Assembly: GCF_002234675.1 (NCBI RefSeq)
Contig: NC_019860.2
Coordinates: 15,368,536 to 15,432,535 of the forward strand
DNA length: 64,000 nt
Direction of reading: 5' to 3'
From: Oryzias latipes
Lineage: Eukaryota; Chordata; Actinopteri; Beloniformes; Adrianichthyidae
Below the pieces are notes generated by a model that ran no database searches, was not told the DNA's origin, and worked only from the letters and a program-made list of their open reading frames with translations. Every line of letters begins with the position of its first letter. Positions within the stretch are counted from its first letter, which is position 1. Below, piece by piece: positions 1 to 64,000 of the stretch. The translations under genes and the position numbers were made by a program.

Positions 1-650
1 ACTATAGGTGTAAAACAAAGAGATTCTGAACCTTTTGGCGACTCAAAATCAGATTATTTTCCGTGTAGCAGTCTTTCCGGGGTTCAGTGTCAGTAAAGCG
101 GAGTTTAATATATAAAATAAGGAGCTCAGAGACACGTTTGGATGTAGACAATCGCTGCAGCCTTTATTCTCCTTTTCATTCACATATCCTGAAGTTCATT
201 TGTCTCATTACGTCATGAACCTGTCATCCCAACACCAATGCGGAAGTAAACAGTCTTACAAACGCCCCCTCCTGCAGATGAAATGTCCCGTTTCAGCATA
301 AAACAATAAAGAGGAATGAAAATAGTGTTTTATATTAGCTTTGGAACGTTGAAAATGCCAAAAAAAAGTGCTCCTCCTTTTGTGTTACGGAAGCGTCACA
401 CAGACGTAGAGTCTTGTCTTTGGTGGAGGAAGAAAGGATTCAAGCGAACAGCTGCAGGGACACCGACGACGGCTTCATCAGGCTGCAGAGATCCTGCAAA
501 CCAACCATCAATAAATAAAACTTTAATGAATCGTAAATCAAACAAATGACCTTCCAGACATTTGGAACGTTATCAATAAACATTCAGCTCACCTGTTCAA
601 CAAAGTTTACTCGGTCTTCTCTGCGGCTGCACGGCGTTCACCTGCTGCTC
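1..650. repeat. Dispersed repeat, truncated by the window edge
   Basis: This stretch is clearly similar to positions 50998-51640. Both copies share a run about a rare GGGGTTC motif, then 'aaggagctcagagacacgttt', then a 'cttttcattcacata' block, and both end near 'cagctcacctgttcaac'. At 51 kb the sequence sits inside a TTAA-flanked terminal-inverted-repeat element. This copy begins at the window edge and lacks the right terminal inverted repeat. The small open reading frame at 316-549 falls inside the repeat and is not a gene. Confidence 0.75.
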
Positions 651-869
651 TGCATGCTCATTTTTTTACTGATTTAAAAAAAGTCCAATTAAATGTGGAA
701 TTTCTTTTAAATACATGCTTTTCTTTCCACTGATGATCTTTGATATTAATTAGTGTGATTAAAGTTCTTTCAAAATAAAACTTTTTTTTAGAATTTTTTA
801 TAATTGAATGTGGAATTTTATTCATTTCAATGACGTTCTTTAACACGATTTAAAAATATTAAATCCCTT

Positions 870-1682
870 GGTGGGTTAGAATTTCCCTAGATGGCCTAAT
901 AATAATCCAGATGGTCAATCATGGATAGATGAAGAACAGTCACTGAATGAAGAGACTGATCTATCAGATTTTCCTTTTAATTACAGCTCCATTTACTTTG
1001 AAAGCATTAATATCTAAACCACGTTAACAGCCTGGTGGAATTTCTTTAAAAAGAATAACTCCTCTCTCACAACCATTTTGGAACGAACCTAATGTCCCGA
1101 TAAGCAAGAAAATGCTCAACTTTCCAACCTGGAAGCCTAAAGGATTTACACATCTAGAACATACAATTCAAGATAAAACCTTAATATCTTTTGAAAGGTG
1201 GTTATGGATTAAGTAATAACATTTTTTTAGAATATCAGTGGAATATTAGCGGAAATCAGTAGTTAGTGCGAGGTTTAATCCGAGTCATAAAAATCTGACA
1301 ATACTTGATTCAGTAAATACATTTCTGAACCTAATTCTACAAAATTTTGTCAAAAATATATATATTTATGAGTCACATTGGAAACCAAGTTATGTTGCCA
1401 ACAAAGAAGTGTACAGACTTGGCTTGGGTATTTAATTCAGGCGAACCTTTTTGGTCACAGATCTGCTCAAACACCTTTAGACTGACCAAAAGTCCTAACC
1501 TGCAGCTTAATCTGTTTAAAACTCTTCATAGGACTCACTTACACAAGACCAAGGATGTTCATGATGGGCCAAAGAGAATCAGACACTTGTGGGTTTTGTA
1601 ATAACACCCTGGATGATTACCCGCATGCACTGTGGCTCTGCCGTCCACTTTCTCCACAGAGCTAGCAGGGTTTGGCCAAAAA
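870..1682 (+). pseudogene. Decayed L1-like LINE ORF2 fragment (3' portion)
   Basis: Plus-strand translation, with several stops and frameshifts, gives pieces typical of the end of fish L1-type ORF2. One is a 'WWNFFKKNNSSLTTILE' stretch near 1030-1080. Another is a CCHC-like tail near 1590-1650 with C-W-F-C, then H-A-L-W-L-C. No intact frame remains. The assignment rests on family resemblance recalled by eye; the clade could be wrong, but decayed non-LTR retrotransposon is the best reading. Confidence 0.55.
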
Positions 1683-1955
1683 GCTTTGCAAAAGTTTGGT
1701 TGTGGGCGAAACACAGGTTGCTGAGCTCGACTCTCGGATGACGTCACCACATTGAGTGAGAGGCGGGGCTTCAGAGATCAAGTTGTCTCTAATTTCTTGA
1801 TTGGAAACAAGCTCAGGAATATAACTAATATTTATAAAAAAAAAGTGTTCTTTTGTGTGGGAAGTAATATCATATACAGATTTTTTTTTTATTTTACTCT
1901 AAAAGGCTTAAGAATTGTATGGTATTGGCTCTATAGCACAGAATGTGGGCATTAA
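1683..1955 (-). repeat. MITE family B, partial copy
   Basis: The sequence from 'gtgggcgaaac' through 'gatgacgtca' to a 'ggcttaag' tail matches 34095-34320 in the same orientation and 61656-62000 in reverse orientation. Only about half of the element is present. The open reading frames at 1559-1955 lie within it and are not genes. Confidence 0.65.
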
Positions 1956-2009
1956 ACGTGACTTCTGTAACTGAATGCAAATCACAACATCTACAAGTTT
2001 GTAATAATT

Positions 2010-2015
2010 TTTATT
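2010..2015 (-). terminator. nop58 polyadenylation signal
   Basis: TTTATT on the plus strand reads AATAAA on the minus strand, about 355 bases downstream of the nop58 stop codon at 2370-2372. It is the best-placed canonical hexamer and implies a 3' UTR of roughly 0.37 kb. Confidence 0.6.
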
Positions 2016-2369
2016 CAATCGTCCATCTTGAGTCCAGATTTAGCTTCGTCTGGCTCCAAAAATAAACTTCAATCAATAATTGGAAAGAAAGGTTAACTTT
2101 ACAGCAAGACGTTTGTTCGTCCATCCTTTTTTTTTTCAACATTGGAAATGTTTCCTCTAAGACACAGATTTAAAATCCCTTTTCAAAGAGACAAAAATAT
2201 AAAATGGTGTCAAAGAAAGAACGGACAAACAGGAACTTTCTTTTTGTTGTGTCTAAAATTAAACATTCTGTAGTATAATGGAACAATGCAGATGATACCT
2301 TCTATGGGTAAAAAACAAAACAAAATTAGAGACATATCTAAAATAAATATATACACTGGCTCCATCTCC

Positions 2370-5300
2370 TTATTCGTCATCTTCCTCCTTCTTTTTCTTC
2401 TTCTTCTTCTTTTTCTCTGTTGACTGAAGAGTAAATGTGAGCAGTTAGAACAGGATTCCAGATTTTGCCCCCACAAACGTTTGGCCTAAGGCTCACCTCC
2501 ATTACTGCCACCTCCTCTTCCTCCTCCTTTAGCTCTTCAGCTGGTTCCTCCACTGCTTTCTTGTCCTTTTTCTTCTTCTTTTTCTTGGGCGTCTCCGGTT
2601 CGGCTGAAGTTTCAGGCGTTTCTTCTGGAACACACATGGTCAAACTTGAGCGTCGTGAACATCTCAACCCCCCCGCGGCGTCCCTTCATCACTTGCTCAC
2701 CTTGAACTTGGGGCTCTTTCTTTGGCTTCTTGGACTTCATCCCCGATGTGGTGGGCTCCTCTGCAGCCTCCTGCTGCTCCACCTCCTCGAATTTCCTCTT
2801 CTTTGAGGTGGAGGGGATGGTGGAGTCTCCAGATGGATCGTAAATTTTCACCTCGCTGAAAACAAATCAACACATGTCGCACAAACGTGCAGAAGTAAAG
2901 GATCCCTGCAGAGAGGAGTGCTCTGCTCCTAACCTCTTGTGTTGGTATTTGTCAGCCCTCGCCATGGCTTTGCCAGAACCGCTGATTTTACGGATCTGAA
3001 ATGGAAGATTTGGTTATAAGTAACTGAGATTATGGCATCAAAATGGTGTTAAAATAGAAGACGTTTTAAAAAAATATATATATTCAAGTCATGATTCCAA
3101 TAATTCACAATTTAGATTCTAATCATCTTTGGTACCTTCTACGGCATATAAAGTTATAAATAAAGTTTGTAGAGTTTGAATGGCGTTGGCACGACGAGCG
3201 AGCAAAAGCAGCTCATTTAATTTAAATTTTTACTGGCACATTGTAAAAATGTAATACACGGATCAATCCTGGATCAAGGTGAGCAAAACGATAGGTCATG
3301 CAATATGAACATATTAGGAATGTGGGCGTGGCTAACAAAAAACATCTGCTTCCAAGAATATCCAAACATTGACTTAAGCCGACTCTGATGAAAATTACAC
3401 CAATCTGTTCGGCGGCCCCAGGGGACCGAAACATTAAATGATTGCTATGGCGACAAACCGGCAGAAAAGCGTCCATTTTGAAAAAAAAAAAAAAGGGACA
3501 GCCACTTAAAATAAAATAATAATAAAAAATTCGAACTTTTAAAATATAGAAATGAAATGGCAGGAAATCCTGAAATCTTTTACGTACCCCCCTGTCCTCC
3601 AGCTGCCGGAGTCTGGCCTCCAGCTTGGCTCGGTTCTCGATTCCCATTTCGGCGTTCGTGTCTTCTCCCAGAGCGTCGTAGCGAATAGCCAGCGACGCTT
3701 TTGCAGCGAGCATTCTGGAGATCTGCAGAGGAGGTGAAAGGATTGTTCAATTTTTTTTTATTCTTGATGGTGATCAGTCATCATTTATCCCTCCCTCGGT
3801 TCTCCGGAACATACTTTGCCCTTGTTCTTGGCAGTGGTCTGTCCCACTAGGGAGGCGTGGTAAATGAGACCATATTTGGGCGTATCTTTGCGGGTCTTCA
3901 GAGCTCTGAAAAGAGCTTTCTCTGCGCCCAGGATCTGCACCGTGGAGGCCGGATGCTTGGCCAGATTCAGAAGTGAACCTGAACACGAAAGAGTTAAAAA
4001 ATAAAATATTAAGAGTGGCAAATATGATCTGAACTTGGTGTTGAGGAGAAAATAGCCTAAAGAATATGAGCTCAGAAGAGGTAGTGACTTAAAACCGTCA
4101 TCAGATTCAGGAAAACGACGTTTTGTCCGCATCATCATTGCCCGCCTTGTTCCCTCTCTGCTGCACAAAACCTACCGGCATGCGAGATGAGCCGGGCGCC
4201 AACCAGCTCGCCCACCATCACCGTCAAGTTGGGAGCGATGGCCGTCATCCGGTTCTTCAGGTAATCGTAGAGCTGTGCGCGGTAATCCGAGATCTCGATC
4301 ACCTGGGGAGGAAGCAGATCCGTTTGAAGGTCGCGCAGGAGACAAACGCTTTGGCGCCGCGGCGAGCATCACGTGACAGTTCAGATGAGGTAGTGACTGA
4401 AAACCCACACGGGGATATTCAGGATGAAGACAACTGTCGACATCATCAGCACTGCCACTGCTACTCCACAAACCTTTGAAGTCAGACCTATCAGCAAAAA
4501 GACTCTTCTTTGGGATCAGACAGATCGTTTCCGATTCAATTTACTTGAGATTTTCAATAGAGTAGTTCCATTTATTTGCAGACAAAACATGCCCAATAAA
4601 ACCCAAAAATGTTTAGTTTTGGATGCATTCAATGCTTATCCAGAAAAATCATTTTAGTGAATTGTGAGAAACTTTCATGCGAAGATCTTCTTGAATGCAT
4701 AAACTCCTTCAGGCTACTGGAAAATGTTCGACTCGACTTTGTACTTCAGCTTTTTTGTTAAGTTAATTTTTAAATAATAATCTGTGTCATGCTTAATCAA
4801 AATAAAGCTTCAATTCCACAAAAAAAAAAAAAACTTCTTTGCTTTTTGAGACATGAATGCAGAGAACATTAAGCTACAACGATTATTTAGACCTAACAAT
4901 TTAGGAGACTATAAGTTCCAATCTGGACTCAGTTTTTAATTTTCATTTAACAATTTGCAGTTGAAGTTGATTATTTAGAATTTACCATGTAATGCTAATA
5001 TTTTTGCTCTTTTCCACACCAAATTTGATCTGAGGACGCACCACCATCTACAAATATTTTTTCTTTCCTTTATCCTTAAATCCTTGGCCGACGTTTTAAA
5101 ACATAGAGCTGATTGCAATTTTGTTAACATTTCAAAATTAATAAACTACAACAAAAATACGGCAACGTAGCGCCCAGCACAGACACCAGCATGCGTTCCA
5201 TCAAGGAGAACAGACCTGATCGCAGAGATGTCGAATGTTGGCGATGTCCTGCTCCGACACTTCTGTTCCCATGGAGATTTCAGCGGCCAGCTTGACCTCT

Positions 5301-8300
5301 GCCTCCACCTCTTCTGGAAGGATCTCCGATAGATCGGTGGTCGCCACGTTTGTGCGGTCGCCTGCAGAGAGGAGGGACCAGCGTCAGCTTTCAATAACCA
5401 TGAAGGGATTGTTTTTTCTTTTCTTTTTGTTTTTAAAAAGAGAAACGTTTAAATTGTCTGTCTCAACACTGGATTCTGTGATAAAGAGAATCACTGAAAA
5501 CATCTGCAACAGTTGCAAAAAACAAACAAAACTGCACAAATTCCCATAGATTCACACTCTAGTGTAAAAAGATAACGGTTGGATTCTTACCAATTTTAAG
5601 GACAGTTTTGCAATAAGCTAAATTGTCGACGACAACCTTTCCGAGCTCGGGGAAGTGCCAGCCGTACCACTCCCTACAGCGCATGATGTAGTTATTCAGC
5701 TCCTTGTCCAGGTCGTCCAGTAGAGCTGCAGGAAAACATCCAAACCGATTATAATATACTTTTTAAAAAATTGGTTGGTTAACAAGAAACGTTTGTCAAC
5801 TTTTCCATACTAAAAAACCAAAAACAAACATGGTTGCGAAACACCCACTCTGAAGAAAACAGTGTTATTGGCGTCTTTAACATGAAGTTGGTGCATTTTT
5901 CTGAGGTGGACAAATACTAAGAACATTGAGCCCAAAATTGCATTTCTGAGGATTTATTTTTTCAAATTGTGAATCAGAAGCGGACGAAAAAAATGCATTT
6001 GTGACGCAAAGAAACGCCGGGCGGGCCACAAGCTCCCTCAGCAACAGGGAGGGGAAGAGTGGGCGGGGATCTCCACGCCGCCAATGATCCGGTTGTCACT
6101 ACCGGATCTGTAACGGCTACCAGCTTGGTGCCTGCATCCGCAAATTTTACGTCACATCCTCTTTGTGACCAACATTGTGACAACTATGCAATTTGATTTG
6201 GATTTTCTCCTTTAATTTGTTTATTTCTTGTACGCTTGTTGTTTCGAGATCGTAAACCTTGGAATTCATTGTTAAATTAGAAAAAAAAGGTAGGAGTTCT
6301 GCCTAATTTACAACGGTCCAAGCCCTTTAAACAGCAGATAACTCTGCGATCACACGAATGTATGCTTCCTTTACCCCCCCCCCCCCCCCCCCCCCCCAAA
6401 CTAAAATTACAGCTCCATTAAATAAAAGAACGCCGCCTAAACGTTATGTAAATGGTGCATGACATCATGGAAACCAGACAGCTTGGACCCATTCTCTGAT
6501 CAATTATTTCTTTTATATGAACTGAGGGCATTATACTCTGGGGAGATGCCCCCGGGGCAACTGCTGCCGCTTTAGCAATTAATGACGGGTCTATGTTATG
6601 TTATGGTGAGTGACATTGTCTCCTGGTACAATGGGGAGCAAAAGGCTGTCAAACACAACAGAAGGACACTTTTGAAGTCCTCGTGTGGTTGTCTCTACGA
6701 TAGCGCACTTCTGATCTTTAAAGTTTCTCTTTTTCTTCAGAATTAATTGTTTAAATATAAAGTCAAATACTTTAGTAGACACGTTTCACACATGTGAGGA
6801 CCAGTTGGGTTGCCCACAAGTCCGAGGCGAATTTCTGATGAACTCCTGCCGCTCTGCAGAAACTATGTCTAGAAAACGAGACACTATTTTTTTTGCCTCT
6901 GGCTAAAAAATGCCTTATCATAATTGAGGGACTGCTGGGAACCCTTTGAAAATAGATCAAAATATAACTGAAGTGGGTCTTTAGTGTCTTGTTTTTCCCG
7001 TTTCCAGCTGTTCACCATAAATACTTACAAATGGCCTGCACAATCATGGTATCCACTTTGTCGGGGCTGAACTTGAGCTTGTAACGGGATAAACTGGGGG
7101 TAGAGGAAAAACAACAAAACATAACCTGGTTAGTTAATAATGAAGAACGTTCTACAACAAAGAAGAACGTTGAAAAAGAGCTGATGCCTCAGTGGTAGTG
7201 ACGAATGCTGATGGAAATCCACAGACGTGTTTCAGACAGCAGAGTGTAATCATAGGCAATACCAGCAGCAGCAACACAGCTCTGCACAACTAACCTGTGA
7301 GCCAAACCGAGGGACATGGCACTCATCTCTTTAGGAGGAAGTCCAGAGATGAGGCTCTCCATCTGGCTCCTGATGCATCTCATCAGTTCAGCCACAGCGG
7401 AGCTGTGGACACAGCTCAGCTCAAGCTTGTCCTGAAACCCAAACATCATCAGAATAAAGACGACACACTGCAGGCAGAGTGTTTGACACAGATTTGATCG
7501 CTTACTTTAATTACTCCACCAAGTTTGGCATCGCTGACAGCAAGCTCCTCGTGGGCTTCCTTGGCAACGACTTTCTTTAAAACTTTCTTCAAACTCTTCC
7601 CGATTTTCCCCTCCACCAGGGCGGTTGCAGCTTCACGGTAGAAGAAAGGTAAAGTTCTATTTGTGGGCTCAATTTTATGTGAATTGCGAATTTGTTGTAG
7701 ATGAATCAGACACAGAAAATTATGTATGTAAAGGTGGACAGTTGGACAAAAGCTGTACCTGCTAGAGCCTCAGTTGTGTCAGTGAACTTCTCAAAATGCT
7801 TCAGTTTGACTCTAAAAACAAAAAGAATTCAATTTATACTTTCAGTAATATAAAATAAACTTACAATGTGATAACCCCAAATGTATATACACTTACACTT
7901 TATTAGCTTTCTCAGGAGTTTCAAACTCCTTATAAAGACTGTCGACTTGCTGCAGCTTGGATTCATCGAGAACCTACAAAAATAAAAGAAATATGGAGGG
8001 ATAAAATTAATTTAACAAGTTTCAATCGATACCAACCAAGTTGTGGTGAGTGCCCACGTGGTTACAGGCCTGCAGAATGCTAACCAACTTAAAAATCAAA
8101 CTTGAACAAAAGCTCACTTCAGCACATTTGATTTCAATTGAATAAGCTTAACCTGTACGGCACTTTTGTTTCCAGCTCGAAAAAAATACAACAGGAACAG
8201 ACTACGGTCATATTTTTTTATGCTAACCTAAGCTAACTCGTTAGCCAACAAGAACAAATAACATTTGAGTTTTTAATATTAAATAAAAGGAATAAAGGGG

Positions 8301-8356
8301 ATGCGAATTACCTTGAAAATAGCATATCCTGCGGCGGTTTCAAATAAAACTAACAT
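2370..8356 (-). CDS. nop58: Nucleolar protein 58, box C/D snoRNP core protein (15 exons)
   Basis: NOP58 is one of the four core proteins of box C/D snoRNPs, which direct 2'-O-methylation of rRNA in the nucleolus; it pairs with NOP56 and binds the C/D motif.
Exons in transcript order: 8356-8312, 7973-7897, 7811-7759, 7630-7506, 7431-7295, 7093-7029, 5725-5591, 5361-5216, 4302-4176, 3978-3815, 3722-3588, 2995-2934, 2855-2701, 2624-2497, 2423-2370. Every junction is GT-AG and the sum is 1608 nt (535 residues; human is 529). The protein starts [15 protein letters not shown]. The NOP5 N-terminal domain is followed by the coiled coil (exons 5-8) and the Nop RNA-binding domain (exons 9-11), with the conserved [13 protein letters not shown] and [10 protein letters not shown] motifs. 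The tail is rich in KKE/D, as in other NOP58 proteins.
Three introns carry C/D snoRNAs. The gene is divergent from nufip1. The exact splice point is ambiguous by a base or two at a few junctions. Confidence 0.96.
4070..4142 (-). ncRNA. snord11: Box C/D snoRNA, SNORD11-like (copy 1), intronic in nop58
   Basis: Lies in the intron between nop58 coding exons 9 and 10. On the minus strand I see a C box ATGATGA (near 4140-4134), an internal D' CTGA, a C' TGATGA, and a D box CTGA (4075-4072). Upstream of the D box is GTCACTACCTC, complementary to GAGGUAGUGAC of 18S rRNA. The fifth base before the D box pairs with the first G of GGUA, which is Gm509 in human numbering and the known SNORD11 target. 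Human NOP58 introns also host SNORD11. The ends are approximate because the terminal stem is weak. Confidence 0.85.
4377..4454 (-). ncRNA. Box C/D snoRNA, SNORD11-like (copy 2), intronic in nop58
   Basis: Lies in the intron between coding exons 8 and 9. On the minus strand a CAGT/ACTG terminal stem (4454-4451 with 4380-4377) encloses a C box TGATGATG, an internal CTGA and a D box CTGA (4384-4381). The guide CAGTCACTACCTC sits at the same distance from the D box as in the 4070-4142 copy, so it targets the same 18S G (human G509). This parallels SNORD11 and SNORD11B in human NOP58. Outside the guide and boxes the two copies differ greatly. Confidence 0.85.
5838..6992 (+). repeat. MITE family A, interrupted copy in a nop58 intron
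   Basis: Positions 5838-6060 match the left part of family A, with 'cacccactctga', then 'gcatttctgaggattta', then 'gggcgggccacaagctc'. Positions 6800-6992 match the right part, with 'gaggcgaatttctgatgaac', then 'gccgctctgcagaaac', ending 'agtgggtcttta'. The middle is replaced by unrelated sequence that includes a 24-base C run. This is the largest nop58 intron (5726-7028). Confidence 0.6.
6374..6397. repeat. Poly-C tract (24 bases)
   Basis: Uninterrupted C homopolymer within a nop58 intron. The length may be a sequencing artefact or polymorphic. Confidence 0.95.
7185..7259 (-). ncRNA. snord70: Box C/D snoRNA, SNORD70-like, intronic in nop58
   Basis: Lies in the intron between coding exons 5 and 6. 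On the minus strand a TGCCT/AGGCA stem brackets an imperfect C box (ATGATTA), an internal D' CTGA and a D box CTGA (7192-7189). The guide CGTCACTACCA immediately precedes the D box. Its fifth base pairs with the A of 18S GGUAGUGACG, three bases downstream of the SNORD11 target, which matches human Am512, the SNORD70 site. Human SNORD70 is also a NOP58 intron RNA. The C box departs from RTGATGA, so the 5' end is the least certain part. Confidence 0.8.
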
Positions 8357-9111
8357 TTTGAAGCTTTACTATGTTTCTTTCCTTATGGCGTGCTCGCCCC
8401 AACGAGCGGACACGTTTTTTACTGAGCACGCGCTGCCGTCCGAAAACCCCACGCGGCACAGACAGGAAGCTGTGGGGTTGCCAGCTCTGGAAAGAAAAAA
8501 ACTCAAATTCAAACATAATTCGTTTAGTTCAACCAGTACCTGGAATTTATCCAAATGTATATCGTGTAAAATTAAAAATACATATATAATATGCTATTCG
8601 ATTTTTTGAGGTGTTGAAAACTATCTTAATTGCAAATAAACAGCTTAAGTTGTTTTATTTTAGGAAGCAAAAAATAAATGAATAAATAAATAAGAGACAG
8701 AGAAAAAAAACCGATGAAATACTTATAGAATTATTCCTTATATTGATGACATTTTTTACTTGTTATAGAAAAGCATACTGACAGAGTACATATCTTAGAA
8801 TGTTTCCTTTAAACGTTTTCAATGAGCGTTCGTTCACCCCAAACATGGCAACAAGACGGTTCTTCAGAAAAACTTGCATAAATTCGGACACTGAATTTAA
8901 AAGACATAAAACACAGATCCGTACAATAAAAACACATCTGATAGAATTTAGGATACGTACAGGCATTAAATATGCATCATTAGGATACATTTAGCTTACA
9001 AATGAGTGTTTCCTGTTTTAGCGGAAGTGACGCAAAACACGCACATGTGGGGACTGCGTGGAAGTTGGGGCTTCAACAAACTTGTTTTTGAAAAGTAATT
9101 AGTTAAACAAC
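8357..9111. promoter_or_regulatory. Divergent nop58/nufip1 intergenic region
   Basis: The two start codons face away from each other across 755 bp. Near nufip1, GCGGAAGTGACGCAA (9021-9035) joins an ETS-type CGGAAGTG to a CRE-like TGACGCAA, about 80 bases before the ATG. Near nop58 the sequence is relatively CpG-rich (8390-8460, 'gagcacgcgctgccg'). The centre (8550-9000) is AT-rich with no gene visible; the opposed small open reading frames at 8763-8994 look fortuitous. Whether one bidirectional promoter or two separate ones operate cannot be told from sequence. Confidence 0.65.
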
Positions 9112-12100
9112 ATGAGTGAAGAGGGCCGTTATCCCCCTCCGGACTTCAGCTGCCCCCCAGCGAGCTCCAGCCAGCATCTTCAACAGCCTCCCCGCTTCAG
9201 CGGCTTCCAACCGGGCATGTGGAACTGGACCGAGTCGCCATGCGAGCCCAGCCGTGGCAGTCCGGCATGGCAGCACCAAGAGCCAGCACGGGGCTTTGGC
9301 TTTCAACCAGGCTGGGGAAACCATGGACATACGCATCCTTACAGTGAGTTGAACTCACAGAAATTGTTTTCAAGTTCAAAACAATTTAGGCATCAAACTT
9401 ACCCGGTTCTGGGGTTGTTTTAGGTCCAAACGTTGGATACGAATGGTATCAAGGTGGAAGAAACAACAGTGGACCTCACTACCAGCCCTGGAAAAAGGTA
9501 ATGGGAGAAAAAAGCTAACTACATAAATGTGGAGCTTGGTTAAAATCTATGAAAACTTGTGATGGGACTTGAATAGCCTGAGTTTGTGAGTCCATTTTGT
9601 TATGCCACTGACGTCACTTCATTTAACAGTTACAGACTTGGTAGTATTTCACACTCACATGTGAGAAAAACAATCACAAATGCCTCATAATTTGCTTCAC
9701 ACAACCTTTTGATTGACTCCCACAAGTCTGCCCCCTGCAGGTAAAAGTATTCTACGGAGCCCGTGTCCTGACATTTAAAAGTTAAACTATATCTCGTTCC
9801 CACAGATTAATATCTTGTTTGCACAAAATACTATTCTGTTCCCGCAAGATAATATTGTGTTCCCTCGAAATACTATTTCGTTCCCTCGAAATGATTAACT
9901 CGTGGGGACGAAATAATTAATTTGTGCGAACGAAATAATTATTCACGTCATAAGTCATTCATATACATGGATATGCTCTCCGTTCGGCCGCAAAAGCCAC
10001 TTTCAGCAGTAACTTCCGTGTCTCTGTGACCCACATTTGTTCAAGGAAGGAAAAAGAAAAACAAGAATGATCAATATTTTTGTCTCAATGATTATAAGAA
10101 AATTATCATAAGATTTATGAAACCTAGACTTGCTGCTTTGCCATACAATTCACCTGACAGAGCTCCGCTGCTGAGCTCTTTTGCTTGTCATGCCGGCATT
10201 CAGGCAGCTGGCTGGCCGGTAGACAGACAGCCAGCTGACATTGTAGTTTAGGGTCGAATAGGAATAATAATATTCAGGACTTGTCTTTTATTAACATACT
10301 CTTTAGCAGTCACTTTACATTCAAAGGCTAGTAGGCTACATGGCCGATCATTTATCCTGTTATTTACGTCATAGATTTACAGCAAATACCTTCACATTTC
10401 TGTCTGTGTGTGTCTCATTACATTGCATTGAAGACACTGAGGATGTTTAGAGATCAGATTTATTTATTTTAAAAAGCACAAAAGCAGCTGTAATCACGTC
10501 ATGTCTGGGTTCATTCACATCCTGGTTCGCTCTCCGTCCATCTTGCTGCAAAAGCCGCTTTCTGCCGCTACTTCCGTGTCTCTGTGAGCATTCAATAGGA
10601 ATAAAAATAAAAGCAAGAATGATCGATCTATTATTGTCTCGATGAAAATCAGAAGAATATCATAAGATTAGGCTGGCTGCTTAGCCTACCGGACTTAGCT
10701 TTTAGCTCTTAGCATTACAAACATGGCGGTGAGCGACATCCCGACAGGCATCACGCATACCCAAGATGCATTTCGAACAGCCACTTCAGTTGTAACACTT
10801 CAGTTACAGGGACACGGTGATTGGTCAAGGTGCACCTTGCGATATTGCTCTCATCCGGATGTGATGCTAGAAGCTACGAGCTAAGTAGTATGGCTTTTGT
10901 GCTTTTTAAAATGAATACATCTGATCTCTAAACATCCTCCGTGTCTTCAATGCAATGTAATGAGACACACACAGACAGAAGAAATGTGAAGGTATCTGCT
11001 GTAAATCTATGACGTAAAAAACAGGATAAATGATCGGCCAGATAGTTACCATGTAGCCTAATAGCCTTCGAATGTAAAGCGACTGCTAAAGAGCATGTTA
11101 ATAAAAGACAAGTGCAGAATATTATTATACCTATATTCTACCCTAGACTACAATATCAGCTAGCTGTCTGTCTACCGGCCAGCTAGCTGCCCGAATGCCG
11201 GCATGACAAGCAAAAGAGCTCCGCAGCGGAGCTATGTCCAGTGAATCGTATGGCAAAGCAGCAAGTCTAGGTATCATAAATCTTATGATAATTTTCTTAT
11301 ATTCAATGAGACAATAATAAATTGATCATTATTGTTTTTCTTTTTTCTTTTTTGAACAAATGTGAGTCACAGAGACACAGAAGTTACAGCAGAAAGCAGC
11401 TTTTGCGGCCGAACGGAGAGCATATCCGTGTTTATGAATGACTTATGACGTGAATAATTATCGCGTTCGCACAAATTAATTATTTCATTCCCACGAGTTA
11501 ATCATTTCGAGGGAACGCAATATTATCGTGTTGGGAACGGAATAGTATTTAGTGCGAACAAGATATTTATTTGTGGGAACGAGATATATTTTAATTTTTT
11601 AATGTCAGGACACGGGCTCCGTAGAATACTTTTACACTCAGGGAAAGTTTGCGAAGTTTACCACGAAAATGTCAATTAATAATATAAGGAGCACCTAATT
11701 ATCTTAAAAGGAAAAGTACCATACCGAAACCATTTTTAAATGTATGACAGCAAATGCATTACTCAGATAAGACTTTATTTATCCCACAGTGGGGAAATTC
11801 TTTTGTCTGGATGGTTCACTGGAATAACAAAGTGCAAAAATGTTTAATTGGACTAATCCAAGCATTTATGAAAAATACACTTCATGTCTAATTCCAATGG
11901 TCGGTGCTGCAGTGGCGTATCTCTGTGTAAAGGAGTTTGGGTGTCAAACTGAGCTTAAGAGGGCAAGAGGTGCATAGTAGCTTAGTGCACAAAACAGTTG
12001 CATCGTCGGATATAGTAAACAGCATAAAAATAAAAACATTTTGAACAGATGCAGCTCATAAACCATAGCAAATGTCCCAAAAGTTGTGATCATTCTAAAG

Positions 12101-15100
12101 TTCAAGGCCTTAAAAGGATGAGGTTTGATCGATGTCTCGATTTCAAAATTTTTAAAAGGAGTTAGGTTTCGAAAGCAGGGTAGTTGAATTCCATTGCCTT
12201 CATTTTAAAGTAACGAAATAGGAACGTATGCACCTCCCCCCACACACACACACCCTCGAGCAATATTGGAGCTATTCAGCCGTACAGTTTTGAGCCAGAT
12301 GACAGCCTGAGCGAAAAAAAATGATGAAGACGTAGATGGAAGTAGTCGTCTACAAGTAGATGCATCAGAATGGAGCGGGGCAGGGTACTTAGGCCCACCC
12401 AGCTTATTTCCACGCTTTTTTTTTAACTGCAATTTTTCATCTGCTCCTGATTCTCAACGATTTAAATACAGAAATACTGAGAAATGCAATTTTAACCTTA
12501 ATTTTCCTTATCTGTGATCTGCATCATAAAAAAATCCACTAAAACATTTCCGAAAAAAAACATTTTCATCGGAGTGGGTCTGAACAATGTGGTAGTTGGT
12601 CATTTATAGGGCTGCACGATATGAGGAAAACTCGCGATGTGCGATATTAGTTATCAATATTGCGATGATGATACAACTTGAAATAAATGAACAAACGGCA
12701 AAAACTCTTTTCACTGCAAAAGTTTAATTTAAATAAGAGTCAAAAGACCATAAATTATTCTCCAAATGACCCTCTTCTAATTAGGAGGGCAACAGCTAAC
12801 ATACAAAGAATAGAATAGAATAGAATGCCTTTATTGTCACTATACACATGAAGAATTCGCATCAAACGCGCATACAGTGAAATTAAAGCCGCTCACTATT
12901 CAGTGCAAACATGCATGAGAAAAGTAATCTCACAAAATAATATAATAATAAAATAAAATAATTTCACAAAATGAAGAGCACAATTTACAAAAGTACAAAA
13001 TGTACAATAGAAATTTCTGCAGAGAGGTAGTTAAAACAAAAACAAAACAAAAAACCAGCAATGCCAATGATGGCAGAGATATATTGCACTTAATATATTG
13101 CACATGATGAGATTATATTGCACATGATGAGATTATATTGCACATAATGAGATGGTGTTGACATGATGAGATGCTCATAGTGAGAGAGAGAGACATGGGG
13201 GTGGAGCTGTCAGCGTCAGTGCATGTGTGAGTTCAGGATGGTTATGGCTTTGGGGATAAAACTGTTTTTAAGTCGGTTTGTCCTCGATCTGATGCTCCTG
13301 TAGCTTTCCTGAGGGCAACAGGTCAAACAGTCCAGAGCCAGGGTGGGAAATGTCTTTTATGATCTTCCCAGCTCTGAGTAGATGTCTGACAGGGAGGGGA
13401 GAGGGGAGCCGATGATCCTGAGCTGCTTTGACTACCCTCTGCAGTCTCTCCCTGTCTGCCATGGTGCAGCTGCCGTACCACGTTGTAAAGCTCCATCCGA
13501 TTGGTCAAATGCATAAAGGCATTTATTCAAGTCATAAAATAGTTCAAGTTTCCATAAGATTGTTTTAGCACATTTAAGGTTTAACATGCGCCGACTTTCT
13601 GCTATATGGATATTGCACAGCTTGAAATCGCGATAACGATACATTTGCGATTAATTGTGCAGGCCTAATCATGTATGTTGCTAAAAGTATGCCCCTTTTC
13701 ATTTTTATGGAGCAATAATATATCTAATGAGCTGAACATTTTAATAGCTGGGTGGCTAACTTTGACTAAATTGTGTTGAAAAGATGATAAACGTAAGGAT
13801 TACTAATTTTATTAAGGATAACTTCTTAACTTGTGATTTTACTGATATAAACATGTAGATTTTTTTTTTTAAATATATAATTTTTTTTAACCCCAAAGCA
13901 GAAGAACAAGAAGGAGCCAGAGTATTCTCATTTCTGTGACACCTGTGACCGGGGCTTCAAAAACCAGCAGAAATATAATGAACACATTTCTCAGCACGTC
14001 AAGGTATCTTGTTTTCTTTTTTCTTTTTCTTTTTTAGTCATCCTATTTTCCTGACAGTTTACTTTGAATGTTGTTGTTAGTGTTCGGTGCCTGACTGCAG
14101 CTTCATGGCTCATGAGAAATTAGTCGCCATACACTGGAGACACGTGAGTAAAAGTGTTCAACTGGTACCTGGAACTTGTTAGCATCTCTTTTAACCTGCT
14201 TATGCTGCGTTGTGAACGTAGAACCATGCGCCAGGAGCGCGAAGAATCAAGCTGGACACTGAAGAAGAGATCTCCAAGTGGAGAGAAGAGAGGCGCAAGT
14301 TCGTTTTTGTTGGACTTCTTAAACGTTGGTTATCTGTTGCTGAAGTTTTGATGTTGCTGCTGGAACTCAACTTGTGTTTGTGTATGCAGAAACTATCCAA
14401 CGCTGGAAAATGTTGTAAAAAAGAGGAAAATCGTGGAACTGCGACAGGAAACGGGAGGTGTTCTTGAGACGGCTCAGTTCGGGTAAACGTGCGACTGTGA
14501 TGAAAACATGGATCCACAGATGCAGCGCAATGCCTGCATCACAATAACAGAGGCAACAATTCTATTATATCTCATTTCTTTTAAAAGAGATAAAAACAAT
14601 ATTTATTTAAAACAGGAAAAGTTCATTTTGGAATTTTGCATTTTTTTTTTACTGAATCTTGTGAAAACACTTCCTTCTGCAGATGAAAATTACAGAATTA
14701 ACTAGCTGCAGTATTCGGGCTGCTTTATTCATACTTTCCGTGTTTAATTGTATTGCTTTACAGTAAAAAAAAAAGTGCATGTAAATGTCGTTGATGTTTA
14801 ACTAAAAACCTTTGTTTTTAGACAAATTTTTGAAATGTTAGCTGTTTTTTTGTTCTTTTATTTTACTGTTTTTAATTTTTAGGTGTAAATATTGCCACAT
14901 TAGCTTTTTTTTCCCTTTTAAAAATTTCCTTTTTTCCCGTCAACATAGTTTTAAAAACTACATAAGACACTGATTTCATGGTGTTCGGGACAGGTAGAAG
15001 ATGGTGTCTCTAACTGAATGTCACCAAGGGAGTTCCTCAGGGGTTGTATTTAGAGCTACTTTTTTTTTAACTATAAAAAAAAGACTTATTTGTATCACAT

Positions 15101-17960
15101 ATAGCTTCTTAAACGTCTTTAAAAAAATCGATGTACCTTGTATCTATCAACCCTCGAGGGTTTGTATGGCAATTAAGTGTCACTTTTGATATGTTATAGA
15201 AGTAGGTCTAGTTTATTCGTTTGTAATTCTGGATATATTTTTTTTGCTTGTTTTTTTAGACGCATGAGAGGGAGAGGACGTGGGTGGAGGGGCAGGGGAT
15301 TCAGAGGACGACATCAACCAGGTCCACATCCACATCCAGCAAACCAGAAGAGTCCAGAGAACCCCAAACCCCTCAACCAGGTATCACAGGAGGGGGATCC
15401 ATTAGGAGTTCTTGCCAGTGGCGACCACGGTAGGTAGACCAGAAACTGTGTTGTTTTTTTCCATACAAGTTGTCATGAAGTTGTACTCGATCATCAAAGT
15501 TGGTGTTGAAATGAAAACTAGGATAGTTGAGATCAAGACTTTCACTGATGTGCTTGTCGTGCGCTTCCAGATTCTGACCGGGAGGACAAAGACATGAAGG
15601 CTAAAGCCCTGTTTGTGGCCCCAAAACAGATGAGCTCAGCTCTTGGCTCCCTGATGTCCAGCTATGGCTCCATGAGTGAGAGTGAAAGTGGTGATGAACC
15701 AGAGGGTAAGGTGACGTTCACCATGACGACTACACACCAGTTGTATTTAGCAAGACTTCCTGTCTATTACACTTTAAATGTGGAACTTTTCAGATCTTAA
15801 AGGGACTATATCATGCTTTTCTTAAGCCTTTCGAAGTACATTATTTTCACAACCATATGGCGCACTGGGTTATAGGGTGCAGTTTCGGTTATGGGTGCTT
15901 TTTCAGTATTTTACATGCATGCTAGTGTGTGTTTTAAAAAAAGCAGTGGGAGCAAAACTGAGTTGGTTGTGATTGATTGATTTTTATTTTTTTCAGCATC
16001 CAAAAATCCACCAAAGTTCTCATCTTCTTCCTCTTGAAAATCACCAGTTTCTGTCCATTAGCATGGCAGCCAAGCACAACAGTAAAAGCCAACCTTTCGT
16101 GCACGTTGGGTGTATCGCTACAGGGCTTGTCCCCTTCTTCTAGACACCGGGATGTCAATAGTGAGCGGCACCTTGTCCATGTTGGGGATGTGGCTGGGCT
16201 GGATGTGTTTTTCGGCAATCTTTTCACTGGAGTAGGAGCTGAAGATGTACAGCTTTTCATTGTAATCCGTTGGAAGTTGCTGCTGGGTGGGCCACCGTGG
16301 TTTTTGCCCGGATGGAATGATGATGGCGTTTCATAAAACGAAAGCACCTAAACAGAATTTTCATTTCCTCTGCAAGCGTTTCTGCCTTTAGTCGAATGGT
16401 GACTGTAGAGACGCTTCTCCCAGCTGTTCTCTGACCGTTAATCCATCACTCGAGTCGGTCTCCCAACTCGGGCCACCTCGCCTTTTTTCCGTGGAAACTC
16501 AGCTGCGTCTTCTTGACTGTCGGAGTTTGTTTTCCAGCTTCCTTCACTTGCGAAACCGTGGATTAGTTAATCTTTAATTCTCTGGCAGCTGCTCTACTCT
16601 CATGTTGCTCCCCGTAGCTGAGGGCTTGCAGTTTTAACTGCGTTTCATAGGCGTGTCTCTTTGCAGGCAGCATTTTCAGGGTTACCAAAACGACATTGTT
16701 CTTCGTAATTCACATAACTGCACTTTTGTACTATTAGGGGGTGTGTCTTCTTTCACGTCCACACTTCCCTCCTTACCGTCCTCATGCAGTCCTCTCATAC
16801 AGATGCCACGCAACAACACATTAGGCGCACCCCGACCGCACCATAGAGCGCTCGAGAGATTTTGGAGAAAATGCAAGACTTTTACGTGCGCCTTATGGCT
16901 GTGAAAATATGGTAAACTTTAACCATATAATAATGTAAAGAAAGCTTTTTTTTAAAATGAAATAAGAGTTATTTTTTCCGATACTAAGACGACGCCTCTC
17001 GTGTGGGTGCCGCCCATTTCGTGACGTCAGCCTAGAGTCATCTTCGTCAGCGTTTCTGCGTTTCGCCCACAAAAACAAAACAACATCTGAACTTTTGCTA
17101 AGATGGATGTGTATGTTGTGCATAGAAAAGGAAAATTTTTATGATTTTGGCTTTTTTGATCGATAAGGAACTGTGGTGACTAAACACGGTTACCTTAGAA
17201 ATGAATGTGTTGCCTGTGTTGCAGTTTCACCGATTCAGAGGGCTAAAGAGCTCGTCCAAGAAAACCAGACCATATTAAATGGGGCAAATTCTGGGGGCAG
17301 CGGGTCATCCAGATGTGTGGAACCCATGACGGAGACCACCCATGCTGAGTGTGGCCTCAACATGCAGAGCAGAAGAAGTGATAGAGGAGCCAGAAGAGGA
17401 AGAGGAAGAGGAAGGGGTAGAGGACATTGTGAGCCTCCACAAATACGTCAACCTACATTACTAGAAATGGTAGGGCACCATTTATTTTACCTTTTTCCTT
17501 GTGCCAGCATAATTTTCAGCAGTTTTTGATCAACTTTTTTATCTCCCCCTTTTGGGTTTTTAAGCTGCTGGCCCCTGATATCCGCCACGAAAGGAACGTC
17601 CTCCTTCAGTGTGTGCGCTTTGTTGTCCGCAACAACTTCTTTGGGCTGGATCAGACGGCAGTAAAAGCCCCCCTGGCTGCAAGGCACCATCAGCGCGTTG
17701 AGGAAACGCCAAGTAAAGTGAGCAGCGAGTCAGCCGTTCCTGCTGGTGAGGATGGACTCTCCACAGAGGGAGCTGAGGCTGATCCACTAGCTGTGAACAA
17801 TTTAAAAGAAGATAAAGATGTTGACCACATGGACTCTGCGATTTGTGATGTTTCTGCTGAAGAACCTGCATCAAAAGTCAAAAAAGCAGAAGAAAAAATC
17901 ACACCCACTTATAATGACTATGCTGTTGAGATTTGGGAGTTTAATGGGTCTTCTGTATGA
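9112..17960 (+). CDS. nufip1: Nuclear FMR1-interacting protein 1, box C/D snoRNP assembly factor (10 coding exons)
   Basis: NUFIP1 is an RNA-binding nuclear protein that, with the R2TP/HSP90 machinery and ZNHIT3, helps assemble box C/D snoRNPs by contacting SNU13 and NOP58.
Exons: 9112-9343, 9424-9497, 13902-14003, 14081-14143, 14222-14298, 14390-14482, 15260-15429, 15571-15705, 17225-17469, 17565-17960. The sum is 1587 nt, 528 residues (human is 495).
The N-terminus is Pro/Gln-rich. Residues about 112-150 hold a C2H2 finger (HFCDTCDRGFKNQQKY) and a second CX5C-type knuckle. Next is the family signature KLDTEEEISKWREERRKNYP, the SNU13-contact region, then an RG-rich stretch and the LMSSYGS acidic-serine block. 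The C-terminus carries LLAPDIRHERNVLLQCVRF. A second RG run (RRGRGRGRGRG, exon 9) looks longer than in mammals. A stop codon at 17958-17960 overlaps the approach to an AATAAA at 17961. Confidence 0.95.
9741..11635. mobile_element. 1.9 kb foldback (long inverted repeat) element in nufip1 intron 2
   Basis: The left end 'gtaaaagtattctacggagc' (9741 on) is the reverse complement of the right end (about 11616-11635). Inverted similarity continues inward for roughly 700 bases: 10419-10488 is mirrored by 10900-10960. Inside the left half, about 150 bases near 9951-10140 are also repeated in direct orientation near 10510-10690, so the structure is compound. A flanking TA on each side would suit a TA target duplication, but the ends are palindromic and this is not decisive. 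No transposase frame is seen, so it is non-autonomous. Confidence 0.85.
11766..12040 (-). repeat. LINE 3'-end fragment
   Basis: 'gactttatttatcccacagtg' read on the minus strand gives a 3' end common to fish non-LTR elements (a TGTGGGATAAATAAAGTC-type tail). The upstream part on the minus strand is LINE-UTR-like and noncoding. The exact clade cannot be assigned by eye. Confidence 0.45.
12607..13667. mobile_element. hAT-like MITE interrupted by a LINE insertion
   Basis: The left terminus TAGGGCTGCACGAT (12607 on) and the right terminus, reverse complement TAGGCCTGCACAAT (ending 13667), form terminal inverted repeats. Flanking octamers GTCATTTA and ATCATGTA match at 6 of 8 positions, as expected for an old hAT 8 bp target duplication. 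AT- and CG-rich 'cgatattg' and 'cgataacgatac' motifs near the ends are typical of this kind of fish repeat. A LINE fragment fills the middle. Confidence 0.7.
12795..13505 (-). pseudogene. LINE (Rex1/L2/CR1-type) ORF2 C-terminal fragment and 3' UTR
   Basis: Minus-strand translation from 13500 to about 13260 gives the conserved tail of this retrotransposon group, with ADRERLQRVVKAAQ, then HPGSGLFDLLPSGK, and beyond a frame break RSRTNRLKNSFIPKA-like residues. It is followed by a 3' UTR whose end is a (TTCTA)n microsatellite at about 12808-12828, as usual for target-primed insertions. The element is 5'-truncated and has lost its frame. It is nested inside the hAT-like MITE at 12607-13667. Confidence 0.75.
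15798..17115 (+). repeat. MITE family B copy in nufip1 intron 8, split by a Tigger-like insertion
   Basis: Positions 15798-15843 ('atcatgcttttcttaa', then 'cctttc') and 16908-17115 ('atgaaataagagttatttt', then 'gtgggtgccgcccatttcgtg', then 'caacatctgaacttt') are the two halves of a family B unit. The intact reference copy is at 61656-62255. The Tigger-like element sits between them. Confidence 0.75.
15844..16907 (-). mobile_element. Tigger/pogo-like DNA transposon remnant
   Basis: Terminal inverted repeats 'ttttcacaaccatatggcgc' and its near-complement at the right end (ending 16907) are flanked by TA on both sides (15842-15843 and 16908-16909), as for the Tc1/mariner/pogo superfamily. Minus-strand frames show pieces of a pogo-type transposase. 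An N-terminal KKTQLSFHGKKARWPELGD-like stretch near 16530-16440 is followed, across frame breaks, by a catalytic-region piece LAFTVVLGCHANGQK (about 16110-16060). The longest uninterrupted frame is 16347-15934. It cannot encode a working enzyme. Confidence 0.75.
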
Positions 17961-18600
17961 AATAAACTTATAATTTACAATGTCTTTTATGTTCTAAATC
18001 AAACAGAACAAAAATGTCATTTTTCTATTATTATTTTTTGACCTTTACTATAAAATGGTCTGTTTTTCCTTTGTGAAATAAATGATTAATCCTTGTTATT
18101 TTTCAGTCTGACCCTCCAAAAAGTCTGTGAACACCTGATGTTTTTTTTGCAACACGCTTTCTGAAATACTTAAACATATTCTTCCTGATCTTTCTGTTGC
18201 AAACATCTTTTTTCAATACAAGGTAAACACCAGGATGTACTTACCAAATTTAATTAATATTTTAGCAAAATTTATATTTATAAATGTAACTATACTTATG
18301 CTTTTCCACTTTTTATACCAGTATTCCTGTGTGAAATAAAAAATATATGCTTAAAAAAATAAAGAATTTAAAGACTTCAAATATAAAACGTAAAACCAAT
18401 TTAAAAGATTTGTATCTCAATATTGAGTAATTCTTTTATTTTTTGTTACCCACATGTTTTTTTTAGTTTTGTGTTCTGTAATATTGTTAGTTCATTTACT
18501 GAGTTTTTAGGCCCCTCAGTTTAACTTTAAAAAACAACTTTTCTTAGAAGCTGTGCAAAACTCAGCTTTGTTAATAAAGTTTTTTTTATAAAAGATACTT
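17961..18600. other. nufip1 3' UTR and AT-rich intergenic sequence
   Basis: AATAAA occurs right after the nufip1 stop (about 17961) and again at 18078, either of which could end the transcript. The rest is AT-rich, with no coding frame, RNA gene or repeat that I recognise. Confidence 0.6.
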
Positions 18601-18829
18601 TCTCTGATCTGCCGCCGTTAGCGCAGTTCAAGTACGAGAGGCTGATAAATGTAGGAGCCACGAGACTGCGCTGGCAATTCAGAGGTTTTGAACAAAGTCA
18701 ATTTTGAGGAGTCCACTTTAAAGGTAATGTATTGTGGTACGTTTTCAATTGTTTATATTGAACCACCAATAACGAAAAACAATTGTAAAAAGAGTGTAGT
18801 TCAAACTGCCTGTTTTCTGGTTAGCTAAC
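18600..18829 (+). promoter_or_regulatory. Probable promoter / 5' UTR of the 18.8-20.6 kb transcript
   Basis: CpGs such as 'ctgccgccgttagcgcag' (18609-18626) stand out in an AT-rich surround. A possible donor (ttaaaGGTAATG, about 18720-18724) could end an untranslated exon. No ATG with a usable frame precedes 18830. The assignment depends on the microprotein gene being real. Confidence 0.3.
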
Positions 18830-20641
18830 ATGGCGGCAAAAAGTAACTTCTCGTTAGCATGCTAACGAGCGTTTAACCGTGCACGATGTTAGCATAACAA
18901 AACGTATTTTTTAATAATTAACTAATTAAGTCATGAAGAGCCGGTGTTTAAGGTAGCATAATTGACGTGTTTATATAAAAGACATTTTAAAGTGATTTTT
19001 CGTTTGTGAAGAGCCCACATATTTAGCCACATTGGATTGGGTTAATTGTCCATCAAGCTAACTGCACAATTAAGGAAACTTCAAAAAAAAAAAAAAATTT
19101 AAACTTTAAACCTTTGAATGTGTCATTCTTACAACAGCTATGTCTATATTTTATTTCGTTACAATTTGGAAGAGTTTGACACAATACCTAAAATTAATTA
19201 GCATAAAAGTCTTTTTAGCAAAACTTAGTGCTGTGGGTAAATTTATTTCTTCCTATAGATAATAAATATTTACAGTTAATGATTTTTGTTGAAAATATGA
19301 TTGAAAAATAGAAGTTTCAATTTAACTATAAACGTTGACTTGATGTAGTTTCTTTCCCTTTTTATTTGTTTTGACAAGATGCATTTTGCTTGTTTTTCCC
19401 TTTTATTTATAATTTATGAATTTAAATTGATTTATTGCAACTTTGTCCTTGTAATATGAACACAATTTAGATAAGAACCCTTTGACAACAAGGAGGTATT
19501 TATTGAAAGTTATGTCAATGTGATTGCAACTTCAATGTAAAAAACAAGGGAAACCTGTTATAAAACACAATGTCTCAATTCCAAATGAAAATAAAATGGC
19601 AGAAAAAGTACAGTGTCAAAGTGGTGCAATAATAAACATTTAAAGAAAGACTTCACTTGCCCTTTTATTTTTGTTTTACATACAGATTTGGGAAAATATT
19701 TAAAAATACTGGAGTATTTTTTAAAAACATGTATGCAAAATAGATTGCTTTATTGAAGTAATTTTGATCGTGCAAGAACTTAGGATTTTGTAATTGTTTT
19801 TCTAATTGTTTGCTGTAATTAAATCAAGCCTAAATGCTTTGTAAATAAGAACAGTTTCTTTCTTTCTGCAATGAGACTCATGAACACTTTTTAATTCCTC
19901 CCCCATTAAACTTTTCACTTATGTCCAGTCACCAGTCCACTACCTGCTCCTTGATCATCCTCTGTTTGCACTATTTATTTCTATTTATTGTTCTGACCAT
20001 TGTCATTTTTTAATTAACCTACTGTTCATTTTTTTTCTAAATTTAAGTGTTTTATGTCGCACATTTGCACCGCAGCAAATTCCTATTCTTAAACTGCTAT
20101 GTTCACTGAAAATGGCAATAAATACTCATTGAATCCTTGTATCCTTAAATGTATGCATCAATCTTTAAAGGGGTTCTTTTTTTTTCTTTCTGCAAGCTAA
20201 GCAGCTAGTGCCACCAAGTGGCCATAACTGATATTGCACACTGACAAACCCAGGAAGATTTCAGCAGTTTTTAAAAGTCCTGTATGCTTCAAGCTTTGTA
20301 ATACCTGCTAAAAATAAGTTAAATTAGCTTAAGCAAATTTAAATGAAAAAAAAAGTCATATTTAAAAGTATTTTTAGTAAAATATTTATTCTTCTTCATA
20401 GGGGGACTTCTCGGGCTTGCCTGTGGTTTCGGTCTGTCTAGTTTGTGCTCTCCTGTGAGAAGACATCAGACACCAACTGAAGAAATTGGTTTTGGGAACA
20501 GCAGACCATGTGTTGGTGAACTACTGCAGAAAAAGGTTGCTGGTATTGAGTTGGTGAGTGACTCTTGATGAGAAGTTTGGGGACAAAAAAAAACCACTTT
20601 TGAGTTTGATTGTTATGTTCGTTCAGGGACCTTTAAAGTAG
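18830..20641 (+). CDS. Candidate spliced microprotein gene (59 residues, 3 exons)
   Basis: Not a gene I recognise. An ATG in a strong context (aacATGGCGG, 18830) begins M-A-A-K and runs into a donor GTAACT at 18843. An acceptor with a good pyrimidine tract at 20400-20401 opens a 152-base exon (20402-20553) with a free frame, closed by donor GTGAGT. A third exon (acceptor CAG at 20624-20626) adds four residues and stops at 20639-20641.
The product starts MAAKRGLLGLACGFGLSSLC, a basic start plus a hydrophobic Gly/Leu stretch that could be a signal anchor, membrane segment or mitochondrial presequence. A polar tail with QTPTEEIGFGNSRP and LLQKKVAGIEL follows. A CpG-bearing block at 18601-18720 may be an untranslated exon or promoter. 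An AATAAA lies at 20958-20963. It could instead be a noncoding RNA with a chance open frame. Confidence 0.45.
19860..20160 (+). repeat. LINE 3' UTR fragment
   Basis: A 'gctccttgatcatcct', then 'ttgcactatttattt', then 'catttgcaccgcagcaaatt' series ends in 'ggcaataaatactcattgaat'. This is the usual form of the 3' UTR of fish Rex1/L2-type LINEs. No coding part is attached. It lies in the large intron of the candidate microprotein gene. Confidence 0.6.
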
Positions 20642-20957
20642 CACAGACGCCGCCCTGCTGGAAAAGATGAAGTGCAGAACAGCCAAACATGGCTTCTCTG
20701 AGATCCTGGTCTATGTGTGCTAAGGCTGACTCGGCTTAGATGACAGAACCTTAATAATCTAACCCTAACTTACTACAAAAAGCGTATTTCATCTTTTTTG
20801 CATATGTGTATCATATGCATTTCGATTTTTAAACTTCTTTTTTTTTTCCTGTTGTCAAAAAAATCTGAAGTTTTTGCTTTGTACACATGCCTAATGTAGT
20901 GAATGTATTGTGTATTACTTTATAATAGCAAAAAACCCTTACAATTGTTGATCAACA

Positions 20958-20963
20958 AATAAA
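20958..20963 (+). terminator. Polyadenylation signal (AATAAA)
   Basis: A canonical hexamer 317 bases after the candidate microprotein stop and just before the tRNA-Asp gene. It would end that transcript. Confidence 0.4.
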
Positions 20964-20984
20964 GAGAGGAGGAAAAGGTGGAAA

Positions 20985-21056
20985 CTCCCCGTCGGGGAAT
21001 CGAACCCCGGTCTCCCGCGTGACAGGCGGGGATACTTACCACTATACTAACGAGGA
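20985..21056 (-). tRNA. tRNA-Asp (GTC)
   Basis: The minus strand gives a complete 72-base cloverleaf. The acceptor stem is TCCTCGT/ACGGGGA. The A box resembles TAGTATAGTGG, the anticodon GTC is at 21023-21021, and the B box is GGTTCGATTCC. The sequence agrees with the standard vertebrate tRNA-Asp. No CCA is encoded, as usual in eukaryotes. T-rich stretches downstream on the minus strand could serve Pol III termination. Confidence 0.97.
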
Positions 21057-21770
21057 GCTGCTACATGTTTGCACTCTTTTCCACCCCCTTTATCACTACG
21101 TAAATGTCTTTGCTTACTGTGGTCCATTTGTTTGGTTGAAGGATCGGACATGGTCTCACACACACCAATTGACCTTAAACGATTAATGGACTGAGTGGAC
21201 CCCCCTCCCCCAATCCATTCCAAATAGGAAGTACCCTTTGGCTGTTGTTTGCAATGTTTTCGGCATAAATATCACTTCATATATTGCAACCAATTTACAA
21301 TTTCAGTTTGTGTGGAAAAAATATGCATCTTTTAGCACATTTTAGCACATGGTCAGGACTATTCAGCCTGAGAAACTTTTTAGAGTTGAGGGATTTTTCC
21401 TTCACTTCCACATGCCAATCGACCTAAATAGCACTCCTTTGTTTTTAACCTGAAGGTACTGAGACTCACTGGGTCCACATCCTTTGCCGCAGTCTTTGTG
21501 ATCCTGAGGAGGAAGAAGGCATATTGTATAAGATATCGAGGAAATGTGCAGCTGAAGCATCACAATACGTGTTTGGATCCCCACCAGAGGAACATCTTGG
21601 AGGTGAAGGTTAGCATTCCCAAGCCTGTATGTAAATAAAAGAAAAAGAGCTGCAAAATGGTATGTGTAGGTCTGGTAATCAGACCTACATATGTCAAAAT
21701 AATGTAAATATTTAATAGCTTCAGATTGAGTAGGGGTAAATACGTGGTTGGGACGGCAGAGTTTCTCAGT

Positions 21771-21843
21771 GCCTCGTTGGCGCAGTAGGCAGCGCGTCAG
21801 TCTCATAATCTGAAGGTCGTGAGTTCGAGCCTCACACGGGGCA
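21771..21843 (+). tRNA. tRNA-Met elongator (CAT)
   Basis: A complete 73-base cloverleaf: acceptor stem GCCTCGT/ACGGGGC with discriminator A, A box TGGCGCAGTAGG, anticodon CAT (in 'ctcataatc'), and B box GGTTCGAGCCTC-type (GAGTTCGAGCCTC). A T-run (Pol III terminator) follows after 'agctttt'. It heads a tandem array whose two later units hold decayed copies. Confidence 0.96.
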
Positions 21844-22124
21844 TAGCTTTTACTTTTTCCCATTTGTCAGTTTTGATTTTATTTTGAGTAATTATATTTG
21901 TTAGAAAAATTCAGCTGTTGGATTAATTAAATTTCCCTAGAGTACATTTGAACAATGTCAGAGAATAAGCAGGAAATTAGCTAAAAGTTTAAAAACACGG
22001 GCTAATTACAACAACAGCAGATCTGGGATTACTGGAGCACATTGATTTCACATTTAAGAATGTAGGTCAACCCTTAATAATAAGCAAGCTAAATATTGAA
22101 GTGAAAAAAGAAAACAAAAATAGA

Positions 22125-22174
22125 GTCACGGTCTCATAATCTGAAGGTCGTGAGTTCGAGTCTCACACAGGGCA
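22125..22174 (+). pseudogene. tRNA-Met pseudogene, 3' half (copy 2)
   Basis: From 'ggtctcataatctgaagg' to the end it matches the functional gene at 21771-21843 with the anticodon loop, T-arm and 3' acceptor strand kept. The whole 5' half, including the D-arm and A box, is missing, so it should not be transcribed as a tRNA. Confidence 0.9.
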
Positions 22175-22448
22175 TAGCCTGTTTTTTCATTTGACAGGTT
22201 TTTTTTAAGGTAATTATATTTGTTGCAAAAGTTTAGCTGTTGGATTAATGAGATGTCCCTTTGATTAAATTTTAAGTGTCAAAGGATAAAGGTGAAATTT
22301 TCTTAAGTTAAAAAATAAAGGCTAATTACAACAGCAGATCTGGGATTACTGGAGTCAATTAATTTTACAAAAAACAATGTTTATTAACGCTTAATGATTA
22401 ACAAGCTTATTATTGTAGTGAAAAAAAGAAAACAAAATTTACGGCAAG

Positions 22449-22499
22449 GTTTCAGTCTAATAATCTTGAAGGTCGTGAGTTCAAGTCCCACACAGCACA
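22449..22499 (+). pseudogene. tRNA-Met pseudogene, 3' half (copy 3)
   Basis: More diverged than the copy at 22125-22174. The anticodon region reads 'gtctaataatcttgaagg' (CAT lost, one inserted base), the T-arm has 'gttcaagtcc', and the acceptor strand is damaged. It has the same missing 5' half as copy 2, so the loss came before the last duplication. Confidence 0.85.
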
Positions 22500-23279
22500 T
22501 TGGTTTTACTTATAAAGTTTTTATTTCCCACTTTTAGGAACCAAATTTTCCAGACTATGAGTCGCAACAGCAACTTCAAAAAGCATAACAAAGAAGAAAA
22601 ATATAAGGATTCGCACTTTTGGGAGAAAAGTTTGATTCTTCTGAACAAATCCTCTAAGACTGACATGATGCTGCACTCACACCATGGCATTGAACACGAT
22701 TCACGCATCAAATTTGTGTCCACTGTCTTAAAATTACACTTTAAAACCTTAATTCTATGTTGTAAAAATGGTTCATTGAACATTTTGGGGTTTCTACAGC
22801 AAAATTGTTGACAGATTTTCCTTTTTTTTGAATGATTTTATGTGTAGCGTGTAAATTCAACATTGAAAAATGACAAAATAAAGTTATGTCACATTGGTGA
22901 GGTCGAAGTGGTTAAAATGATACCAGGCAAGGGAGCAAGTAGTCTATCAAATTGAAAGTAAAGAGGTAAATTTTAAAGTAGACAAAAATTGATATTCAGC
23001 CCTTTGGTTCCAAAGGGTTAAGATCTAATTGGGAAAAAGTTCAAAATACAGGCTAAAAATGATTTTTTATATAAAAAGAACATCACTGTCTTACACTGAG
23101 TTTAGTCCTCATTTTCATGAAAATATTCTTCATTTTATCTAATTGGATTTGTTCTATATCTAGAACAATAATTAATTAATAATTAATATTAACAATAATA
23201 ATGACAGCCCAATAATTATAGCGATAAAATTTGAAATAAATTAGCAAAATCAAGTTTCTGCACTGCTAAGCAGCCTTTG

Positions 23280-23815
23280 GATGTTCAATAGAATGCTTAA
23301 GGGAAAGAAAATAAAGAGAACACCTAATCAGATCGATGTTACTCCAAGTCATTCCCACTTCTGTGTACTTAATTTGTCTAATTAGGAAGCAACACTGACT
23401 GACGATCAATATCACAAGTTTTTGTGCAGTTGGAATAGACAACAGGTCCACAACCCACACAAGTGGTAAGTAGTGCAGCTCATCCAGGAAGGCATATCAA
23501 TGCGAGCTGTGGCAAGAAGGTTTGCTGTGTCTGTCAGGTTAGCATGGAGGCGCTACCAGGAGGCAGGCCGGTACATCAGGAGATGTGGAGGAGGCCGTAG
23601 GAGGGCAACAACCCTGCATCAGGACTTCTACTTCCTCCTTTGTGCAACCTCCTTTCTGCTAGACGAAGGTATTGATGAAATGGACCAGCTCAACCTGAAT
23701 GGATGGACTGAGAAATCACGTCTCAGTCCATCCACCAACGCCAGGTTGCACCACAGACTGTCCAGGAGTTTTTGAGTATGACCTCCAATGGCCAATAAAT
23801 GTAATTTCCATTAAT
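23280..23815 (+). pseudogene. Tc1/mariner-like transposase fragment (N-terminal HTH)
   Basis: The frame from 23473 reads [20 protein letters not shown], then [11 protein letters not shown] and GGGRRRATT. This is the helix-turn-helix and GRRR hinge of a fish Tc1-like transposase. The catalytic domain is gone, and the frame then runs into unrelated sequence ending 23775. It is an internally deleted, inactive copy. Confidence 0.7.
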
Positions 23816-24516
23816 AATTTCTGTGTGGTTGTGTTGTCAGAATTTGCAACTAAGTAAAGAATAAAGCTTTAATAAAAGTTTCATTTGTTCAGGTATAGGA
23901 TGTTTTTGTACTGACATGTCTGCAAAATGTCAGTTTACAGATATAAGTAACAATTATACATATGTTGCATGTTTGTTTTTAATTTTTTTAATTTTACTGT
24001 AAACATTTATGGCCCTGACCTGGGGTCAGATGGGTCGACAATGACAACAATGCAACACTAGAACATTTCCCGCAGCTGTTATCCAACAACCAACACAAGA
24101 ACTGAAGACAAAAACAACACTGACCATGCCAAAAGGAAGACGGGCCGTAAAAGGTCCTTCCTCCTTTTCATGGTGGCCAAAGGGAAAAGTTATAGGAACA
24201 GATTGTAAGAACGTGTGTGTACATATGGGAAAACACTCAAATGTGTTTGAACAGCATTAATCCCATTTAGTAAAATAAGATATATTTAAATGAAGTTTTT
24301 CTTTGACAGAGTTGGTCCTTCTAAAGGCTCCATCAAAGGATGTCATTTACATACCATTGTAACCTGACCTTGATGTATTCGACATTACAAACGTGAAATG
24401 TTGAAGAGAGAACCGATGGGTACTGCTGTAAATGCACAATGAAACCGTTTAGAATGTGTTGGTTTTTTCTCATGATCAACCCGCACGGATTAATTTCACA
24501 TGTTACTGCTACCTTA

Positions 24517-25020
24517 ACGCATATGGAAGCATTTCTGTCGCATAGATAAAAATAACAGTCGATGCCGGAAATGCTTTTCCGTTTTCAAAATGAAGCTGCG
24601 TTTGTTGAATCAAAAATAAAATGATAAAGAAAATGGTATTTGGCATTTCATTTTCAAAAGGTTCTCTGGTAAATACGTAGGACAGTTTAATTAGAAATAT
24701 CTAATTTGACAATCAAAATGGATTAACAGAAATGCTTTTTCATTTTCAGAATTTAACTTCATCAAACAGACTTAAAAAAAAAAAGTAAATCCGCTAAAAT
24801 GCTTTTTCATTCTCCACTTCAACACCGCTCATTCTGTGACATAATTGAAGCGATTGACATCAGTGCTCAGCTGTTCAGGGAGGCTGCAGCTGTCTCCAAA
24901 CAGCTGTTTGGCTGATTGATTTTTCCTTTCATTTGTGAGTCAACAAACGCAGCTTAATTTTGAAAATGAAAAAAAAATCACAATTTTAATCATGAGACAG
25001 AAACGCTTCCATACACGCAT
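24517..25020. mobile_element. MITE with terminal inverted repeats
   Basis: The left end 'gcatatggaagcatttctgt' and the right end (reverse complement 'gcgtgtatggaagcgtttct') are inverted. Inner motifs also mirror each other: 'aagctgcgtttgttga' near 24590 and its complement near 24945. There is no coding capacity. The target duplication is not clear. Confidence 0.65.
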
Positions 25021-26240
25021 TGTGTTTGTTGATGTGTTGCTACGTTTACACATACTGAGGAGGTGATGTAGTATCATTTTACTGTCTGCTGAGACATTTG
25101 ACAAATAAGAAATTAGTACTCACTGCATTGTTGACAATAAAAAACCTTTAAAGAAAAATTGAGTTCCTAGTGCCATCTGGTGGTTGAGCTTAAACCTGCA
25201 GACAGCTCAGATTTCTTGTTCAGTATTTTTTTATAGATTTATTGAATAAAACAATTTTTTTTTTAAGTGAAACAAGTTTTATTCAAAGTCTTTTATACTG
25301 CAGATCATTTATAAATTGGAGACTAGAACACTTTAATGGTATCATCACTCGTCCAGATTATTTGGCATGATTTTTTCTTCCACTTTTGTGAATTGCTGTA
25401 AAGTTTCAGACACAGCTGAGGGGGAATGCATGTCCTCATGAATCCTTGCCATAGTTAAATTGTCTTTCTTTCATTATGAAAACTTTTACAAATAAATGGG
25501 TAGACATAATTGGTAAAATGGGACAAAATAAGTTGTAGTCACAATGTGAAATCACAAGGTAAAAAATAAAGAAAATTGCTACACTTTTTCAATAACATTT
25601 GGAATGAATTACTCATCTTCAATATTTTCCATATTTTTATTTAAAGATTGTTTATTCTAGGACTAATCTTTATATATATATATATATTTAATACATCAAT
25701 ATTACTTTAGCACTTCATTTTTTGGGGGTTAATTTTATGATAGTAAATTATGCATTGTAAAAACGAGAGACAATATTGTTGCACTGTTGTGTGTACTCAA
25801 GAGATGGTAGCATCTGGAAAGATACATTTTAGAAATGCAAGAATACTAAACATTGAATACAGTATGGCTACAAATAAACAAAAAAGAAAGGATACTAAAA
25901 GTAGGTTAGAAAAAAATCGATCTGCGTTGTTTACTTAGTCTGTTTATAGCAGCAGCTTCCAAACAGGGGGGTTCCCAGAAAAATCAAACACACAACCCAG
26001 AGCTTCGTGTTGCGTTCAATTTGTGGTCATTTATTGGAAAGAATATAGTTATTTTCGACAAAACAAGGTTTTGTATTAATCCTTTACTATAGTGAGTACA
26101 GTAACGAATATATAATTTAGTTACATAATCCATGTTACCTGAATAGGCGATAAAACAAATCCGTCTTTTTCTACAGCGATACAAAATGTTTATAAATCGA
26201 GTGTATGACATGCAAAATCGTCTAAACCCCAATTTGTTAG
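25021..26240. other. AT-rich intergenic stretch, no gene seen
   Basis: AT-rich sequence between the MITE at 24.5-25.0 kb and the tsc22d1 promoter, with a short (TA)n run at about 25670-25690. The frames at 25750-25938 and 25984-26232 have no recognisable features. Confidence 0.5.
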
Positions 26241-26289
26241 GGGGTCATGAACGCACCACAGATCAAGGGGGAAAAAAAAGGAAAAAGAC

Positions 26290-26450
26290 CAACTGGGCGG
26301 GCATGCGCATGCGCACTCTCAGTGTTTGCATTCCTCCCTCCCTCCTGGGAAACTGACGTCCCGTTAGTGCCGCGGCTGCTCACCGGCAGTGATACAGCAA
26401 TACGCGGCCGCGCTTCACCATGGAATTAACGAGCACTCTTTCCCAGCCCA
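26290..26450 (+). promoter_or_regulatory. tsc22d1 long-isoform promoter region
   Basis: A perfect NRF1-type palindrome TGCGCATGCGCA (26304-26315) lies in a CpG-rich block that also contains 'ccgcggctgctcaccgg' and 'atacgcggccgcgc'. This is about 0.7 kb upstream of the long-isoform ATG at 27035. The sequence between would be 5' UTR or contain a 5' UTR intron. The small open frames here (26247-26643) are not conserved-looking. Confidence 0.6.
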
Positions 26451-27034
26451 AACACAAACATTATTCGGACGCTACAGTCTTTTCTCCTTAGGTGACGTGT
26501 TTTGTTTTTGTCGCCGTGGGTTCTTTGTATCGACAGTACTGTTTCTGGAGGTTCGTCGTTCAGAAGAGGAATTGTTGCGACGGCTGGTTTCCTGCGACAT
26601 AGACAGAGAGGTCAGCAAAGAGGCTTTAACAGATTTTTTTTAATTGCACCAAAATAATGAAGGAGGTTTGTCATTTATTTTTTGTTTACTGTCAGCTATA
26701 ACCAAAGAAAGAGCTAAAGTTCTGCGTTATAGTCGCTTCTGCCGACCTAGCTAAAAACCTAGCTACATTTTTGCAGTCTGGTTATTTAATTTCGCGACAT
26801 TAAACATAGTTGTATCAGCTTTCCGGTCATGAATTAATATTGTCGTCGTGAAGTGGAGTGCCACCTGTAAGCTCGTGTTCAGACTCAAAGCGTTGTCTTT
26901 TCTGTTGTTTTTTTTTTTTCGTTTAAAAAGGACATAAATCATATGACTTGCCAGCTGACCCAGCTAACTAGCCTCTAAGTTAGCTGGTTGCAGATAATCG
27001 TTTGCAGCTTTGTCATCTTGAAAACCCGACCGAG

Positions 27035-30000
27035 ATGCACCACCAGGACTTATCTGGGGAGTCGTCGGGCTCAGGGAGCCGCAAAACGTCGTTCCACTTC
27101 AGAAGGGGAAGCAGCGGCGCGCCCGCCTCTCCTGCGGCAGCCGCTGGAGGTGGAGGGACCCCGGCTGAGGACAGCCCAGCTCAGGCCGGATCGTCCTCTC
27201 CGGCTCTCCATCACCAGAGTCAAGGACCTGGGACCCAGATGAAGAAGAAGAGCGGCTTCCAGATTACAAGCGTCACCTCAGCACAGATCAGCGTGAGCGG
27301 GAACAACAGTTTGGCCGATGACACCGAAAGCTATGATGACATGGACGAGTCCCACACCGAGGACCTGTCCTCATCTGACTTGCTGGATGTGTCCGTGTCA
27401 AAGGCCACAGACAAAGGCGTGCCGGAGAGAAGTTCCTCGGATGAGACCTTGAACAGTCTCCATGGGGTTGACACGCCAGGGCTTGTGTCACCCAACGAGC
27501 CTCTTCAGCCTCACAGCATCCTTCAGGGGGCTCAGCATCACTCATCTTTGGTGAACGGTGCGGTGCACCACCCGTATTATCCTCAAACCAGCCACCACCA
27601 GCGCTCCGACAGCTTAGGTGGAGCCGAACCATCATTGCCAACTCTGCCAGTTCAACCGCTTGCTAGCTCCAGCCCATCTTTGCTTTCTAAAGCTGGGCCC
27701 AGCCCGACCCAGAGGCCGGTGGCATTGGATAACTCCAAAGTCGTGGCAGGTCAACAACTAACCCCTCTCGTTGGGACTTTTGCTGAAACGAACATAAAAG
27801 GGGGTGTGTGCATTCCAGGTTCATCTGCCGGCCCTGCTGCCCCCTCGACACTTTCAGGTTTGGAACCCGGGCAACCGGCTTCGTCTGCTGCTGCTGCCGC
27901 TCCGGGCCCTGCCCACGGCACTCAGACGCAGCACATCCACACGCAGACGGCCACCGGCTCCCGCTTTCGGGTGGTCAAGCTGGACACAAACTCGGAGCCG
28001 ATTCGGAAAGGAAGATGGACGTGCACGGAATATTACGAGAAGGAGATTCCTCATGCGGCGCCATCTGAGGGACCAAAAGCGGCAGAGACTGCTGCCGAGC
28101 CCGAAGTGGGGAATGCTGGGATAAGCCCGGCGATTCCTGCCGTCCAGCCGCTCCACAATCTGCAGCCCTATCAGCCTCAGGGTCAGGACTTCACCAGCCC
28201 ACAAGCCATGCAGAGCCCCCCGCAGGCTCCCCAAACGGCTCCTTTGAGTTATATTTCACCCCAGGAGGTTGTTGGGAGCGTTCACCTCCAGAAACCAGTT
28301 TCTATTGCTGCTGTTCCTGCAGCTGCACCAAAGACAGATGGGAGTCTGACTCCTTTGCTAATACCCCAGCAGTTCCCCTACGCTGTTGATCCACAGCAGG
28401 TTCAACCCCAGGGAGGGTACCCCCCACCTCAGCTGCATGCCGGTGGGGTAGTGGCACCAGGAAATATCAGGCAGCCGGACTTTATCCAGCCAACCGCTCC
28501 TTTCCAGACACAAGTGCAGCCTCCACTTCCGCATTCAACGGCGGGAATCCCCGTAACCCCAGGGGTGGCGGTCCCGCCTCAGCAGCCAGTGAGCATCACG
28601 CAGCAGCTGTCACTTCACGGTCAACCACCCCAACCGGCTCCGGCGGCATTCGCTGCTGGTCAACTGCAACCACAAATCCGCCCCCCGTCTGCCGGTGCAG
28701 TCCCCGTAGCCCCGTCCCACGGGAGCCCCTACATGACTGCCCTGCAAGCTGACCTCAAACCCCTCCTGGCATCAGGGGTGAGCATTCCCCATGTGCCTGC
28801 AGGAGGGAGCTCTGTCAAAAGCTCTCAGCTGGAGGATGCCCAGAGGCTGCTCCTCCAGCACCAGGGCCTGCTGGGCCTGCCCAGGCTGGGCGCGGTGGTG
28901 GCCGCCGTCGGAGATGGGGCCGCAGAGGGGGTTGGATCTCTGGCCCACATGGGGATGTCGGCGGAGGCCAGCGCCTTCATGGTTGCTGCAGGCCTCCGGA
29001 GCCAGCATGCCGAGGGAGAGGATGACAGGTGAGAAGGAATATCCTTTTCGTCCTATAGATAGAAGGAATTGAAGAAAAACATGCAACAAAACTTCATTTT
29101 TGTTGTCTGTTATTTGTTCTTGTGTCGATTTCTCTGTCGCGTCAAAAACACTCGATATCTGACTTTGAAACAAACTGCTTAGTCATTGAGAGGGCCTGTG
29201 AGTCAGCAGATAGTCTCTTCTTCTGACCTCTAGCCATTGGCGGCGTGTTTTGTTTCTCTCATCCTTATCAGACTTTTTTTTTTTTGTTGGGGGGGGTTAG
29301 TTAATAAGCAAACTCAAAATCAGTGTTTTAGAAGTAGGCGAGCTAAAAATGGAACTGGGTCGATTCCTGGTAGACAAAAAAAACCCCAAAACTTTCCATG
29401 ACTTTGCAAGTTTGTACAGGATCACAAGTTGTGTTGCATAAATCAAAATGGAGCGCGCTCCTTTGTTATTGACGAGGAGAAACGTCGATCTTTATTTAGT
29501 TCTTGGCTGCTAATGCAGCTCGCTGCTACAACTGTCAACAGAGACAAAAGTCTTCGTCTTCAGTCGGCAGCGCTGCGTCTGATTGGTGCCATAACTCACG
29601 GGGGTCCTCTTGGTGCCGACAGCGCAGGGCTGTGTCTGCAGTGCGTCCCTGTCTGTCGACATCCAGTGTGTCAGCCCGGTTCGCAGCCATGAATCAGCGT
29701 CTGTCCTGCAGCGAGCGTCTCCCATGTCACTGTTGCGATCTGTCTGTCATTCCTGCTCTCTTCCGTTGGATTCAGAATGTTCCGCATCATCCCTGAATCT
29801 TCTGATAATACCTCTGACCCCCGCGCTCTGCTATTTTATCAATAACTGAAGAAAAAACAAAACAAAAGGTAGTTTAAAAAATAACCGGTGTGTTTGTTAT
29901 ATATGCATTAGATCTAGGGTGCATGGTGGCGCAGTGGTTAGCGCTCTTGCCTCACAGCAAGAAGGCCCCCGGCTGGGGGACCTGAAACAGAACATCAATG

Positions 30001-33000
30001 GGGGGCCTTTCTGTGTGGAGTTAGCATGTTCTCCCCGTGCATGCGTAGGTTCTCTCTGGGATCTCCGGCTTCCTCCCACCGTCCAAAAACATGCTTCATC
30101 GGTCAATTAGCAACTCTAAATTGAGCATAGGTGTGAATGGGTGTGTGATTGTGACCCTGCGACAGACCTGCGACCTGTCCAGGGTGTCCCCCGCCTTCGC
30201 CCACGGCAACCCCGTGACGCCGAAAGGGAACAAATGGAAGAAGATGAATGAATGATTAGATCTAGGGCCAAAAAAGATTAGGAACTGATCGTAACTTAGA
30301 AAAGCTATTGAGCTAAAAAAAAAAAAATCTGTTTTATAAGGGAATTTTTAAAAGCAATGAAACGGCTTTTTTTTTAGTTTTATTATAAAAATGATAGCAA
30401 ATATTCTACTTTTCGGTTTAACATTTATTGTGGTCCACTATTTTACTAATAACTGAAACAAAAAGCAGTGAAGTAAAAGTCCATCGTGTTTTATTATAGA
30501 TTAGATCTGGCTATAACAAAAAGAAATTGGAATTGATTGTTACTCAAAAAACCAATTAAAAAGAAAAACGGCCTTTCTTATCACAAAAGTTGCATCAAAA
30601 ACTGCACTTTTGTTCAGTTCAAAATAACTGGTTTTGTGGTTTTTTTTCATCCAAACAAAACTAGTTTTAGAATAGAACAGAATCATGACATTTTTTTCAC
30701 AGCTCCATAAAAAACAGCAGCAAATTGTAAATTAAACGGATTTGTAAACCTATAATCAAAGTCAATGAGGTTTAACATGTTTACATTGATATGGAGCCTA
30801 ATGAAGGCAATGATTTACAATGATGGAGAACGCTGCAGGTTTTATGTGTGAGAAGTTTTTTCTATATAAAAATAGGTTTTTTGCTTTCTGTTGTTTCGTT
30901 TTTGGACGGCAAACGGACTAAAAGTTAATGTCATACAACAATAAAGGACATGTTTATTATACGTAGGTTGAGAATATTCCTAGACACTTTAGTAACTCAT
31001 TAAATAAATGCAAAAATAATTATGAAATTTACAAAGGGGTTGTCACAGCTGGTTTTATACATAACCAATAAGTTTTAAGAATGAGAATACCAGTAATATC
31101 AAATTAAATTTGCCCTTACAGGGGCAATAAATCAAATCCATTTGTGCCAAATTTGGTCAAATTTGAATTTGTTGAATTCTTAATTGGTAGATGAAGTTTT
31201 CCATCCTGAATATTTCTAAGACAAAATACCAAATCAATCATCCAAAGTTTTCCTTGCCACCAAGAGCGACTGCGCTTATTTGATCTCAGTCTTACGAGAC
31301 GTTTTTACGTCCCAGAAGTTATTAAAAAATTGTTTTTGTTTTGTTTTTTCTATTTGACTGCATGCATTTTAAAATATATTTCTTTTTCCTCATTTACAAC
31401 AAGCACGTTAAGTGGAAGTTAAGGAAGAATCAGTTCTCATAAGCTGCTTCTTTGATTGGAAATACTGAATTGTCGGGAGTCAAACATTTTTCTTGGACTT
31501 CTGACAGAAAAGACTTCGATACTTGAATGTATTTTGCCTTTTTTTTTAATAGATCAAAGCAACAAAACAATAAAAAAGAAGGCAATATTCGGATAGTTTT
31601 TGCCTATAAAATCCGTAATCAGAACCTCAATTTATGCCTGAACTCTGCGTTTGTTTCAGCCTTTCTGCCTTTTTTTTGCAGCTGCAGACGAAGGAATCTG
31701 TCTTAAACAGGTTCTTATACCTTCCAGGCTTATGATCTTAACCTGCAGATTTTCTCAACCCCTCGTTTGATTTTTGGATGAAAGCCACCTTTGACTGTCC
31801 TTTCGTTGAGAGAAAAGCGCTGCAGAGAAAAATCACTTTTTCCTTTTTGTTCTGTTTATTTGCAGACAGACAGACGTTTTAGTCATTGAAATGTAGGTTG
31901 TATATTCTTAATACCGTGTTAATAGTCTTTCTGTGTGCAAGATAAAACGCTTTAGAAGAGTATTTTGCAACTATAAACCTTCTGGCCCATTAATGGGATC
32001 AGTTCTCTCTGACTTCATCCTCTGGAGCTGGAAAACACAGTCGGCTCATTGTTTGCCCATAAACTGCTCTAACAACGTTCCTCCTAAAACCAGACCAGCA
32101 GTTGCGCTTTTCTTTCTTTCTTTGGCGTCTTGTGACCTGCTTTTCTTCCTTTTTTTTTTTTTGTGTGTCAAATTGAATCCCAACAGGTTGGCAGCGCTTT
32201 AGTCCGTCCACATCGGACAAACGTTGCGGTTTGGACACAAAGCGAAACGTTAATGAATGAGTCAGGCAGGTAGTTTGTAAGGAATCAGGTCGTTTTATTT
32301 ATTTTTTAATGCCAAACAAAAGCAAGTCTGGATGCACAAACTATTGCAATGTCTTGTGCGTGATCACACAAATGTGCCGTTTACCAGTAATGCTTTGCTG
32401 GCGCTGATTGATTTATACATCTATACTTTCTTCTGTTATTAGTGTTACAAAACTTTTGTTTGTTCAGTTGTTTTTTAATCTAGTGCTTTGTCAAACCCTT
32501 TTTTTAATTTATTCCTATACTAATCAATAAAAAAACCCAATTTATTTGCTGGGTTGGATCTTTATTTTTCCTAAAAACTAATATGATTTCAAAAGAAATA
32601 ACTTCTTACTAATCCAGATCCTAAAAGAAATCATAAAAATTAAAAGTAATTTTTCGACCTGATGCAATTTATAATTCTTTAAATGAATATGTATTCGTTT
32701 TGTAACATGTTTTGAAATGTAATGAATAATATCTGAGTTTTATGAAGTCTTTTTATTGGTTGACTAAATCCAAATCTAAACCGCCCACGAGTGAAATATT
32801 TTCTTTTCAAACTGGTTTCTTGTTTTTTAATCATGCTCTCATTATTAGCTTGTCATTTTTAGGGTGGTGTCTCCTACCTGTCAAGCATAATAAATCACCT
32901 CGAACAGATTTCTGCCTCAGCAGACACGCTGCCTCTAGGTCAGGTATTGATTTGTCCACAAGGGGGCAGCAGAGGGCCACGAAACCTCCAAGCTAAAATA

Positions 33001-36000
33001 ACTGTTGTTTATGTAACTCTTAAAAATGCTTTGCAGGCGAGTGTGGAAGTGTCCTTTATGCACGGAATGACTGCATCTATAGATAATAAAAGAGCTTTAA
33101 ATTTAATTTAGTAATTTGAATGAAATATAGGCTTTTATATGGTATCAATGCATGAATATTTTTTCCTCCTTTTTTTTTAGTTTTGCATTGCAATATGTAA
33201 CATGATGACACTCTATTCCATGTGCATTTGTAGATTGGTTTAAGAAGCAACATTTGTGGATTATTCTGCTACTAGGGAGTGTGGGTTTGCCCTGTGTCAC
33301 ATTGACTTGCCTTGTGCTCCTTCGCAGCGCTGCAGGATCCTGCAGAGAGGCCGGTGTAATGCATGTGCATGCATTCAGAACATTTATGACTGCAGCTGCC
33401 GGGTGGGGGGCGGGCTTTACAGCGTGGGAAATACTTTGTGCTTACAGTCAGGGAGTTGCTTCCATCTTTCAGCCTGAGGGAAGACATTGTTTTTCATGCC
33501 TTAAGTGGTTTTGTCCGGTTTACCCTGCTGGCAGCGCTCAGGTTTTTTGAACTACTGAGGAAATCTTGGTTAGGTTCCACTGAGTAATCTGCTCACCAGC
33601 GAGTCGTCTGGTCTGATCAGAGGTTGAACACACACAGAAATACAAAAGTCATCCTCCATGGAACAAAAAAGATAGGTGGTCCTGCTGAAAAAAGTGGAAA
33701 TAGTCCACTTTTCAAAAGTCAAAAGCCACTTTAGATAGGTTACAAGATCAGCCTTAATGTTCACTGTTGAGAGTAAACTCACTCAGATCTTCCTAAAATG
33801 TTTTCAAAAAGTTCCCCTTTATTAGCTTGCTTGTGAAAAGACACATTCTTGTTTTTCCCCGCTGTTGTAGCACAGCAGTAAACAGGCATCTCGACAAACC
33901 CAACGTGGCGTCCAACTTTGCGTACGCAACAAGCTAGCTTAGCGACTCTAGCCTGTATAACTCATTGTGACGTGGATAAGTGAGGAAGGGCTCCTTCCAG
34001 GAAGAGTCCGCGCTGCCAGATCTGCCCCCAGGCTAAACCCTTTCAATTTAAACGCACAGAATGCAAGTCCATCTTTGCCGGATGTTTGTTTGTTTTTGTG
34101 GGCGAAACGATGCCGACGTCGACTCTAGGATGATGTCATTAAGTGGGCGGCACCCACAAGGAGGGAAAGGCGGTGGCTTAGAGATCGAGTCGTCTTACCT
34201 CCAGGTTGGAAACTGAACCACGAGAAAAACTTATAAAAATCATTTTTAGTGTGCCAAAGGTAGTATATTATCATATATATGGATTTAGTTGATTATAAAA
34301 GGGTTAAGAGCATGATATGGGCGGCGGAAAGGCAGATTCCACTTAAGTTGCGCTGTTGTTGTTGCCTTCTTGGCTGGTCATAGATAAACCCCAGTCTCTC
34401 TGAAAATCAAGCGATGTAGCCTTTTTCAGGTCCAGTAAGGTCATTCCAGGGCTAAAGATTAGGCACAGTGCCTGTCAATCAAAAGGTCACGCCCCTCTTT
34501 AAGAGCAATTTTGATCCTGTAAAAAAGAAAAAAAAGTGATTAGGTTCACTAACAAGTAGAGCTTCCGTGGAACAAACTGGTAAAGTGACCTGACTCCAGT
34601 TAGTTGTGCTGTCAAACAGGAAGTGCAGACGTGCCCATTGGTAGCAATGACAGAATCTACTTTACTGGTAATCCTTTGAATAGTTAAGTCAACTGTAAGA
34701 TAAAAGTGAAAGTATATAGTTGTTGAACTGAGTTTAAAGACCCACTCAAAAGAAAATGATGTTAATGGTGTTTTTAACGCGCTCTTGTGACATTTTTTCC
34801 TGATCATAGGGGGCATATTTAAAGAAAATTAAGATTAAGAGTGAATGACGTTTGAAAAAGATCTTAGTTCTTACGTAGAATATACACTGGGCGGGCTACA
34901 AGCTTCCTGCTCCGCTCCATTCTGATGCATCCACTTGCAGACGACTAGATCCACAAACGTCTTTGTTTTCCTTGTCTGGACGTCTGGATAGCGCCTATAT
35001 TGCTCGCCGTCTTTGTTGCACAGGTTGGTGGTGTAAGCAGCTGTCAGCTACCGAGAGTGCGCAAACCGAGAGCTCTCAGTTATGGGTGACGGGAAAGGGG
35101 GGGCAGGGTTGCTCTGCACCAACAGTCCTGCCCACAACTCTGAGGCGAATTTTTAATGAACTCCTGCCGCTCTGCAGAAACTTTGTCGTAGAAAGCGACA
35201 TAGGTTTTTGGATTTTGGCAGAAAAAACGGCATAGTTTTTATTCAAAGAGCACTGGAAAGGCTTTGAAAATGGATCAAAAGTCTTCCTGTGTTTCTTATA
35301 CTTGCACCCACTCCCCTCTAAGAGAAATCCCAGCCTTCCCAGCAAAGACTAAAGATAAGTGGTCTTTGTACGGCCAGTTGTGCGATTCTTGACCTTCTCC
35401 CACTGTTCAAACACAATCGGCGCCCCACGTGAAGCTGCGCTCCGCACACAGCCTCAAGCAGAGTTTCTTCAGCGCCGCTGTGAGGATACTCGCCACGGAC
35501 GCACTCAGCTTTTCCGCCTGGTATTTTGATCGCCAGAGAGCTTCAAATAAAGCGCCGCAGGCCAACAGTTGTGTCATATTTAGTCACACAAGACGATTGT
35601 GGGTGACCTTTGCCGTGGCTTCTCAAAGTCAGAATAATAATGAATGCTGTTCGGCGGGGAATGAGGCGTCCGTCTTTTTTTGACGGAGATGCTGGCGCTC
35701 CTTCACTCCGTCTCCTCCGTGTTTCCTGCCTCATATGCCACAGAGGCTGGTTATGTAAGGCGTTGCGTGCATGGCAGAGCCGTCCACTCACGCTCCACAG
35801 AGCTTCAGCTATGGGCGTCTGCAATATTCCATGACCTGTTTTGAGTTTTGAGGCGTTCTTCCTCTAAATTTGCTTGTCTGAAAGAAAGAGGGGGGGGATC
35901 ATCCTCAACTATGCAGAAGGTCATTTCTGCCTATTTTTGGAGATGTGTTTTTTAAATGTCTGCTTGTGTGTCATTTAGAAGATGATGTTTACAGAATCTT

Positions 36001-39000
36001 GGCAGAGGCCTTATACGTTGAGAAGCAAAAAAAAAAAAAAAAAAAAACTCCTTTCCTTTGCTCGTGTGTTTGTGTGTAATCCGCCTTGATCCTTCGCCGG
36101 CCCGAGTCAGAAGCTTCCCAAACCGGATCCCGCCAGTTTTCCCAAGCAGCGCCAGACCCACACAAGTACATCAGCTGACACAAGAACACACAAACGGACT
36201 CATTCCAGCACACGGCATGAGAAGAGGCGATGCGTACAGAGATGAACAAATCACAGCCTGCACATGGATGGATGGATGGAGGACAGAAAAAGATGGTTTA
36301 CGGCGAATTCGACAAAGATTTCTCTAGATCTCACCAATCATATCTTCCATTCTCCAATGAACTCTCATTAGTCAAAGCCAACCAAGGTGTTTAGAGAATA
36401 GATCCGACATCAAAGTCTCGTTTTATGACGTCTTTTTGTTTCATACATTCAGCATTTTGGAAAATGAAAAGCTGGCATTACTGAGGTAGAAAGCCTAGAA
36501 TCCAAACAAAAATAAGTAAGCGGATCAATTTGTCTAATTTTTAAAGGAAAAACATCCTTAAGGTAACTATAGAAATTAGGGTTGGGCGATGTCCCTTAAA
36601 TTGGCAGTTGACGATGTTTGCTGTCAACCATCGGGATGGACGATGATATCGTCGTGTGTGTGTGCGTGTGAGGGGGGGGACTATTTTTAATTTTTCGGTC
36701 TTATATAATTGCTATTGGTTATTTTACTTTATTTATTTTATTTGCCAACTAATAACACATCCGAGAAGATCCAGTATAAACTGAGGGAAGTGACTTTAAC
36801 AAAAAAAGTATCAAACAAAATAGAAAGTAGTAGTCCGCTCCCGCACTTCACTAGTGAAGTGGACCGGTGGAGCGCGGACTTACAGTTTTGTGTTTGAGGG
36901 GGGAGGGGGGGGGTGCTTTGTTACATGAGCGGTATGTGTGGGAGATTTAGGACTGCGATCCGTCCCGCAGCTCTAGGGGAACGAGCTACCGAACTCAGAA
37001 CGGGGTCTAAAAGTGTGTGTCTGAGCAGAGCTCGGACCGTCAACACACACAGTGACTTTGTGGCGGTGTGTGAGCTTTAAAGCAGAAATGTCGCTCAGTC
37101 CTTAGAAACTGTTCAAACAATCACGTGGATTTGTGTTTCGGGTCGTGTCCCGACTAAATAAAGGCTGATGTTATTCTTAACATGTTTACGTGCAGCCAGG
37201 ATGCAGATTGCAGCGCCACCCAAAGCTAATGTTGTTAGCCCGGGTTAGCATACTGCTAATCCTGGCTTCTTTCCGGCTCCGTTCTTCAACAGACACAAAG
37301 CACTGACCACACGGATTAAAATTTAAATGATGAGCGAACAGGCGCTTCATAATAATCGTATCATTAATAAAAGCACATTTAGAAGATCATCTTGTATATT
37401 ACCGAGCTGACATATCTATGGATGTAGCCGCTCGGCGGAACTCATGATTTATTTTGACCGAAAGTGTGCCCCATCACGATGGACGATGGTATCGTCCATC
37501 GGCACAACCCTAGTAGAAATCGTTCTAGAGGTTGCTTAAAGACAGACTCTGAGGAAAATGCTGTTTTTAATATATTTTTGTAGCATTTTTTTTTTGGATG
37601 ATGGAGGACATACAGTGAGGTCAATAAGTATTTGATCACCCTGTGATTTAGCAAGTTCTCCCACTAAGAAAACATGGAGGGGTCTAGAATTTTCATCATA
37701 GGTGCATTTCCACAGGGAGAGACAGAATCTGAAGAAACATTCAGAAATCACGTTGTACGATTTTTTTTAAACAATTTATTTGTATATTACTGTGACAAAT
37801 AAGTATTTGATCATTTGATTATCAGATAGATTTCCGACCAGCAAAGACCTGCTGTTCTGCTTTTAAATAGTCCAACTCCACTCTGCTCATGATTCTAAAT
37901 TAGTGGCACCTGTTTGAGGCCGTTAGCTTGCATAAAGCCACCTGTGCACCCCACAATCACTCAGAAGTCCAACTACCAACATGGGCAAAACCAAAGAGCT
38001 GTCAAAAGACACAAGAGACAAAATTGTAGACCTTCACAAAGCTGGAAGTGGCTACGGGGGAATTGCCCAGTAGCTTGGTGAGTAAAGAACAACTGTTGGA
38101 GCAATTATCAGAAAATGGAAGAGGCTAATGATGACTGTCAATGTCCCTCGGTCTGGGGCCCCTCGCAAGATCTATGATGCTAAGGAAGGTGAAGAATCAG
38201 CCCAGGACTACACGGGAGGAGCTGGTCAATGACCTGATAAGAGCTGGGACCACCGTTTCCAAGGCTACTATAAGTAATGCATTAACACGTCATGGTTTAA
38301 AATCATGTATCGCACGGATGGTTCCCCAGCTGAAGTCAGCCCATGTCAAGGCCCGTCTGAAGTTTGCCAATGACCATCTTGATGATCCAGAGGAGTCATG
38401 GGAGAAAGTCTTGTGGTCAGATGAGACCAAAATAGAACTTTTTGGTCTTAACTCCATTCGGCGTGTTAGGAGGAGGAAGAAGGAGGAGCATCATCCCAAG
38501 AACACCATACCTACAGTGAAGCACGGGGGTGGAAGCATCATGCTCTGCACAGGGGACAGGACGACTGCACTGTATTAAGGAGAGGATGAACAGGGCTCTG
38601 TATTGTGAGATATTGGGCAAAAACCTCCTAACTTCACTCAGGGCGTTGAGGATGGGTCGTGGCTGGGTCTTTCAGCATGACAATGACCCGAAGCACACAG
38701 CCAAGAAAACCAAGGAGTGGCACCGTAAGAAGCATATCAAGGTTCTGGAGTGGCCTAGCCAGTCTCCAGACCTAAATCCAATAGAGAATCTTTGGAGGGA
38801 GCTGAAACTCCATGTTGCTCAGCGACAGCCCCGAACCCTGACAGATCTAGAGAAGATCTGTATGGAGGATTGGGCCAAAATCCCTGCTGCAGTGTGTAGA
38901 AACCTTGTGAAGAACTACAGGAACCTTTTGACCTCTGTAATGGTTAACAAAGGCTTCTGTACCAAATATTAAAGTTGATTGACTCAAGTGATCAAATACT

Positions 39001-42000
39001 TATGTCACAGTAATATACAAATAAATTGTGTTTAAAAATCGTACAACGTGATTTCTGAATGTTTCTTCAGATTCTGTCTCTCACTGTGGAAATGCACCTC
39101 TGATGAAAATTCTAGACCCCTCCATGTTTTCTAAGTGAGAGAACTTGCTAAATCCCAAAGTGATCAAATACATATTGACCTCACTGTACATACAGAAGAT
39201 TAAGCTTCAAATGCATTTCTGAGGATTTCTTTGTGCAGATTGTTGTGAATCAGGAGCAGACGAAGAAACGCAGCTGGGAAATTAGGATATTTGTGACATA
39301 GAAAAAGTACTGGGCGGAGCCACAAGCTCCCGGCTCCACTATATTTCAGTGTGAGGTTGCGGGTTTGAGGGGCTGTCAGCTAGCGGCAGAGCCTGTAAAC
39401 CGAGAGCTCTCAGCGATGAAAAGGGGGCGGTCCCACAACTCTGGGAAGAATTTCCGATGAACAACTTCGCTCTGACGAAACTCTGTTCTTGAGAAGGACC
39501 CAGGTTTTTGGATTTTGGCAACAACGGCGTAATTGTAATTAAAAGACGACTGAGAACGCTTTAAATAAAGTTTAAAAGATGGTTTAAGTGGGTCTTTAAA
39601 CAGGTTAGCTTACCGGGATCTACGTTTCAAGTAGCGTTTGGGACCTCTGTGCTATATTTAAGGACTAGAACCCCAAATTTAAGGTTTAAATGCAGCTTTT
39701 TACTGTCTCTGTTGTTTTGAGTTGAAACTTTATCGTTTTTAATGCCATCTGGTCTTTTCTTGCCGTTGGCTGCTTCCTCTCTGTTGCTCTTTTGGGTGTG
39801 GCGAATACAAACTCTGCCTTCATCCAGACGGCTGCAAGAGTCCACATTTTTTTGAGGGAGGAAGATGATGGATTATAAAGTCCTTCTTTTGTTTTGCTGT
39901 AGCGTTATTTTCTCATGTAAAGATTCAGGTCAACCCTTCGTACGGAGAGAAGTTCTAATTGGCAGAACGAAAGCCGCTCGGTGGGAAAAAAAAACAAACT
40001 CTCAAACGTCGCAGGGCTGATTCCGTCTGACGACTTTCGAGTCCTTTGTTTTAACGGGGTGGGCCCGCGCAAAACCCGCTAGAGCGAAGTGTTCGGACGT
40101 TTCCGATGCTTTTAGGAGATGGTTTGAGCGCGGCGTGGACGAAATTGGTCCCAGCAGTTGCTCATTATCAGCCAACGCTCGAGTGCTCTCATCTATGACC
40201 GCCCGCTGTTTTAGAGGCTAATGAAACCCGATTCACCGAGCGTCTTGGTGGGCTCCCTTTTGGAGCAAGTTTTGGCTCGTCGCCCCCCTCCCATTTTTGC
40301 TGGCTGCTGGTAATTTTCGCTCCACATGAGCTCTTTATCTAATCTGCCATCCTGTTTGGATCTCCTTTGTTTAGACTGTGGGGTGAGAGGACGTTTTTTT
40401 TTTAGTGACGTTCAGAGAACCTTTGGGGTTGTTTCAGAAGAGGAGGTGTTTGCGTATTTATCCTTGAGTGGAGGTGGCAGGAGCACGCCGATGGGGTGTG
40501 TGGTCAACCGTGGCTCACCCCATTGGACGAATCCCCTCTAATCCCCGCTCCGAGTTTACATAACAACAGAAGGGAAGGTGACGTGATTCTCCGCGCGGTG
40601 ACATCACCGCCAGCCCTCCTATGTCTCCTCTCCGCGCGCCCAATCCTCTCACAATCTATATGTGATTCCGGCTTAGGAAGGAGGCAGCCAGGACAGGCTT
40701 AACGCACAAGCGCACTCCTTCTGTACACACTCCCCGTCACACTCCGTCCCGGGCTCCTTTGTTGCCCATGAAGCCCCATCATTTTGCAAAGCTGGGGCCA
40801 AAGGGCGCCACGGAGTTTGTTTTGGAGAGTTTTTTCTTTTTGGTCTATGGTGGTAGTGATTGTGTGTTTGTAGCCTGAACTGTGTCAATGAGAGACAGAG
40901 GGCTGGAAGGGGCAACAGCACGGGCCCAGGACAACATGGCCCTAAAGCTGTTCTTCTGGGAGCTGGAGGAGCATCTGAAGAGGTAACCGTGGTAACTGTG
41001 CTGTCGTCACGTTCGGTGGGAGTCAAAGGACTTTGTTGTTGTTTTCGTTTTTAATGTTGTGGCATTATTATGTTGGCAAGAACGGACCTGTTGTTGGAGC
41101 AAAAGCGTGCAGAAATACTTCAAAATTCCAGATCGGCACGTCTCCTGCCCACAAGAGAACATGATGTTCTGGGTTTGCACATGTATGCATGTTTCATTGA
41201 ACAGTTTGAAAGCCTTTAGAACGTTAAAAAAAACTCAATCTCTCCTGCTATTAGCTGCACCCCCCCCCCTCCCTCAAATTCCACTACCCCTCACAGACCC
41301 CAGTGTCATAAAAACCAACAGTTTTCCTATCAATAAAAGCAATCCTTAGCTTGTGCACTGTTTGGAAGCAAGCACAACATTTACCGAAAGAGGCGGTCAA
41401 AACAATATTTCAATTCAAGTTGGTCAAAGCTACGCCAACTCAAGTCTGGGATTAAGATGAAGCAGGTTAAATATATAAGTACACCTCTGACGGAAGGGAT
41501 AAGTCAAGTGTTTACAGTACAATAAGGGGATCAGAGCGGTTCCTGAATGTTCTCCTGTGGGACGTCCCGTCAGAAAACACGTCTGATTGTGTGGATGAAA
41601 GTTTGAGTTTCTACCCCCCCCCCCCCCTTTTTTTTATCTCTACGCCAGCTGTGTAAACAAAGCACACTTCCTTTGCTTTTGTGTGTTTGTCCAAACAGTT
41701 TCATGGCAACGTCGGTCCACACCTTCACACACTCTGTGGGATTCTGTTTGCACGAGGGATGCATCGATTCCCTTTTTACCACGATTTGGTTCAAACCTCC
41801 ATTTGAAGATGACGAAAACAACAACAAATGTCGAAAAAGTATTTGTCGAACTTGCTAATAAGTGATTAACAATAAAGAGAAAGCCTTCAGTTGGCTTATT
41901 CTAAGGCTGGTGTAATGTAATAAACCAATAAATACTAAATCCTTTTTTAAATGTATTACCATTGTCTGACCCTTTAAATATACTGGCACACAGTCGGAAT

Positions 42001-44762
42001 GTAACAAACCACTTTCCCCACCATTCAGATTAATGGTGGCATCCCTAATTTGTCATTGTTTTTATGATCAACAAGTGTGTCACTAATTAAACCAGATTAT
42101 TGGAGCTCTAGAAGAAAACCGGGATGAATATATGTAGACTTAGAACATCCAGATAATTGCAAACAAGTGTAATAATTTATTATCAAAACACCTTTTTGCC
42201 TTTTATTGCTATTTTCTAAATTAATTGTGGCCTTTAAAACGTCAATCAGATTATTTGACCTTAAAGTTGACTGTTTTTTAATTGTTTGCACTACTAATTA
42301 TGACCGATAGGGGGAGACATTGTTTTTTCTAAATATTTATGATCACCTGGCTGCTGCATAACAAAACACACTTGATGGATGGACGTTTAGGACAACAAAA
42401 CACTTTTTATTTTTATTTTAAAAGAAACTAAATTTCGGCTTGAAGAAGTGGAAGTAGCTCCCTCTGTATTTCTAGCAAACACATTTACCCAGAATTACCT
42501 TCCAGGTAGTGGGGACACATGCAAATAAACAAGCCCGCTCTCGTCCAATCAGCGTCGCCCCAGAATTAATCCACCCCATAAATTATGCTAATGAGCCCCC
42601 CATTTCCAGCCAATCAGAGCGCGGCTCCCTTTGGCACGAGCGAGGCAGCCGATGTGTTGGAGCCGCAGCCCGCCGCTCTCGTCTTTTGTGTGCAGGCGGT
42701 CCTCCAGATGAGCGGAGCGGCACCGCGCAGCTCCACAATGCGCCATTTTTCTACTTTTCTACCAGTTTGTACTGCCAGCGAGCCGCCGTCGGGGGTTTTC
42801 ATGGGCGGGGTAGCATGAATTCCCGGTGTTGCACTGCTGTGGCGATGGACCTTGGCGTTTGTCAACTGAGGAATTTCTCCATATCGTTTCTGTCCTCGGT
42901 GCTCGCGAAGGAGTGCGCGTCTGTCAGGGTCGATAATAGGTAACCACGGTTTTTTTCACGCAAATATTGCGGCGCATTTCTTCTGAATTGATGCTTAAAA
43001 GTGAAGCATATATATAGCAAAGCCGCAATGTTGCATCAGCCATTCTCCCCCAAAATCCTTTGTAAAAATTGTTTTTTTTTCTCCTCTTCTGTTTTGCAGC
43101 TCTTCAGGCATTGGTGTGGTTGCCATTGACAACAAGATTGAACAAGCGATGGTAAGCGCTCGCGCTCGTTTTGGACCTGTTTGTAAATACACGCTCATGT
43201 ATTTGCTGCTGCCTCCAGTGTTATGTAACCACAACACTGACGAGAGGCGGCCCCCTCCTTTATAGTAAAAAAAAAACCTTTTACTTCCTGTTTTCTTTTT
43301 ATATTTGAGCCTTTTTTCAAATATTATTTTATATGATTTAACAGGAGCTTCTTGGCGCTGTCCTGTACCTTGATGTGAGACAGGCGAAAGGTTCTCACGC
43401 CAGCCTCCTTTTTGGGTTCTCATGCTCCGGTCGATGCGTGTTGCTAGGCAAGCGGCAGCCTCCCCTCGCGCAGTATAAATAACTCGGCCGCTGATTGGCC
43501 CCTCCCACTCCGGCGCAGGAACATTTTGTTCCCTGGATGGGCCTGGAGAGAGGAGGAGTTCCCCCCCTCCTCCATCCCCGAATGGGCTGACCCTGCTACT
43601 GCATCATCGCGAGAATCATCTGGAAAGCCTGTTTTTATAGAAATAGACATGAGAGTAGGACAAAAGACTGCGTTATATTAGCAATGTTTTTATTTGGATT
43701 GATAAAGAATTTTCATTTTTCTCTAGTTTTAATGCTCCAAAGTCTAGATTATGTTTTTCATTTTGTTTGCTCTCCCCTCAATCTATTCTGTTTAATTTAC
43801 TAGTTTGTCCCCGAAACCACAATAAAAGTATTGGATCAAGATTTATTTCAGAAAGCAATTCTCATCTTCTTTTATGAGGAGATACAACAGTTGCCCCCCA
43901 AAAAAATCATACTTAAAGACCCACTCAGATTAAAATGTTTTTTTTTCTTACATGTTCTTGTAGCATTTTTTATGAGAATGGCAGACATATATAAAGAAAA
44001 TTAAGCTTTAAATAGCATTTCTGCTGATTTCTTTATTCGAATCATTGTGAATCAGGAAAAAACCCAGTTTGAAAAAGATCGTATTTGTGACTTAGAGAAC
44101 ACGCTGGGCGGGACACGAGCTCCAAATCTGATCCATCTTCTTGTTGACGCCTAGATCCGTACCTTTGTTTTCCTCGTCCGAGCTGCGTTGTACGGCTGGA
44201 TAGTTTCGATATGGCTCACCATTGTTGTTGCACCGCTAGCGTTAAGTTTGGGATCCTGTAAACGGAGATCTCTCAGCAGGAGGAAAATGGAAGGAAGGGG
44301 GTTGCTCCACACCAATTCCTAACAAACTGCAGCCGATCTGCAGAAATTGTCCTAGAAGACGACCGATTCGGGCTAAAAACGGAGTAACAGACCTCTGGGA
44401 ACGCTTTGACGATAGATCGGAGAGGATTTGTAAAGTCTGATTGAGGTTGTGCGGCACTTTTTAACCCCTTGCTGACTGTGTGGTCCTTCTGTCCTCAGGA
44501 CCTGGTGAAGAGCCATCTGATGTACGCCGTGCGCGAGGAGGTGGAGGTCCTCAAGGAGCAGATCAAGGAGCTGATCGAGCGCAACACTCAGCTGGAGCAG
44601 GAGAACAACCTCCTGAAAACCCTGGCCAGCCCGGAGCAGATGGCTCAGTTCCAGGCGCAGGTACAAACCGACGGCTCTCCGAGCAGCGCCGGCCAGCCGC
44701 CAGTCCCCCCGGGAAACTCGCAGGTCCTCCCGTCCACACAGAACTCTGGCACATCGGCGTAA
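27035..44762 (+). CDS. tsc22d1: TSC22 domain family protein 1, long isoform
   Basis: TSC22D1 is a leucine-zipper transcriptional regulator first found as a TGF-beta-stimulated gene. It acts as homo- or heterodimers with other TSC22 proteins.
Exons: 27035-29028, 43100-43151 and 44499-44762, giving 2310 nt (769 residues; the human long form is about 1073).
Residue 69 begins the conserved long-isoform box ([18 protein letters not shown], then [21 protein letters not shown]). A second box at about 309-339 has [14 protein letters not shown] and [13 protein letters not shown]. Between and after them is a Pro/Gln-rich low-complexity region. The last two exons encode [20 protein letters not shown] (TSC box) and the zipper [23 protein letters not shown]. 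The end NSGTSA resembles mammalian SGPTA.
The frame is also open upstream to 27002, but only from a TTG, so ATG 27035 is the start. The shorter middle region relative to human is normal for such disordered sequence. TSC22D2 or D4 fit the C-terminus less well. Confidence 0.94.
29920..30254 (+). mobile_element. SINE-like retroposon with a 13 bp target duplication
   Basis: The head 'ggcgcagtggttagcgctct' is tRNA-like, then comes 'tgtgtggagttagcatgttc', 'cgacctgtccagggtgt' and a (GAAT)n-type tail. This is a repeat common across teleosts. The 13-mer ATTAGATCTAGGG occurs exactly on both sides (29907-29919 and 30255-30267), which fits endonuclease-primed retroposition and a fairly recent insertion. 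The frames at 29897-30110 lie within it. Confidence 0.85.
33868..34325 (-). repeat. MITE family B copy in the tsc22d1 intron
   Basis: Reverse-orientation copy of the 61656-62255 unit. Shared blocks are 'aagagtccgcgctgcca', 'ttttgtgggcgaaac', 'gatgatgtcatt', 'gtgggcggcacccac', 'gagatcgagtcgtctt' and 'ttataaaagggttaag'. Confidence 0.75.
34735..35365 (+). repeat. MITE family A, near full-length copy
   Basis: It begins 'aaagacccactca' and ends near 'gtggtcttt', an inverted-repeat pair. Between are the family blocks 'gggcgggctacaagctt', 'gacgactagatcc', 'aaccgagagctctcag', 'tgaactcctgccgctct' and 'gcagaaactttgt'. The frames at 34963-35345 are inside it and are not genes. Confidence 0.8.
36577..37512. 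mobile_element. hAT-like non-autonomous element
   Basis: Termini TAGGGTTGGGCGATG (left) and, on the reverse strand, TAGGGTTGTGCCGATGG (right end 37512) are inverted repeats. Flanking octamers ATAGAAAT (36569-36576) and GTAGAAAT (37513-37520) match at 7 of 8 positions, as expected of a hAT target duplication. The inner 'catcgggatggacgatgata' and 'catcacgatggacgatggta' are subterminal repeats. No transposase frame is present. Confidence 0.8.
37613..39186 (+). mobile_element. Tc1/mariner transposon
   Basis: Inverted termini CAGTGAGGTCAATAAGTATT (left, 37613) and the matching right end (39186) are flanked by TA at 37611-37612 and 39187-39188. The length, about 1.57 kb, is normal for a full Tc1 element. 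It carries a broken transposase gene and is inserted in a MITE A copy. Confidence 0.93.
37981..38972 (+). pseudogene. Tc1 transposase, inactivated
   Basis: The start ATG at 37981 reads [19 protein letters not shown] (first paired/HTH domain). Stops at about 38071 (TAG) and 38083 (TAA) break it. The frame changes near 38175, just after the GAPRKI hinge, and again near 38550 within GGSIMLC. Catalytic parts are still readable: [13 protein letters not shown] (first D), [12 protein letters not shown] (second D) and [14 protein letters not shown] (E). It ends NKGFCTKY as in other fish Tc1 elements. With at least two stops and two frame shifts it is not functional. Confidence 0.92.
40480..40800. promoter_or_regulatory. 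GC-rich block in the tsc22d1 intron, possible enhancer or promoter
   Basis: A CpG-containing stretch stands out in an AT-rich intron. It has CRE-like half-sites (GGTGACGTGATT near 40577, GGTGACATCACCG near 40598) and a CCAAT at about 40640. No exon with usable splice sites is obvious. The regulatory reading is inference from composition and motifs only. Confidence 0.3.
41754..42047. mobile_element. Short hAT-like MITE
   Basis: The left 'agggatgcatcgatt' and right 'ggtggcatccct' (reverse complement AGGGATGCCACC) form short inverted ends, the common AGGGATGC terminus of small fish hAT MITEs. The target duplication is not convincing. The internal frames are not genes. Confidence 0.5.
42520..42814 (+). 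promoter_or_regulatory. tsc22d1 short-isoform promoter
   Basis: Directly upstream of the alternative ATG are two CCAAT boxes (CCAATCAGCG near 42545 and CCAATCAGAGCG near 42609). An octamer-like TTATGCTAATGAG lies between them (about 42582-42594), in a CpG-rich block. This arrangement suits an independently regulated promoter for the short isoform. Confidence 0.65.
42815..42939 (+). CDS. tsc22d1: tsc22d1 short-isoform alternative first exon
   Basis: The ATG at 42815 starts [20 protein letters not shown], then [21 protein letters not shown]. This is the short TSC22D1 N-terminus (the human form includes the matching [12 protein letters not shown] and ASV.LDN). Donor GTAACC follows at 42940. The last two bases AG join C at 43100 to restore Ser, in the same phase as the long first exon. 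With exons 43100-43151 and 44499-44762 it gives 146 residues (human 144). A second in-frame Met at MDLG could also serve. Confidence 0.92.
43371..43640. promoter_or_regulatory. Promoter-like block inside the last tsc22d1 intron
   Basis: Within 200 bases there are an X-box-like GTTGCTAGGCAAG (43440-43452), a TATA-type TATAAATAA (about 43475-43483), an inverted CCAAT (GATTGGCC, about 43493-43500) and the palindrome GGAACATTTTGTTCC (43518-43532). Composition is GC-rich against an AT-rich intron. No exon with an ATG and a good donor follows clearly, so it may be an enhancer, an antisense or alternative promoter. Confidence 0.5.
43912..44447 (+). repeat. MITE family A copy
   Basis: Starts 'taaagacccactcagatt' and contains 'gcatttctgctgatttctt', 'gggcgggacacgagctcc', 'gtacggctggatagtttcga', 'acggagatctctcag' and 'tgcagaaattgtcctag'. 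It lies just before tsc22d1 exon 44499. It has internal losses compared with the copy at 34735-35365. Confidence 0.75.
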
Positions 44763-46003
44763 CGCGAAAGCTGTACACTGGAAAAGCCCACTAAGAGTAG
44801 GAGTTGACTCGAACATCAGCAAGACCGACTATGCCGACATCAGGAGGAGCACTAACCAGAAAGAACCTTTTGTTTTGTTGCACATTTAATTTAACTGACG
44901 GAAATGGAGTTGCACCTGTGTGAATGTGTACATGAGTGAGTGAGTGTGTGTGTGTCCGTCTTCATTTCGTCTGCAACTTCTGCTACCTGCTTCAGACAAT
45001 CCTCGTTGTCATGCTGGTTGTAGTCTCTCGGCGAGGGGCAAGACGGAGCGATCAGAGAGGTTCGCCGTTTCCCTTCCCTTGTCCAATGAGTTTCTCGTGG
45101 AGAACGCCCCCTCCCCACCTTTCTCTTCTGTTTGTCCCTTTGCACTTCTTTTGCAAGCGACGTCGAAAGACTTTTAACGGACGAATCGGGAGCTCCGCGT
45201 CCTCACTGCACACGTCCCCATCACGGCTCCACATCCCCGTCCTTGGATCAGCCACAGCTTCCTAGTTGTTTTCATGGATGGATCATTCGTACAGGGATTT
45301 ATTGTTATTCTGAAACGCAGTAGCAGCTGGAGCAAAGTTTGCTGTTATTGTTTTAAATAATGTCCAAAATGACCTGATAAAGGAAATGCGAATTTCTCGG
45401 ACATGACTGTTTGTAGGTAGTATGTTTTGTACAGATGAAAAGTTTTCATTTTTAACTCTGCCAAGTGCCTGGTTTCTAACCATAGATACATATATGAAGC
45501 TTCTTTTTTATTTGTGTTATCCGTTTGTGTATATAAAAATATATATATCTATGGTTTTGCCAGGTTTTGACCTACTCGTAGTGTCATAACTCAAGGGGGG
45601 GGGCAACAGAAGAGGACCTTTTTACCTCAACACTAAGATGCTGTCTCTCCTGCAGTGACTCACAATTTTGTACTGTATTCCAACAATCCTTTGCCGTCGC
45701 TTCAGACTCACTTGCTCAAATGATCTGGACTCTTTATATTTTGGGATGTGTGTAGCTTTTTTTAATTTTTATTTTAAGTATATGACAGTGGAGTTTTATT
45801 TTTGTTTTGGTTTTTTGTGTCTGTTTTTGTACAGCCAAGTGTGTGAATTGCTCGTAGTGCAACCGGAGCTCTGAACACAAAAAAAAGAGACTGTTGGTAT
45901 AAAGAAAGGAAAATGCCCTGCGTCAGGTTTCCTGTGCATGTTCCTTCAGCCCATCACAAATGTGACGTTTCAAATTGCACTAGACAGTTGCACCTCAAAT
46001 AAA
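44763..46003 (+). other. tsc22d1 3' UTR
   Basis: About 1.24 kb from the stop to AATAAA at 45998-46003, which is the best-placed hexamer. No protein-coding frame is present; the frames in 44936-45483 are chance. A small G-run (45595-45603) and T-rich blocks are present. Confidence 0.75.
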
Positions 46004-46329
46004 AAAGTGGAGAAAAAAAAAGCAGGTTTCTGTGTTTTAATAAATTTTTATTATATTCCATATTTTCCGAGGTTTTCACGACAACAAATGTTTTTTATTA
46101 AAGAAAATGTTTAAATAATGTTCAATATTTAGTATCAATTTGGTAATTAGAAACTTACCACTATTTGTTTAACCCAGTGATAAATATTTATAACAATGAT
46201 GAAGTTAATAGTGCAGGGTAACATTTTGTCATCAACCTTTTTTTTATTTTTTTGCCAAAACAGGTACTATTTAAATCGATTTAAGAACAGTAAGTGAGCT
46301 CTTAGTATGTTCCTGACTTTAAACTTTAT

Positions 46330-46560
46330 TATAAAAGTTAAAGGGAATCCCAAATGTACATGTTTATGCCGACATTCCTTTCCAGTAGCTCAAATGGTAT
46401 GACGCGCATGCGCTCTCCTCTGTCGATGGTGCTGATATGAGAGCCTCTTATTGGTTTCTGAAGGGCAAGCCTTCCTGTCGCTTTTTGCAGCTCCACCCAC
46501 AACCATTCCGGTAGTGAAAGCGACAAAGTAAGCCTTTTCTATCGCTCTCTGACACAAGAT
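46330..46560. promoter_or_regulatory. Promoter-like motif cluster downstream of tsc22d1
   Basis: An NRF1-type GCGCATGCGC near 46403-46412 and, on the minus strand, an ACCAATAAG CCAAT-type motif near 46450-46458 lie close together. A minus-strand frame (46526-46338, 62 residues) is present but unrecognised. Either a cryptic promoter or a chance cluster. Confidence 0.25.
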
Positions 46561-46659
46561 GGACAAAAAGTTTGTTGTATTTCGTTAAAGCTTCTCAAAT
46601 TTGTCATATTGATACATTTGAAACGAGGAATAAAGGAGAAAAAAAATACTACTGGCTAG

Positions 46660-46722
46660 ATGGGGAGTCAAACACTGATATCCCGCGTGTGCGCCAGAAT
46701 CTCTAGCCATCTAGCCATATTG
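46660..46722 (-). pseudogene. tRNA-like sequence, decayed
   Basis: The minus strand has complementary ends GGCTAGA/TCTAGCC (an acceptor-like stem) around a GTTTGACTCC T-arm-like stretch. The anticodon arm does not fold well, so identity cannot be read. It may be a tRNA pseudogene or a SINE head. Confidence 0.35.
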
Positions 46723-48714
46723 TATACAGCACCAAACAGTTGAAAAATCATATAAAATTAAAAAAACATCTACCTTAGCTCGTAAATGTATGACGTAATC
46801 ACGCCAGTTTATAGCGACCCGTGTTGCATTCAAGTCCAAATCGGTCAAAATGCATTAGAAAATTAGCTTATAAGGACCGAGCGTAAACATTTTAACACGA
46901 ACCCCTTTAGGTACAAATTAAAAGAAAAGAAAAAAAAAAAAAAAAAACGCACGTTGCAAAACCACGTGTGGCTTAAGGATGCAAGATTGCATTTTTGAAA
47001 TATTTCCGACGTTAGCCAGGAAATACACACCAACCTATGAGGTCATCTACACACTAATAGCGCTGCATATTTGTCGTACATTCTTTTTCTTACCTACTAC
47101 TACAATAGTACAAATCAGGACTGCAAGTTCCCTGTTTAATATCATTATCTGAATTGGATTTTAAATGTATTTTATACAATTTTTTCGTTTATTTTTTGTC
47201 TTTGTTTATATTGATTTTCCATCACAGACCAATGAAGCATCTCAAGTTTGTTCCAAAATCTTCAGTTCCGGCACAAAATAAGGCGCAGCAAGTTTTTATT
47301 TCTATCATTATTTTTTTCCTGTGTGTGCTCTGGAGATTAAATAATTTGTGTCACATTTTAATGAGATAAACGGAAAAAATGTCACTGTTTTTATCATTGT
47401 ATAGCTTTATTTGAGAGCTGTAACGCAAAGTGAAACTGGAACGATCTTCCTCCTTGGATCTGATTAGACCCAGAGAGGCGTTTTCTGCCCTCCTCTGTCT
47501 TGATCTAAGGTCGTGACCTCGTAGCGTCTGGCTGGCATTTCCTGCTCTCGTGTCCAGATGGCACTTTCGCAAATCCCATTTCATTGACAAAAGGTGTTTT
47601 TCTCAAGCGGGCCGGCGTGGGGACGGGATGTCCTGAGAGGCCGAGGGGATCACACATGGATTATCAGGATCTAATTGTGTCGCGGCTGATATTTGGGAGT
47701 CCTGTTTATATTAATACCTTTAGGGAGCAAATTTAGTGCCAGAAACATCAGTTCTTATATTTGGAACCAATATTTCCAGACATGAAGTGACTAATCTGCT
47801 CTTAAGTCACCTGGAAAAATTCCGTCTACCCCCATAAGCAGACCCCCTGCAGTGCTGTTCCTGCATTCCTTGTTGCTGAGAAAGCAGGTGGCCTGCTGGT
47901 TTAAGCCTGAATGCCCAGACTACCCATAAGGATGCCGAGGACCCCAAGCGGGGATGAGCTCATCTAGTGTCCGGGGAATTAAAATGGACTGTTTGTACAC
48001 AACCAGCGAGCAAAGCTGCACATAAAACCCCAAATAAAGTCAGACTGAACCCAGATTTCGTTCTCAACGCGTGAAAGAAATCCACAACTTTGGCAGATTG
48101 ATGTGGTAGAGTCAACCTTGGCTGCTGTGCGCCAAACTAAGACATCATTTTAGACTTTTATTTTAATCTAATGTTCTTGATGTTTGGAGAAGCCCCTCTG
48201 ATTCTCTCTGCACAAATCTAATAAGTCAAAAACGGCCGTGCTCTCAATCACTCACTCACAATCCAAGTCAGACGCGCGGCCAGTTCCACGGCATCACGTG
48301 AAACCCCGTGTTCCTGAGCAAGAAGCAGCTTCTGGGGGTTTTTACTGCATGAGAGTCACGTGTTGAAAACAGGAACATCGAGGCTCTAAAGCCCTAAAAA
48401 TGTCATTTGTGTCCAAACATGTGAAAAAGTCTTAACTTTAGACTAAATTCTATTTTTGATTTTATTTTACTTAACATAAATAAGGTTAAATCCCATCTGT
48501 GGTCTACCACACCTGAGGATCTGGGAGTTTCTGCATTTGTGGACTTTTTAAATTGTAAATTACCGACCCGCTCCAATCATCTTTTGATCTATTGTAAACT
48601 TGTTGTTTATTATCATTAATATATATATTATATATATTAATATATATTTTTATCTAAAATTTAAAACCCTGTGTTGTTTTATAGAACATGTCTCTTATTT
48701 GCCTTTGAGTTGTA

Positions 48715-48840
48715 GGTGTTGAGGCAGAGCAAGCCCGCCCCCCTTCCCCTCCCATTCCTGAGAGCTCTCTGTTTACACCTTTTGAACTTATTTACTGGCT
48801 TTTAAGTATTTTTCGGCTTTCATGGTCGACCATTTGTACA
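48715..48840 (-). repeat. MITE family A fragment
   Basis: 'gcccgcccccc', then 'cctgagagctctctgtttaca', on the plus strand is the reverse of the family A centre (aaacmgagagctctcag). Only this part is present. Confidence 0.5.
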
Positions 48841-48913
48841 TTTATGACACTTTCTAACTATTAGCCACAGCATTTCTGACCATCTTATGTTTGCCTTTTG
48901 ATTGTTGCCATCA

Positions 48914-48943
48914 GTGTGTGTGTGTGTGTGTTTGTGTGTGCGT

Positions 48944-48982
<39 letters not shown>
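48914..48982. repeat. (GT)n microsatellite
   Basis: About 70 bases of GT repeats with a few interruptions. Confidence 0.95.
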
Positions 48983-48983
<1 letters not shown>

Positions 48984-49379
48984 CATGGGTGAATGGGACT
49001 GTGACGGTAAAGCTGTAAGTAGATAGTAAAGTGCTATATAGATAAATGACTTTTACTGTTTACAAATAAAGTGGTTGAGTAATAAAAAGATGGAAAAGAA
49101 TCTGATTTCCAAAGTAATTTTGCCACACAAATATTTTAAGGCAGGTTTTACATTAAAAAAGTTTTTTTTTTTAAATCCTGTTTAAGTTTTTTCATTTTAT
49201 TTTTGGTTAAGTTCTGCCCTTTTTTTTAGAAGACTATAATTGTATGTTTTTAGTTTATTTTTTCCCTTCTTTCTTGGCAGCCCTTCCTGTCTCATTATTA
49301 ACTTTGCCCATTTTTTATTTTAGAATCTTACAAATTTTATTGTTTATTAATTTTTATATTATTAAATATTGACAGGGAG

Positions 49380-49690
49380 CTTATGGCCCACCCAGTGTAT
49401 TTTCTATGTCTCAAATACACTCATTTATGTTGCACTGGTAATGTTAGCTTGCGGGTGTGAGGGGCTGTAAACTAGTGGGAGAGCATGTAAACAAAGAGCT
49501 CTCAGCAGCAGGGTTGCTGTGCACTAATGGTCTTCTTACAACTCAGAGGTGAATTTCTAATGAAATCTGCAGCAAATATGTCCTAGAAAATGACAGGTTT
49601 GGGGGATTTTGGCTAAAAACGCTTTAATCCTAATTAAAAGAGCCTTTTGAAATCAATCAAAACATGATCGAAGAAGTAGGACTTTAAGAA
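49380..49690 (+). repeat. MITE family A, partial copy
   Basis: Contains 'gcgggtgtgaggggctgt', 'aacaaagagctctcagcagc', 'gaggtgaatttctaatgaa' and 'tttgggggattttggctaaa', in the same order as other family A copies. The left end is missing. Confidence 0.65.
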
Positions 49691-50716
49691 ATGTCTTCCT
49701 ATTTTTTCCACCCTAAAAAGTGGACATTTCCATCCTTCTCCATGTCCTAAATGCTCCTCCCATACTTCCTGTTTGATACTCCAGGTGAAAACGCTCCATC
49801 TGCCTCCTGCTGCATCTGAGAAGATGGAAGGTCGCCATCCTTTCAGGGAAAACCTGCAGCTCACATGCTGCCGGTCTTCTGTCTATGAGGTGTTTGAGTA
49901 ACCACTTCCTGAATTCTGTTGCTGCATGCTGATGTCCAAAAACAAAATAATAATAATAAATTGTTCTGGGTCAATATTGCAACGCACTCCCCCAACAAAC
50001 CCAGCGCAATCCATCCCCACTTCCTGCCTGCTTTTTTCTGGGATTATTGCTGAGCGTTGTCCCAGTTTATCCTCCGCGCAGAGTCACATTTCTCAGATGC
50101 ACGTGACCTCCCATCGGTGGGGGAGAGCCTTCTGAAATTTCAAAATAAAGCACAGACAGCTCTCCAAGAGAGAGGAGGATGATGTCCCTCTGTTATCTTC
50201 TACTTTTCCTCCCCTCAGCACCTTCCTGAACTCTTTTACTCAAGTCGTTCAAGCTGAAACGCTTCTGGCTGCCCTCTCAACATGTCAGGCAGAGGTTTGC
50301 AGCGCCACCTTTGTTTTCCTCACGTTTGTCTGGACGGACGGGTTTTTCTTTGGACATAATCAGACAGCATTCCTGTCTCAGATAGTTGCTAAACACGCAT
50401 TAGGAGGCATGACTGAGATTGTGAAATGTTCCTTTCCATTTCCATAATAACATTACTGTGAGGTAGAAACATGTCGTTTCTACCTATAGCTTTAAATAGC
50501 ATTTTGAAACTGACAAACAAAGTCTAATGGCCCATGTCAAAGGAGATTAGCAAAAGAATGACACCAACAGAGACGTGCTGACCACAGGTGACGCATTTAA
50601 AGTCCACCACAACACATCGTCTGTGCTGCTGACGTCATTTATGCTGAAAAAAATAAAAACCCGAAAACCTATAAACTAGAATTCACACTTAACTCTGTCA
50701 AGCCCCACTGTTTTAA

Positions 50717-51717
50717 AGTACGACGGAGTTTTAGTGCCAGTTTTTTTTCTAAGTACGACTTTAAAGTCATAGTCTACGAGAAAAACGTGACAACTGTTAA
50801 ATTACGAGAATAAAGTTGTACGTTTGCAACTTTACAAAACTTACGGTAAATTTATGGGGAAAAAAGTCATAAACTTACGAGAAAAAAGTCGTAAATTAAC
50901 GAGAAAAAAAACACCAAAGTTGTCTGTTTATCAGAGCCTAGCTTGAAGATGAAAGATGTGGAGCCTTTTGTGAAGCTTTATTTATGGATGGGTTTCAAAA
51001 ACAAAGTAATTCTGAACCTTTCGGCGACTCAAAATCAGATTATTTTTCAGTGTAGCCGTCTTTCCGGGGTTCGGTGTCGGTGAAGCGGAGTTTCATATGT
51101 ATAATAAGGAGCTCAGAGACACGTTTGAGTGAAGAGGACTGCTACTTTATTTTGCTTTTCATTCACATACCCAGAAGTACATTTGTATCATTACGCCAAG
51201 TAACTGTTGGCACAGAACACCAAAGCAGAAGGAAAACAGTGTTCCATCCGTCCTCTCCTCCAGATGAAACGTCCCGTTTCAAGATAAAAGAATAAAGAGG
51301 AATGAAAATAGTCTGTTATATTAGCATTAGATCGTTGAAAATGCCAAAAAGTGCTCCTCCTTAAACAGAAGCATCACACAAACGTAGAGATCTTGTCTTT
51401 GGTGGAGGAAGAAAGGATTGAAGTGGACATCTGCAGGGACACCGATGTCTTCATCAACGGCTGCAGAGATCCTGCAAACCAACCATCAATGAATAAAACA
51501 TTAATAAATCATAAATCAAACAAATGAGCTTCCAAACATTTGGAACGTTATCAATGAACATTCAGCTCACCTGTTCAACTACGTTTAGTCGCTCTTCTCT
51601 GCTGCTGGGCGGCGTTCTCCGGCTGCACGTCGACTTTAAATCTTGTACATTTACAACTTTAAATCTCCTAATATTCATTTATTTATTTATTTTATGTGGC
51701 CCTAAAACTCCGTCGTA
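50717..51717. mobile_element. TTAA-flanked DNA transposon, non-autonomous
   Basis: The right end reads, on the reverse strand, TACGACGGAGTTTTAGGGCC and mirrors the left end AGTACGACGGAGTTTTAGTG. Both sides are flanked by TTAA (50713-50716 and 51718-51721), the target of piggyBac and Kolobok superfamilies. The ends contain short repeated 'acgagaaaaaagtcgtaa' motifs. The centre (50998-51640) is the sequence also found at 1-650. No transposase is seen. Confidence 0.8.
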
Positions 51718-52619
51718 TTAAAGAATTGAGAGAAAAGAAAAAAACATTTTTGGAGTTAAGAGGTTTTTTAAACCCTTGGAGAAAATCCACAAAATAAAAT
51801 TTCCAATACAAATTTTTTATGAGATATAGATATCATGAATGAATTTCTATTGCAAATACTCATTAAAAAAATTAGAATTTCCATTCTAAAAATGTCAAAG
51901 CCTTAGAGGACTAAGCAAAACCATATTTCATGTTTTTTTGTATACATTTTCTGTTAATAGAATACATTTACAGTAAACTTGGACTGTGAGAAATCCAGGT
52001 TTCCCACCATGCTGAAACCTGTGCTCCTTATAGCAGCTCAGCCTTGATCCCTGTTGGATTTGAAGATGTTTGTACTCCAGGATTTTCATCTCAACGTCAC
52101 CCGAGATAAAAATAACCTGCAGGACACATCGGGGAGTGTTGATCTTCTGCTCAGCAGTCCTAAAATAATGTTTTTTTTCTTTTTGTTTATACCTTCTACA
52201 GGGTTTGATCGCAGCGATGACGCCAAGAAACACATATGTGGAGATTAGATAACAACCACTTTGGTCTGAGTACACACAGTTTATTTATTTGGAACTTTGA
52301 ATGCAACCATTTTTTTTAAGATTCCAAAATTCTTATGAGAAAGTCCAACTTAAAAATGCTTTATTTGCAGTCAAATGAAAACACACAAATACATTTATTA
52401 AGGTACAAAAAAAATGAGACAGAAAACTCTCCAAGAAATAAATATAAAGATAACTAGAAAGAGTTACTTTTCCGGAAGAAAATGCAGAGCTGGATGCTAT
52501 ATTGCTGAATGAAAATTGAACTTAAAGGGTAATAATTGGCACATAAAAAATTTAATTAAAAAATGATCAAAGTTGACCGTAAATAGAGTGAAAACAGCAC
52601 AATAACAAAACAGATATTT

Positions 52620-52680
52620 TTGTGAAAAATGCGAGCGGCGGGTATCGAACCAGCGAGCTTCTGGACCACAGAAAGAAGCA
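52620..52680 (-). pseudogene. tRNA-like sequence, decayed
   Basis: The minus strand has 'gctggttcgatacccgc', a good T-arm/B-box form, after 'gtggtccagaagc'. A full cloverleaf cannot be drawn. It is probably a tRNA remnant. Confidence 0.3.
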
Positions 52681-55220
52681 AAGGTTTTCAAGGAATCCCC
52701 GTTTATTTAAATGGAGGCAAAAAGCCTTGAAATCCTGGAATATCTTGAATTGTTCAAGGATTTGAAGGACCAAAGGTCGTAGCTGGAAAAAGAAGAAAGA
52801 GCTGAAGAGTAAGAATAGCTGAAAAATTGTAAATGGAGATACCATACTAAAGAAATAAATAAAGAGAAACAGGACAACAAAGCATTCAACCCATTAAACA
52901 AGAAAAACCTAAAATGCATTTAAAAATAAAAGCAAAGCTTCCAAGAATGAACACATACATGCATTTGTGACAAAAAAAATGTTAAAAACATAATCCTTTG
53001 AACACAGGCAGTGGATCCTAATATTTAGCCAGATAGAACGATACAAACTGCAAAAAGCACAAGGTTTTTTTTTTTATGGATCAATAAAGATTTAAAACAG
53101 TTATAAAATCTTCAGCATTTCATTTCTTCATGCTTTCCCACTCACTGCACTCATCCACATTCGTGCAGATGGTCAGACCTCCTTTCTGCTGAGCAGCAGC
53201 CTGGCTGTCGCAACCATTCGGTTTGTCCTTCCGCTGCCTTCACACGGACACATTTACTCAGCACTTAAAAAAAAAACCAGAAGTCTCGACCTTGCGTGAC
53301 AGAATGAGACCTAAAGCCTCAGCAGAAAATCCCCTCAGCTGGTCGCCGTGGTCTTTGATTCGTCAGATTCCGAGCCAATGGTTCTTATTTATTTGGACAG
53401 GTGTGCAGCAAATGCCAGGCGGGGAACACAGATCGGAACGGAACCGAGATGCTGGAGTGTGCTGAAAGCATCATCTGGCTGACATCTGTCCATCGTGAGG
53501 TCGCTTTAGCAGGAATGTGTAAAACGTCTGGCAGGAACTCACAAATCCAACTGTCTGTTTGTGAAGCTGCAGCTTGAGTGTGCACATCTCACCCAAAAAA
53601 AAAACCAACAACAGCAACCCCACATCTCTGAAGAGATCTGCCGGATAATGAACTGGTGCATCAGCTGATCTGAGTCATTGTTTACTTTCAGCTCCTTTCG
53701 TTGACATCCTGCGTGTTTCTTCAAGCCTCCGTTACAAACAAAAGCTCTGAGGTCAGTCTTTATCTCTGTACTGCTTCCTGTTTGCGTTGAGGACAGGAAA
53801 ACGGCGCTCGCTGTCTCCCACTCTTCCCTGAGCTTATCCCAGAGGACCACTTTCCTTTTTCTTTGCAATCATTTCTCCTAAATTGAGAAAGAGAAAATTC
53901 CTCCCTCCTTCAATCTAGGTCACATCTTCAGCCGGCGACACGTGAGGCCGACATCAGTAGGAGGAAACGCCGAGCGGGAGCAGGAAAGGAGGGGACTGGG
54001 CATGCTGGATGACATTAAAATTCATATTTATTGCCGTCTTTGCATACCGTCCATCTGCTGTGTCACTCTGCAGGGACGCGTGAAGTGGTTACCCGTCAAC
54101 TATGTTGGTTTTTGGATGTAGTCAAGTCTTGGCTTCAGTTACTTTTGTTTCTAAAAAGGCTTCGATTTGGAAGTACACTCTTAGTATGAAAACACAAGAT
54201 TCTATAATAACTATTGAAAAAGTAAAAATAAATAAATCTCATTATTAAATAATTATTCTATGCCTTGCTAAAATATGCATGTTAATGTACAGATCCCCCC
54301 AAAAACTCAAAATAGTTATTAGTGTTTTCAAAATATATTTAAAATCATTGAAACTGTTTAAGGAGCCAAAAAAAACAACATTTTCTTTTCCTCTTACCAC
54401 TTGACTTTAAATCTTTGAATTAGCTGTTTTTTTCTTTATTATGTAATTCTTTTATTAATTTTGGTCTCCCTGATTGTAATTATTCAAAGATGTTTGTTCA
54501 AATGTTTATATTGAGCCATGTTTGGCAATATTGCAATTGCTAAATTTAAAAAAGTTTTGTTGAAAAGGAAGCAGACCATTCTTCATGCTGCGATTGGCTT
54601 TGAACGTCAGGAAGCTCCGCCCTAATCAGGAAGTGAGTGTTAAACTGACGTAGTAGTAATTTAGAATGTGCTTTAAAATGACAAAATATGTATCAGAGTT
54701 TTACGTAGTAACACTTAAAAAAAATCTTTCTAAAAGAACAACATTCTCTTTTGTAGTGCTCTTTTCACCGTGGTTTACTTGTTCGTTCATGTTAAGGTGA
54801 TTTCGCCTCTCAGCCAATCACGGCACAACAAATTATCTACCTTCTGTTTCAGCTAAACCTTTCCTTACTTATATACTTGTCTTACGTACACGTATACTTA
54901 TTTTACCGATAGTGAGAATCTATTTATATGAGTGAGTATAGTTATGTGTGTGTGAGGGTGAGAATATATGTATGTGTAGCTCATATTGAAATATTTCTTG
55001 TACGGCCCTTCATACACAGTCGCACCTTTTGGAGAAATTCAAAGAACACCTGCAATCTAAAAAAAAAAAAACTAAAATAACCCAGGTGCCACTGCAAAAG
55101 ACCTTAAACATTGTACTTTTGCGTTATTAGGTTGTAGCGAAAAGCGTGAAACCTCTATCTGGTGTTATCTTGGTTGTTAAGAGCCTTATAACAGGACAGA
55201 ATCTGTACCAAACCCTGCAA
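52681..55220. other. No gene seen
   Basis: AT-rich sequence with several A-runs. The frames at 52567-52919, 53223-53465 and 53385-53868 have no family resemblance and poor coding character. Confidence 0.5.
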
Positions 55221-55239
55221 AGACTCACTCCAGTTAAAA

Positions 55240-55325
55240 ACTGTGTGTAAACAAAGAGCTCTCAGTAACAGGGAGGGACAGGGGGCGGGGTTTCTCCGAA
55301 GGCAAATTTCTAATCAAGTACTGGC
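55240..55325 (+). repeat. MITE family A fragment
   Basis: 'gtaaacaaagagctctcag', then 'gggggcggggtttctccg', then 'ggcaaatttctaat', match the family A centre. Short remnant. Confidence 0.5.
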
Positions 55326-57382
55326 TTTATATCCATCTGCATGCCTCTGAACAGGTGGCTCCCTTGTGTCATCTACACATGGACTCCTGGAGATTGACTA
55401 CTTTGTCGCCACGTTCTCATCTTTTTGTCCTCAATTTGAATCTGAACGCATCCTGGACTCATAGCCTAGCACATATTTTAACGCATCTTTCTGTTATTGT
55501 CTAAGAGTTACGGTAGGTCAAGCAGCGTGTTAAAGGGTTAATCAAGGTAGAATGGTTCCTAAAACTAGCATATAGGGGGAAAAAAATCCATTGTGAAGGA
55601 CCTTTATTATGGTAGGATGAAAGTTGAGCCTCTAAAAGCAATAGTTCTTTTTTTTTTTTTTTGGCAAAAAAATCTGTTTCTGAGGTTTGATTCAAAATAA
55701 AAGTACATTGCTTGACTAAGTCGTAATTTAAACTGTCTCATTTATCAAATCAATCATGAAGACGGGGCTGCAGCTGCGCTTGTCTGCGGCTGAGGAAAGC
55801 AGTGGCAGAACACTCAGCTGTCTGCGCAGCTGCAGCCGCAGTCCGATCAACACACGACGGGGGGTGCGGGCGGGAGCAACTGTAGCTGCTGTGTGACACT
55901 GGGCTAACAGGAAGCACACAAACACCACCTCTGGATGCAGCCTTGCACTGCTGGAGCATTTCAAAACAAAAGCGCGACAGCTGGATCAGCAGTTTTTTTT
56001 CCTCTCGCTTTACAGTCCCGAGGCTCCACTATGAGAATTCAGTGAACACTTTAGCCAATTCACTGATTGTTTATTAAGGTGGTATGTTTTGTTAATCAGG
56101 GTTATGCGGCATCTAAACCTGCAAAATCCAATCTTTTCAAACTGGAACTGCCCCATAAAGTCTTATTTTTAACAACAAATTAAGTGTTTTTGTACAAGAC
56201 GACTAAAGGGAGACATTTAACAATTGAGTTATTGTATAAATGTTTGGACTAAAACTAAGAAAACATGGATTTCTGTTGTTTAGGCGCACAGATTTAAAGG
56301 GAACGGACTCAAAGTACAGTGCAGTAATATTTAGGTCATCCCCACTGCGGGGCAGCTCAGCGTGGGGACCCCTACCATCATCATCCCTCCTCCCTTTTTG
56401 ACTGTTTTTTTGGCTCAGAAAAGCACAGCTTGTTCCAGCACAGTTTGGTTGCAATCTGGCATGTATGCACGCACAAAGTGCATGCGTGAAGAATTTAGGA
56501 CTCGCAAAGAGCTGACATTTTTAATTTCTGCTGTTGATTCCCACATGTGGGATCCGGTGGACCACTATGCTTTGAAAGAACAGGTGCAGGAGCGCATCAA
56601 GTGTGGGTCATCTGAATCTAAGTATTTGTTTGGAATATTTATGACCTTATTCCTTCTTGAAATCCCCCAAATACTTCCAAAATGTAGTAATTTTAAATCT
56701 TTTTTAATTTCAGGCTAAAGGGCAATAAAACAACTATTTTTATTACAAAAAACTCTGAAGCACATAATCTGTAATGGCAAAGCAAACCCTCACAACTTGT
56801 TTCTAAATGTGTAATGTGTAGTTCCTTAGGGAACCTCTGGGGGCTGGTTTCAAAGTGTAGCAAGTCCCCATTAACTCTCATGTTCAAGAGGCCAACTTTA
56901 CACCTACAGCCAATAGACTGCACAACTGGTGACTAGGTCATCAAAGATTATTCATTTAAAAACTTTTTTTTGTTTGTTTGTGATTTGTATTCTTTTTTTC
57001 CCTTTGAGTTGGTATGATGGATGAATTCCTCTGTGCAAGATGAATAAAGTTCAATTCAATTGAACAAGCAATTTAAAAAAAAAGCTGTTTTGGCATTCTA
57101 AAATAAGATTCTAATTACTTCTAGTAGAAAATAAAAAATACTTGATTTTACTAAGTGTAACAAAAACCTGGCAACCCGTCTTGCAATCTAAAAGAGCATC
57201 ATGTGAGGTATGCTTGAGACAAACCGAAAACCAAAACCAAAACTGATTTTTGATCAGAAGTCACAGATCGTCAACTTTAAAATCTATAGGAAACTAGATA
57301 AAGAAATGCCCAGTTTTACTTAAAAAAACCTTTTTGCAAATAAATTCAGTTTTCTTTTCTCTATTAAATAGTTTATTTACAT

Positions 57383-57680
57383 CAAGTTTGCAGACGATAC
57401 TACAGTGGTGGGTCTCATCAGCAACGGTGATGAGACAAACTACAGACATACACACGTCATCTACCTCATCAGCACTAACTGCACCTTCACCAGTCCTCCA
57501 GGAACTAAACTACAGTCACTTAATGTTTTTCTACTATTTATAGTTTATTTATTTGTTTTATTGTGAAATTTGAAGATGTTTCACCGTTTAGACTAGAGTT
57601 GAAGAGAAACGGAATTTCAATTTCTATGTATGTGGAAACATTGCAGAGATTGACAATAAAATTTCTTTGACTTTGACTTT
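57383..57680 (+). pseudogene. LINE reverse-transcriptase scrap with 3' tail
   Basis: Positions 57383-57457 translate as a FADDTTVVGLISNGDE-type stretch, the catalytic FADD motif of Rex1/L2-like reverse transcriptases. After a deletion the sequence resumes with a 3' UTR, 'ggaatttcaatttctatgta', then 'caataaaatttctttgact', ending in TTTGAC repeats. Inactive. Confidence 0.7.
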
Positions 57681-60078
57681 ATTCCTAAACTGTGAAAAAA
57701 AGGACAAAATCTGTATTTGCTCTGCATTCTTCAGATCAGGCCTCACATCAAGACCACACTAAAAGCACGTTCATCATGTGCTGTTCACACTGGACAAGCA
57801 GGGAGGGGCTTCTTCTTCTGTCTCTACCGTTTACTAAAGCATGTACCTACAGTTGGAAGAGGCTTGGTGTGAATCTCAAAGCGGTGCTAACCTTGTTCCA
57901 GGCTTTTCCTTTCACAGCTCTATTCCGATAAATGAAAGACTTGCTGTCGCATAAATCCATCTGAGCACAAACCGGAATTGGTTATTTGTCCTCCATGATT
58001 AATTGTTTGTACCTCCGCGAATAAAAAGAACGCCATCCATATGTGGCTACCAAATCCGAGTCCCTCTATGGTTAAAGTTCGACCTGGTTTACCTTGCATT
58101 ACGTATTCAATGGTGTTTCAGCTCGAAAACGGTTGTAGAAACCTATATAGCAACACATTTTGAACGCGGAATCCCGAAACGCACGTTTACATTGACTTTC
58201 TTTTGGAAGTGGGCTCTTGAAGTCACGTTGCCGAGGGCGATGTGATCGTAGCTTGACTGATATAAGCAGGTAAAACTGATCCCTTTGCATTCAAGAATAA
58301 ACACTTTTGCTTGGGTACATCTCTTGGCACTTCCCCCAAAAATGCAGTCAAACCACTTCTAAAATGTCGTTTCTCCCTTCAAAATGTTTGCAGAGAAGAT
58401 CCCATTTCTGAGTTCCATCCAACACATACTTTATGTTTTGTAACTTTAGAAATGTGGGATTTAAAAAGGCGGCGCAGCTCGCTTTCCACTCGGGGCCGAT
58501 AAACACACAAAGAGGAAGAGAGAGGAGGAAAGAAAAAAGACCGTAAAGAGACGGTGAGTGAAAGCAGAGGACGGGCCCGTTTGCCTTTAAAGTCACGAAA
58601 CAGCAGAGCGTGGGCAGACAATCTCAGCTGTGGCAAAAAACAAAAAAAAAAGGTGGTGTTTGTAAGTCTTCAGCTGTGTCACTTTACAACAGAATGTGTC
58701 AAATTGAGAGTAATTTTATCCGGCAAACAAAGAAGCCCCTGAAGCCTGTAACATCACCACGTTTGAAGGTTTTTCTTCTGTTTCTGCACACCATCTTTCA
58801 GAAAAACAAAAATAATGGGACTTAGTGGAAATAAATAGAGCAGATTCTCTAACATAAACACCTGCAATTTTCTTTAAATTGTTAGTTTCCTTAAGTGGCT
58901 TATTTTAACAAAATGGATATAAAGTTATCTTTAATGGCACATGTAGCTATTTATGCTGCGTTTTTTCTGAGGGATGAAACAAGGTGAATAAATAATTTAA
59001 AATCTTTTTCAAACCTATATAAAATATACTTTTTGTGTCTGGAATTAAAAGTGTTTTTGGTCCTTGGTTTCTTAGAAATAAGAGATTTGTGTTTGAAGAA
59101 AACAAAATGTTATTAAAGCAAAATTGAATTTCAACCTCTTTGACAAGACAAAATTCTCTGTTTTTTTTTTTTTTGGAAGTGTGGTCCCATGGACATATGA
59201 ACTAAAAAAAAAAAATTATATAACATAGCAATAATGTATAACTACATAATATAAGTTTTCGGTTTGGTCTTTGATGCCTAAAATAAAAAATAAAAAACTT
59301 TTGCTTTTGGAATTTTGCAACCTGGAATATTGGTTTTGCTTGTTATCGGTTAGTTTATACCAGAAATTAGCAAAATATATCTTATCACGAAAACCTAAGC
59401 CATGTTTTCTTATACTAAAGTTTTTTTTAGTATAAGAAAAGTTTTGCAAAACACTATTTTTCTTTAAACAATGTCTTTTTTTTTATCTTCTTAAGATTCA
59501 GTTTTTGCAATGAAGGATTTATTTCAGATTGTTTTCATCAAACTATTTAATTTAGCACATATGGGGAAAACAGTTTGTGCAGAAAAGGAGAGTTTCTGCA
59601 TGAATCTAAGGTAGAAAAGAAGCTGTGGAGCACAAAGACTGCTCCCTTCTTGGTTTCATTCATAATTTACTGCCCCACTGCAGCAATTAAACTGCAGAGA
59701 CAAGCTAAGGCAGGCCTCCCTTTTCCAGCTTGCAAGCATACTTGCTCTTGTAATGTAATGGACGACCTGGGACTCCCCCCCCTTCCACCACCAAAGCTGT
59801 CCTACTTTCTGCCTCCGGAGAGGCAAAAAGCAGCTTCTTTATCTCTTGCTTTGCAGTTTGACTATGGCCGCTCCTGTTTGCATGTCATACGAAGCATCTG
59901 CTGTCCACGTTGCTATTTACCGACTGAGCCACATTTAGGTAGCATGCCGAATGTGGACTGATACCTCGTGAGGTATATTTGACTTTACAATGTAGAATGA
60001 AAATGCAAACAGCAGACTGATATCATGTCCTCAAATTTAGCTCCGTCAGCATCAGGCCTCTTTGTAGTTTGGTTCACT
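57681..60078. other. No gene seen
   Basis: Mixed AT-rich sequence with short A and T runs. The frames at 57692-57931, 58003-58245, 58348-58825 and 59575-59961 have no recognisable domain. Confidence 0.5.
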
Positions 60079-60428
<350 letters not shown>

Positions 60429-61164
60429 ACTGTTGACTTTTAAAATAATTCTTATAATTCACCTTTATGAAAGATAAATTAAACATTTCACAGGTATGAC
60501 TCCAGATCTTCATACTGACCTCTCCAGAAAAGATTTGCCCTCTGTCGGCAAGTCTATGTTTAGTCTTTTTGAGTCAAATTCTGAAGTTTCTTTGATTAAT
60601 AATAACCGAAAACATTTTTAACATTTTGCCATGTGGACATATTGTTAACTGGACCAATCATGTCTAAGTCGTTCATAGGATGCAGAACTGCTAAAAAAAA
60701 GGATGGAAGTTACAATTCAATTAAAGATGGATAAAAAAAAGGTTTTGTTGGATCCCCTTATGTGTCCAACCTTGGAAATAAAAAAAAGAGTTACGCAAAA
60801 GTTTGAAAAAATAACAAACAAAAGAAGTCCTAAAGGAGAAGTAAAGCAAAAATACCTGGTGTAAAGTTGGATTCAACATGCAAGTCAATGGGGACTTGCT
60901 CTCTTTAGAAATTAGCCCCCAGAGGTTCTTTCAAGAACTGCAACATCTGGTACTCCTGGTTGTCAACAGATTCAGAAACACACTGTTGTTTTCCCATTAC
61001 AGAGTGTGTGCAAGCGCATAATAATGTATGTCAAAGCAATGAAAGTTAAGCTGCGGCAGAGGACAGGGACGTTATTCTATCACATCAACAGTTTTGTTTT
61101 CCGAAACTGGAGTCCGTTTTTCAGGCAACTGTCTCAAACAAAACTTTTAATTTTCATGTAAAGC

Positions 61165-61655
61165 GCTTCAAGACCCACCCCGATTATCTTTTGAACTATT
61201 TTCAAAGCATTCCCAGTGGTCTTAATTATTATTATCCAGTTTTTAGCAAAAATCGAAAAAACTGTTTTGTTTTCTCTGACAGTTTCTGCAGAGCGGCAGG
61301 AGTTCACCAGAAATTCACCTCAGAGTTGTGGGCGGGACCCTTGGCATGGAGCAACCCCACCCCCTTTCCCTTCCTGCTGCTGAGAGCTCTCCGTTTACAT
61401 GCTCTCCTGCTAGCTTTCAGCCCCAGCAAAACTTTACCGGTGCAACAAAAATGGTTAGTTTGTGGTCCTCCCAGCGTATTTTCTACATCACGAATAGTTT
61501 ATTTTTTAAATGGCATTTTTTTCATCTGCTCACAAAGAAGTACTCAGAAAGGCAATTTTAAGCTTACTTTTCTTTTCTCCTTCATTATCAGAAAAATGCC
61601 GCAAGAACATGTTATAAACACCCAAAACACAATTTTCATCAGAGTTAATCTTTAA
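61165..61655 (-). repeat. MITE family A copy, reverse orientation
   Basis: Reads 'aagacccaccccgattat', then 'tttctgcagagcggcagga', 'cagagttgtgggcgggac', 'gctgagagctctccgttta', and ends 'cagagttaatctttaaa'. This is the reverse complement of the family A order. It abuts a MITE B copy. Confidence 0.75.
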
Positions 61656-62255
61656 ACGACATATAACATGCTTTTCTTAACCCTTTCAGAGTAAACTATT
61701 TACATATATATGATAATATATTACCTTTGGCACACTAAAGAACGATTTTTAAAAAATGAAATATGAGTTATTTTCACAGCTTTTCCTACTCGGTAGTAAG
61801 ACGACTCGATCTCTGATGCACCCACTTTCTCTCCGTGTGGGTGTCGCCCATTTCATGATGTCATCCTACAGTCGGCCTCGGCAGCGTTTCTGCCCACTAA
61901 AACAAACAACATCTGAACTTTTTTCAAAGATAGATGTACATATTGTGCATATAAAAGGAAAGTGTTTTTCCTATCCCCGCTAGCTCCGTGGAGAAAGTGG
62001 GTATGTGTGTGTTAGTCTGGGGGCGGTGCTGGCAGCGCAGACTCTTCCTGGAAGGGGCAGTTCCTCACATCACATCAAAATGCGGAAACCCACTTGTTTT
62101 CCTAGAGAGGGGCTGGTTCAGACCGCAGGTTTTTAGATGAATGCTCAGAAATGCGTGAAAATACCGCTTTGGGGTTGTTGTTTTGCGATGAATGAACATT
62201 ATAATACATGTAAAGCTCAAAAGTTGTATTAGCATGATACAGGCGCTTTAAGCAC
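61656..62255 (+). repeat. MITE family B, most complete copy
   Basis: Begins 'acgacatataacatgctttt' and ends 'tagcatgatacaggcgcttt', which are inverted-repeat-like. Inner blocks are shared with 1683-1955, 15798-17115 and 33868-34325. The frame at 61756-61983 is inside it. Confidence 0.75.
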
Positions 62256-62399
62256 TTCAGAGGTCAGAAAACATTATTGAAGAAAGTTCAATCAAGTTAA
62301 CCATTCAGTTTTCCGCTTCGATAATTATTTGGAATCTGTGTTTTTAGGCAACTTTCTCAAACTAAAAAGCTAATTTTCATGTGAAGTGCTTAAGCTGAT

Positions 62400-64000
62400 T
62401 TAAAAGCTGTTCACCTTTGTCAGCGTTTTCATCCTGTATCGATAACACGACGATAAAGGTAAAGTGCCTTAAAAGTAGGGAAATGCTGAGCTTGGTGGGA
62501 GTCTTTTGTAAATATTTAAATGGCAAGCTTGAGTGCATTTGTGTGACATTTAAAGGGTAAACCTGTAAATAAGTACCTCTTTCAGTCGCGGTCAAATAAC
62601 GCTGCGGGACCACAGATGGTGATAATGTGGGGCAGCAAAGCTGACTCACTTGTTAGGTGGGTGTGAAGCACACACCGCATGCCTCCAGATTTACATCTGA
62701 AGTGGACACCGGATACACAATATGTCACACCGGCAAAGTATGTTTAACCCATAAGAACCCATGGTGACATCCGTGGAACAGAAAAATATCAGAAGTGGAT
62801 TCTGTGGTCCAACTGGTTTGTGGTAAAGTACCGAACACATAATTTTATTTGTAAGAAAAATAGGTCCGGCTCCCTATGGGTTAATTCATGGCCCAGCTAT
62901 ATAAATCATCCTCTGAATGTTTAAAACTGTGTTGTCCTTGAGAAAACACCTCATCCAGCTGCGTTTATGATCCAGGCTTGGATTACCGAGGGTGTTGTTT
63001 TACCGAAAGTGACGATGAGGAAATGAAAGTCTGAGCGTTTACTCCGAAACAGAACAGGGTGGGGTCACATTGTCTCTTAATTACTTTCACTTTTGGCTTC
63101 ACCTTTGGAAACCGCTCACCTTGCATTCCCACACAGTCAGTCTGCAGCGGTCTGTAATTGTGCTGTGTCATGATGCAATCCAAACCACAGCACTCAGGGA
63201 ACACTCACAAAGACTCCAATCAAACACTGTTGAGACTCGTCTAGAGGATTTGTTTAGGATTACCCCTGTCTGAAGGCAGAAAAAATAGTCAAGGCCCTTG
63301 AAAAGTGGGTCTAAAAGTCAGCTGTTGTTGGAAAAGTCTTTTGAAAAGTTGTTTAGTCTAACAACGACCAACGGGAACAATTAGAAGCCGCCTTGGCCGC
63401 TGAGGTTTTCCCCCTAGAGAGCTCCCTCCTCTTAGGAATTTCCCTTTGCACTCTTTTTAATTTGTTCACCCAGGTACAAGAGCTACACCTTCATCTGTGG
63501 CAAAGGCTTGCTCCATCAATCTGGATCACTGCTTTGTGACAATGGCTTTTATAAGACTAAAGAAACAGTAATCATTTAAGCAAACAAAAGAAAGCAAACA
63601 AACTCTCTGATCTCTAGTCTTGAAGCCAAACTCAAGGTGTTGCCAAGATGCCTGAACGTCCTCAAAGCTACAGCAAGCAACTCTCTTTAAAGTATGGCAC
63701 CAGTAATTCCGGGAAGTCATTTAGTCGAAAGCAAGTCATCATACCAAGAAAGAGCCCACAGTCCTGTTGCCACTCCAGAGGATGGATGTGCAGATGAGAG
63801 GGAGGATTGTTGTCTGGGTGATTTCTCAAAACTTTGTTTCTGGTTTTAGGAACTAAAAGGCGTTGTGGGGCGAGTTCTTTCTGTCGTGAGTCCCTTTACT
63901 TTTTGCAGGTCTGTGTGAGAAGTGTTTTTTTATAGCTGTGTCACACAGCCACTACATACATTTTGCGCATATTGCATGGAGAAAAATTGGTTGTATGTGA
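62400..64000. other. No gene seen
   Basis: I find no repeat family, RNA gene or coding exon that I can support. The frames at 62377-62649, 62983-63273 and 63526-63720 have no recognisable domain. Confidence 0.45.

Follow-up and report, generated by a model that had tools for sequence, protein, structure and literature searches.

The nop58 and nufip1 genes of the medaka Oryzias latipes are intact, correctly named and divergently oriented neighbors, an arrangement that is real but of a common kind. We explain it, with moderate confidence, as an ordinary head-to-head pair with a rearranged partner, in which separate core promoters would lie inside a single unmethylated stretch of DNA. The window analyzed here is a 64,000-nt stretch of the forward strand of NC_019860.2 (positions 15,368,536 to 15,432,535); the coordinates of its relevant features are collected in Table 1.

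The nop58 model was built by spliced alignment guided by a human NOP58 query, with the C-terminal exons placed by hand at clean splice sites; all 14 introns are of the GT-AG type and leave a single open frame closed by a stop codon. The product matches the Pfam families Nop (292.1 bits) and NOP5NT (82.6 bits), and its best relative in the PDB is 'Nucleolar protein 58', chain 7mq8_SB, which we take to be the human protein (E 2.6e-248, 827.9 bits over residues 1-534), compared with 319.5 bits for the NOP56 of entry 7mq8 and about 127 bits for PRPF31. Thus, the two domains and the far higher score against NOP58 identify the product as NOP58 rather than NOP56 or PRPF31. The nine introns of nufip1 are all GT-AG as well and its frame ends in a stop codon; the product matches Pfam NUFIP1 with 63.2 bits (cut-off 23.3), and its residues 402-432 match the C-terminal NUFIP1 segment in entry 5l85 (chain 5l85_B, E 3.5e-8), presumably the human ZNHIT3 complex, in which this segment would be the one that binds ZNHIT3. 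The splice models and the Pfam and PDB matches bear out the gene identities and the head-to-head order proposed in the first-pass annotation, and the spacing of the divergent start codons given there stands as well. Searches that reach close relatives only, and in which a match would mean fish contamination, yielded no relative of NOP58 in viral or prokaryote contigs and none of NUFIP1 in viral contigs. An assembly misjoin, which would make the whole neighborhood an artifact, is extremely improbable, given that the 64-kb window contains no N letter anywhere, both genes are complete on either side of the gap, and the gap itself reads as promoter-like sequence.

Table 1. Features of the nop58-nufip1 neighborhood (window coordinates)
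Feature	Position	Strand	Description
nop58 coding region	2370..8356	-	15 exons, 535 aa; spliced alignment, Pfam, PDB match
Second SNORD11B-type C/D snoRNA	4065..4146	-	nop58 intron 9, ends 86 nt before exon 10; 52.0 bits
SNORD11B-type C/D snoRNA	4374..4457	-	nop58 intron 8, ends 71 nt before exon 9; 72.5 bits
SNORD70-like C/D snoRNA	7180..7266	-	nop58 intron 5, ends 86 nt before exon 6; 34.6 bits
Gap between start codons	8357..9111	.	755 bp, GC 35.1%, CpG observed/expected 1.12
Putative nop58 core promoter and 5' leader	8357..8500	-	GC 52.8%, 11 CpG; assigned by composition
ETS site joined to CRE-like site (GCGGAAGTGACGCAA)	9021..9035	+	candidate nufip1 core promoter element
nufip1 coding region	9112..17960	+	10 exons, 528 aa; splice model, Pfam, 5l85_B
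Presumed tsc22d1-like gene	26984..44759	+	ORFs 26984-29032 and 44445-44762; TSC22 95.6 bits for 44445-44759

The fact that most alters the picture comes from the literature and concerns the partner of NUFIP1 in other vertebrates. We take human NOP58 and NUFIP1 to lie on chromosomes 2 and 13, respectively, and KIAA1704 to be a synonym of GPALPP1. NUFIP1 and KIAA1704 are listed as a human head-to-head pair whose expression is correlated at 0.487 (PMC3024869, Table 4). NUFIP1 and GPALPP1 are also neighbors in gene lists, given without orientation, for cat (order KCTD4, GPALPP1, NUFIP1, a tRNA, TSC22D1; PMC10969784), cattle (order SERP2, TSC22D1, NUFIP1, GPALPP1, GTF2F2; PMC12111605) and chicken (adjacency in the list; PMC12837823). 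In the window, the next recognized protein gene downstream of nufip1 has the same orientation and encodes a TSC22 box; we infer that the TSC-box exon and a preceding long open frame, the 682-aa product of which has no Pfam match, form one gene, which we label tsc22d1-like from its position beside nufip1. No tblastn match to GPALPP1 was obtained in the window at E values up to 1 with the one query used. Considering the TSC22-box neighbor together with the lack of a GPALPP1 match, the far side of nufip1 looks the same as in mammals, and nop58 occupies the place of GPALPP1. NUFIP1 has a divergent neighbor in both the human lineage and that of the window, with different partners. Two tRNA genes, for tRNA-Asp (GTC; 20984-21057, minus strand) and tRNA-Met (CAT; 21770-21844, plus strand), are located between nufip1 and the tsc22d1-like gene, and the cat list shows a tRNA Glu (UUC) in the matching place between NUFIP1 and TSC22D1 (PMC10969784).

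A chromosomal rearrangement would account for these differences by giving NUFIP1 different neighbors on its start side in different vertebrate lineages, nop58 here and GPALPP1 in the three mammals (human, cat and cattle) and probably in chicken. The gene orders fit a change in either direction: under one reading, nop58-nufip1 was the ancestral order of jawed vertebrates, and tetrapods lost it once GPALPP1 had become the neighbor of NUFIP1. We consider this reading quite improbable. In a survey of adjacent ribosome-biogenesis genes, which by its own account underestimates such pairs owing to its sampling, the counts were 6/106 in C. elegans, 0/110 in D. melanogaster and 0/118 in human (PMC3500266, Table 2); the survey offers no hint of an ancient pair common to animals, and as evidence it is weak, given this underestimate and the uncertain inclusion of NUFIP1 in its set. 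By the same human count, a nop58-nufip1 pair conserved among fish would be unusual.

Head-to-head pairs are usually defined as adjacent, divergent genes with transcription starts less than 1 kb apart. The 755 bp between the start codons of nop58 and nufip1 are within this limit; the transcription starts may lie elsewhere if either gene has a non-coding first exon. Medaka has 1737 divergent pairs, comprising 13% of its genes, with ncRNA processing and ribonucleoprotein complex biogenesis overrepresented among them; the pairs are co-expressed in 50-52% of cases in gonads and brain and in 37-40% in liver (PMC11676430). Using the number of 1737 divergent pairs and an assumed 24,000 genes, 0.27 divergent pairs are expected by chance within a set of 300 ribosome-biogenesis genes and 0.0004 within a 12-gene C/D snoRNP set. 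The latter value would make the match improbable for a set fixed beforehand, but these 12 genes were chosen with the pair already in view, and genomes hold many comparable small sets. The functional match between the two neighbors is, accordingly, suggestive and not significant beyond chance. Of 1447 human head-to-head pairs that were sorted by their conservation in mouse, chicken and fugu, 14 are kept to fugu, and the distance between the starts shows no significant relation to co-expression among human pairs (PMC3024869), so that the length of the gap in medaka is no argument against co-regulation. Within the library and terms that it covered, our literature search found no published report of the nop58-nufip1 gene pair; judged by title and opening of the abstract, the papers that name both genes concern snoRNP biology and not gene order.

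The composition of the gap is uneven, with GC-richer ends and an AT-rich middle: beyond the nop58-proximal part (Table 1), the GC content drops to 28.5% in 8501-8980 and rises to 39.7% in 8981-9111. Segment 8541-8690 is among the lowest 0.8% of 150-bp stretches in GC content, and segment 8350-8499 is in the top 4.2% by CpG count. The CpG observed/expected ratio of the entire gap is reached by just 0.6% of the stretches of the same size in the window (the value for the window is 0.65), and the AT-rich middle has a ratio of 1.13; the CpG density is unremarkable, at 34.4 per kb, a value reached by 25.8% of the stretches. The notion that CpG is confined to humps at the two ends was rejected, as the control found CpG to be undepleted throughout the gap. 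This pattern looks like one continuous unmethylated region that would span both starts, as expected of a shared promoter, and it counts against two fully separate promoters.

Other signs in the gap point to two promoters. On the nufip1 side, there is an element that we take to combine an ETS site and a CRE-like site; its core, CGGAAGTGACG, occurs once in the 64 kb, both strands considered. ETS-CRE composites are a known type of housekeeping promoter. In total, 15 motif patterns were tried on the gap, uncorrected for this number of trials, and eight of the 15 matched nothing; no weight is given to the minor matches, namely the ETS-core AGGAAGC at 8464 and 8662, CACGCG at 8427 and 8450, two overlapping TATA-like motifs at 8582-8589 and pyrimidine runs at 8376 and 8489. 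A scan of the gap for sigma-70 promoters and terminators was discarded as meaningless for vertebrate DNA. The mean GC content of divergent fragments in medaka is 42.06%; among non-overlapping pairs, 49.68% of the fragments are shorter than 400 bp (PMC11676430). The GC profile, the one-sided ETS-CRE element and the length and GC content of the gap set against these medaka values suggest a separate core promoter for each gene, roughly 500-600 bp from the other. The sequence signs in the gap thus point both ways, towards one promoter and towards two.

Taken together, the GC anatomy, the one-sided ETS-CRE element and the gap-wide CpG are best fitted by two core promoters within one open region. 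Under the preferred explanation, nop58 and nufip1 would be two growth-linked housekeeping genes, each most likely with a core promoter to itself, and the two promoters would be embedded in a putative common unmethylated stretch. The nop58 core promoter would occupy the GC-richer part just above the start codon of this gene and that of nufip1 the surroundings of the ETS-CRE element, with the AT-rich segment as a spacer between them. In growing cells, both genes would be switched on, and transcription of nop58 would additionally yield the intronic guides through splicing, the route taken by other C/D host genes.

The main competing explanation posits a true shared bidirectional promoter in the gap, such that the core protein, the assembly factor and the guides would constitute one module, with selection keeping the pair together in fish. 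The divergent start codons and the short distance between them, a CpG ratio that only 0.6% of the same-size stretches reach, the presence of NUFIP1 and NOP58 in one assembly intermediate (PMC8162545) and the enrichment of medaka divergent pairs for RNA processing, along with their frequent co-expression (PMC11676430), are all compatible with this scenario. Nevertheless, we regard it as possible but on the whole unlikely: the gap is longer and poorer in GC than typical medaka divergent fragments (PMC11676430), the ETS-CRE element is present on the nufip1 side only, and housekeeping genes would be co-expressed without sharing a promoter.

An RNA-free pre-complex has been described as containing SNU13 and NOP58 together with NUFIP1, ZNHIT3, BCD1, RUVBL1 and RUVBL2 as five assembly factors (PMC8162545), and NUFIP1 as a tether that joins 15.5K with NOP56, NOP58 and fibrillarin (PMC9406135). 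The earlier statement that both products act on the same particle is correct in outline, through this shared assembly intermediate (PMC8162545, PMC9406135). NUFIP1 binds to SNU13 and keeps the complex inactive, and NOP58 is recruited by R2TP with HSP90 (PMC8162545, PMC9406135); furthermore, RUVBL1/2 plus NUFIP1 repressed the co-precipitation of 15.5K with NOP56 or NOP58 (PMC9406135). Hence, of the proposed loading of NOP58 and SNU13 by NUFIP1, the interaction with SNU13 holds, whereas NOP58 is brought in by R2TP/HSP90 (PMC8162545). The link between NUFIP1 and NOP58 is real, but they are no simple loader-cargo pair.

The presence of three C/D guides in nop58 introns, which the first-pass annotation had also asserted, is confirmed in two cases and only likely in the third. 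Both SNORD11B-type snoRNAs pass the Rfam gathering cut-off, which is 50 bits for SNORD11B as well as for SNORD70, and the SNORD70-like match fails it (E 0.052 for 19 kb). The other 6 of the 9 listed Rfam rows, snoR09, AfaR, MIR4239, MIR5998 (two) and sR14, are far under their cut-offs and were dropped. When antisense elements were scored on a segment of 18S rRNA, the SNORD70-like snoRNA showed 12 nt of perfect complementarity and the SNORD11B-type copies 11 nt each; at the fifth position ahead of the D box, the former pairs with an A and both of the latter with a G, which we take to be A512 (SNORD70) and G509 (SNORD11B) of human 18S. Since the D box, the guide and the intron position all agree, the SNORD70-like snoRNA probably functions like SNORD70, although it remains outside the family by the curated score. 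The two SNORD11B-type snoRNAs, in adjoining introns, carry an identical 11-nt guide.

Human NOP58 presumably hosts SNORD11, SNORD11B and SNORD70; the guides would then be long-standing in nop58 and have no tie to nufip1. The literature search found no paper naming NOP58 together with SNORD70 and SNORD11B. Most box C/D snoRNAs are reported to have a conserved place in the intron, a distance of about 50 nt ahead of the branch point being optimal (PMC8162545), and the distances of the nop58 snoRNAs from the next exon fit this rule.

A bolder combination of these observations is that NUFIP1 swapped its head-to-head partner from GPALPP1 to NOP58 in a fish lineage, or the reverse, and that one promoter region serving NOP58, the three guides and NUFIP1 has been kept by selection. 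We rate this scenario as clearly unlikely. If true, the partner swap would have made a natural snoRNP-assembly module through gene order. Should the pair turn out to be conserved and driven together, it would be a natural experiment on whether gene order helps to balance the core protein of a particle against its assembly factor, with tetrapods, in which NUFIP1 lies beside GPALPP1, as a built-in comparison; otherwise, nop58-nufip1 is one divergent pair among many, 1737 in medaka alone (PMC11676430).

Several repeats were noted in the window. Intron 2 of nufip1 contains a foldback (inverted) repeat of about 1.9 kb (9733-11643), in which six of the arm pairs (66-211 nt) are nested and 90-97% complementary; it looks like a mobile element and, once transcribed, could fold into a long double-stranded hairpin. 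The MIR4239 row of the Rfam search, which is under the cut-off, falls in the left arm of this repeat. Remains of a Tc1-like transposase are found at 38135-38972, in two overlapping frames that match HTH_Tnp_Tc3_2 and DDE_3. At 60001-60477, long YLSI repeats are present in all three plus-strand frames, probably reflecting a tandem repeat with a short unit.

Among known systems, the closest to the arrangement described here is the human NUFIP1-GPALPP1 (KIAA1704) pair, which is likewise divergent with close starts and shares NUFIP1 with the medaka pair; the difference is in the partner, nop58 here, and a shared promoter is only putative for the medaka pair. The human NOP58 host gene resembles nop58 in the guide families housed in its introns, and differs in that the second SNORD11-type copy in medaka scores as SNORD11B and the SNORD70 copy is under the Rfam cut-off. 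Finally, the adjacent RRB gene pairs of yeasts and other eukaryotes, in which divergent, tandem and convergent orientations all occur (PMC3500266), similarly place two ribosome-biogenesis genes side by side; for those pairs, co-regulation and conservation were measured in fungi, whereas for the nop58-nufip1 pair both are putative.
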